Shown piece by piece: positions 1 to 64,000 of a stretch of DNA of 64,000 bases. A model generated the notes under the pieces. The model saw nothing but the letters and a program-made list of their open reading frames with translations. It was not told the origin of the DNA and did no database searches. Location: NCBI RefSeq assembly GCF_040807025.1, contig NC_090945.1, positions 75,341,088 through 75,405,087 on the forward strand, read 5' to 3'. Each line of letters begins with the position of its first letter. Position 1 is the stretch's first letter. Position numbers and translations under genes: made by a program. Source of the stretch: Struthio camelus (taxonomy: Eukaryota > Chordata > Aves > Struthioniformes > Struthionidae).

Positions 1-1392
1 TAAAATAATCATAAATATTAATAGAGGATCACACAAAGATAATAAAAACTGAGGAGAGAATTTGATAAAGTGGGTAAAGTAAGAAATGTTAATAGGTAAA
101 CTGGAAATCTGGGGCAATGTGGTAAAAAGGAACAGTCTGAAGAATAGAGAAGTGTCTGGCAAATGTTATATAACTGAAATTATTCTGGCCAGCTTCGAGT
201 ACAGAGCAGCCAAAAGCCAGAGCAGGCTCTGGTAAGGACTGCCCAGAAAGAAGAACTGGAATGGAAAAAACTTGTGAAGTACTTTCCAACTGTCCCAAAT
301 TCCACTGTCAGTAATGCGAAGTGCTCTTTACCAGTTGCCTTGGATGGGGCTGGAAGGGGTGAGGTAGTGTCTAAGCTTCAGCATGCACCTAGCAGCTTTT
401 GCGCGTGTGCAAACCGAACTGAAGGAAAGGAGAGCATGAATTCCCAATATTTCTGCAGGAAAAAAAAAAGTCTATTACATTACTGAATTGGTTGCACTTT
501 GCCCAATTTGTCTACCAGCACTAATCCATTGTTAGAGCACTCGGCTCATTGTCTGCAGAAACGACAATACCAGCAGAGCAGCTTTGGTCGTTCAGTGAAG
601 CATCTAAAATTAAATCACAAGAAACTGTTTAATTTCTTATTTTCCCATTCCAGTAAAAGACTGTTTTCTGGTTCAAAAACATCTTGAGTGCCCTCAGCTT
701 TTCATGACCTACATTCCATGCATTAGATAGCCTTACCCTGCCTCTTACCAAGGACAAAATGTCTATACCGTTTTCTCAGAAACAGAGATGATGTGTCTGG
801 GTCAGGAACAGTGGAACCAAGGGGTATATAAACAATATAGGAGCAGAAAGACTAAAATTATGCCAGAGAATCTGCTTGAATTTGTCTTCATAATTTTTCA
901 TGAACTCAGTATGTTCAGTAACTAAGTGGCACTATTTCCAAGACTTGGGTGTTTTTAACCTGCTGTTCTTTAAAAGAAGAACCCAGATTATGAACTTTAG
1001 AGGATACGGAAAGAGAAAAGATCTTTTTAGCCAAGCGTCCTGTCTTTGACAATGGTCTGTAATATCTCATAAAGAAAGAGTGTAAAAGCAGGGCAAATAT
1101 TCAGTGATATTTGTCCTTGTATAATTTCCCAGCAAAATATATCCCGATGACTTGGGGAATTTGAACTTCAGGTTGCAGCTATATTTTTGTATGTAATAAT
1201 CCTAAAAGGAATTCTCATTCATTAATTTATCTAGCTGCTAGAAAAAGATCTTTCTAAATACTCCCTATTTTAATGTATTTCCCCTAATTGTCTGCTACTG
1301 GGTATTCCCAAAGACAAATTACTAGACACTACTAGACGAGATAATCAGAGATGGTTCTCCCATTGATTGGGATAGTGCCTTTTATTCAGACT
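1..1392. other. Intergenic, no gene seen
   Basis: AT-rich sequence with only short frames (at most 70 codons) lacking similarity to any family I know. No RNA gene or clear repeat was recognised. Confidence 0.6.
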
Positions 1393-1560
1393 AATGGTTG
1401 CACAGTTGTGGAGTTCTTATCCTTGAAGGTTTTCGAGACAAGGCTAGACAAAGTTACAGGTGACCTAATCCACCAGCAGTGACCATCCTGCTTTGAGTGG
1501 GAAATTGGACAAGATGACCTCCAGAGGTCCTTTCCAAGTGACATTTCTATGATTCTGTGA
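1393..1560 (+). mobile_element. CR1 LINE 3' end fragment (old)
   Basis: The sequence ends in the CR1 tail: GACCTCCAGAGGTCCTTTCC followed by TTTCTATGATTCTGTGA. Upstream parts (TCCTTGAAGGTTTTCGAGAC, then AGGTGACCT) match the segment before the 3' UTR. It is clearly more diverged than the copy at 40140-41130, and only the terminal 170 nt or so can be recognised. Confidence 0.85.
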
Positions 1561-4500
1561 TAGCTGATGTGGGTGGGGAAATCTGAAATAGAAATTTTGT
1601 GCTGAGGCATTCGTAGCACTTAGGAGTGTAATGAGAATGAATGGGATTTGATGGTATTTATCGCTGTATCCCCATTCACATTAAGGAGAAACTATTACAG
1701 ATTGAGCTAATTCAGCCACTGGTATTAGCAAATCAGTTGCACAGACTTTGGTAGAATATGCTGGGTGGTTTCAGTGGGTGGATGGAAATCTGTTTAATCA
1801 GAATTGCAAAGTGGCAGCATTCCAGCCAGTGGTTTGCTGTGACACTTCTACAGAGGGGCTTTGTGCCTCCCTTTCTGTGTCCAGAAAAAATCCATGTGTT
1901 TTGAAGTTTGGATTTTGTAAATGCCCGAAAATATCCAGGTTGTCACACTAATAAATCGCTTTTTTCTGTTTTGACAGCAACTCTTAGAACCATGGGCATT
2001 TTGGATGGGCTTACTAAACTGGCAAACTGATACCAATTTTTGCTACGTACACAGACAAGAAATTTGATGATACGAATGTACCCGAACTGTCTCTGCATTG
2101 GTTTCCTAACAGGACTTTGATGCCTCTAGACACTAGCATTTTTAGGTAGTTGACCCTCTGAGTGCAGACAGGAAGTGTGCGTGAAGTACCTAGGCTCCCT
2201 GTGAACTGCAGAGAGAAATTCAGACATCTTGGAAAAGCTAACCATAAACACATATATTAAGCAGAGAGAAGACTAATGCTAAGTGACAGAAAAAGTAAGA
2301 ACAGTTTTTTTAATATGTTATAAATACTATCCCTCTCCAGAGCGTAGACTCTGGATTCAAGCCTATAGGATGGTGTATCCATTCATTTTAGAGTCTAGAA
2401 TATTTTCCTGTAGACAGATATTTATGTCTGTTTTTTGAAAGAATAGAGTAAGGCTCATGCTTTCCTTTTAAAATAAGACTCCTGAAGAAGAAAATGTTGT
2501 GCTTGTTTTATATCATAGTCTTATGTTTTAAATGCTCACCCAGAAAAGGGGAGACCTCTGGTTTAGACAGAAACTGAATGGGCTATGCTCGGAAGAACGA
2601 GAGCTTTCCATCTCCTTTTGCACTATGCCAGAAGGAATCCAAGATCCAGAATGAAATAAACACAGAAGGAGTATAATTCTTTAGCTTAGTGCAGAGGAGG
2701 GCATCCTGGGTTTTGGTATGCTCTAGTACAGTTAAAATTTGCACTGAAAATTCTTTGAACTGAATATGGGAAGAACTTTGTGCAAGTCCTATACTAAATA
2801 TACAAACAGTGTCTGTCTCTTTTAGGGTTTTTTTAGATTAGGAATGTCTTAGACTAAGCTGATTGGACCCTGTGGGCACACCAGGAGAAAAGTTTTGTTC
2901 TTTCCCGCTACCCAGGGTGCACAGTTCTGAGCACCTAAACAACATTTCAGTTAAAGCCAGTGGTGCTTCAGGAATTTCATTGCCTTTGATGGCAGGCACC
3001 ATCTCAATAAAGTCTCTGCACATAGACGCCTTTATTCCAGTAAGATTTTGTGTTTGTGACCTAAGCTCCTTACTGGCTGTAGCACTAAATGACTTGACTA
3101 AAGCTACACTGTTTAAACCAAGGACTGAATCCAAATCACCTCAGTCTTGCAGCCTTACTACAGAGACACAGCTCTTCCAGTGCTTAGTACTGCTTTAATA
3201 ACCAGCCTACAGGCTCTTAAGATTGTGGATGATTTCCTCCTCCTATAATTGCTCTCAGATTTCCTTCATTTCAGGAAGGTGAACAGGATTTTCTAAGAAA
3301 ACCCAAAACTGATGGTGCTTGATCAGAAGCCTGAAGAAAGTAATTGAAACCTTTCTGTTGAGCCTTGTGGGATGAAGCCCTGGAGAGCAAAGACAAAATG
3401 TGAGCTGCTTTAGCTCAAGATAAACTTCAAACCTTTCTGCTGTAGGCAAGAGGAAGAATTTAATTCTGTGTTTGATGCTGAATGAAAGGCAGAGCTGTGC
3501 TGGCATTGGTGGACACAAAATAAAATCATTTAAACTAAAGGCCAACCCAAACAGTGGAAAAAACAGTGACTGACTCTTTTTATGCTCAGTTATAGGTGAA
3601 ATATCACCTTAGCTTTTTCCAACCAAAGAGTCAGAAATTACTTTCTTTTTGTTTAATACACAAAACCCCCCAAAAGTATACAAAGTAATTTGTAATTTTC
3701 TGCTTTGGTTTCACAAATAGATAACTGAATGATGCAAAAGTTTTGATGTCCAGACTGAGGTTCCTCATACCAGCAACATGGATAAGGCAATCTGATGTGA
3801 TGAAAAAGTTCATGCACACTGAATAGTTCGTAATTTAGCAAATTATATGTGTAGGCACATACAGAATGTTTTAACATGCCACAAATGAAATTCAGAGACT
3901 GAAATTAGGCACTCAAAGCTTAGAAAATAATTCTTCTGCACACAGACATTTTTATTCCATTTCATGCAGCATTTTCCAGGGGCCTACTGCATCATCAGGA
4001 TACCAAATGAATTAACAAATGTCTATTTATTGTTTTTCCATTGACTTCTGAGTTTTTGGCTATGTACTATTCAAATTCTTTCATTGTTCATTGTGTTTAA
4101 GGCCATGTCCTAAATGGAGATTACTGTCCATACAAGTTAGGCAGGGGACTGGCTCTTTGTTTCAGTGGAAAATCAGTCAGGTCTGAGATGCATTCAGTGA
4201 GAAGTCACCAGAATTTGAACCGATGTGGAAGAGAAATTTTTGGGTGCTTCATCTGGTGATGGCTCATGTGTGGTGACAGCTAAATCTATCAGAGGAACGA
4301 TAATTAACTTGGTGGAGCGCTATCTTAAACCACCTTACCCATTTTTGACCAGGCTAATTTCCTATTTCTTTTCTTGTAAAATAAATTGAAGCATTTCATC
4401 ATATGTCCTTGCTGAACTCATCAGGGTGCCACCAAGAAGCTAAAAAGTGTATAGCAGATGTAAATTGATTTTATTTATATAGACTAGCTGTAGAGGAGAA

Positions 4501-7500
4501 AAATTCGCACAAATCACCAACAGGATTCATGGATATTTGCTGGCAACAGGAAACGGTGAGACTTAGGAAGCTGGGCATCCACTGAAGAAAAAACTATGTT
4601 ATGACTCCAGACTTGTCACTTTCTGTCTCACCTTCTCTAACATGTTCCTATGACTGTTTTGATTCTCCTGGGCTTCTTGGTCCATGTGTGTAGTTCAGCC
4701 AGTCCCAACTGCCATCCTACAGCAAAGGTTTCGATCTGGTCCACTCATTTTCAGACCGACCTTGCTCTTCACTGATGCGTCTTTGACCCCTCTCCATTCT
4801 CAGTAGATCATTTCACTTCTCTGGCTCCTTATATTCTGGTTCATGTTTTCCATGCATTTGCATCAGCCCAGCTTTCTGTGCTAAAATATCTGCGTGCCGG
4901 AAAGGGGGTTGTTAAGAATCTGGAAAAGACAGGTACCTTCTTTTTCATTCTGAAACCCCGGCACTAACGATCAGCCAGAGGAGATGTAAGAAGCTTAAGT
5001 TTGTTCAGTGAGGACAGAATTGGTGTTGCTTAGCTTCTAAAACTGAAGATGCCTGCTGAGCCCCCATTTAAAGGGTAATTTCATAGAAGTTTAAATCTTG
5101 TAAAATTTTGCCCAGATTTTGCTGAAAACAGTGAAACTGTTCCCCCTATAAGAAGACATTATTTTTGCTAGGTTTCCAATACGTGTTGTGGTCTAGGCGT
5201 GTAGCTTCTCCAATGAAAATGCCTGCATGCTTCTAATATTGTGAAAATGTTTAAATTTCCCAGTTTTGTTCCTGGAAAAGGCTGAACAGTTGCCCAATTT
5301 TGGATGATACTTTCCAGCCTAAGGCTGAATTTTACATCCAACATGTAAAATTTCAGCCCAAATGGTTCAGGACTGGCAAAGATGTAAGCTGTTGAATACA
5401 AGGTCTTATAAGTGGAAGTGCTGGGAAGGTTTAATAGTAGGCAGTGCTACCAACTCCGCCTATAATATATCTTAAATCTGCTATTAGGTCTGTAAATTAG
5501 ATCATGCTAAAAGTAATACTAAAACAATAGCAAACATGTTTATATAGAACTTGAAATGTCATAAAAAGTTTTATAGGCTTAAGATGATATCTATATTTAG
5601 CCTGTGATCTTGCAATATAACATAAACAGAGCCAGAAGTCAAAGCATTTCAGTTTTGGTATCAGCATTCCCACAATAACCGATTGGCTAAGCTTCACTAC
5701 CTTGATCGTCTAAATAAAATTTCTGTGGGAGTTTCTGTGCTAGGCAGTTCATGCCCTGAAATCTCTGCTCAATCGTTATATGGACCAACTCCCACTGAAG
5801 TCAAGTTTTCCTGAGAGAATGTTGAGCAATAAGGATGTCCATGCATAGAAATATTTTTACTGTAATTCTAGCCACGTAGCATAGTTCCTATGATGTTTTT
5901 ATGATAAGGGAGAGCAGGATCAGGGTGTGCATATGGAGGTGGGAGTGGGAAAGTGTGTAATAATTAACATGTAGCAGACCTAAATTCTTTCTCAGTTGCT
6001 GGAAAACAGCTGAAGGATGAAAACATGAAAGAGCGCAGTTGTTTCAGACAAAGAGGCACACTAATATTTCCCAAAGGCCATGCTGAAACTGTGGTGGATA
6101 AGCAAATGGAGGATGCAACGAAAACTTAGGGATGGAAATGGCATCTTGCTGATGGATAAAGTTGGTGGATAAATTGATGGAAGGATGGGTCTTTTTCTCT
6201 CTTTTTCTCTTTCTTGACTTCTCAAACAAGAGATTGGACAAACAAAATTAGATGGCTTCAAATAGGCTTGAAACTTTAACCCACCTCTCACAGTTGCCAC
6301 AACTGTCTCTTGGTACCTCATGATCAGCCAAGATATCCTTCCACCGCTCATTGCTCAGGACCTGAGGAAAGCATATAACATTGTTTGTAGCCATTTAACC
6401 GACTTTAGCTAATCCCTCACCTCATCTCTTGGCTTCTTAATATCTTTTCTTCTCTCATATACTTTTTCCCCTTACTATCTTATGTCCTTTTGCTTACTTT
6501 TTAAGAGTTTATTTGGCCTGCCTAAGGTTTCTATACTACTGCTCTTAGTCTTATCACACCGAGACAGCTGTAAGTACCACCTTGAAGGTCACTGATTGGT
6601 ATCAGTTTCTCAGATTGAAGAGTGTCTAAGGAGATTTTTTTGCTTGAGTGAGGTGACAACTGAGGGTTAGCAACTGAGAAAGAAGCTTTGCTAGTCTTTA
6701 TTTCTTCCCATTACTGTGTGTTCATTCTGCAGAAACAGAGCTAGCAAAAGCGAGCACCTCTCCAGCCCTAGCCTTTGTTGATGCCATTTTTCTTTCCTAA
6801 AGAAGTTCATTACTATACTTAATACCATCTCAAAGATGGCCAAACAATGTGTTTATCTCCAGCAAGATTCTCAAGAACTGAAGGAAAAAAGAATGAAGAA
6901 CATTATTAAAAAGAAGGCTTTGCTTAATAATTTATACCTGCCTTTTTATTTATATTCTTTATTTTCTTCAATAAAACCCTACAGAGGTTTCTAATTACAG
7001 TTGTTGCTAGGGGATTAGCAGGCTACTAGCTGAGCTTTTCCTGTAATGCTGCACTTCAGCAAGATCATGTTAACATCATGTTAATATGTTAATATCCAGG
7101 ACTCTGGTTCCGGTTCTTCCATTGATATGAACACAAAAGCAGACATTACTTCCATTTCATTCTAAAAGTGGAAGAAAATTTCCCCCTTCTTACTGATTTA
7201 GGGAAGAAGCCCTTCTCTATAGCTCCCTGTTCTCACTGATTTGATGAAAATCATTTCTGCCACTGCATTGCACTTTAGGCGTTCTTCGACAGGGTGGTGG
7301 GTTGTTGATTTGCCCCACTGCAGAGATGAGACTTTTCCTTATCTAGACACAGAGATCCCTCGCTTTCAGTCATGTACGAAAGATTTTATTTTGGCTCCAC
7401 TCCTCTTATTAAGAAGGATGAAGATGGAAAGAAAACAAACTGAGATTCATTTTCAGCGTAGAGAAGCTTAACAAAAATCAACACAATAACGGCATAGTGG

Positions 7501-10500
7501 GATGAGGTAAATTTATTATAATCTCAAGACTTTTGAGAGCAAACATTATTTTTAAAGAAACTTTTCAAAAAGAGGAGGATTTAGTCTTTAGAGTGGAATG
7601 GGACTGTGTTGAATAAATCAAGGATAATCATACCAAACTAATTCCCTTTCAGGATGCCAATTTTCCAGAAGTTATTCAGAAGGCAAATGATGATACAAAT
7701 AAAGTACGTTTATAATGAAGCAGATGAATGGAGGCTTATGAATTTTTGAGGAAAATGAATAAAGGACATTTCCTGCTGGTTCCCTGGCATCATGATAAAA
7801 AAGAAGGTCTGTACTGATGAATATAAAAGGCATATGAATATTCCTGAAATCTAGAATCGTCTTTTCAACCTGTCAGATCTACTTTCCTTATTCTTGCTGT
7901 GCCAGGGATACTGCTTCCTCACACTCTTTTGCTTTTGTCTTCTCTTCAAAATGACATCTCTGTTAAAATGGAGTGGCAGGATTAATACACTATAGGAATT
8001 CAGAATATTTGCTGAATCTGGACTCTATAGTAGCATGTCATGGAATCTCATTTTAGAAATGAATTAAAATTACTTGGATAACTATGCTTTCAAGTAGGCT
8101 GGCAAGCAGACAAAGGACCATAAATCAAGGTTAATGATAATGGCAATGTACCAATTTGGAAGGGAAGATGAACATCAGGAGCATTGCAAGAATTGGTGCT
8201 AGGCCCAGCTTTGCTAAAAGTCATTATTTATTGTGTTAATGGAAACTAAAGAATACTAAAGTCAAAGCAGTTGCCAAAAATCTACGGAAGATGGAGAAGT
8301 CATCTTGCCTAGCTTCAGCCATCCGAGCATTACTTACTTAGTCCATGACAGTTTTCTAGATTCTCCTGAAAAAATGGTGAGAAAAAGGTACCTCAAAAAA
8401 AGCAATTGGGCTAAGAGCAATGAGTTACTGTCTGGAAGCACTTTTCTATAGAGTCAGAGAAAGTCCAGACGAGTGTGATAGATGACTGAAGTACCTTCAC
8501 GATGAGTAAATAAGATTAAACCTGGAAAAAGCTTAAATTATGCTCCTCATTAAATTTGCTTATAATAATATATTCAGCTGGAGAAAGATGCTTCAGAAAA
8601 AGTGTCAATAAAGAAGAAGCTTTAACAAGATGAGGAAGTAAAAATGAGCTTTTAACATTAAATAATTCCAGAGTCAAGTGTTTTGGAGCTTCATATATGG
8701 GACTCAGATAGATAGGTAATAAATAATTCCATTGCAACACTAATAAGGAAATATATATTGAAAGTGAAGAGTAACAGTATTGAACGAGAAGTCAAAGGAA
8801 TAGTTCAACAAATCTTTTATTGAAATTAAAGAAAAGAGTCAAGTTTGGCCAAATGATGACTAAGAGAGAAAAGAAATCCTCCTAAAAGTATTTATTTAAA
8901 GATGAAAACAGCAACGGGAGTGATAGCCCAAGGGGCATGAGTAAGGAGGATGAACTCAGTATAGCTATAAGCTGAATATTAAAACTATTGGTTAAATCTG
9001 GGATTCACAAGACTCTGAAATATTTTACAAGAGAGAGGATGGAAGCCCATAACATCAGGGTTTTTTGTTTGTTTTATTATTTTTAATTAGTTTTTATGAA
9101 ACAGTGAGAACATGTTCCTATGCTAATTATGGCATGAGCAAATTAGAAGTGAAGTAAAATATGAATGTGGCCCTCTAAAGACTGAAAAGAAAAAGTGGTC
9201 AGTCTTGAATCCACTCTTAAGGCTTGTCCAAGGAAAACTGAATGAGACAGAAGAAACAATGAAATCAACACTCTTATCTAGTGGCTGGGGCCTTTCCTTG
9301 AGAGATGGGAGCATGTTCTCACAATTTTACTGCATCTGAGTGTCCTATTCCTACAGTATCCATAGTAATTGGACAAGATACTTAAACAGTTCTTACCACA
9401 AGAACTGGAACCCAAGTCCACTCTCACAAAGGAATTCTGTAAACAGAAAATAAAAGGATGTTCTCTTGGCCTAGCCATTCCTTTATAATTTCAAGGAAAG
9501 TTGGCTGGCTTCAGGAGTGGTGTCATCTTCCAGCAGCTCAGTGTTTAGATCCCATTTCCGAGACATTTGATATTCTTTAGGCTAAGAAAATAACTGGAAG
9601 CATTTGTTTCACAGCTAGGCGAATGCTCTACCGCCTGCATCACTGGATAAAAGACCAGCACTGAAACCACCAAAAGCTTTGCTGGCAGTCCCATGCAGAA
9701 CCCTGCTCAGCAGATGTGCCATAGAAAACTTGAACGTATAAGAAAGATGGAAGGATTTTTGTTGTCGGTATCTTCTCATGTAAATGACGTGCTGGTCTTC
9801 TCAACATCGTCGATCTGGAACATATATGTGGTTAATGTTGCACAGATACGTAAGTTACTGGTCAAAATTGAGGCACCAAAGGCCACCACTTTGGAGTTAG
9901 GCACCTAAATGCGCCCCACATCTGACCTTATATCACTGATTCTGCAAAACATAATGCACAGACTGCACCGCCTGCCTGGAAATTCACTGGGAAGAATGGT
10001 CCCACAGTCAATAAAAGCCCCAGAGTTGATTTTCAGGAAGCAAGGGTGGAGAATTTATATCTCTGAAGGCTACCTGTTCACACTACATCACCTCTGTTAT
10101 TAATCCTGAAAACCTTGTAATCATCTGGAAACAATTTACTTTGTATATATTCAAGAGCTTTGGACACTGTCTATTTCCACCTGCCACAAAGCAATTCCCT
10201 GCACTGCAGGTGGTCTATTAAATAACACAAAATTCTTGTTTAGGGTTAAAAAAAAAAAGGCTTTTGCTTTCTGCAGCTTGGCTTGGATTTTTATTGACGG
10301 GGTATAGTGGACCATTATGTCACTTTCACTGTAAAAATCAGCAAGCCATGAATGCATCAATGTCAGCGATAGAAAAGAAAGGCCAAGGCCTGCAAAGGAG
10401 CTTAAGGTTCTTATATCCAAAACATAGATCCTTGGAACCATGTCATATCTGTAATAGAAACTGAATTCCCATCAGCACAGATATGTAGAAGCCTACATTT

Positions 10501-13500
10501 CTGGTGTTGGGCATACGAATTTTTTTTTCAAATCCTGATAATCAATCAGTGTCTGAGTCCTCTCAGAGTCCCTAAACTCCACATGTTGTGTCAGACTTAC
10601 TTGTGATGTCCAGTAGATGCTCTCAGGGCATGTTCCAATCTTCCACAGAACAAAGCATGGAGGAAGAGGTGAAATCTCTTTTTAGCCTTTAATAGACCAG
10701 TGATTAAGGCATCAATGGATGAAAATCCTTCCACCTTCTAGTCTGGCCCAGGAGTCTTCACTGAGATCTGTATTTCTTACATAAGATCAGTGAAGCTTCT
10801 CCCGTCTGTGGATCCTCTTGTTCTCCTGCGAACGCAAAGAGAAGGTGTGTGCCTAAGCCCTCGCCAGGCTGTGAGGAGCGTGTTCAAACCATCGTGCTGT
10901 TGGTGGACAGACTAGTGTAGGCTGCTTTTGGTGTTTCTGGATGGAGTTATTTCACTATGCATAAGCTACTGAGTATTCACTAGCTTATGGAAGAAAGGAA
11001 AATGGTGAAATGACTCTCTGTTATCACTTTGTAAGGCACCTTGACCAATGTGTAAGCGACTCAAACCTAGATCTCTTACCTGGATGAGTGCCCTGATCAT
11101 ATGAATATTTGGCAGGGAGAAGCATGAACATTTAAGGTTCTTTGTGAGAAAAGTGCTAGGCTACACTGGGACCTTATTCCAGGCAGAAATTTTCCTATAT
11201 CCTAGGAAAAGGGATCAAAACCTACATTTTGGACAATGTGGCCAATTTGGGCCAATGATGGAGTAGAAAGCAGAAGATCTGGTCTAGGTTCTCCATGGTT
11301 CAGGAAGATTCGGGTTCACAGGTCTGAGCAGGGCTTACTAACCACTAGTCTAGAGGCTATTCTAGGCAGAGTTAAGGCACCCATGCAATAGGTTATGACA
11401 CAGAAAAGAAATAACTGGGTCATTGAATAGGCAAAGGCAGGCCATGGCTCTTAACGATCAGGGGAAACGGATTCCTGGGTTGCAGTCACAGAAGAATCAT
11501 CAGGAACAATATAGAAATAGTCTTTTTTTCTTAACTAGGTATATCATCACCTTCATAGATTAGCTGAGGATAGATAAAGCACTTTCATAGACTTAGATAG
11601 CACTAGATAGCTTCAAATTGCTGCAAGCAGTCCTTCCACTGTTTGCAGGGTGTGTTGAAAGTGAGGCTGAAGAAGTGGGAATTGAAACAGCATTCTTTAG
11701 GTGGGTGGATCTGCTTGTCACCAGCTATTGGCAAGGTAGATGCTGCTGCGTCAGGGCCTTCAAGTTTGGATTTTTAGACGATGCGTTCTTGTCTCAATCC
11801 TTAGGTATTCCTGATGTTACAGTATCATTATTAATGACAAAAAAGTCTCTGGCTTTTTTTTTTCTCTTTATTTAAGAATAGCTGTATTAGTCTGTCTAGC
11901 TCAAAACGGATCTTTGCTTTTCTAAACTCTCACTAATATTTACCTGGGCTGCTGTTAAAGTGAAAATCCATTTGCTTCTCTTTAAGTAATGCAATTGAAG
12001 TATGGCCTCGTTGTGAGATGTAATTTCCATCTAATGCTTGAACTAGACATCATGAAATAAAATGCAGAGAAAGATTTACGAGTCACCAAGGCTTGAGCTA
12101 ATGTGCTGATAGCTGTGGAATTTCAGATGTTCAAATACAATTACTCACAGCTGCGGCAGGGTTTTCTTAATTTGCCGAAGCTTGTAGAAAATAACCCTAC
12201 ACACGATAATAAGTGAAAGTTTAAACTATATATGCACGCTTGACTGTTTACAGTTTTAAATAGTTCTTGAAAGCAGCAAAAAAATCTTTTAGAATCATCT
12301 TAACATGCAATGAAATTTCTGAGCATGGATCAAGCAAGCAAGAGTACAAGGGACTTTTCAGACTGTCGTGCCTGGGGGAAGCGTTCTGGCTGTGTGCACA
12401 GGCTTGCACCTGCTTTGCAGAATAGCTGCGGACACATCCAAAGTCCTCTGGGAAGTGTCTTATTGACTTCTATTTGATTGAAGCTTTCCTCAACTTCTAA
12501 GTATAACATATACAACATAACAGACCAGGTCCTGCCTTGAATACTCATTTGAAATATTCAGTGATATTAAGTGAATGCTTTCTTCAGGTAAAGGCTGCAA
12601 CATCAATTTCTTTATTAAAAATAATCCAGGATTTGATGAAATGTAAAGCTGATTTACGAAAATGTCACATGCCGAAGCCCACTCAATTTTTTTGGGATCA
12701 CTTGATGCTATTTCCAGACACTAAATTGAACATACCCTATGCCTTTTTCTGCAGGAGAGTGCAATCTGCTTTTATGTCTCATCCTTGAGATAAGTTCAGA
12801 AGAGGGGAAAAAAAGCCATTGGAATATCCACCAAAGACTACGGGCGGTGCATGTAATCATGTAGCTGGGGTTGCTTAAGAGTGCTGTTTTTTTGCCTGTA
12901 TATATTAGCTGGCAGAACACTTATTTGGATGGGCTTATAAATGCATACTGATAAAAAAGTTTCTACCAGTATAATTCCTTCCCTGGCCAAAATGACCTAT
13001 ACAAGTGCAAGCATATCTATATCAGTGCAACCATGTTTATACCATCGCCAGGCACAGTTAAAGAAGTATAGCCTTTTGTCCTTGGTCTCTTCAGAATACA
13101 CCAGCATAACAACAACGTTAAAGTTTGGAGATTAGATCATTTTTGTGAACAAATTATGAATCAAATTAACTTCTCCTACATTTGGCAAATAGTCCCAAAG
13201 AGAACATGTTTAAAGAGATCTCTTGGTCCCAGTAGAGGCACATTCATTTTTTTGTTCCGCATCTTTCAAAGGCTACTTGTGGCAAGCTCACCAAGTGTTT
13301 GATGTTGGTAGTGTGGTACTGGCACTTAGGAATGGGTTGTTTGTGGTCTATTTTTGGACAACAAAAGCACAGCAATGTGTTAATGAATGTTTGATATTTC
13401 AGTTCTTTCAGGGTAAGACAACAACAACAAAATAAACCAAAAAACCCTCTATTTTATTTGAATTACAACTATCTGTGCAGCTGCAGGGTAATGAAAGTCT

Positions 13501-16500
13501 AGGAAATTCAGATAAAGGAAAAAATCTGGATCTGGACTGGTTAGCTCATACTTGGGCTGTTAGTTGGTGCCATCCGGTGAGAGAACATTATAAACCCATT
13601 GGTACCTCTATACTAATATATGGAGTTAGTTTATGTCCAGAAGCACCAATCTCATGTCCAACTAATAAAGGCATACAGTGGAGATGATAGGTAGCACAGA
13701 GAAGTTTCATAAGAACCTGTGCTGAGTGGCCTGGTTGTCTGGTGTGGCATTATCTGCAACCCAGAGAATCCACTAGCGGATAATGGGGAGCTGACTGCAA
13801 GTGTATTTATGGATGAAGAAAAACATTGCATCAAACAATGAAAATTTTACTCTTAATATAACAAGGGATCTTATTTTTGTGCTCAAAAGTGAACAAAAAT
13901 TAGACGTAAGCTCACCTAATTTCTTTTTAATTTGTGAGTCACTGGAAGAGAAAAATGCAGTAACAACTATGATAAATTTTCAAGGCTTGACCCAAAGTTC
14001 ACTGAGGTCTGTGGATGCTTCTCTATTGTTTTTCATGGTCTTTGCAACAGCCTCTTAGTAACCTTCTGTGTGCAATGCCTTGGCTTTCATAGTTCGTCAT
14101 ATTACTCAAATTTCACATTGCAATAGAATAAATACATCATATCATTTTGAGGAAGGTAAAAATTTTCAGAGAATGGTTCCAAAGCCGTTAGGGACAATGT
14201 TTGCAAATTGTGGTTATATATATTCAATCATCCCTAATGAAATCAGTCAGTACGTGTCATTCCGAGATGAAGCAGTTGAGTTAGGAAGATTTCCAGGTTG
14301 CTGTATGTTTTCAGGAATTTGCTGCAACAAATGAAAAATCAGTCTGTCACGAGAGAAGCAGCCTACTAGACATCGCTGGGTGTGTGGACTTGGATGAGCT
14401 CTACCAAACAAATATCTTCCAAGGGATCAGCTCCATCAGATGCTATTTGAACACTGATAAAACAAATGTGCTAGGCACAGGCAGTTCAGAACAGACTACA
14501 GTGAATTGTAGAGTTTGCAAAACAAACATCTTTGAAAGTGCAAATTCAGCATGCAAGTAGTTTGTGGTCAAGACGAAATTGTCAGTTTTGTTTTCCTTTG
14601 TTCCTTTTCTTTTTCTTTTTGGTTGCTTTTATTGAAGAAGTCTTTCGTATTTCCTTGAAGACTCTTCTAATAGTCTTGCTATTTGTAAGAGATATGCCGC
14701 TGCAAAAATATTGCTGTGCAAAATTATCTTCTACAATGTCAAGCTTCCATTCATTTTCAATTTGTTTTAAAAATAGTTCTCTATGTAAATAATCTCTGGC
14801 ATAGTAGCACTTAACCATTTTAGCTAACATGCCCTTTATGTGACAAATTGGTACAGAGTACTTTATATTTTAAACATTGATTCTGTTTGAGAGAGCAGCT
14901 GTTTGACATGTAGCTATTTCAAGCCAACTCCACTTTCTAAAATCATTCTAATCAGATTGGATAAACTTCTGATGTAAATACTTTTTTCCAAAACACACCA
15001 GTGATCTTTTTTTTATTCGGTATTGTAAGATTCAAACTGTTCTTACATGCATGAAGAAACTGTTATTACTCTCATATAAACACTATGAGACATTCATATT
15101 TATCTTCTACCTCCTAGACAGCTTGTATATACATGCCTCAGTATACTTAAGTCGTTTAATGTTTAAGCCTGAGTTTGAATATCAGACAATGCTATGTCTG
15201 CTCCTATCTGTAGGTCTAAATGGAGATTTAAGCCCACATTTAATAGATTGGCTAAAGTAAGACTGAAATCACAGACTTCCAATGAACTTATCAAACTTAC
15301 TTTGGCCTTAGCAAAGACTGAAATGTGGCATTGCCTATCTTCAGGGAGCGGTTTCCAGCCTCCAGGAATCTCTCGTGTGCAGGCATTGCTGTGTTTGCTA
15401 AATGCTTGTCTCCTGGAGAAGGGCTGAGGTCACAGAGTGGAGCTCATGATGCACGAAACGTTTCCAGCACACAGCCAGACAATGGGACTTGGCAAGACCA
15501 TGAGCCCACAAGCCCCCACGCTGCCTTTTGCAGAGGCTTGGGAGCCTCCCTGAAGGCCACCACAACATGCCTTCCTCCCGTTAGGATGCACCATCTCGCA
15601 TTTTGTCTTAAGGAGAGAGGTTACAATTGCTGTTTCAAAGACCCAAGTCAGAGCTCACCTTTAAAGAACATCTGGAGGTAAAGAGGGCTGTGCCAAAGCT
15701 AACCTTTTCCATCACATCCTACTGACTAGAGATTGGGCTAAGAAATGAGAAAAGTGGGCTAACTTCTCTTTCTGCTTGAGGGTTTCCAGCTTTTCTCACT
15801 GCCTAAGAGAATGCCCTGCTCACAGAGCTCTAGGACTGGCTGTCCAGGAACACTTCCAACCTCCTGTCCTGAAATTATTGCACTAGGCAAAACTCCCTCT
15901 GGCCTAAAGAGTCTGGAGTCCTACAGGAGAGTCAGATGGTCTGGGACATTAACCCAGTGAAAAAGGAGCATCCCTGAGAGAAAAGAGGAAGACTAAGGTT
16001 TTAGTCCCTGAGGACTGTTCTCATATTTTATGTTCATAAAATAAAGCCATCCTGGCATAAAATCAGAATTCAGCCCTATGTATGTGCCCAGTATTTTGCA
16101 AAGTTATCTTCCTTTTTCTGCCTAACCTGATGAATCTGGCATTTTCAGCTGCATAGAGAGGCAGCTTTCACAGGAGGAGAGCAGAAACCCCCCTCACAGG
16201 CAGAGCAGCTGCAAGCCCCTTCTTCGAGAAAAGACCCAAACCCCCTCAGCCGAAGGCTTGGAGGACTGAACCCAGGGCCTTTCTGTCTGAGTGTCACAAC
16301 AAGTAGGAGCTAGTATGCACAACAAGTATGCAGCTACATAATAGGGGCACAGGGGGATATGAGGAGCGGTAGATGTCTATGCATTTAGTGCCTTCAGGGT
16401 CGGCATGATCCGAAGGGGTCATTGGTCAGGCTTTGCTTCGTTGTGTCGGGGCAGTTCAGGCCATCCAAGCATCAACACGCAACTCTGAGCACAGGGGGGA

Positions 16501-19369
16501 CATCAGCTACCAACAAAACTCAAATGTTTCCAGGATTAGTAGCAGCTGAATGAGAATTTTCTACATTACAGTTACGAATTCAGGCTCTTCATTCAATCAT
16601 ATTTGACTTTATTGGAGGTAACCTTTAACGTCTCTGCCTGTCTTCGTCTCTGTAGTGGGGAGATATATGTCTCCCTCCTTGCACTTCAAGGAGGGTTTCG
16701 ATATCTGTCACGAATGACCTCATCCCTCCCCTCTTCCTGCCTGTGGATGATCGTTCCTGGGAGAAGTGCTCAGGACTTTGTGTGGTCTGGCTTTGAAAGA
16801 CTTCAGAGACAAGAATTGGCCTCTTCCCTTATGGGACAGTTCCACATCCTAGTTTGTTTTAAGGGTAGAAATTGTATTCCAGTTTAAATTTTCCTCTTTC
16901 CTGACTTCATCCTATGAAGCTCATCTAATTATACCAGACAACTGAGCCAGACCTAATTCAGCCAAATTTATGCTGGCTAAGTTCAAGCTTGATGAGTCTA
17001 ATTTCCCTTCAGCTTGGAAAAAGCACCACGCGTGTGGCAGAGTGGTAAAACAGTCTCCTGATTACTGAAACAGGTTTCTGAGGCCCAAGCACCCTGATAC
17101 AAGTGGAGCTGCAGTGAAGGCTGACAGCTCGGGCCACGTCTCCAAAGTCCATCCTTGACATTTCCTGTCTTTCTGTCAATTTTATTTCCCTTTCTATCAG
17201 CTGCTAAGAAACTGATTTTTCTACTTTTGGAACTAAGTCTTTGCATTTTTAGCAAAGAAAAGACCTGTTTTTCAGCCCCTTCCAGCCACTGCCATTTACC
17301 ACAACTGGGACTGAATCTTATTTCTGTGCTTCCACTCCTTTTTTAACTTCCTGAGTCCAGTCTACAGGTAAATTTAAAATCCTCTGTGGCACAGTCGGCT
17401 ATATGCAACATATGCAGAGCACTTTAAAAGGATTCTGGAAAGAAGCTTAGAGTTTATTATTAGATGGAAACACTTTTGTTTCTGATGTGCAATTAGGGAA
17501 TAGCAAATCTTTCATGAAAATATGAACAATTGGGATAAAAATTCCAGCGGGCTAATACCCCTTGTAACGTTCAGGCCTGGCATTTACATTAAAAGTCTCT
17601 CTCTTTCAAGACATGATCCTCTTGATTCTCCGCTTCACGACCACAAAGAAGCATTTAATAAGTCAGGAGCCTACTATGAAAAACTGTTTCCTCTGCTATA
17701 CCAAGGAATTCATAAACCCATTTTTCCTACCTTTCCCAAGAGTGGGGAAAGGGTTACTTAAGATGTGACAGATACCTCTGTTAGAGAAACCGTTTGATGG
17801 GAATTAGGCCAGGTTTGGATTGTTTCCAGAGCAATTCTGAGAGCAGCAACTGTAAAGGGTCTGTAAAAACACCAGCCTGAATCATTTACTTGCTGTCCTT
17901 TCCCATTTGCTTATCTTTGAGCAAAACTAAAAATAGAGATGAGTTATGGGGCTCCAAACAACTATGTAGAGTAGAGCATTTGAGAGGGTGGTGTGTATTT
18001 AACAAGAAATACTTTATAATTGAAACAGAAATAGTAGGAGCTAAACATAAAGTTCTCAATTCATTTGGAATCTGGAGCTGGCAGTTTTGCCTTTATGGGA
18101 GTTTTGCTGATTTCCTTATTTGAACCAATATGAAGTGCTATATACATGTTTCTTTTCAATCCAAGCATTTCAGTGATCCAGTATTTTTGGTACATATCAG
18201 TATGTACAATCTGCCAACTAGAAGTCAAAATTAAAAATCAGATTTTGTCCCCTCAGTCCAGCCCTAGACGAACCGCCTGCGAGGAGAGGTAACACTGAGC
18301 ATTATTGAAGCCTCAAAAGTGGCTGAGAGAAGCCACACATTTTTTGCCAGTTCTCTTCTCTTTGTTTAGCTTTGATGAGCAATTCCAGGGATGGAGTTGC
18401 TTTCACTCTGGTTGTAGAGATGCACAGTTTGCATCCTCTCATGTTCATCCCAAACCAGAAGGTTCAGCAATAGTTGACGTTGTTGTATGTCTATTTATTG
18501 CTCCCAGACCAAGCTAATAAGTTGTCCATGTGTGTGATTTGTTTGAAAAGCTACTGCACAAATCCCTCCACCACTCTTCACCATGTGGTGCAGACATCCC
18601 CTAAATTCTCCTGGGCAGATGGGAAGCAGACTGTTTTCCTGAGGACAGATGTTTCAGATCAACAAAAAGCAAAAGCGCTTTGGGTGAAGCATTGCCAGTG
18701 GATAGCCAGCTACTCCTGGGCAATACAAAGTGTGACAGAGAAGCAACCAGTGGAATGCAAATCAAAATACCAAAGTTTCTCAGTCCTTAAATCGCCCTGT
18801 GAGTGGGCAGTAAGTGACCAAGAGTAGGAGTTCTCTAATTTAGTCGTAGCTGTCTAAAAGTGAAGAGTCTGGTCTAAGCTAGCTTTCAAGGCTCCTTCTG
18901 TAAAGGGGAAGAGAGAGGACTTACCCAGTCCTAAGACAGATGTTTAAAGCTGGTGGGATGAACTGCCCTTTGGAGATGTGCCTCTTCCTACTGACTGTTG
19001 AAAAAGCCTGGATAGCAGTTTAGACACAGCTAGAGTTCGAGGTGATGAATCCTACCCCTATGACAGAATGACCAGTAAAAAGTCCATATTAAAACCTAAT
19101 GTGGGGCAATAATTAACTTGAAGGTATCTCTTTAAGAGAGATTTTTATACAGCTTTTTTTTTTCCAGAACAAATCAATTGTCTAAAAATACCAGAGCTGC
19201 TTCCATTCAGTCTTAACAAAAATAAACAAACAAACAAGCAAGAAAATTTTTTCATTAGCGACTGCAATTACTGAATAACAGGATATGATTTTCCACCACA
19301 TCCTATTTCTAGCTGCAGGCTTTTTGAAAATGCACCAACAGCCTGGTTACAGAACTGGCTTTTAGACTG
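1561..19369. other. Intergenic, no supported gene
   Basis: About 17.8 kb without recognisable exons on either strand. The longest frames (118 codons at 15325-15681, 117 at 18474-18827, 111 at 2863-3198, all plus strand) show no known motif and no coherent splice context. Short pieces resemble old repeat tails, for example TGTAGTGGGGAGATATATGT near 16652 and AGTTAGGCACCTAAATGCG near 9895, but are too decayed to name. A pyrimidine-rich tract lies at 14585-14625. Confidence 0.55.
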
Positions 19370-19389
19370 AGCTCGGTTGTGACCGAGCT
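19370..19389. repeat. 8-bp-stem hairpin next to the ACOX3 exon relic
   Basis: AGCTCGGT and ACCGAGCT are exact inverted copies around a TGTG loop. It starts 28 nt from the degraded ACOX3 exon, on its 3' side. It may be chance. Confidence 0.7.
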
Positions 19390-19417
19390 TTCCAGTGACA
19401 GCAAGTTTCTTCTTCAC

Positions 19418-19495
19418 CTCTCCGTCAGGTCTGCCAGTTGGGTGAGTTCAGAATTAAGTCAGGAGGGGCAAAGACATCACTGCATCATCTTTCAG
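19418..19495 (-). pseudogene. Degraded duplicate of the penultimate ACOX3 exon
   Basis: Read on the minus strand, this segment begins CTGAAAGATGATGC, continues GATGTCTTTGCCCCTCCTGA and ends at GGAGAG|GTGAAG, matching the exon at 48291-48377 along its length. Compared with that exon it has a 10-nt deletion after the KDDA codons and a 1-nt insertion before the GKANGE codons, so the frame is broken. The AG acceptor is lost (it reads GG just before CTG), while the donor GT remains. About 50 nt of intron upstream (to roughly 19545) also match the functional intron (CCATAGA, TTGCCAA/CTGCCAA, TTTGTTT), so this is a genomic duplication and not a processed copy. Orientation is the same as ACOX3 and it lies 19.7 kb past the terminal exon. 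Confidence 0.85.
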
Positions 19496-19545
19496 CCCTT
19501 CAAAAACAAAGAGCGCATACTTGGCAGCACTTTAATTTCTATGGT

Positions 19546-21269
19546 TACTGATGAATAACAGAACAGCTGGGGAACTGTTGCTACAACCCGCTAGCAAAGA
19601 TAATTTAAGAGGTCACACTTAGGCAGATCCATTACAAAAACACTGGGGTTTTTTTTCAGGGATAATAAAACTGAAGGCTATAGGTTGTACTCTTTGGATT
19701 AATATCAAGTGGACTACCCAGATAGTCATAAATTTGTCCTCATTACTCTCATTGTTTAGAAAGCAATAAGAAGAGTCACTGAACCAGGGCTGGTGGTCTC
19801 TGGACTAAATTTTGACCAGGAGCACAATTTGCTTGGATTTTGTCGCAGTCTCAGACAGTGACGTCTCCCATGCTAATGCAGGCAAATACTCGAGGCAGCT
19901 TGGAGAGCCGTTCTGGTCAGGAAGACCTCTATCCAAGGCATTGCTTGCTACCAGCAGGACAGTGATAAAATGCTCTGGCAGAGCCTGACAAAAATAATTG
20001 AGTAACCCTGGATCAGACTGATTTGGGAGCTCTGACACAGGCTTCTTGCATGACCTGGGTGAAATGACTGTTTTGTGCTTTGAGTTTTGACCTATACTCC
20101 CTTTCTTATCTCTTAGGGTCCTGCAGCCGTGGTGACTTCACCGCAATAAAACATATCTTTAAATATTTGAGAGATGGGACTGTAAAGGCCTTTTGGGCAG
20201 GGACAGTCTATTCCTTTGTTTCATACAATGCCCCATTCAGGAAGGAGGTGAAGGCAAAATATGCTCTTCTTTTGGCCTGCCATGCCCTAGCTGTGGGCTT
20301 GTGTGAAGCAAGCCCATTCATAAAGTAGCCAGTGGTAACAATGACTTTCAGAATTTTTTTCTACTTTTGCAAATTCACAAAAGTAGTGTGTAGTCAAGGA
20401 AAGGAACAACCATTATTTTATATGGCTGTGGGTAGAATTTTAAAGTAGTCAGTTAAATATATAAAACAGTTATTAACAGGCTGAACTCGTGAGCTGGTCC
20501 ACAGAAATGCAGTGTTGTCGTCAGTACCAGTGTCGCACTTTTACATTCAGTGTACTGTAAGATTAGTATTAGAAAAGACAAATGAAATCCACGTCAGTCC
20601 TTTAGAAGACTCTTCTTTCTACACATTAGCTACATACACTGGAACAAGCACGCCATTGAGAATAAAACCATTGACATCAGCAGAGTTTCACCTGGGACGA
20701 ATTTGGCCTACTTCTGCTAATTGTGTCATTACCGTCAAGCTAAACTGAACAATTCATTAGTGGCAGACAGCTGAATTTCTGAACGTGTGTGTAAGCTCGC
20801 TCTAACCACCAGCACAGTAGAAACTACTCTCAGTAGCTCCTCTAGGCAACCAAGGACACCATGAGGATGAATAAATAAATATAAAGAGTGAATGTTTTCC
20901 AGTTTGCTCCATGTCTGGAATAAGGGACACTTTTCTAGCTCTGAAACTAAGCCTTCCCTGCTTTTAGATGGCACCTTTACACGCACCTTTTTAAAGCTAG
21001 CACTCTCTACCTTCTGCCATGTCCGATGATCCCACTGAACTTAACAGTGTTATTTCTTTCTGTAGGTTAGAGGCTTTTATTACTTGTTGTGCCTTTCCAA
21101 AAATAAGCTAGTAGGCCATTGGTTATTTCATTTTTGAAAATTATTGCTCAACTCTTTTCCTGCAGTCCAGGGTGAAGGTGGAAGTACCTTTTTTATTTCT
21201 TTTTATGCCTAAATGCCCGTTTGTACCTGCCGGTTACATTCCTAGCAATAACTTAAGCAATGCCAGGCA
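19546..21269. other. Intergenic; possible old repeat tail
   Basis: No gene. At about 20190-20235, GGGCAGGGACAGTCTATTCC followed by TTTGTTTCATACAATGCC resembles the old repeat tail seen at 36440 and 29990. An 82-codon plus-strand frame covers it (20080-20328) and is probably fortuitous. Confidence 0.45.
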
Positions 21270-21480
21270 ATACTGCCGGCTGTTGGAGCCCGTGTGGTTG
21301 TTTGCAGCCCTGGACTGGCTCGGCCCGCGGCAGCTCGCACTCCCCAGCAATTCCCAGGCGCTTCCCGTGGCGCTTCCCGGGGGGCGGCTGCGTGCAACTG
21401 CCCTGCCTTGGGGGTGAAGCCAGCTCCCTTGCTGACAGCGGTTTTTCTGGGCCAGCTGGCATGAGCGCCTGACAGGGTTT
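21270..21480. promoter_or_regulatory. Isolated GC- and CpG-rich segment with a GC box
   Basis: About 210 nt, much richer in GC than the surroundings, with about fourteen CpG by my count and a GGGGCGG GC box near 21380. No recognisable coding sequence is present; several short frames open on both strands merely reflect the lack of AT-rich stops. It could be a small CpG island, an orphan promoter or enhancer, or simply a GC-rich relic. Confidence 0.35.
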
Positions 21481-24400
21481 CCGAGCTTGTTTAACTTACT
21501 AATGGAGGTGTAACTTCTGAGGCTACAGGGGTACCGTTCAGTGGCAGGTACAGGTTGGATTCTGGGGCTTATTCCTTTTGTTTATAGCACAACACTTAAA
21601 GAGGGCCAGAACTGATTAGTGCCTCTTGGTTTAGACTCTGGATAAATAGACCGTGTCTTACAGAACTTGCAGTTTAACTGATGCATCCAATATAGGACAT
21701 GGGCAAATAAATAATCCCCACCTCCCCGCCTCAGACAATCCCTGTTTTGTTATCAGCTAAAGTTTTATCTCCTCATACACAATAAAAATGAGCTAGTCTG
21801 GGATGTTGTTACTGCTCTCATCGTTCTGGCTCATGTTCATATTCTTGCTCAGTAAAAGAACTAGAAGAATCTCACTCCATCGATTCGATACTCTCCTCCC
21901 AGCTTCTCCCCTGTTGAGGCTGTGGAGGACACAGGCCATAGGTAGGTATTTACCAGGCAATTGTCTCAGGTTCTTCACAATCTTCCTTCCGGAGCTCACT
22001 GGAGCTGTTTGGGAGCTACCTGCTGAGTCATTCCTAGGGTGGCAGATGTGGGGACACACACAGGTAGACTTTCAGGTATCTCACCCAGTAGATACTACAG
22101 TGTGGCAATCAATACCTTTGCTAATGTCTTTACACACAGGGAGAGATGCTGTTCATCTCATCCTGGCACAGACATCTAAACTAGGTGATATGAACCCTTT
22201 GAGTGCCTGTTTCTCTTCGGTGGCCTAGATGACCATCTCCACTGCACTATTCTGTGGAGAATGTCTAAGGCCAGGAGAGGTTGTTTCAGATGTCACCTCC
22301 CTGTAATGAGTGTAGGTCTAGATGGGAGGTTGTTCAGTTGGTAGCTTGCTGAAGTATCACAGATCGTAAGTGATTTCCTTACTCAAACACTATCCACCGA
22401 GTAAAAATCTGGAGTTAAATATTCCGCATCTCCTACACATCCCTCTGTGCCCCAGCGTATTCAGTGTATAGCTTGTTGACTTAGCCCAAGTTTCCCAACA
22501 ATCCTGAGTTATCTTTCAGGAAAACCTAGCTGGATTCTTTTTCTTTCATGACAGTTCCACAGAATTGGCAGTTTTGGCAACTTCTGGGGAAAAGGAGCTG
22601 TGCTGAGTGCAGTGCATTAATTTTGGAGGTGCCTGGACTCACATTTGTGAGAACTGCTAATAGATGCTGACTAACGTGCACCTGCTGCTCAAACAGGTCC
22701 CAAGTACTTTTCTGGCCGTGATCTTGGATTGCAGTTCTCTCTGATGTGCTGATTCATCAGAGCCTCTCCCTTCATGCGCTGGCGCTGCCTTTCCCTTTCT
22801 CCTATAACTGATTGATTCCAGACCTTATCGTTTCTAATAGCGCACTAGTCCCAAGAAAACAAATCACTCTTCATGGATCAGCTCATCAGGCAGACATTTA
22901 ATAATCCTCCACCTCTGGAGATCAGCAGAGATTCTACGTAAATAAGGGAGCTGATTAATCATTTTCACAAATGTTTAACTCTCCCTAGTCTGTAAAAAAG
23001 AACAAGAGTATAAAAAGATTTTTATAAACATACTCTACATGGCCAGTTTGTCCTGCTCTAGCCAAAGACTACAGAGATGCTGATCTGGAGGTAGAAGAAA
23101 GAAAAGCTTGTTTCTTACATGTTCATGCATACTATATATCGACCGTGCTGGTCAATAAATTAAATTCAAGGCCAAAGAAAAATTTCACTAATGGTTTGGT
23201 TAAGGAGAAAGCGTCCTAAAATTTAGTGGCAGTCATGAGGAAGTAAGTGTGCAGGCAACTATTGCACAGGGATATGCTGTAAATCTCTAGCAAACTCACC
23301 GTGCTGTAGCTTTTTCACCACATATTGTCTCTTCTTTTAACTAGTGAGATAAATTACAAGTCAATATTACTTTGACTGCTCTTTTCTCTTCTGCTTTGAA
23401 CCTCTTCCCTCCCTTTACTTTTCCAAGGACATAAAACTGTTAGTGACAGAAGAAGCAACTGCAATGACAGTTTCTCAGTTGCTCTAATTCTAGTAATAAA
23501 GACAAAGCAATAATGTGTCTAATGCTTTCCTTCTCCTCCTACCCACCCTTTCAAACTAGTGGACTGCAAGTCTGTCCACTTTATTGCTTCCTGGCTTTCA
23601 AAATACGCTTATATTCCTTTGCTAGTTTTTACATGCTCAAGCAATGCATTACTTTACAGGTGATTGATGAGACACATGAAACAATATCAGATTGAAACTG
23701 TTCCAAATTTTCTTTTAAATACAAAAACATCCAGTCTAGTGAAGAGAAACTGATAGTACTTAGAACTGCAGAAGCTCCTGGAGACTCCGGTCAGAACCAC
23801 AGCTTCACTGAGGAGGTGATGCAATTATACGATTGAAGACAATCCTCCTTCTAGACTTCAACCGAGCAAATCAAGGAAGTTTATATGCTTGGGGCTTTGC
23901 TGGTTCAGATGGAGCTAGGGCCTGAGACCTAAGTTGAGCTCGTTACTGGTGAGCTGCCTAAGCAGTGGGCTGCAGAGCTGTACTCTGCTGACATCTCTGG
24001 CTCCACAGTGGCCTAGTTTCAAGAGTAGGGACTCCAAAACTGTTCAAAAACAAGTCATAAAAACAGTTCCCTGGGAAGTGCATTCTCTTATTCACCATCT
24101 GCTCAGATGTGAAATTCTGCTTTGAAAAAGGTTTTTCCTCTAAGACAGCACCCTTTTGTTCCAGTTTATAAAATATGTATATATCTAAACTAAATATAAA
24201 ACCACACATACCTGTTTATAATACATACAATTTCTTACGTCTGTGTTGTAGCATGTGATACGTTTTCCCCCATGGATGTGCTATGCAGTTTTGAGTAATG
24301 GCATTACAGTGAGTTGAATTAGCACTTCAAAAATAAAGTCAAAATGAATACGGACACGTTTAAAAGGGGAATTGAATAGTTTAGATTGAGATAGCAAACA

Positions 24401-25139
24401 GTTGTCCTCTTTAAATCAGATTCCTTGCTACGACTATTTCAAGGAAATACATCCATCTCCTCCTACGAAGTGGCTAGAAGATTTTAGGGACTATTAAAAA
24501 TATATACAGTTCATGGAAATAAATAGTACAACAGAAAATGGGCTTTTCAAAATTCAAGTAAATGTAGAGTGCAGCAATGGTAATTTGGCAGAGAGCTTGC
24601 ACAATAGAGTTCGGGAGAATGATAATTGAAAACTGACTTAGCCTCTTAAATAAACCAGTGACAGCTGGGAAAATCAGCAGATTGGCCCTTTGTGCCTGTT
24701 TATAGTAGATTTTGGCAGCAAGATAGTTGATGTAGTCTGTATAGGACACAGCTATTATGTCTTCCAGATGTGCTTGACCTTTATCTTGGATAAAAAAACT
24801 TCTTGCCATAGAAACTATCAATTTATATACTCTTAGTCCAAGTCAGCAGCTACTTTGAGATGTTGACAAAACCCTCTTGTGATGGTTATGCTTCCATCGC
24901 CACTCAGTATGGATATCTAAGTTGCATGTGGGTGCTCAGGTTTTTAAATATCAGACTACAATTTCAGCCCAAGGTGCCTGTAAAGCTCCTGATAAGGAGG
25001 AAGGTTTGTAATATGCTAAGGGTTGCTCAGTACTTGCCGAGAGACACTTAGCAGCCTCTTCCACGGTTAACTACTCACACTTAGTGGAAGGAGAAAGAAA
25101 ACTGGCCATAGCTTCTTCATAGGTTGCCTTTTATTACTT

Positions 25140-25170
25140 ACTTATGTGTACATAAGTACACTTATGTGTA
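25140..25170. repeat. Small direct and inverted repeat (CTTATGTGTA)
   Basis: CTTATGTGTA occurs at 25141-25150 and 25161-25170, with CATAAGTACA between. CTTATGT/ACATAAG form a 7-bp inverted pair. Intergenic. Confidence 0.75.
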
Positions 25171-28131
25171 GGATGGTGCTACGGTTAGCTCTGCCTCTTT
25201 GTGGACACAAAATCAAATACAGTCCCTGGCAAAGACTTAAGCTACAGACAGCTTAACGCTGATGTGCCAGGGAAATTACAGAGGCGTGAGCAGTGCAGCT
25301 GGGAAGGGTTTGGGTCACCAGTACTATTCACCAATTCAAGGGGACATTAGTGGGCCTGAACTCCTACCAATGCCAAGCCTGCGTCAATGTGAATTGTACC
25401 ACTGGCAAAACCCCAAAGTCAGGAAACAAAGAAAAGTAGTCTGGGGCTATAAAGTAGAATCAGGCAGAGGAGGATTTTGAGTATAGGAATTTGACTGCAT
25501 CAAAAATGCAATGCCACTCAGATAATCTCTGCAAGATTAGAGTAAACTTTATACATGAATGTTTGTGGGGAGGAGAATTAGGATGCACTGGGGTAGAAAA
25601 GAATGGGGAAGATGGGCAGAACACTATGGGAAGAGAAGGGAGCTGTGGGCATATAGCAGTGGGCTTGCTGGCAGAGAGGGAGAAGTTGAGAGGCTCACGT
25701 CAGGTTGAAGAGCGAACCTGTTTTGCTGGGAAATAAAGTGTGGCAAGACTTTGAGTGGTTTATATTCACTGTCACATCTGGACTGGGGTCTAGGGGGCTA
25801 CAGGATCCCTGCTCTGTGCAGGTGTTTGGACATCGGAAGAGCTCTGTTACTCTGATGGTGACTGAAACTTTGCTCATGCATCACACGTAGGCCAGATGTG
25901 AGGACTCCCTAGAGAGAATGCTAATTCTGGTAGGGGAAACCAGGACAACATACTACGGACAGACACGCATAGCAGTGAGTCTATCTCAGACATCCTCAGT
26001 GCAGCACCACAGACTTTCTACCACTGTAGGACTCCCACGTTCACAATGTGCCAGATCATAAATCTGCAGACTAACTGTATCTGGTTTTGTGTCCTAAAGC
26101 AGGACCTGAGTGTGTGTTACAAGCTTGGTGTGCTCTCAGAGAAGCCCATTGACAGCACCTATAGCCCAGTACTGCACTCCTTCCACCATCACATGAGCCA
26201 GAATGTGTTGACCTCGTATGACCAGACGGGCACACAGATGTGTATCTGTCACCTGATCTGAGGCATAAGATTCTCACAGGACCACCTCATTACAGGACTT
26301 GTTATCTAGGTGCCTCGTGTTGGGAATTTAGAGAGTTGGAGGGAATGGCAGGATGGACTAAGGTTATGGCAGAAGAAAACTGATGGAGAGAAGGAATAGA
26401 GCATGAGCAGGTGGCCCTCCAGGGTGCTCCACCACCAACAACAAAGTGTGTGACTCTATCATCTACACTGCTTTGGGTCAAAAAGATAAGCTCATGGAAA
26501 GATGGAAGTATGAAGACGATGACAGGAAGAAACAGAGAGGGGCTGAACAATTTTCTCTCATGCCTGCATTTTATCAAGAGCTAAAGCTTTTGAGATCTTG
26601 TGACAACAGAAGGCCAATTTCAAAGGAGTAGGAGGATTTTGGAACATTGCTGCCAGCAGACCATCTAACAGTCTTTCTGAAACTGAATTTCTCAGAAATT
26701 GTGGTTTGTGAGAAATTTTAAAAAACATGGTAATAGTCCAAACTGGACCACAGTTGCACACAAATCAGAAATCCTGCTTTTCAACCTCAGTGGTTGTCTT
26801 CTGGCATCTCTACTGGGACTAAGATGCCAGCTGGCAGCAGATGGAGAGTGATTTCTGTGATGTTGTTTTCTGGAGATAGGAACATTTTTAGGAGAGGTGA
26901 TAGGCAAGGCAGAATTCCACTTCATCATACTAAGCCACTGGTGTAATGTCCTTTGAGGGCATTACTTAGTTTTGCAAAGTAGCAGCTCTAAACAGCACTG
27001 GCTAGATTTTGAATGTCCAGAGATTTTCACTTGTGCTTAGCAGAGCCCCCCCCAACAGGGATGAATTTCGCCTATAAATCCTTATTTCTTTCACAATTGA
27101 GGAGGATGTTTTAATAGTGATACACACTCCAATTTATCCATATTTGAGACATTAATCATTTTGTAATATCTTTGTATCATAATGCAAATCAGGGAAGCCC
27201 GTAAAGAAATACGGTATAATTTATTTCATCTGAATAGCAAAAATATGAAAGTAGACAAAAGTAAAATAAAATCTGACAATGTAGGAGGATAAAACAGCTG
27301 TGTCAGCTATTACACTGCTATGTAAACAATTTAATGTGATTATAAATCTGCTTCCAGTTACATCGTTACACATATTAAAAAGTTAGGCAAATTTTTAGCA
27401 AACCCTCTTCCTCCCCTTTCATCAGAAGTCTTTCTCTTGAATCGCAGGCTGCTTCGGTAATTTGGTAACATTTGGTAAACTGCTTATAGGGTTACGTACA
27501 GATGTTTCGGTCTGTGCCTCCACAGATGCTGTTATCGGCTGGACCGCTGGGGATGAGCAGGTGCAGTCAAACCACATCGCAAGAGAATCTGGTTTCAGGC
27601 TGTGCCTTACGCTTTGAAGTTGCTGCTAGGAGGAAAACCACAGAATGTATTCTTAGTACCCCAGTTCTGACTCTTCCAAAATCTGTGCTCAGTTTTCACA
27701 TGTACAAGTGATTTTAGCCAGATTTAACCGGTGTTACTCCCTAATGCTCACCTGTTTTTGTAAAGTTTGAGGACAAAGAAACAAGACCTTTCCAAAACTG
27801 TTAGACCAGCCTTATTAGAAAGGAGATGAAGCATGAATGTGAGCTGTCAATATGTTATGGCTCAGCTGGAGGATGACAAAGTAATGCTCTGGTGGAGCAA
27901 TTGTTCTGGGTCTTGTCTCCTTCTCCCAGGTGGGATACCATTGCAACTGACTGACTGCCATCCATGGCTCTACTCCCTGCTACACCTAGCGCTTATGAGC
28001 TAGGCCTGGGTGCACCTGCGGTGCAGTGGAGAAAGCTTTCTGCAATGCCAGGTGGCTGCTCGTTTCATATCAGAGTCCCTGCACCCTTCCCAAGGTGAAA
28101 ATCGTTGGCTCAGAGGCCTGACTATGGAGTG

Positions 28132-28147
28132 TTTTTTTTTTTTTTTT
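28132..28147. repeat. T16 homopolymer
   Basis: Sixteen T in a row (A on the minus strand). No retrotransposon body is recognisable on either side. Intergenic. Confidence 0.9.
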
Positions 28148-29153
28148 GTGGTAGAAATGCTGCCTTGCTTGTTTTGCCACACACAATCACTGCAACCTAC
28201 ATGAGACATGGCAGAGTTTGAGTAAGTGTGGTGTGCAGTGAAATTCCCATACCGCGTAGTAAGGAAGGGCTGGAGACAGAATTCACTGCTGAAGTGTGCA
28301 AATAGTGCAATGCAATCATTTAAAACACATTGAGATGTGCTTAAGCAATTAGAGAGGGCATATGCATTGAAATGCAGTTTGCATGAAACCAAGCTTTTAA
28401 AAGTATTCAGAATTTACATAGCTATATGTTAATCTACCGACACGATATAGTTCTGAATATTCTCATAGCAACAGGAGAACAACAAATGATCTCCCTGAGC
28501 TATTCAGGCATAACACTGCTATTAGATTAGCTCTGATTTTTAATTAAAATAAAACAGCTTGTTTCTAAGCTCTAAACATTTTGAGGTAATTAAAACTACA
28601 ATATCTTTTGTAGGATGTATTTGTTAAAGTAACAGTAATTCCTCTGTCCGACTTTATTACTGAAAAGTATACTGCAACTTCATTAGACAAATCAGATTAT
28701 TCACAATTTTCTCACAAACTTAAAATATAAAATATGCTTGCAGTTCTGCTGCTATTTTTGAATGGTAGCGATATGCTTCAGTAAACAATGTAATAGAAAA
28801 TTCCCTCTCCTAGTTTTTACAAAGTAACTCTTGAGATAACAATCTTATCTAACACCATTATAGTCCTAAGCAATATATCATGTCATAAATAGTGTCTAAT
28901 TATCACTTTGCCTTTCACAATGTTTTAATAAAGAGCTGATTACTGTGATAACGTTTTAACGTCTTGTTAAAAAATATCTGATTCAAAAGTCTTAACTTTA
29001 AACATTTATTTCTGGCTGAATTTTGACAAAAAAGAAATAGCAGCCAAATGGAAAACTAATCAACTAAGCCATTTTATATTATAGGACAAGTACATCAAAA
29101 CTGTTTACTTTTGCATCTGGATACATATACAAGGATTGAGTTTTGTAAATAAT

Positions 29154-29183
29154 TGTGTGCGCGTACGTGTGCGAGTGTGTGTG
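29154..29183. repeat. Imperfect (TG)n microsatellite
   Basis: About 30 nt of TG repeats interrupted by CG and TA steps (tgtgtgcgcgtacgtgtgcg, then agtgtgtgtg). Intergenic. Confidence 0.9.
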
Positions 29184-29989
29184 AAATCTGTATCCTTTAA
29201 CTGAAAGTGTTGCAACATGTTGAAATGAAACACTGAATTTTTAGATGCTTTTAGAGAATAATATGATTCCAGGTGTTGCCTAGATACATATGGAAGCAAA
29301 AAATACTGAAAAAATGCCACAGGAATTACTGAAAGGAGTGTTTTAAAGTGAGACCTTCATTATGGAGGCAAACTTACCTATTATTCCTCAGTCTATGATT
29401 TAGTTCCTATGTCCAAGCTATCACTAAATTTTGACACAGTTTTCTGCAAAGTGTTGACTTTCCTCTTTCTCATACAGTGAAACTCACTCAGTCTTCTATG
29501 TATCCGTTATCTCCATTTCTCTGGCCTCGACAAATGCAGCTCTGTTTCCATGCAGAATACAAAAGACTATTTGCACATTTTCTTACTGCAGGGCCTTGGC
29601 ATTGTCCCTGGCTCTCTGTGTCTTCTATATGTCATTCTAAGTGTAAGCTCTTGACTTTCACTCTCAAGGCCCATCATAACCTAAACGAGTTCTGAAATCT
29701 CTTATTCACCGACAAGATGCTTACTCCAACTTCTGCTTATTCCATGATGCCAAGCTCTGGCAACCTATTTTCTCCTAAGTTTCCTTCCCAAACTAGGAGG
29801 CTCCCAGAAAATTTCCAGAGAACTGTCCCATTATTTTCTTCCACTGTTCCATTATCTTCTTGCACATCTCTCTTTTAAACTCCACTGATTCTAGTTTTAT
29901 AAAAAATTTGACCAAAATAGGTCGTTGGAACATTGCAATTGCTGCAAATAGTGCTGTCCAGTACTGACCCCATCCATGTATTAATTCCT

Positions 29990-30135
29990 TCATAATGCAT
30001 TATCTCTTTTCTTCTATTTAAATTGCAAGGTTTTGGAGAGAAAGGACTATACACTTGTGAAGACCTACAAATGTATACACTTAGGACAGTGGGATCCTGG
30101 TCCATGATTTTCACTCCTAAGCATTATAGTAATCC
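29990..30135 (+). repeat. Relic of an old amniote interspersed repeat (L2/MIR-like tail)
   Basis: Near the end, CAGTGGGATCCTGGTCCATG followed by CACTCCTAAGCATTATAGTA matches a tail I recall from many sauropsid genomes (form: cacaatggggtcctggtccatgac, then cctaggcgctacggtaata). Pyrimidine-rich sequence upstream from about 29560 may belong to the same element. I am not sure of the family name. Confidence 0.45.
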
Positions 30136-32139
30136 TGCTTCCTCTTCACCAAGAATTCTATAAAAACACAAGATGAAAACACGCTAGATGTCTAGAATAA
30201 CAGCCATGTTTGCCTTTTCTGCTATGTTAATTATAATTTAATGCTGAGTCTGAGATTCAAAAAAATGTCTGATTTAAGGACTAATACACGTATAATTGAT
30301 CTTTTATTGAAGAATAAGATTTGACCAGATGACATCTTGAGTCATCTCAAGTCTTAGGACATTTGAACATCTACAAATGAGTCTCTATAGGACATTTAAA
30401 TAATTTTCTTGAGCTACTATTGCATACCTGACTGGGAATTTGAATACTTCTGAGGAAACATTTTGGTCATTCAGAGGTGACACGGTGGTTCTGAGAAGTG
30501 AAAAGACACACCTTATTAGTAACGATGATGCTACTGCAGTGTACAAAGAAAAACAACAAATAAAGCTCCCTCCCCAACTAAAAAAAACCCACCATAATTG
30601 ATAATATAAATCAAATATCTAAGGAAGGTACCTTTCTGTATAAGTTTTTGGTGTCTAACCTCAACTGAAGCAAAATACAGCATGACCCTTATTCAGCTCT
30701 GAGCTTTCCCAGGTTAAAACGAAAAAGCACAGAAAAGAAGATTTTTTTTCTGTAATTGTTTAAAATTTTGTCTTGGGAGATTAGCTGGTGAATCAAGTTT
30801 TGGATAAGATCATTATGGGAGAAGTCAAGCAAACAGAAAGATGACTCAAACAGTTTAGTGCCAAGACTATTTCTTAACACATAGGAAAATCATCCTCTGG
30901 TTTCATATGGAATTCTCCCACAATGAACAGTGAGCCTGGCAACAGACACAAAACTGCAAACTGGCCAACTTTTGCTGCAGAAATGGCCTAACAGTTGAAG
31001 CATAATGACAAGAAACCAGAAAAATGGACATAGTCTGAGGAGGAGGAACCATGGCATGGTTAAATAATGCTGTACCTATCTTTGTGCTTGTTAATACAGA
31101 CAGCCTGGTAGAGAGACAGCTAACATTTTCTATGTTAAAAGATAAACAAGCAAAAAAACAAATAAAATAAACAGGAAGCCAAAAACATACAGGAAAATTC
31201 CCTGAATACATACTCACGTGGTAACTATGATGGTCTAAGGCTAAGAGTGGATTTCTCCTGCTTGGGTAGAGCACAGAAAGAGGGCACTGCACCAACTCCA
31301 AAATATCATATAGGGGGCTATCTCTGGGACACCCTGGAACAGAGCCCACGGGTGACGCTGAGGAGTGGCTCTGCCTGGGTCTGTGCCAATGGGTTATACC
31401 TTGGACCAACAGTGCTCAGTGCAATTTACTGCTCTGAAAAAGTACATGGTTTTCATCTGTCATACTGTGTAGCTCAACTGCGCTAATGCTTTGTGTTGAA
31501 TGAAGAGCTGGGCTCAGTCTGTCTTGCGCACTTGCGTGTTTCCTTCCTTTTATGACCTTATGGAAAATCAGATGGCGGTACCCTTACTCAGGTGGGGAAG
31601 CTAGTTTTTCTACAGAATTACTTTGTGAAAATTGTGCTCTCCCTGCCTAGTGCTTCTGGCTGTGAGATTTATCCACGGCTTTGGACTGGAATAGAATGCA
31701 ATTTCTGTGAAGCTGGAAGACATCCTTTTAATAAGAATTTGTAAAGAGATCAAAACAAGCACGAGAACCCAAATTCTACCCTATATGTGTTAAAAATAAG
31801 TTTACAACTGGGAATACTCCCCAGGAGAAATGTTTTTCCTGGCTCCTCCATCACACAAGTGAAATACAGCCAGTGCTCAATTCCGAACTCTTAAAACTCT
31901 CACCATTGATAAAATAGATTGAAAAAGCCAAGTGTTTGTGTGGGCTTACAAAAATCATTATTTAAAGACACTCAGAGAAGTACATTTTGGGAGGACAGGT
32001 CAAATGGCACCAGCTGTTCTGAAAAGGAGATTTAAAAAAAAAATCTTGGTACAGGATGTAACAAAACCATAGACCATTGTTTGGCTATCCCAAATAATGT
32101 GTGCATACGCACACACTTTCCTTCAAAGTAAACCATTTT
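30136..32139. other. Intergenic; longest unassigned ORF of the window
   Basis: The 168-codon minus-strand frame at 30903-31409 is the longest in the window. It lacks recognisable domain motifs, and a shorter plus-strand frame overlaps it. Nothing else is seen. Confidence 0.5.
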
Positions 32140-33900
32140 CTTAAATCTCTCCCTAGTGACTGGACACAAATTAGATTTGTTTTGACATTCAGCATTTTGC
32201 TCCACTTTTGGAGAAGCGGATAATATAATCACATCGCCTTTTAATCTTCTCTTTGACATGCGAAACAGATTGAATTCTTCCAGTTTCTTGTCCCACACCT
32301 TTCTCTTGCTTTGAAGTCAATATTGTTGCTCTTTTTTGCACCCTTTCCTGATCTTTGCACTAAGGAAAGAGTAGTCTGGAATCTAGTATCTGCCAGCACG
32401 AGCAGAGATAAAATTACCTTCTTACACACTACTCCCTTTCCTTAAACATGTTTTACAGGGGTTATGTGAGGCTTTTTTATTACTACACCATACTGAGAAC
32501 TCACACCAAATTGCCTATCCACCCTGACTGCCTTAGATCTCTTTTAGAAACCTCCATTTTCCATAGCAGCTTCCATTCTGCAGGCAGGCCTGCATTTTTA
32601 TGGGTCTAACTTTGGATGTGGCTGTTTTAAAACTAGGGCTGGACACAAAATATTTATCTGAGCATGTAAATGTAAGGATCTCACATTTTACTCTTCCTGT
32701 GACACTCCTGCAATCTTTAAAAGAATTATAAAACATACTCTCCCCTCTCAAATATGTTGATGTAGATAGGTTGTTGAGAGCAATCACCCAAAGGGGAGAG
32801 GAAGGGATTCACCTCTGCTCAGCTCTGTCTGAGCTGGAATGCCAGGTCTTTCAAGCCACAAAATCTCTTTGTCTCTGTATTTTTGGAGGAGCTGTTGCAT
32901 ATTAGGTTTAACAGAAAAGGCTGCTCTAAATTTACTAACCATTTCAGACTATACTGTACGTAAAGCCTGTTTTCACCTTTATTTACTATTCCACTAGTTC
33001 TATTACGCCACCTGCACATTTTAGTAAAAGTGACTTTGTAGTTACTTCCAGCTCACTGATGAAAATAATAAGCAGTGGCAGGTCTAGGATTATGCTTAAT
33101 ACCACCATCCATAAAGTACTCTATGATTTCTTCACTGATGACTTTCTGAGATCTTGTCAGTTAGCAAGTTCTTAATTGAATTTATGTGTGTTTTATTGAT
33201 ATATAGAATGTTAATTTTTTAATCATCATGTCACGTGACATTAATTCAAGTGTCTTAGAGGTATATATTCGCTGGATGTCACTTATGTTCAAACATCACA
33301 GTTTGAGTATACCTGTAAACTCCTCCAAGAATGAAATTAGGCTTGTCTGATATGCTCTATTTTTACTAAATCTTTTGGTATTAATTATATTGCTATATGC
33401 CAATTATTTTATTAGTTCACTCACAGTTCAGCTTTTCCATTGTTTTACTTGCGATTGAATCACGTTCACCACTTCTTTGCCCTTTTGAAATATGGTACAA
33501 TATTTAGCAAGCCTTAGTCTATCGGAATTTCTTTGACACTCTTAAATGTAACAGAAATGAGCACCAGCAGGCCAAAGATCTCCTCAGTGAACTCCACAGT
33601 CGTCTGTTGTAAGTTATATGGGTCTGCTGAATTTATAATGTTTACCATGTTACAATTGCTTAACACCCTCCTTGATTACTAACGGATTGGAAAATTGTTC
33701 ATCATCTCCGTGTGATGAAAGCCTGTAAATACAGAGCAGAATGACTTATTGAGTACTTTTAGCCTTTTTTGCCTCCGTATTAACAGTTTTGTCATCACAG
33801 CTTATATTTTTGTTATAGGGAATGATGTGTGCCTATAGATTTCTGCTTTGATTCTTACATTTTAGAAAAATGATGTATTGCTCTGTAAAAAGAGGTTTCA
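32140..33900 (-). mobile_element. Ancient, heavily decayed CR1/L3-type LINE, antisense
   Basis: Scattered but collinear blocks match, from memory, the antisense strand of old amniote CR1-type elements. They include TTTAATCTTCTCTTTGACAT (32240), AGCAGAGATAAAATTACCTT (32400), AGCTCACTGATGAAAATAAT (33050), a block near 33240 recalling the usual 'gtgtcaaaagccttact', ATTAGGCTTGTCTGATATGC (33335) and CCCTTTTGAAATATGGTACA (33480). The order equals ORF2 read backwards. No intact frame remains. The boundaries are approximate. Confidence 0.7.
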
Positions 33901-36439
33901 TGCTCAGGCAATTGTTTTCCTTTCTTAAGTGCAACCTATCCCCAAATGTCTCGAGGAGGTGGTAGGCCAAGTGTATGGTATATAAGCATACTGGCAAAAG
34001 GCTTGCTTAGAAGTCTCCCTTGCCGAAGGATCAATGGCTGAAAGCACTAGGCATGTCTCTGTAACACTCACAGGTATGACTAAAGTAGATCTGCATGTCC
34101 ATGATCCTTAAACACACTATTTTAGAACTCCTGGTTACCTCTATGTGGCAAAAATATTGCAAGTCCTTGCCTTCTAAACAAAATTGTCATTACAAACTGA
34201 GGTATTTTCTCCATCAAAGAATTTACTGTTTACAGCTGTCCTTCGCATAAAAGGGGAGACAACAATGGATGTTTCATGATTTGGCAGAAATGAGCTTTTA
34301 GCAAAGCTATGAATACAGAGAAGTTGACAAGTAGGAGAAATGAGTTGGGGAGGGCACTCTAGAGAAGGATAGATGAGAGCGGAGACTGTCATCCACTGAC
34401 ACTGGGCCTTTGGAGTCTTCTGCAAATCTCAATAGATGCTTGATACTAAAGTTTACCATAGTTCCCATGCAAAAAAAAAAAATTCTAGACATAAAAAAGA
34501 GAGATGTTTTAATCTGAGGACTATTTTTATGGTGATAATTTTGGCAAGAGTGTAAAAACGTGTAACTTTGCTTTTGAAAGTCCACTGGAAATTGTTCTAG
34601 TCATGTCCTTGCTGGTCTTTGACAAACGCAGTGAAGCAAATCCGGATGGAAGCTGCACTTTGTTCGAGACGGATTCATGTTCTCAGAAGGCTCAACAAAT
34701 GCAAACAGAATGTAAAATTTTGGAAAACAAAAAAAGCAAGGTAGCTAGCAGAATTGTCACTCTCAGCAAAAATTATCTTTATCACTCTTTCTGCCTCTGA
34801 AAAGAAATGGTGTGAAATGCTCTGTTTGTATTATAATAAATCTGTGCCTTTACTTCTTGAGGAAGAGAGGCGCTTTATGCTTCTGTTCCTGCTAACATTG
34901 TTCCGGGCGGCCTGCTGAGATCACAGCTGACCTTGCCTTGACTGGATCTGTCTGTCTCAGATTATACTATCACAGGGATGTCTCATGCAGTGAGCTCCCC
35001 TTTGCTTATGGTGCTCCTTAGGCCAGTGAACCAAGCTAAAATGATCTGGAGCTCTATTCTGATCTCAAGCTAATGAGAATTGGAAATAATAGAACATTAC
35101 GAAGGCTCTTGGAAATATAGCAATGAGAGGAAACATAAGTGTTTGCGATGTAACATACTATATCTGAGAGAGAGGATGATCATGTAGATAAAACAGTATG
35201 TACTATTATTAAATCACCATTCAGGTTTGAAAACACTTTTCAGTCAGTAAAGAAAATACATGGATAAGAACAAACAGAAGGGGAATGTACTACCCTGTGG
35301 AACTCACGATAAATCACATATTACAGTGGGAAAGAGGCTTAGGGGCAGAGCTGGCAGCATGAGTCTATCTATCTGCAGCAAACCAGCACCTCTGGGAAGC
35401 TTATGTCCACAGAAGTGCAGCTGTTGCTAAAGACGGTAGGACCTCCATTTGATTCCCTAATCATTTCTCCTTACACCACAGCTCCTACAAAAGGCCTGCG
35501 AATGAATGACTGGTGTATATATCTTCCATATTGCCAAGGGAGCTGTGTGTATTCGGTGTCCAAACACCCAGGAACAATTTGAGTTTTCCCGACATAAAAG
35601 TGCTTTGTGGATTTAACTGAGTCACAACAGCAGAAATATCACATCCCAGAGGAAATCAATCTTTACCTTTAACAGGTAGGTAGGTAGCTTGACAAGTCAC
35701 AAAGAAGAAAAATAGTACTGTCCATGAGTCAAGCCTTTGGGATTACTGGGAAAGCTATGTCAGGGCTTTTTCAGGCCTACATGGATTCAACCTTCTGGTG
35801 ACAGATTTGGCTTCCTTTGCATGGCAACTGAAAGGATAGGTTCCCAAGGCCAAATCATTTTGGACTGAATCTATTTGACAGCCTTTGACCCAACTCCCCA
35901 GCCAAGTTAAAACGACACATTCAATGTTATTTGGCATTTGGGTGGGAAGTGACTTTTCTGTTCTGCCAGAGGTCTCTTCTAAATGTCCTATAAGAGGAAC
36001 AGACTGCAAACAGTAATGACATCTTGTGGTACTTGCTGAATTATTACCCTCTGATTTAGTAGAGAACTGGATGTCAAAGTTCATTACATCTTGCTCCCTC
36101 CATGCTGCCGCTCAACTCTGCAAATTAACACTGAAATTTCAGCTACTCTTAAAAGCTGGATACAGCAACATTACAAAGAGTAACTCCCCATGGCCTTGCT
36201 GTGGACCCAGTTCACTTTCACTTATTTCAGCTTTGGCACTATCATCTGGATTGTAATAAAATGCTCAGGAGTCTAATGCTTTTCATTAACTGTGTAGGCA
36301 TCCAAAGCTCCCATAAAGCTGTGTGCTTAACGTAAGCTGTGTGAAGGATTTGCACAGTTCATATTAGCATCTATTATCATGACATTTTACTGATTATCCC
36401 ATTCCGCCTCCCCACAACCACGTTCTTGTCAATACACTC
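33901..36439. other. Intergenic, nothing recognised
   Basis: AT-rich sequence with a short (GTAG)3 run near 35676. Open frames up to 109 codons (35755-36084, minus) have no recognisable similarity. Confidence 0.55.
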
Positions 36440-36530
36440 TCTCCAATGTTCATTCCAGTCTAAGTTACAAGCTTTTCAGGACAAACACCACAGTTTCCTG
36501 TCAGTTTGTACAGTCCTTGTCAGCATGGAG
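36440..36530 (+). repeat. Relic of the same old repeat tail as near 30 kb
   Basis: AAGCTTTTCAGGACAAACAC followed by CAGTTTGTACAGTCCTTGTC resembles the aagctcttt-ggcagggact-tttgtacagcgcctagcac stretch that precedes the tail seen at 29990-30135. It is short and diverged; family assignment is uncertain. Confidence 0.35.
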
Positions 36531-38169
36531 TAGCTCATCTTTTATCAGGGATTTTGGGAGTTGACAAAATAGTAGTAATAAATAAGGCTAGCTGGAACAG
36601 TTTAGGCATATATCTCCACAGAAGTGATACAAATCTGTTTTTCCTGTTATGTGTTCAGTGGATATCTTTTGGGGCTTGTTGGCTCTTCGGTTTTGTTCTA
36701 CTGTGACTTCTCAGTTTCTTTTTGTGGACAAAGGTGGCTAAAGCTACTTGCCAAATACAGCCTTTTTTTCTTCTTTTGGGCTACAGAAGGCCTCATAAGT
36801 AGATGACTAGTCTATATGCAAGATTTACATACAGCTTTGCTACTTTATGTTACTTTTTCCCAGTTGTGAGGAAAGAGAGAGTAAAAGACTATCACTTACG
36901 AAGAATTCAGAGGTGATAGTGAAATCACAGGCTTGTAAGATACAGTGAAACAATGCTGCTGATAGCTGATGGTATAGAACGTGGAGCAGCTGACCAATGC
37001 TACTGGTCTCTGCATTTTGAGTAGTTTTGAGTAGTGGGGCATCGTTTTCCTCATTTGCCCCTTTTACTGACACACAGATCATGGTGTTCACACTGGATAT
37101 CGGAAATAATGTGCTCTGCCTATTTCCTTCACGTTTGCAAAAATTCAAACTGCAAATACAAATTACAAATCCACACTCGCTGGATTCCCTGTAGATGGAG
37201 AAAACAGAAATAGATGAAGATAACTATATGGCTCTATGATTTTACAATATCTAATGATAGCTGTATTGATCTAGGTTTTTCCATGGGATGATGCCACCTA
37301 TTGGACATTCTTAAAAGAGGCAAAGCAGTTCAAAGAAAATAAATTCTTAGTATATACTAATTTTTTCCAGAAAAGCTGGCTAAACTTTTGACTCTTTCAT
37401 ATAGTTCAATAGCTAGATAAAGGCTTCTACTGGGACATCTTGAACTATGATAACTCATTAGAAAACAAGAAAGGATATAGCTAGAAAAAAACACTGGCAA
37501 CACTGACAATCTTCTGGAAAAAGACAATGAAGTTTAGAAAAAAAAGTACAGGTAAAGTTTAACAAGACATTTTCATCCATTTTTCCAGGGGAAATGTGAG
37601 TAACTTTTACTTATTTATTTAATACTGAAGTGTGCTGAGGGTGATCAACTTTAATTAACCTTGAACTGCTCTTAGTAACCCAAACTAAACTTAAAAATTT
37701 TCTGTTTGGTAATGTAACTTGAGGTACTCTAAGAAATCTTTTTAATATTGGCCTTTCAATGCATTCTCCTGCAATGAAATGTCTCCTGCGCTCTGTCAGA
37801 TTTTGACGGAACTGTGGAAGCCTCCACACAACTACCTGATCCTATGGTGGTGGTGTGTAAAGACTTACAAACTTTTATGTAGTGACATTGAAACTACTTA
37901 CGAAATTGTAAAACTTCTCAAGGGCTAGGGTATGATTCTGCTAAAGTGGAATTCAGTGTTGAACTCTCATTTATTTTAACAGCACAAACTGAAGCCATAA
38001 ATAATAGTCAACTTATAAAATAATCACTTTGACTTGATAGGACCGCTCACAACAGCAAGGGAAGCAGGATTTAGGATTTAACAGTTCAAAGATACAATGA
38101 AGAAAAATTACTTTTTCAAAGCATATCTAAAATATAAAATATTCTGAATTTTCAAAGCTTTATGTTTAT

Positions 38170-38250
38170 GTCTCTTCCATTTGAAAATACAAATATTTAT
38201 TTTTATTATTTATAAAAATATTTATTTAAAATATTTATTAATATAGCTGA
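38170..38250. repeat. AT-rich low-complexity tract (ATTTATTT-like)
   Basis: Repeated AAATATTTATT units over about 80 nt, roughly 0.9 kb past the ACOX3 stop. If the 3' UTR extends this far these would read as AU-rich elements, but I see no evidence that it does. Confidence 0.7.
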
Positions 38251-38883
38251 TGATAGAGAAAATTTGTAGTATGTTCAGTACTGCCTATCACACAATTACA
38301 TGTTCCTATAGCATAACATTTTTAATAACTCATTCGAGAGCATTTTGATTTAAAAAAGTAGGTGCAGTTTCTGTGCGTGCTGACTTATCCCAGGTTTATT
38401 GCTCGTTTTGCAGCGCTGAAAGCACTATAACCAACAGGGAACATACATAAGACTTTCAAGTTTGCATTACCATACTTTTTTAAAAAAAGAATAAATAACT
38501 CATTTTCAATTAATTGCATTTACAGAGATATGCACAATTCAAAGTCAGATTACCTAAAATCTCAAAGCCTCTCTTGCATTGGAAGAACAATCAAGTATTT
38601 TAATGTCAAGGCACATGAAGTAAATCCGAATAGCTTCTTGGACTTTAAAAGGGCTGTTTGAAATGATTCCCATTCCTTAATACATGTTTATCCCTATTGG
38701 TGCTCTTGATATCTTTTTTTCGTTCTCCTTCTTTTTTTCAGATTCTCTTTTATTTTGCTAATATTCTTCTAGACTCTTGAAAAAATGCTTTTGTTCAGCT
38801 TGTTCATAATCAATGGTGGCACAAGCCTGTTAATTATTTAACTTCTGTAATATGCCAGTAAACTCAAGACGCTATTGGAACAT

Positions 38884-38889
38884 TTTATT
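38884..38889 (-). terminator. ACOX3: Candidate ACOX3 polyadenylation signal (AATAAA)
   Basis: This is the first AATAAA on the minus strand after the ACOX3 stop codon, about 285 nt into the presumed 3' UTR. Further AATAAA copies at 38749-38754 and 38395-38400 are alternatives. The choice is an inference; RNA 3'-end data would decide it. Confidence 0.35.
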
Positions 38890-39172
38890 TATAGACACTT
38901 TGCAAAGCAATGATCTTAATGAATCCTAATTTTTTATATTTAACTGAGTAAATATGAACATTGTGCAGATGTGTTGCTTTTGCTCTTGTCACTATTATGT
39001 CAACAGTCCTTGAGATCAAGTTGGACTTGATATCAAAGTTATTCTAAAACTTGGCACCTCTATATGAAAATCTCTTTCATTTTCCATGTTTGACAGATGG
39101 TCTCATTTCCTCCTGATGTTTGAAATATGGTATCCATCTCAGTGTTATCCGGCCTCTTACAAATTGTTTCAT

Positions 39173-39292
39173 TTACAATCTTGACCTCAGCCTGCCTGTA
39201 ACAGGTTTATTAATACAAAATTCTGCCCACCATGAAGGTCTGTTCAGAGCTTTGCTGCCTTGAAGGATCTCGGCCCACATATTTTTGTATAA
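39173..39292 (-). CDS. ACOX3: ACOX3 terminal exon with PTS1 (SRL) and stop
   Basis: This 120-nt exon encodes 39 residues and a TAA stop. It begins [20 protein letters not shown] and continues [19 protein letters not shown]. The WW-EF--NKP block matches the ACOX3 C-terminus. The last three residues, SRL, form a type-1 peroxisomal targeting signal; human ACOX3 ends SKL. The acceptor is cttaattttgcag. The exon is separated from the previous one by about 9.0 kb of repeat-rich intron. Confidence 0.93.
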
Positions 39293-42200
39293 CTGCAAAA
39301 TTAAGAAAAAAAAAAGATTAATTTGTACAGAAAATAAAACCAGGAACATTTCTGCAGGTTTATATTATTCGATAAATATTTGGTTCAAATGGGATTGTGA
39401 CTGAATTTCTAGATAACAAATGTGGTAATTATGCACGAGCTAGAATAAATGCAAAGATAAAGGATAAAACTCCAAACTAGTGTAAACATCAGGTTACCTG
39501 TGTAAATCATTTAGACCATTCTTGGTATAAGAACAGTTACCTTTGTATTCTTGTTGTGATTATGTTGTTTTCAATTTGACATCAGTTGTATTATCAAAGG
39601 TAGAAATTTAGAGGCAAGGCTAAATTAAGCTAATCTTCATTCTGTCCACACTGAAAACTGTATCTGAAAGCACTCATGTACGTCAATACATTTCTGCCAA
39701 GTAACATAACTTCTCTCCCAGATATGAACTTTTTAGTCTGAGAATAAGAAATTCCTCTCTCACAAGCAGATTGTTAATTCATCAGCAATTTTATGAGGGA
39801 TAAACAGCATTACAGAAATATGAGGGAATGAAAGCAATATCTTCAGCAGTAAGTATGAGTATAGTATAATACAGTAAAAGAGCAGTCAGTGATGTAAAAT
39901 GGAAAGCCTTTCATCGACATCAAAAGAAGGCTTGGCATTAGATTTCTGTAATTATTTAAATAAATATTGAAATATATTCTTTGAATATATTTACCCCTCG
40001 ATTATTTGGGCTAGAGCTTACTGAGACTATTTAATCCATTCCAAGTTTGTTTTAATATTGTTGCACATTTTTTAAAATTAATCTGGAAATAAATGTAGTG
40101 AAAACTTTACATACTTAAGCTGAGATTGTCAGAGCTTCAGAGAATCACAGAATGGTTGAGGTTGGAAGGGACCTCTGGAGATCATCTAGTCCAACACCCC
40201 TGCTCAAGCAGGGTCCTCTAGAGCACATTGCACAGCATCGCCTCCAGGTGGGTTTTGAACATCTCCAGGGAAGGAGACACACAGCCTCTCTGGGCAGCCT
40301 GTGCCAGTGCTCTGTCACCCTCACAGGAAAGAAGTTTTTCCTCATGTTCAGATGGAACTTCCTGTGGTTCAGTTTGTGCCCATTGCCTCTTGTCCTGTCG
40401 CTGGGCACCACGGAGAAGAGACTGGCCTCATCCTCTTGACACCCCCCCTTCAGATACTTATACACGTTGATCAGATCCCCTCTCAGTCTTCTCTTCTCCA
40501 GGCTGAACAGGCCCAGCTCCCTCAGCCTTTCCTCGTAAGAGGAAAGGCTCCAGTCCCTTCATCATCTTTGTAGCCCTCCGCAGGACTCGCTTCAGCAGCT
40601 CCATGTCTCTCTTGTACTGGGGAGCCCAGCACTGGGCACAGTACTCCAGCTGAGGCCTCACCAGGGCGGAGCAGAGGGGCACGATCACCTCCCTCGACCT
40701 ACTGGCCACACTCTGCCTAATGCAGCCCAGGATCCCATTGGCCTTCTTGGCCACAAGGGCACACTGCTGCCTCATGCTCAACTTGTTGCCCACCAGCACT
40801 CCCAGGTCCTTCTCGGCAGAGCTGCTTTCCAGCAGGTCAGCCCCCAGCCTGTCCTGCTGCATGGGGGTTATTCCTGCCTAGGTGCAGGACCCTGAAGTTG
40901 CCTTTGTTGAACTTCAGGAGGTTCCTCTCCACCCACCTCTCCAGCCTGTCGAGGTCCCTCTGAACGGCAGCACAGCCTTCTGGTGTGTTAGCCACTCCCC
41001 CCAGTTTAGTATCATCAGCAAACTTGCTGAGGGTGCACTCTGTCCCTTCACCCAAGTCACTGATGAATATGTTGAACAAGACTAGACCCAGTATTGACCC
41101 CTGGGGGACACTGCTAGGTGCAGGCCTCCAACTTCCATGGAGAAATCATGCCCAGACTATTAAAGTTTATTTTAAATAGAATCTGAACTTTTGTTCAGTG
41201 CTTAAAGCTGCCTATTACACATTTGGAAACTTTTCTCCTGCTCCAGCTAAGGATCTCTGACTCTAGGCCCAAGCCACCCCACTGCAACACAACATGGATT
41301 ATCCTGAATTAAATTCATATGCCTGTTTTGCTTTTAAAATCTATTCTACATCACATCATAATTTGTACTAAAATGTTTGCACTGTTTTCCTTTCTCCTCT
41401 ACATTTCCTTTCCTTTCATATGAAACACAAACTGTCTATAACTCATTCATGAATAAGACGTGTGAAATGGAGAGGAAAGTATGAGACTTAAAATAATCAT
41501 AGAATTACAGCTATGAGAAAGGTAATGAAAAATTCTGATTGATACAAATATTTAACATATATGTAATTAGAAAGAAAGAAAGGTATCCAAATGTAAGTTT
41601 TAATGCTGCATTATTTGATAAGCTGCACAGATAGGAACAAACAGAGAAATAAATACAGGCATTCAGGAGACAGGGGGCTTTATCAAACAGTTTCTTTGAG
41701 TGAGTGACTGGTAGCCTTTTTCAAATTTCAGCTGCAGGTATTTACACAAGTTGAAAAGCGTGGACTAAAAGGTAGTTTGCAAAACTTGCCTGAATCCTAC
41801 AGAACATGGATTGGATATCACTGCTTGAAATTACTTTCTCGATATGTGTTTAAATATGACTCTTAATATTTTTACAAGAAACTTAGGAAGTACTTAGAAG
41901 GTAAGGAAGTCAGCAATGTTTAGATTCCTATCCACATAACACTCACATTATTCAAGGTCTGTATAGCTATAGGTGAAGTTGGTTGTCTGATGTTTTCAAA
42001 AGTCTTAAAATGCAGTGCTGCTCAACTGAAAATAGACAGTTGCTAGAAGAGCTAGCATCACTCTTCTATCACAAGGGATTTTCTAAATAAAGGAAATTCT
42101 GTAAGAAAATTAAGCTGTATAGATTTCAGTGATGTATTTGGAAGTCCATCAGTTCTAAAATCCTAACATTAATGAATTAAATAAGTCTCCATGGCTAGTA

Positions 42201-45200
42201 TATTTGTATGAGAAATCAACCTAAATCTTTCGTTACAATTCACAAAGTAAAAGGGGCTAGCCAAATCCATTACATGACAGCTTTATCAGCTGCTGATATG
42301 TATCTCCAGCTGATTGCTAGAAAGTATTCTAGGAAAGGATCGCTGTATACATGCCCTGTATCTTATATTTTTGCCCCTAGCATCCACTCATAGTTCCTGT
42401 TAGAAACAGAATAAGGGGTGAAAAAGGGCTGTGGCCAATACAGGTGTTCTTACAGATAGTGTTCCTTCTCCCCGAATTCCCTCTGAAGCTTCATTCTCCA
42501 AGGCCTCTTTCGTTAATTTAATCCTGAAAAACCCTATAGAAAGGGAAACAAAGTTCCCAGTGATGATTATGGTCCTCTTGTTGAGATGGCTTAAAATGTA
42601 GTGCTAGCCCTTCCGTCTTCATCTGTAGATACTGTGTTCGCAAAGTAATCATTTTGTTAGGTCAGTGTCTCTTTAGAAACAACTGTGCTGCTTTCTGTAT
42701 TGCCTGATCACCATAGAAACAATGGACAATTTTAGACAGCAAGACGCAGATACCACAGTATTGAGTACACTTGACTCAGCAGTCCTGTCAAACTTCCTGG
42801 CAGTCTCCCCGGGCTCTAGCGATTCGCTACAGGGTCTGTCCACACTAAACAAAACTGCCGTACTGCTAGTCTCTACATAATAGCTATCCCACAGTTTGGC
42901 CCTGCTGACTAGAGTTGGTCAGTAAGCAGGAATTTTGGTTCGTTGAGGCTTTAGAGTGAAATACAGCCCTTAAAACATATCAAGAGAACAAAAGCCGAGA
43001 GGAACAATGACCTAGAATAGCCAAATCCATGGTGCACCCACATCCTGAATCCTGCATGTATGTCTGGTTATGGCACCTTGGAAAGGATATGGCAGAACTA
43101 GGAAGGATACAAAAAGGGACAACAAGGCTTATCAGAAGAATGAAAAGGCCCCCACAGATATTGAATGGATACAGACTGAGAACAGAAAGTACTTTTTCAC
43201 AGTATTCATACTTAAATTGCGGGACATGCTGTCACAAGGTTTCACAGAAGCCAAAAGGTGGATTCAAAACAGATGAGAAAACTTAATGGAACAGATAACA
43301 TTGGTGGCTATTAAAAAGGATGATAGAAATACAACCTATGGCTTGAGAAACCTCTTCAACAACCGTCAAAAGCTGAGAAACTACGGGAAGAATATGTCTA
43401 TATATCATCTGTTTTGTACAATGGTTTGCTTCTGCTATTAGCTATTGTCAGTAACAGAGTATTAAGTGAACTGGATCCAGTGTGGCCATTCTCATGCTCT
43501 TGATACAATTCTTGCTTTGTGTGATTTAGACTACACAAACGAATGCCTCTGAATCTTAACAGGGGTGAATTACATATTTATTAAAGCAAGGAGAAGCACT
43601 GACAAAACAGAATCTTTCCAATCTATATTAAGATCCCTTGGGTTTCTCTCTTCAGTTTTGGACCAGAATTTTCAAGTAGAACCTGGGACACCTTACTGGG
43701 AAATGTGTCATCAAACCAACGTGATTTACGTACAGAGCTTGTATTTCATTGCGTAAGTGATATGACCTTTGAAAGGGAAGGTAGGGGACTCCTTGCATCT
43801 TTATGGTTAACAGAGGTGTTCCCAGAGTAAGTCCAGGATTAAATTAGCATGTACAGAGTAATGCTGTACTTTCACTACTACTTAGTAGTAGACCCAAACT
43901 ACTATATACTGCCTGATTCAATTACAATTGGAAGATATTTCACGACAGGAGATCCTGAGATGGTCAACGCAGAAGAGAGGTACGAGAGTTAAGGACGGGA
44001 TGCTGGCTTCTGTGATGCTATCATTAATAAAGTAAATAAAGCCAGAGTTTCTTAAAGTCTTTTTCATCATTTCATTTGTGATAATTGGTAAATACATTCT
44101 ACAGTCCTAACAATCCTTACCCTTGGAGCTCAGGCTTCCTAGGTTGTGAAATATGTATGATGACATGTGCTTACATCAAAGGGTTTCTAGGAGCTTTGAT
44201 TAACAGGATTTTTAAATACTTTGGGATTGCTAGATGAAAGGTAATGTGCAAGTACCTTTCAATGCTAAGTGAGAAGCTTTGGCTACACAATTGCAAAGTG
44301 TTATGAACACACTGGGTGGATGGGATGATTTGAGTGTAATACTAGCTATTACAGAGTTTCCAGTCAAAGAGATTTGCCAGACTCAACTGATCTACTAGCA
44401 GAACGACAGCAAACTTGAGCATCAACTTCCTCTGTCCTCCTATATATGTAAAAAAATTCCAAACAGAGCTAATTTTGATGTGGAAACCTGCTGGCTCTAA
44501 TTTACCTTACAACACGTGACACGTTGCTGGATGTTTGACATGTTGCTGTTGAAAACGTATCAATTTGGTTTTGTCTTGGAAAACACAGGCATCTTTGAAT
44601 ATTTAAGAGATCACTTTCGAACACAACCAAATAATTAAAACGATAGGTCTAACACTACGTGCTCTTTGCTACAGGCTAAAAACCAAGGAGGCATGCTAAG
44701 TCACCATGCTGAGGTGCAACTCTACCCTATACATTTCTCTGTTCTGTCACTGTCAAGCTCAATTACTCCAACCCAAATTAAAAATGAAATTATCTACTCA
44801 TAATTGAAGTTCTTCGAAATTATGCATAGTCCACCGTAGACATACATGTACCTCTAATATTCTCACATATACTTTGCTTTCCTCCATTTGTATGCAAACA
44901 GCATGAATATAATCTGCCTTTCCCCAAGGCAAGAGTACAAAAAGCAAAGTGTACATGCTGCTCCTCAATTTTCTTTCACTTGTGGAATCGCAGAGATTCT
45001 CTGAGGAAGATAGGAAAGAGGCTGGAATGATAAAAGTGCATTTTATCAAAGCGTCTCCAAGACCTCTTTGTTGGAAAGTTTTCATTGTACTTCGAGCGAC
45101 TGTCCTTATGCACGTTCCATTCTGGATGATTCCAAAGTAATGCCTGCTCCACTTGGAGGTAGGTTTCAAAGTCATAAATGAACAATGCCTAGAGAATAAC

Positions 45201-48200
45201 TTTATTCAATGCAACCTCTATTCCAGAAGCCTCTACAATGACAGCTTGGGAAAGATCTGGTTGGATGTCCACAGAGCTGTTTTGCAAACACCTGGAATAG
45301 TCATGTTCCAAAGCATTATTAGATGTGTGAATGAATGAACGCTGATTCTTGATGCATTTACAGGTCTCTTTGACGCTATCCAAGATGTAGGCAGACTGTC
45401 TTTGGGCATTTATGTGCATTTTGATCTTCTGAAAGTGAAAATAAATAGCCAAACAGCTTTCCAAAAAGACAGCCCTGGGTGGGCCAAAGGATGCAGTACT
45501 CCTTCAGCTCAATCATATGAGGAGATGCTTTAGACTGAAAACAGAGATGCTTTGGGGAGACAACTCTGACGATTAAATTGAAATTCCACAAGTTTGAACT
45601 CACCATGAATAGTTTGATTTCCTCTATTAGCTTCTTAGCAATAGCAGGTGAGAAATTTTTCCACGGATAGATGAAACAAGTCTATTGCCATTAGTTCATA
45701 TGCCAAAAAGGACTAGATTTAGGTCCTACTTTGGAAATTCTCCCTCACATCAGAGAGAATATTTTCGACAAGTTATGATGGATGCTACTTTTCTACTTGT
45801 GTGTTTGCAGCTACATGTTAAGTTCCTTTAAAAAGTGAGTAACTGACTAAGATGAGACCTCCTGGAAGATGATGGGAAATATTTATCTCTCTCAGGAAGG
45901 AAATGAACTTGCTTACGCAGAGAAAGTTTGAAAAGCTCAAGATATGGCAGGCAAGGACATCTCATAATTTGGCTGACGGTCCACATATCATGTGGAGAGC
46001 GAAAATTATTTAAACACAAAGATTTTAGATGTTCTGAAGTTTCATGCCTGCTACCATGAATTAGGATTGTTTTTACCATGAAGGTGTCATAACAGTGCAG
46101 CAGTACATACTCGGAAGTTCAAAATATAAATTAGTTGGAGGAGTCCTGTGGACTTTACTCTGTAACTCTGGCATCATTTTTGACGTCGGTTTTTTTCAGC
46201 AGGTACGTATGCATTCAACTAAGTCATAAGATCAGGTTCATAGATTTACCTAAGAATAAAACTTAGAAACTGGCACCTCAATCTTCCTGAGCACGAGAAG
46301 TTAAAATTTGTAAAGAGAACTCTCCTTAGAATTCAATGTTCTCCTGAACAGTAAAGACGATCACAAGAAATAACGGTATTACAGGGACATATCTCGATGC
46401 CAAGCGATCTACTGAAAGACAATGGCTGAAGAGAATTTTGGCCTTTGCATAGGTCAATGGAATCATGGAGCTTATTGAAAAATGACAGATAATAGAAAAA
46501 AACAAACAAAAAGGAAAAACTACATACTAAAATTGTTCCGGAACTAAAGGAAGTGAGATTTTTAAAACACTGTAAACCAAGCATACTGTTTGAAACAAAC
46601 TGCAGCAGCTCAGTCTCAAGACAACATGATGTAGGGAAACAAATGAAGATGAGGAACAGGAAATTTGCTCTTTATGCCCTTGATGCATATTCACTGTATA
46701 AATAATACAAGGATAAAAGGGCTCTTACAGACCTTTATTCCTGAGGTATAAACATAGCAATAGTTGAATGTACATATTAACAAACACTGGAAATAGATTC
46801 TATTTTCTTTATTCTTAAATATGTAGTTTTTCTAGTTATAAATGTTTTTTAGAAGAGTCTCAAGATATTATATCTACACATACAGACAGGTACTTCCTCA
46901 AAGTCTTTTGCCTTGCACTGGCCTGAGAAAAAAACTGACACACATAAATTCCTTAATTACTTGCACAAGATGAGGACAGACCATATCTAGAGATAAATGT
47001 CATATAGCAGTGCTTCCACAACTTACTGCAAAATGTTACTGCCCATGCACTGCTAAAACAGACATTGCTCCAAGAGTGTGAAAGAAAAAAAGATAACATC
47101 CTCAGATATTTCAGAGTTATCCTGATGTCCTCCTCTCAGGACTAGAGCTTTTCTACGCTTTCCAGTTAGGAATCAGGATGCCAGCTGACTCCCTTCCAGC
47201 ACCTACACCTTACTGTTATTCTGAAGAGACCCAGCTTCTCTCCTGCTCCCTAAGGAGCTCACATGCCTCAAAAATCTCGAGGAGACTGTCTCCTCGAGAT
47301 GGTGCTAAGATCTGCACTCAGATATTCAAGTCCTCTTAGTTTCCTAAGTTGGAAGCTTAAAGAGCCAGGGCTACATTTGAAAATCCTGGTTTCTTTTAAA
47401 AAGAACTTGACTGGGGATTAATGTTTGTGATGTATCTCTCAATAAATGCTATTATTATTATTATCATCATCATTATTTGGCTTTGTGTGTGTATAAATTA
47501 TATTGCAAGCCACGAATCATCAATCCATGACAAGATGCCCTCTGTCATATCCTAGAATCCCCCCTGGATAAACAAAATTCTCTCATAGTCGTGCATTTCT
47601 GATATTATTATTTTTAATTGAAACAAGTTTTAAATTTTTCTTTCTCTTATTAATAGTAATATTGTAATAATCTAATGTAATATCTAATCTAGGACATTAG
47701 TCATAATGTAACTAGGATTTAGCGCAACAACAATAGGCAACACAGAAACAGAGACATGAGGATTCTTTGTCCTTAAATCAATGGGAATTTTGCCAGTGAT
47801 TTTACAGAGTCAGAAGTTCACCATAAAAGTAATAATAGCCACCAAATTAGACTTTGATAGGATAGAGGTCCATATACAGCTTTGCAGGCCTGTGATGACA
47901 TCCATCAAGAAATCTAACACAACGAAATTGGGAATAAGAAGGGCTAGAAAAGATGGAAGCTCTCCAAGGTATTAAGCTACCTACTAAAGAGAGATTACTC
48001 CCTAAGGAATCTTAGGAGATGGTATAATTATTTTTTTCAGTTCAGCAGAACAGGTGCCTACAAGAGCAATTAAGAGTAATACTGCATGACTTTCTCACTG
48101 AAGCATATCTCCAGCAAATGTAAACTGTCATTGCTCTGCTGACATCAATTTAACTATGGTATTTTGCACTGAAAGAGGGTCTTTCCTTTCTTTCCTAGCT

Positions 48201-51200
48201 GTAAAGTGTCTTGAATATGTTATGGCCATTTACAAAAACAAACCCTTTCAAGATGATTAGATTTATAAATACTAAAACAGGTTTTAATACCTCTCCGTTA
48301 GCTTTGCCAATGGGAGAGTTGAGAATGAAGTCAGGAGGAGCAAAGACATCAACCAAGGCAACGGCATCATCTTTCAACTGTTTAGAAACAAAAGACATAC
48401 ATTTGGCAACTTTTGTAGGTGTCTATGGCTATCTGTGAACTCGAGAGCAGTATTAAATTACTTCCGTATATTACCAGCCACTGGTAACTTAACAGAAAAC
48501 AACTGTAAGCAGACTAGGTTTATTTTGCCTTTTTTTTTTTCTCCCAAGATAATTACCAAAAAGAGATTGTATTTTAAATGCTTTCTTTTGTTACTTAGGA
48601 GTTTTAAGACACATTTTAACTAAGATGGCACTGTTCATGACATAAAAACACAGATTTAAGAATGTGAAAAGCATAACTTCTAGATTCTTATTTGAAAACG
48701 TATCTTACCTGGGAAAAATATGAGCCAGTTTGAAAAGCTTTTGTGTTGAGAAAAAAAACCATGAACTAACAATATAATTAAATACATAGAACTGGAGTAG
48801 AGATCTCAAGTATTTGGCTAGTTTTCCAGTAAAAATTGCAAGGCCACAAACGAAAGAGCATCATTTTGTAGAAATATATTGTTTTCCAGTTTTTGGCAAA
48901 AAAACTAGGACTATTTTCAGGGTCAATGGGTTATTAGCCTTCTCTTTATATCAAGTTATTTAGAAACAATCAATATAACATTCTGCTAATTTACCCCTTG
49001 AAGTACAGAATAACTGACATGTCTCTTTTTTTAGTACTCAAATATTATATCATTATTCTATCACAACAAACAATATTGATGGCTTACCCTGTAGCAAAGC
49101 TCCAGAATAGCATTCTGAATAAATCTACCAGCTTGTTCGCCTGAAACATAGCCACCTGCAAATACATTTACAATAAAATGATACAAAGAAACTTAAATCA
49201 TTTAAAGTTATACTGTTACAAAGGAGTTTATCAGTTCAGTACACAAGAGACTAAATGCTCTTGCACTGACTAGCTTTCATTAATGAGCTGACTGCAAACC
49301 CCTTAGTCTAAGACTTTTGGAACCTTCTGCATGAATAAACCACATTACAGCATCTGGCTGTATATTTCCTGTCCTCTCCCGCAAGGGCTGGAGCACACCA
49401 AAGCTTGTGAGCACTCCATCCTCTGTGAGCTAGGAGTGAATCTTCTGGGTTAATGTATAGCTTTATACTTCCAAATCCCTGCTCCTGAAAATTCTGCCCA
49501 GAATGACTATTTTACATTACACAGGCAATAACAAAATGCTCTAATGTAAATCCTAATTAGGATTCTCTCCTCCTGCCAAGAGACAACGTGGGAAAAAAAA
49601 AAACCCTAATTCTGAAATTAGGACTTTTATAAAGTGACATGCATAATCCATATAAGGAGCTGATCTCACCTTGGTAGAGCACCGCCAGATGTTTACTTAA
49701 AGACCAGAGGCCATACAGAGCACTGAGGTTCTTAAGCACAGGCTGCAGAGTAGATGGTACGTTGGGATCATGAGTGTAGTCATGATATCTTTGTAAGACT
49801 GTTAGTTCAATGAAAGCAATGGCTAATGATCGACAGTAGTACACCTTAGGAAACAGAAAAGAAGGATACTGAGTAACAAAATACAAGGAATGAATATCCA
49901 GCTGGTTCAAAATGGTATTGCTCAAGTGAAGCTGGTGGAGATGTGTCCATTTACATTGGCTGATAACATAGGTTAAGATTCAAAGAAAGTCTAACAAGAA
50001 ACTACGAGGAAATTTTAACAAGAAACTACGAGGAAATTTTCTACAATGTCCTTGCAAAGGTTAGTCAAAAAATGCCTCATGCAAGTAGAAGAAAGATCCT
50101 TATTTTCCACATAGTCCAGTTTGGGTAGTCACACCAGTCCTAAGAGAGGACAGATTCAATGTTTAAAACCTAAGCGGTGCAATTTGGCAGCACCTTGCAC
50201 CCATACTGCGTGGGTTCAAGTAGCTACATCGCAGAGGAGTCCATGGAAATTCAGGTCTGATGACCTTAGGATGATCAATAACCCATACAACTCTAAGGTG
50301 ACAAAAGTAGGTTTAGATTTCAATTAATATATAGAATTTTATAAAGGGAATAACATTTTCAGAGGTTCAGTAATCTACTGAAAACTTAGCACAGTCCATT
50401 CAATTAATAAAAAAATTAAATCTGATCATGTAAGCGTGACTCGATTAAATACAATGGCCTGCAATATGCTTTGAAAGAACTACCCAGCTAGTCTTTGCCA
50501 ACTATCTGATCAGAAAGGTAAAAGTCACCACTTACTGTTAACCCAGAGTACAAAATCTTAAATAGTTGTACTGGCACAGGAAGACTTGTCTACCTTGACA
50601 TGTTTCACCTTTGTTGTATCGTGGCATATGTCATACGATGAAATAGGCTGCTAGGTGAAGACACTCTAGTGGATGAATAAGAGGGGAATATGAAACTCTT
50701 TCTTTTGTGGCTGATTTGTTGCACTACTGTAAACCTGTATTTGCTTTTAACTCATTTGTTTAGTTTGTGCCATTTAGAGTTAGTTAATTAGTTTTCCTTT
50801 TTTTTTTTTCTAACTTGCATCATCCTTGCATTTAAATCAATTGTGGGATTTAAGAAAGGCATATTGCAAAGATCACTGTCTCTCTCTGTATATAACTGTT
50901 CAGTGGCATACTTGATAGCAAGCTTATACGTAAGTATGAACTGGAAAATCCACATCTATTCTCTACAGGCTTAGGAAAGACTTCTTCCCTTACTAGATGG
51001 ACTTGTTTAAATCAGAATATTGAAATGAGTGTCAGTTCTCTAGTCATAATGAAATAGGTTTCAATATCCCAAATGAAGCATTAAGAATTATTTCTTTATT
51101 CTTCTGCCCTTCTTCCTTCTTCATCTTTGCTTGCACTTCTCTGTTGTTTTAATCAAGTTTCTGGCTGAAGACAAATAGACACTCCTCACTACTGAGGTTT

Positions 51201-54200
51201 CTAACCTTCTTAGCCGTTGTGAGACATCATAGACAAGTAATACAAAGCACTTCCTCCTTTCTGCTTTGGGATGCCTTCACAGAACTCCCAAACCAAAATA
51301 ACGTAGGGATAGGCTACGATTCTCTCCCAGATCTTCCACAGCAAGAACAAATACTATATATTCATCAAGCACTGGTCTGACAGAAAAGTTCTTCTTCATG
51401 CCCAGAAAGTTTTAAACTTTTAAACAAGTAGTTAAAAGCACCGCTTGTAAATCATTTTCAGATGTTTCTGAGGCATTTATAACAAGAAATCCCCCTGTCC
51501 TGAAGACAAATTGCAGGGAGGAAAGAAAACCTAATGACCTAAGGTATTTCAGTACCTGTCTCTGTGGGAGTTGTGCGCCTAAATAACTTTAAAATTTAGC
51601 TTAACTGAACACAGAAACAAGGTGAGTAACCTTTAAACTGCTGAGCAAATCACCTCTAACATCCTGGCCCTAGAACCAACCTCCCAAAAGCTGGCCAGTG
51701 GATAGGCAATCAGGTTCGAATTTCTTGTACTTCTTATGTTGCATGCAACTAGAGCGCAATTCTTGTCCTGAATTTGACACAGAACAGGGTCTCTACTATG
51801 CTGCTTCCACTGTAAACACAGGAAAGGTTTCCTTCATTCTACCACTGGTTTTACACAGACCATAGCCTACTGAAGCCAAGCTGGCTCTTTCTAGGTGCAG
51901 AGTTGAATATTCCTTCCTGCAGTTTTTAAATGAGTTTTGCAGATAGGGTCAGCTACATTGGCCATCTTCAGGGAACAGATCTCTCTCCTCAGTGACAAAT
52001 GCCAAGTGTTCTTTTCTTGGATGTCAGTCAATTTTTCTCATGGAGGTAACAGAAGTGTTTAGGGAGCTTGGGGATACAAACTGAAATTTGGAGTTATGCC
52101 ATTCCTGGCTGTTAAAGCTCACTGGTGTGAGAGCAGATCTGCTATTTGTAGACTGTCAGCGTTTCCTTTTCAGGTTCCAATGCTGTCAGTCTGATATCTT
52201 TCATGAGTAGTTTGCGCTATAGAAATTAGAGATGGAAAAGACCGTTTAGGTCATCTATTTTACCTACCTGCCAGAGCAAGATTCTTTCCTACAGTATGTA
52301 TTTGGCCACAAGAGCAGATGGAGATGTAATAATCAGATGCTGCTCAAGATTTAACAGTAGGACCTATAGTCTTCAGAAGTTACAGTTTCAAACTTACGCA
52401 CACCACCCAGCACATGCCTGCACTTTTCTGAAGGGAACTATATCCTGGAAGACTTCTGCTGATCATAACTGTCCTCCTTCTATCATGTTTAATACAACGC
52501 ACATGGACAGGAACTACATTTTATTAATATGACTTGCTGCTTTATGCTTGAGGAAATTATACTTCATGACATAATGGGATAAAACTAACAGGATCTGGCA
52601 AACTTGGATGAAAACACACATAAATAAAACGAGAAAGCTGAGTAAGTGTTACCTGACAGTTGTTTTTTGCCTCAAAATCACTTCGCCCAGACTGCCTCTC
52701 CTGGCTCAGCTTTAGATCACTTTCTTGGAGCAGGTAACAAACCAGCCATTTATATGCTGCTAAAGGAACTGCAGAAAAGAGAAGAAAACTGAAATTCTTA
52801 GTATTTACATTCATAATGCCAGAAGTCAGATGCAGATTCTACTACGTTCTCAGTTCACATTCCGGAGATGAGAAGTGAAGGTGATAATTAATCAACAAGA
52901 AACTTCAGCAAACGACACACAAAACACCATGAATACAGCTGTTATTTCTTGGATAAGATCTTTGTGAGTCAAAAAATGCTGGCCCATTAGTCAACACCAA
53001 ACCAGCACTCCGGTGAAAATTAAGGGGCGGCACTCTCGGCTTGAGTAAGACCCTTCCTTGAGGCAGAATTCTGGTGATAGAAGGCAGAGCGATAGTCATG
53101 TGATAGTCACTTTGCCCGCCCAATACTGTAGTTGCAGTAAGTAACAGCTGGGTATAATAAGATTGTAACTTTCAGTGAAGACGTATCCTGCTTGACCATA
53201 CACTAGTTCCAACTGACCCCAAGCTGCAAGACCAGGTATATCCATAGCTCAGTTTAAACACAAATATTTTCTGACGCCATCAAATTCTATTAAGTTATTT
53301 TCTTTCCTGTTTTAAGGCTTAGGTCTACATGGTTCTGAGTCTCTTCTGAGAATAAAACAAGAACAGAAGATAGTCAACATTTTGTGGACTCATTCCTTCT
53401 CAACTGTGAAATGATGCTACATTCTGTCAAGCAGATAACTTCTAACTGAGCAAAGGTGGCTGAATATAATCGAATGTGAATTAACTGCTTTGTATATGTT
53501 ATGTGTTATACTTTTAGAACAGTCTGGAACTATTAAGGGAAAAGGTACTACAGCTTAAGGACCTTGTACAAATCCTGCTCATCTGTGCCTTAGCTTAAGA
53601 TTTAATGTAGGGATTTTATTTATGCAACTGTGAGTGTTCACACGCTGCCTGAGTTTAGGCACCTAGTTTAAGAGCCTACCTTCTAAAAAAATACTGCAAT
53701 AAAGAGATTAAGATATTTTTAAAACTACAATCTGATTCAGTAGGAATTTTAAAAGAGGACAAAAAACTTGTTTCGCTATTAGTGTGTGCTTTGAGGGATT
53801 TCACTAGCTGGAAAAACAAAATAAAGAAGAAATGCAGTCATTTTGAACTAGTATTTATCTTATTTCAAACTATTCAGATTTTTCCCCATAGCTATTATGG
53901 TACTATTCCATAGTACCTCACTTAGTATCTTAACTTAGCACTCTGATCGTTATTCAAAGTTCAGGTTTTTTGCAATTATTTGAGCATGGAAGTGGTATTG
54001 AATGCCAGGAATCAACCCAACTGCGCCTTATATACTAAGACTGGAGTTTCTTCCCCTTCTCAGTTTCACAGATTCACTTTTGCCCAGTTCCCTGTTTCTA
54101 TCTCCTCATCTCTTCACTTCTTCATTAATTTTTGCCTCCAAGAGCCAAGCTGGGTTCACAGTAATACAAAAGTGGGAATGGCATGTAACATCTTACTTGA

Positions 54201-57200
54201 TTCGATTATATAACAGAGTAAGCCAAGAAAAGTAAGGTGACTTTTCTTTTGCCATTACTCCTTTTTCTCCATGCAACCAAAAGCAAATCTTAAAGCAGTG
54301 GACATACATAAAGCCTTTTCCACATATTCCTAAATCACATGTATGGTTTCTTAAAATATTTAAGATCCAAAGGTAGCGACAGTCAATGTTGGTCACAAGT
54401 GTGTCATTTAACAACAGCAATGACACAGTGGCAAAGAACCTAGATCACAATGCTATTTTAAAAGAACAAAAATGTAAGAAATATATGTGATGCTACTCTG
54501 CATAAAAATTCCATGACAGAATTCAGATTTTACTTCTGGGGACAACAGTGTATATATTAGGAAATCAAAATTGCATTTTTAGCAAACTGTAACGTGCAAG
54601 GAAAGCCAGCAAACAGTAATTTGACAAATATCTAGTAAGTGGTGGAGAGTGAATCTCAAATCTCTGGATCAGGCAGGAATTGAAGATTTTTGAAGTAGTT
54701 CTACAACAGCAAAAGGCTACCTGAAGAGTCCATGCAATCTTCAACACTAATGGCTGTGAATTTCTGGCCAAGGATGTGGTGGTAGTTCTGCAAAAAGTTT
54801 ACTGTTCCAAAAGGGGATTCGAAAGGAGCTTTCTCTGAAAAACCGAAGAAAATAAAAATGGTTTACAAGAAAAGAAATCAGACTGTTTGGAAGTAAAAAC
54901 CTATTATAAAGCCAGACATACACTTGATAGGCCAGATGCAGATAGGCCAAAATATTTCCTTTTTGTGGCCTAGTCCAGCAAGTGAGGACAGGTGGACAAG
55001 TGCTGAAAAACCTGACACACTGTCTACAAGCACCACAAGATTCAACTCCTTTTGCAGGGTTTCATAGTCCTGGAAGTTGGCAAAAATCACTGCTACAAAA
55101 GTGACACAAAATCATTTATCTAGGGAACTACAAAACATAGTCATGGTAATTACGATAAAGTTAAGCGATATGAACTGTTTTAAGCACAATGAACAAGGTA
55201 CCCAGACTCCCAATGATTTTAGGAGTAGCTCCATTCAACTAAATGGCATTTCTCAGGAAGTAAGATACTAATTAACAGGATTAGGGATGGCAGACCATCT
55301 AGTTAGCTTCCACAAGATCTAGGAGAAAGAATATTTCTTGCAGCAAATATCTGTGTATTTGTGAATGTATCATGTGATGGAGTCTGTAGCATATTATTTC
55401 TGCTCTACAAAATGACTAAATGACTATCAGCTGCTTTAGTATAAAATTACCTCTTAATTCTATTATCTAGTCACTGTTGGGTTCAGCATAGGATTCCAGA
55501 ATGAAAACTGACCTCTTATGCAATTCATCCAGCTCATTAAGTAGTTGCTGGTTTGCTGAAGCAGGACGTTATTATCACCTTCATATGTGCAGTTTGGGTC
55601 ATTGTCATTACGAATTTCACCTAGACGATTCACTTAAAAAGAACAAGTGCACATTTTAATATATTTCAGTGTATTAGTGAAGGGTAAGGTAATAATTATG
55701 CTGTGATAAAAATGTGAGAGATCTATGTAAGGCATCTGTTCCTGTATGTATAGCTATTCTTACCAAGAGATGAGCTTGTAAATTCATTGTTTAGCTTGAG
55801 AAACTGAATATCGTGGGAAGATTTTATAAAAGCGTGGATTCATTTTTGAAGGGCAATTTTCACCCAAAAAATTTGCATTTTTATTCCTGGAACCGAAACT
55901 GAATCACATATACTGTCTTATTCTGCCCAAATGCTGGTGTAGACACTGCACGGGTTTAGTTCTTCTTGTGGTGTCAGGTATAAAACGAAAAAAAAGGAGA
56001 TGAGGAAAAAGCGCTTTCTAAAATTATCCCTAAAATCTAGATGCCGTGACCCAAAAAGAGTTGAGGTAGGCAAGAACATAAACATTCTCTCTCTGAGCAG
56101 GGTATAAAGTAGTCTGTAACTTACTGGCAAGGTAACCATGTCCTCCACAAGCTTCTCGGCACTCCTGGGCTGCCTGCTGAGCAGTCCAAGAAGACAGTGG
56201 TTTGCTGGCAGCAGATAAGGCATGAATCTCACGTCCCAAATCAGCCTTTGTGGAAAACAAGTTGCTAGTGAACAGTAACTTTTACACAATAAAGCGTACA
56301 GTAAGTTGCGAGCATACAAAGAAGTATGTTTCTGCCTTCTACAAAGCTCTGTTATGTATTGATGCTTTAAACCAATTAAATCCATAGCTACGTGTGCTGT
56401 TTAATAAAGAGGAAAAGGAGTTACTTATGTAAAATTTTTGACGATCTTTGTAACGGTAGTTATTTCTTTTTTTTGCCATCCTTGAAAGAAAACAGCCACA
56501 TCTGAAGAATCTTAGGGACTGGGGTTCTTAGATGGCTCAGGAATAACTTCTGCCAAGTAATGGACACACGGGTACATCTTATCTCAAATGTACCAGTTGG
56601 CATTTGAATGGGAAAGTTCATTGCTTGCCTCTTTCTTCCTCCCCAAGACAGGGAGTCAGGTGGTTGGAGGTGGCATGTCCAAGAGAAAGCTTCTGCCCCC
56701 TCTATGATGTAAGCAATATACCTCTCTCCTCAGTCAACAAGTGGATATTTGTATTATTTTCTCCCTTATAAGGTCATTACTGAATTTTCAGCATCAATTT
56801 CAGAAAGAGCAGTGAAATTTAAATGTCCAAAAATATCTCCAAAGAATTAGAATGGTCTGCAGTTACACTAACACTATTGGCCTTCCTTTGGAAATGTGTC
56901 TGGAATTTCCATACTGGGAACTACAGAGTTTCTGGGGACACTGGGTCTACAGTACCAAAGCTTGTTTAAGAGCAATTCCCTGAGATTCTTGAAGACTCCT
57001 TGTAGGATAAAATGAATGCGCAAATGCTAAATTCTTAACCTTGTCAAACAATCACAGTATTTTTATTCTATTACAGTTAGCCTCTGAGAGCCACTGTTTT
57101 GCCTAAGATAGTTACTGAACTGGGTACCTCTAGACAAAAAAAGAATAGATAGAATCAAACAGATTCTTCCGTGGTTTGGGCGAAGAGGGAAAATTAAAAT

Positions 57201-60200
57201 ACCCATCCATCAGTACATGAATCTTTCATCTGTGGTAGTTTATCCAGAAAAGACTGAGTGTTTAAGTGAGATCGAAACAATTCATAGCCACTGGGTAGGC
57301 CCTAACAAACAGTCAGCATTGTTAAAATTAAAAAAGTATATATATTTTATATGTTATAAGAAATCTGCAACACTGCAGTTGCTTTGGCTGAGAATCAGTC
57401 CTTACATTGAGACAGATATATCAAACTATTTCCTATATAAAGAGGTAACTTCTCATGGTCTAACAGTGGCTAAGACACCCACCACTAACCAACAACTCAA
57501 AAGTATCAACTTTTTACTCTAAGAAGATTTTTCCTAATGCATGAGTATGAATTGCAAAATTGATCCAGACTCACAGAATCTGCATGGGAATTAAGAATAA
57601 TATTTGAGAAAGCCTTTGACATATGTCTCCCGCAATACCATTTACAACAGCCATAAACTGAATTTGCATTATCATCATATACGTACGATGAACAACTCTA
57701 CAAGGGAACATAGCCTTAAATTCCACTGAAATCAATACAGCTTTAATAACCCCATCAAAATTAATTTGGGCGCCTTTCTGATCTGTTTGTTTTCCCCACA
57801 TTTCTGAGACACTGCTGTACCACTCTTTATTGTAAGATGATTCAGGACTTGTACGTATATCCTTCATTTAACAATTTCAAGTTTATTGCAATGAGAGCTC
57901 AGTTAACAGGAAACGTGTAAAAATCTCACCTGTCTCTGACTCCTTTGCTTCGTCAATAAGCCTGCATAAAATTCTACAAAGTTCTCAAATAGGGATTTGG
58001 AGAAATAATCTAACACATATGCAGCAGCTAGATAAGGAAGGAGGCGCCATTGCTGGAATGAAAAATAAATAAATGTGATTGCAAGTTGATATATATTTTT
58101 ATGAGAGTGAGATGATAAATAGTAAAAGTTTCAAGAAAACAATTTTTTCCCAATAACTATCTTGTAATTTTGAGCCAACCCATTCCGTTTTTTTTGTTGA
58201 CCAAATAGAGACACTCTGGTTTATTGTGATAACTTCACAATAAACCTTTACAAACATAATTAAGTATAACTACTTTATAAGTCAGGTATAGTTACACTAT
58301 TCCAGTTCATGGATTTTATGAATTTGTGAGAAACATCCTGTTAAACCAGTGCAAGGGTTCACTGAAGCTTTTTGGGTAGAGGGCAGAAAAATGTATTTTT
58401 GACCTGTATTTATATAATCTCTGGCATGCCACGAGTCAGTCATGATTCATATGTTACTTCAGTACCAATAGCACAGAGGGTGTAACTTCCACTTGTTTTT
58501 TCATTGCTTAATGTACGTTATTGTTTGCTGCATTCTGTTAAAACAACAGGGCTGTGCAGTACAGAAAAAAGCATCTTTGCTGCTCCAAGTAGGTCAGATG
58601 GAAGCCCATGAAAGAAAAAGGAAGCCACTTGAGAGGAAGCTTTTGTGGTAGAGCAAGTAGAGAATGAGAGGTTCAGCAAGCAGAGGCTACAGAGTAAGCA
58701 GAAATCAAGAGACTCCTAAGAATAGTGGGAAGCAAACCCAGCCTAACCTCAGAAGAGGCAGAAAGAAGGCAGCTTTTGCTAAAGTTTATTGAAACCCATG
58801 AAAGCTGTGAAAGTTGCAGTATTAAGGGCAAGCCAGGAAAAAAGTATCCACTTTGCACAGACAAACTGGGCAGGTTTATTTTCAACACTTTTAAATATTA
58901 AGCATTGCATTCAGCAAATCTGAGGTTTCTCTATTTCCAAGTTTACTGTATATACTCTTCTACTTTTTCAGACCAAAAGTCCTTTTGGTGTTTTTCATCT
59001 GCTTACTCTATGGATAAAAATCAGTTATATCCCTCTCAAAATTAATGCTTTCTTAGGATCTAATCACAGTGCACGCCAATTTCTACATTTTTGAAGAATA
59101 AAGACTAAAAAAGGGAAAATGAGCAGAGCAGCAAAAGAGGCACTGACATTTTTAAAAAATGCTAGTCTCTACATCTGCAATAACTTCACGGGCACATAAA
59201 AAAGTCTTTCTCTGAAAAGGTTGCTGCTTTAAAAGACAAACATTTCCAGGTACTTCAAAGAAATATGAGTGTTTTGGGTTTTGGTATTCCAAGAACTTAT
59301 CTCAAAAGCCTGACCATGCCAGGAGTAGTAGCAATGAGGCCTTCAGTTAGAATGAACTGCTGCAGCTGCACAGGATCTACACTTCAGACGAAACAATTTT
59401 ACTAACTTTTTACTAACTTAAATTTTACTAGCTTTTAATCTGATTTTGTTTTAATTATACGACAGTCTCTACATTAGAATTCCAAACTTTTTACCTGTGT
59501 TTGGTATTCAAGAACAGGTATTTCTTCTTCATCAGTTGGTCCAAACTGATGGCGAGTTGCTGAGAAGCGAATGGCTATTGATAAGGCAAGCTTCAAATTG
59601 GTCACGGACATTGATGTAATCAGAACTCTGCCAGTGGACAAGGACCCAAGAGAAGCACTAAAACGATCTTTAACATCCTGAATGAATAAAAGGCACAGAC
59701 TGAATGGTGAGGTTAACACTTCATTCACCTATCCTGTAAAGATACAACTCTGATAGCACAACCAAAAGTCCAGAGGGTTGGCCAATTTTATTTCTTTAGA
59801 TATTCAGTTAAGGTGCCCAGGCAAGAGCCAGAGAAACTACTTTGGCACTGGTGGGGCAGCTTGAAAAATAATTAGGTAAAAACAAAAAGGTGAGTTTAGA
59901 CATCTCTAAAAGGCCATTAAAAACCCAGCATTTTTGATTATGGAGCTATCTAAACTGGATAAGGGAAAAAAAAGACTGTGACTAATCAGTTGCCTCCTCA
60001 GGAGCTTAGCGAACTTTTATCTAAATCCTGAAACTATTTAAAAGTTGGATATTTGCATCTGTGCTACTGACTTTAAACTCTCTTTGTAACAAGCGGGCAA
60101 AATAGGCATTTCCCAGGCATGAATAACCTTGAATACTCATGTAAGGATGAAATGTATTGATTATTACAATTTAATGTGAAACTGTGCCAACAGCCTTATT

Positions 60201-60419
60201 TAAGTCAGGATATCTAGCGCTTCCCAACCCACAAGGCCCATGACCTATCTCTGCAACCTAATTGTACCTTTCTATATTTAGTGAACTATATTAATGAAAT
60301 AGTTCTTGATCTTGACTCATACCTTGAAAGAGCTTGAGTATTTTCCCTCAGCTGTGACATCTCCAGCAAAATTCAGTATGTTTTCTTTAGGTATCCTGAT
60401 ATTATGAAACATGGCAAAT
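39173..60419 (-). CDS. ACOX3: ACOX3, peroxisomal acyl-CoA oxidase 3 (3' part of gene, 11 coding exons)
   Basis: Peroxisomal FAD-dependent oxidase. In the known family it introduces the 2,3-double bond into 2-methyl-branched acyl-CoAs such as pristanoyl-CoA and passes electrons to O2, giving H2O2. Eleven exons, read from high to low coordinates, are joined by GT-AG introns with matching phases: 60419-60323, 59677-59495, 58052-57930, 56245-56125, 55632-55513, 54834-54721, 52768-52653, 49844-49670, 49155-49088, 48377-48291, 39292-39173. Their 1324 nt encode 440 residues plus the last base of a split Gly codon, with no internal stop. The sequence follows vertebrate ACOX3 over its full C-terminal part: [11 protein letters not shown] near residue 70, [12 protein letters not shown] near 162-173, CTYEGDN near 189 with the expected catalytic Glu, and a C-terminal SRL (PTS1). 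Vertebrate ACOX3 has about 700 residues, so roughly 260 N-terminal residues and the promoter lie beyond 64000. ACOX1 and ACOX2 are less likely because the whole C-terminal half matches ACOX3. Confidence 0.95.
40140..41130 (-). mobile_element. CR1 LINE, 5'-truncated, antisense, in ACOX3 last intron
   Basis: This copy holds the 3' part of CR1 ORF2 and its 3' end. Read on the minus strand it contains the RT motif FADDTKLGG (near 41010) and [38 protein letters not shown] and [19 protein letters not shown] further along. ORF2 is broken into at least three frames (41079-40837, 40862-40458, 40465-40145), so it is not autonomous. The 3' end at 40140 shows the avian CR1 ending, antisense AATCACAGAATGG with one terminal unit. 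Low divergence from the familiar avian consensus suggests insertion within bird evolution. It lies in the same orientation as ACOX3. Confidence 0.95.
41131..42989. other. ACOX3: ACOX3 last intron, between two CR1 copies
   Basis: AT-rich intronic sequence. AATCATAGAATT near 41495 recalls a CR1 end, but no CR1 body follows. Nothing else is recognised. Confidence 0.55.
42990..43505 (+). mobile_element. Decayed CR1-type LINE 3' region, sense
   Basis: The collinear blocks follow the end of ORF2 and the tail of an old CR1 family: AAAAAGGGACAACAAGGCTT (43110), GTACTTTTTCACAGTATTCA (43190), GTGGCTATTAAAAAGGATG (43303) and the terminal CCAGTGTGGCCATTCTCATG CTCTTG near 43478-43503. Internal deletions are evident. 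It lies inside the ACOX3 last intron, opposite to the gene. Confidence 0.7.
44130..44265 (+). repeat. Relic of old repeat ending in a tttggg.t..tagatgaaaggt motif
   Basis: AATACTTTGGGATTGCTAGA followed by TGAAAGGTAATGTGCAAGTA resembles a widespread old amniote repeat tail (form: aagcgctttgagatcc-tggatgaaaggcgctatataagtac). The preceding sequence is diverged. It lies inside the last ACOX3 intron. Confidence 0.4.
45189..46118 (-). other. Unexplained exon-like open segments in ACOX3 last intron
   Basis: On the minus strand, three segments look coding. About 46118-45850 is open and includes [10 protein letters not shown] and [14 protein letters not shown], a leucine spacing like a leucine-rich repeat. 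45681-45604 is a 78-nt segment with an AG before it and GTGAGT after it, containing [15 protein letters not shown]. 45428-45189 follows a pyrimidine-rich acceptor (ttattttcactttcag) and is open for 79 codons to TAG, starting [20 protein letters not shown]. The second and third join in phase 0. After the TAG the same frame stays open for about 70 codons, to 44976. I do not recognise the product. It may be a small nested gene, a decayed gene or chance. Confidence 0.22.
47274..47300. repeat. 27-nt perfect palindrome
   Basis: Two arms, ATCTCGAGGAGA and TCTCCTCGAGAT, are exact reverse complements separated by CTG, so the whole is palindromic around one T. It contains two XhoI-type CTCGAG cores. 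It lies in the last ACOX3 intron, between the candidate exon-like segments and the 48.3 kb exon. It could form a hairpin in the transcript. Confidence 0.9.
47451..47476. repeat. (ATT)n/(ATC)n microsatellite
   Basis: ATTATTATTATTATCATCATCATT follows AATAAATGCT. Such a tail often ends old LINE or SINE copies, so the sequence just upstream (47330-47450) may be a repeat relic I cannot name. In the ACOX3 last intron. Confidence 0.85.
48291..48377 (-). CDS. ACOX3: ACOX3 penultimate exon: [17 protein letters not shown]
   Basis: This 87-nt phase-0 exon encodes [20 protein letters not shown] followed by SPIGKANGE. Acceptor tttctaaacag, donor GGAGAG|GTATTA. A degraded duplicate of this exon and its upstream intron flank lies at 19418-19495. 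Confidence 0.95.
49088..49155 (-). CDS. ACOX3: ACOX3 exon: [10 protein letters not shown]
   Basis: This 68-nt exon completes the Gly codon and encodes [20 protein letters not shown] followed by YR. The GGY-SGEQAG block is characteristic of ACOX3. The acceptor is gtatttgcag, and the donor is best placed as ACAGG|GTAAGC, because this keeps the frame with the next exon ([10 protein letters not shown]). It is too short to show up as an open reading frame of its own. Confidence 0.92.
49670..49844 (-). CDS. ACOX3: ACOX3 exon: [27 protein letters not shown]
   Basis: This 175-nt exon starts at [20 protein letters not shown], runs through [20 protein letters not shown] and ends [10 protein letters not shown] plus one base of Gly. 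It is the conserved C-terminal helical bundle of ACOX3. Acceptor ttcctaag, donor CAAG|GTGAGA. This is the longest single stretch of clear ACOX3 similarity after the 59.5 kb exon. Confidence 0.95.
49992..50039. repeat. Exact tandem duplication of a 24-nt unit
   Basis: The unit TAACAAGAAACTACGAGGAAATTT occurs as two exact adjacent copies, 148 nt upstream (on the gene strand) of the ACOX3 exon at 49844. Perfect identity suggests a recent slippage event; it would be a simple length marker. Confidence 0.95.
52220..52295 (-). mobile_element. Short relic of an old CR1 3' end, antisense
   Basis: AGATGGAAAAGACCGTTTAG followed by GTCATCT and CTGCCAGAGCAAGATT ending in CCTACAGTA resembles the antisense 3' end of old CR1 families. 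It lies in the 2.8 kb ACOX3 intron between the 52.7 and 49.8 kb exons. Only about 75 nt can be recognised. Confidence 0.5.
52653..52768 (-). CDS. ACOX3: ACOX3 exon: [14 protein letters not shown]
   Basis: This 116-nt exon encodes [20 protein letters not shown] followed by [18 protein letters not shown], a nearly perfect match to the ACOX3 C-terminal oxidase domain. The acceptor has a good pyrimidine tract (ttctcttttctgcag), and the donor is CAG|GTAACA. Confidence 0.95.
54721..54834 (-). CDS. ACOX3: ACOX3 exon: [14 protein letters not shown]
   Basis: This 114-nt exon encodes [20 protein letters not shown] followed by [17 protein letters not shown]. It matches the ACOX3 stretch just before the [11 protein letters not shown] helix. 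The acceptor is cggtttttcag and the donor CTTCAG|GTAGCC. Phase 1 at both ends fits the neighbouring exons. Confidence 0.93.
55513..55632 (-). CDS. ACOX3: ACOX3 exon: catalytic Glu, [13 protein letters not shown]
   Basis: This 120-nt exon completes the Met codon and encodes [20 protein letters not shown] followed by [17 protein letters not shown]. The Glu of YEGDN matches the catalytic base of the acyl-CoA oxidase/dehydrogenase superfamily (the YEG motif). Acceptor ttttaag, donor AGAG|GTCAGT. The exon leaves a phase-1 G. Confidence 0.95.
56125..56245 (-). CDS. ACOX3: ACOX3 exon: [12 protein letters not shown] motif
   Basis: This 121-nt exon encodes [20 protein letters not shown] and ends [13 protein letters not shown] plus the first base of Met. 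The CGGHGYL block is a hallmark of acyl-CoA oxidases and dehydrogenases and borders the active site. The donor is CCA|GTAAGT. A long open frame in another phase on the same strand (55918-56385) only overlaps this exon. Confidence 0.95.
57930..58052 (-). CDS. ACOX3: ACOX3 exon: [10 protein letters not shown] helix
   Basis: This 123-nt phase-0 exon encodes 41 residues starting [20 protein letters not shown] and ending in a polar KQRSQRQ. This is the helical segment after the LEYQTQ loop. The acceptor is ttcattccag and the donor CAG|GTGAGA. The polar end corresponds to a variable loop in human ACOX3. Confidence 0.93.
59495..59677 (-). CDS. ACOX3: ACOX3 exon: FAD/substrate-region [11 protein letters not shown]
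   Basis: This 183-nt phase-0 exon encodes 61 residues, from [20 protein letters not shown] to IPVLEYQTQ. It contains [10 protein letters not shown] and [11 protein letters not shown], the arginine-rich acyl-CoA oxidase signature near the flavin. The acceptor is ttattcattcag and the donor CAG|GTAAAA. No substitution breaks a conserved family position that I can recognise. Confidence 0.95.
60323..60419 (-). CDS. ACOX3: ACOX3 exon: [15 protein letters not shown] segment
   Basis: This 97-nt exon starts with the third base of a Gly codon and encodes 32 residues beginning [20 protein letters not shown]. That is the conserved segment after the KKLGQNGLDNG motif, whose exon is outside the window. 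The acceptor reads tgtttgaacag and the donor AAG|GTATGAG. It is the most upstream ACOX3 exon I can find here. Confidence 0.93.
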
Positions 60420-63400
60420 CTGTTCAAACAGGTACACAAGGAATGTAAAGTTTATCTTGACACAGTTTTAAGTGTCTACATTAAGGAAAAAAGATCACAA
60501 CAAAGATATGATTGCACATGGATTTCAGGTGTATCAGTGAACTGACAATAGTACCATCAAATCAGGTAAGTCATTTTAGGAGAGTATATATGGGAGAAGA
60601 AAAGCCTTCAGACACAGGCCAGTAGAGGAAATACAAGCTGGGAAGTGATTTGTTATCACTTTTAATTTCAGTCTGTTACTCAGAAATAAAGATGTTGCTT
60701 AAAAGAACAAAACAAACCCCTCATTGACTCTAGGGGACCATTTCAGTAGCTTTATATGTAAAGAAATAAAAGATTAATGGAAGGAAGAGCAATGTATTCT
60801 CTTTGAGGGAAAAGATAGTTTTCCGGGTAAAGTGACTCATTACAGACATTATACAGAGTCTATTTGACTTGGACACTTTCACCCACAGCCCAGAAACCTG
60901 AACTGAATGCTCAGTTTGCATGAGCTTAGGTAAGTTACTTAACTTGATATGTCAGTTATGTAAAAGTTTGGGAAGATGAACTATTGAAACTTCCTTCTCC
61001 TGCTTGGAACCAGACTGGACTATTCTGATTCCAAATAATTCACTACGGCAAATAATTCTGCTGAACCAAGTGGCCTGCTGGTGTACTGAAGCATTGCTCA
61101 GTCCAGTCTGGAGATTGTAAATGCTTTGGGATAGAAATATTATATTTTTTTTGTAATTCTAAAACATAGCTCTATGAGGCTCTTTCATTTTAGCATAATA
61201 CAGAAGAGGACATAGCTGAATTAGTGCACTGAGAGGGAAGTGAATGGAGTGTTTTCCTTTGCTTAAACTTAAACTAGGATTTCTGTTCCCTATAATGTGG
61301 CATCTTAAAAAGGAATGAGCCAGATAATCTTTTCTAAATTGTGGCATGCCAGCAGTAATAAAGAAGGAACCTGTTATAATAGGCAAAATGCCTTATGTAT
61401 TCATACTCCTCAGGAAAAAAGTGTATAAACTGTTTCACCCAAATGGGCAATACAACTTGGCACAATACCAGTAATATCAGCTCTACTCAAGGATATCTCA
61501 GTATCTAATGGCATTTGAAAGCTGTATTTGTAATCAAAGCAAATTCCTTTTGTCTGCCAATACTGGCTGATCTATTTAATAATGCTCATGAGAGCCAGGT
61601 CTTTAACGTTAATAAATTACATAAGGGTTGCATTGCTACATGTGCTTTAAAATTATGAGTTGTTTCCAAGGAAACATATCTGCATATCGAATTTATTCAG
61701 CCTTAGAGATACAGAGTATTTTTGGATTTAGCCACAGAGAAAAGCATGTTATCCTAACCAGGAACTAGCTGCTTACTAGCCTTATTCATGCTAAGAAGTG
61801 CTATAGTGAGTGCCAGTTTCAGTGAGACAACATTACTTGGTGGCAGAAGCAAATTCGGAATTTCTAAAAATCTGAGAACCATCTTCATTAATATGTTTTT
61901 CAGATCATCTACAAAAAAAAGTTCATTCAAGAAAGATCTTCTGGTTAAATGCACTTTCTCTGCTCCCTACATACCAAATAAAACCCATCACAACCAAAAA
62001 TACACATCAACTCCAACATTTTTAAGCAGCAGTACACATGTTAGATAGAATTCAAGCTTCTTTAATTGTCACTTATTACTTTAGTTACAGGAGAGTGAGT
62101 GTGCATTTAGAGCCCTAGTTTAGCACCCTGTTTTGCTGGATACTGTACAACCCTAGAACCACAAGAAGGTGCTTGCTCCTAAGAGCTTACAATCCACGCA
62201 TAAGGGAAGAAGATACGAACGTGTTCAAACAAATGGTGAGGCAGATGCTCACTATGGAAGAATACTTGCTTGGTATGAAAACTGCTAGTTACAGCATCTT
62301 GGCAGCTAACTATTGTCAATTTTTTTGTAAGCAATTATGGCAAACAAGAATTTTAAGAAGGAACTTGAGTGATGAAAGTAAGGTAGTTTCACAGATGTTA
62401 GCAAAGGGTCTCTCCAACAGGAAAACATGCATGGAAGAAAGCAATGAAATACCTTTTGAAAAAGCTATTGAATGGATTATAAACACCAGAATCATGATCC
62501 AGTTTAAAGGAGGAGCTGGCATAACAGAGAGATGATACTCTTTTGGGCACAGGTTATGAAGAACTTTCAAAGGGCTCCTGTTCGTGGGCCTTCTCTTTGC
62601 AAATACAGACTTGGAGTATAAGGCTTAGTCCTGTGTATGATGAATGGGAAGACTCGTGGTAGTCATGACAATGAACAAGACTGCAAATTGTCCTTTTTGT
62701 GTTTTACACTATAGGGATTAATTCAATTCATTCAGCAGAGCTGTGCAGTTGTGGAAAATTATTTATATTGATACATGCTCGCAGCTCTACAGCTCTTAAA
62801 AAGCAAATTCAAATCTACTAATATTTCACATTTAGGAAATTGAAGTCTACTAATACTGGATATGTTGCAGATGTGCACCAAAAGAAATAGCTACCAAAAC
62901 AGCTATTGCAGTAGGCAATAGGCTTCAACCTATTCAGTGGAATAGGTTCAACTTCAACCTATTGCAGTAAAATCCCAAATAGTTAAACCTATCAGAAGTC
63001 TTTTGCAGGAAAGAGAGAATAATTTTGCAGCAGGTTCTGTTATAATCTTTCAGACAAGGATAATATAGCTACTTCTGTACCAGATAAAAGGTTATCTAGA
63101 ATTACTTTGACAAAAATAAAACATATATAGCCATGTATTTCATAGGCAGTGCACCAGAATATTGAATTTCCAGTCATTTTATAATAATAATCTCCTTTCT
63201 TAGATGAAAATTAGTTTAAATAAAGTACACTGAGACAGTTTTTTGAGAGTTTAGATTTTGTCCACTACATTGTCCATTATAGATACATTATTTCCTCCTT
63301 TTTCTGTAAGCTGCTATCAAAATAAATAAACATAAAAATGGCACAAACTAAGAAGCAAAAAAGGGAGACAGAATTAGCAATTACAAGTCCCATAGAAAAT

Positions 63401-64000
63401 TCCCATGAGTAAAGAAATAAGATATATTGTCTGTAAGCACTAGTAATGAAAATAAAAGCAGAAACTTACAGAACCTGGGAGTTAGATGACTTTATGATAT
63501 GACGGCCAACTCCTGTTAGGCTCTTACTCCAAGAACTTTTATGCTATTTGAAATCTTACTTTGTAATCATTAGACATACTGGCAAATTTGAACGTGATAT
63601 TGGAACATATTAAATAATATGATTTAATGAAGTCAAAGATCACATTTCTAATGTTTATTAACCTAGAAAGCACAATGAATGGACATGAACCACATCTGTC
63701 AACACATTTAGGAGAAAATCCCCTTAAAGAAATGGAAGAAGAGTAGAAATATCTCACAATAATGGAACCATATATACTGTCATGGGGATATCATGTACCA
63801 GCAAGTCTAGAAAATGGCTAAGTTGCCCGTGGTGATGACATGACCATGGGTTTGAAAACTCCACTGCCTCTTCTGCATAGCAATTAGTGTGGCTGAGATG
63901 AAAACTTTTCTGCATTTAGATAAACAGCTGTCACTTTAAATATATACTGTATGATTCTTTCTACTGTGTTTGCCTCCAGCTGTGTGATTTTGGTCATGAT
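60420..64000. other. ACOX3: Upstream ACOX3 intron
   Basis: The exon before 60419 should end with the KKLGQNGLDNG codons, and I cannot find it here, so the whole stretch is presumably intron. A 120-codon plus-strand frame (62173-62535) starts next to AAGAGCTTACAATCC, a phrase typical of old amniote repeats. A weak ACOX3-exon-like relic lies near 61770-61830. Confidence 0.5.
62903..62968. repeat. Local nested repeats with a 9-bp inverted repeat
   Basis: AACCTATTC (62927-62935) and GAATAGGTT (62940-62948) are inverted copies around an AGTG loop. CTTCAACCTATT is repeated directly on both sides, and CTATTGCAGTA occurs at each end. The arrangement suggests local template switching in the upstream ACOX3 intron. 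Confidence 0.8.

Follow-up and report, generated by a model that had tools for sequence, protein, structure and literature searches.

Downstream of ACOX3 (a fat-burning enzyme gene) in the ostrich, Struthio camelus, lies a broken second copy of one of the gene's own exons. Does this copy mark a second ACOX3 that once stood here, or only a small piece of the gene copied into intergenic DNA? A first-pass annotation had taken it for the last remnant of a tandem ACOX3 paralogue, with a partial segmental duplication as its second option. The window – the whole 64,000-nt stretch of contig NC_090945.1 that was analysed, positions being counted from its first letter – was extended by 40 kb on each side for analysis of the neighbourhood (positions below 1 or above 64,000 lie outside it).

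The relic and its parent exon

ACOX3 runs on the minus strand from 39173 to at least 77777 (approximately 38.6 kb, 16 exons mapped). A gap of approximately 62 kb, within which the relic lies, separates it from HTRA3 on the plus strand (about -38511 to -23238, outside the window; inside the window there was no significant match to HTRA3, best E 0.34). Both genes were recognised by matches to human proteins. The terminal exon gives ACOX3 the C-terminal end SRL (SKL being the usual peroxisome-targeting end and SRL a variant), and its position shows that the parent exon was rightly called penultimate.

Table 1. Features of the relic and of its parent gene, in positions of the window.
Feature	Position	Strand	Remarks
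Relic of penultimate ACOX3 exon, 78 nt	19418..19495	-	Two stops, flanked by a 10-nt deletion and a 1-nt insertion
Relic of upstream intron, ~73 nt	19496..19566	-	AG to GG at 19496-19497
Donor GT, kept	19416..19417	-	End of homology; following 50-80 nt not above chance
Parent: intact penultimate ACOX3 exon, 87 nt	48291..48377	-	29 residues
Parent intron stretch matching relic flank	48378..48450	-	
ACOX3 terminal exon	39173..39295	-	Ends RSRL-stop
ACOX3 exon next upstream of parent exon	49088..49156	-	No relic found

The relic block (19416-19566) is a match to the penultimate exon, the donor GT and approximately 73 nt of upstream intron. Within the window, 19416-19533 and 48289-48413 align in the same orientation at E = 5e-17, with identity in 98 of 130 columns; under relaxed scoring the match grows to 19416-19566 against 48289-48450 (71% over 164 columns, E = 8e-17), and the best block of the relic reaches 85 bits. 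In the local alignment 67 of 76 exon bases are identical. Ten substitutions separate the two exons – nine in these columns, plus the first exon base (TTG/CTG), which falls outside the alignment – together with the two indels, whose net effect (-9) is a multiple of three; between the indels the frame is shifted, and it is there that both stops fall. The acceptor AG of the parent (complement of 48378-48379) reads GG in the relic. With a 10-nt deletion, a 1-nt insertion, ten substitutions and an altered acceptor, the relic is unable to code.

Alignment and shuffling (below) therefore bear out what had first been described: a 78-nt match to the 87-nt exon with both indels and a lost acceptor. The location "29 kb downstream" holds as the distance from exon to exon, the relic lying approximately 19.6 kb beyond the terminal exon. 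Homology to the upstream intron is likewise present, but its length, first put at about 50 nt, is now 71-73 nt (to about 19566/48450; 51 of 65 aligned bases identical, seven gap openings).

The relic is a real but ordinary gene fossil, of the unprocessed pseudogene fragment or exon-relic type: homology to a known gene takes in exon together with intron, and the coding frame is disabled. With unprocessed (duplicated) pseudogene fragments it shares an exon with its intron flank, frameshifts, a lost splice site and a parent on the same chromosome, but it comprises only one exon, approximately 150 nt in all, with no sign of a whole-gene copy. With processed pseudogenes it has in common the single exon, whereas it retains intron sequence, has no exon-exon junction and shows no poly(A). 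A retrocopy of the mature mRNA was rejected, because the intron flank is kept and the sequence after the donor is not that of the terminal exon; the earlier reading as an unspliced, DNA-level duplication in the same orientation stands. An origin from ACOX1 or ACOX2 was rejected too, the relic's core DVFAPPD being that of the ACOX3 exon (in comparison to protein sequences only).

Where the homology ends

Chance similarity is ruled out by the E-values together with shuffle tests of exon and upstream intron: none of 2000 dinucleotide shuffles reached the score observed for the exon, and none of 2000 that for 80 nt of upstream intron. Outside the 78 nt, the similarity thus exceeds chance on the upstream-intron side. 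Beyond the donor, 80 nt of downstream intron are at background (517 of 2000 dinucleotide shuffles as good; 287 of 1000 in a repeat). Among 1000 simulated downstream flanks, 0.3% scored as low as the observed flank at 25% substitution, rising to 1.6% at 30%, 7.6% at 35% and 17% at 40%. The block has a sharp edge on the donor side. At 19370-19389, ending 26 nt before this edge, there is a perfect 8-bp hairpin (AGCTCGGT-TGTG-ACCGAGCT), which may be due to chance.

Extent was tested by semi-global scoring in 50-nt steps against random places in the window (600 per step). The first step of upstream intron was equalled at none of the 600 places, the next three at 230, 41 and 134, and the remaining eight at 196 to 580; the downstream steps were equalled at 591, 17, 194, 422 and 449. 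Because 16 outer steps were tested, the two moderate values (41/600 and 17/600) are probably noise. On the upstream-intron side there is no sharp edge. A further 80 nt of intron give a weak best local match (175 of 1000 shuffles as good), yet one on the expected diagonal, and the anchored score, 13 at 90 nt, has recovered to 18 by 120 nt; nhmmer extended the relic match to 19615 and, when given a longer query, as far as 19923, there at low posterior support. Homology on this side fades from 73 to perhaps 135 nt into the intron: the block is securely about 150 nt long and may reach approximately 215.

Search for a larger copy

The self-comparison suggested with the first-pass annotation was extended to the whole gene (39001-80000) against the whole gap (-23200 to 39000), at E up to 0.1. 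It recovered the relic and no further piece of ACOX3: the other two of its three matches are a pair of CR1 elements with 93% identity (40141-41133 and -4638 to -3642) and a short CR1 piece at 1487-1565. With 16 mapped exons and the introns compared, no relic of another part of the gene, in gene order, was detectable in the whole gap of approximately 62 kb; relics of the terminal exon and of the exons at 49.1 and 49.8 kb, already sought without success at first pass, are among those not found. One element of the pair is a CR1 LINE of about 1 kb (40133-41133, last ACOX3 intron), and its copy outside the window is inverted. A reverse transcriptase match in the CR1 open frame falls just below the Pfam cut-off (27 vs 29.6 bits, E 4.5e-06) and agrees with this identity.

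Two candidates for further relics were dropped. A gappy match to the terminal exon at 17779-17899 gave a same-strand E of 0.25 with nhmmer, against 0.84 for the best match on a reversed control, and when the terminal exon was tested locally against 1-19415, it scored no better than background (239 of 300 shuffles equalled it). A tblastn match at 41201-41281, just past the CR1 element inside the parent's last intron, had E 0.004 without composition correction and 0.74 with a longer query. Against the ostrich's own genome (1.45 Gb, 262 contigs), a 201-base DNA query gave two scored candidates, the relic and its parent; a dispersed repeat, which had been named at first pass as a reading to check, is rejected as far as this search of first-look candidates, which was not exhaustive, reaches.

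If a whole gene had been copied, how much of it should still be seen? In a first simulation, 25 kb with 11 exons decayed at one pace in exons and introns, four times for each of two indel rates. At 22% substitution every one of the 11 exons was found again, along with more than 99% of the sequence; the yield was 9-11 exons at 28%, 4-7 at 33%, and 0-1 at 33% with the higher indel rate. This last setting lies at the upper bound of the mismatch in the relic's intron (share 0.215, interval 0.13-0.33) and well above that of its exon (interval 0.06-0.20). In a second, the full gene decayed by point mutation and small indels, its exons 0.6 times as fast as its introns (10 runs per setting). Of the 16 exons, 14-16 were found at exon divergences of 0.13-0.18, 10-14 at 0.21, 6-10 at 0.24, 1-10 at 0.27, 1-4 at 0.30 and 0-3 at 0.33. 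The settings 0.27 and 0.30 leave few exons, and in one of their 20 runs the best block scored as high as the observed one (85 bits). Since 14-16 of 16 exons stay detectable at 0.13-0.18, and the K2P distance of the relic exon from its parent is 0.13, a whole-gene copy that decayed through small changes alone is unlikely; large deletions would otherwise be needed.

Origin and age of the copy

We think it probable that the relic is a single short patch, duplicated from ACOX3 in the same orientation and decayed since. A short patch is favoured because only the relic (besides CR1) matches in the comparison of gene and gap and because the donor-side edge is sharp; the 50-nt steps past the first in the upstream intron, not clearly above background, count for it too. 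One stretch, from the last part of an intron through the entire penultimate exon to the donor GT, would have been copied once into the intergenic DNA that separates ACOX3 from HTRA3. The likeliest route is a patch in the repair or replication of broken DNA, with ACOX3 DNA (or pre-mRNA) as the template that filled a nearby break. The copy would probably never have been a gene, and substitutions and small indels would have accumulated in it without constraint. The partial duplication offered as a second option at first pass thus fits; its original length was probably only some 150-215 nt.

Templated insertions in human cell lines are given as 73-414 bp (median 191) in PMC5110952, and the size of the relic agrees with this range. 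Class 2 insertions lack a target-site duplication and poly(A). Neither is seen in the relic (19376-19420 and 19552-19640 have no common word of at least 6 bases), but its junctions are old and its upstream edge is uncertain. Those insertions, however, are described as polymorphisms in people, derived from distant regions, which counts against a patch, whereas the relic is old, lies 29 kb from its source and has worn junctions. Also against a patch, a local tandem duplication that deletions afterwards trimmed would likewise account for the same orientation and the 29-kb distance, and homology on the upstream side has no clear-cut end (the diagonal match, the rise in score at 90-120 nt and the nhmmer extension to 19615).

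These last points lend themselves to a larger tandem or segmental duplication that took in several exons, or even the entire gene, and was reduced to the relic by large deletions; such a copy may once have worked. This is possible, though rather unlikely. The copy is local, unspliced and in the same orientation, with its donor kept, and there are hints of faded homology further up the intron. Its exon has diverged less than its intron (0.13 vs 0.26), as a once constrained copy would, but constraint on the parent alone predicts likewise. Two relic residues (R and D) agree with human ACOX3, so the copy could be old; because ostrich ACOX3 has K and N there, ACOX3 itself may have changed after copying. 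Against a larger duplication stand the lack of a second relic of the 16 mapped exons or the introns anywhere in the gap, and the simulated survival of exons given above. Moreover, since the gene is approximately 38.6 kb and only about 20 kb lie between relic and ACOX3, most of such a copy would have to have been deleted. The last remnant of a tandem paralogue, as first proposed, is therefore not borne out: copied exons should still align, the gap holds no other match besides CR1, and the donor-side edge is sharp.

The sharpness of that edge, within about 2 nt of the donor, could also point to an RNA template: ACOX3 pre-mRNA that retained its upstream intron, had its donor cleaved in the first splicing step and was reverse-transcribed into a break. 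The size, too, fits templated insertions, argued in PMC5110952 to be RNA-derived. However, relic and parent share the GT that follows the exon (a 1 in 16 coincidence) and the edge could be off by several nt; a same-strand landing near the parent is not specially predicted, and next to the donor edge there is no T stretch, the form a poly(A) tract would take on this strand. An RNA template is for these reasons improbable, and there is a marginally slimmer chance still that the relic is the fossil of a splicing intermediate that was reverse-transcribed and patched a nearby break in a bird germ line. That it is a conserved functional element or still usable exon is very improbable, for although it keeps the donor and a net indel that is a multiple of three, it has lost the acceptor, contains two stops, lies beyond the terminal exon and shows a divergence compatible with neutral decay.

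For the short patch, the K2P distances (exon 0.13, intron 0.26) fit one copy under neutral decay, set against a parent exon under constraint. At a neutral distance of 0.30, no more than 11 exon differences have a probability of 0.08-0.16, falling to 0.02-0.04 at 0.36 and under 0.01 at 0.42; the measured distance lies below all three, and there the shortfall would be smaller still. Exon divergence is thus somewhat low, and the copy may have passed through a constrained phase. Avian neutral rates are about 1.2-1.9 per site per billion years; with the intron distance, these place the copy very roughly at 40-180 My, with a centre at 70-110 My. At that age it is predicted to be avian and not common to crocodilians, and the block is a marker datable by scoring across birds. 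The consequence for ACOX3 biology is small, as the block is no good evidence of a second ACOX3 lost here; it is a clean example of how a short duplicated exon can pass for what remains of a lost gene.

Among the titles and abstract openings found for ACOX3 with birds, tandem duplication, HTRA3 or pseudogene, nothing concerns this locus; in PMC11061390 both ACOX3 and HTRA3 are named, in cattle. Rfam gave no match at the gathering threshold within the window, and PDB searches with window translations gave weak matches only (best E 0.77 and 0.11). An AT-rich tandem and self-complementary array (38187-38268) lies directly downstream of ACOX3, and an ACOX3 intron holds a 24-bp tandem repeat of 2.3 copies (49985-50040). 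Outside the window are a low-identity self-complementary stretch beyond ACOX3 (83103-83868) and, near HTRA3, a second short local duplicate of approximately 50 nt and 88% identity (-26000 to -25954 and -9174 to -9126).
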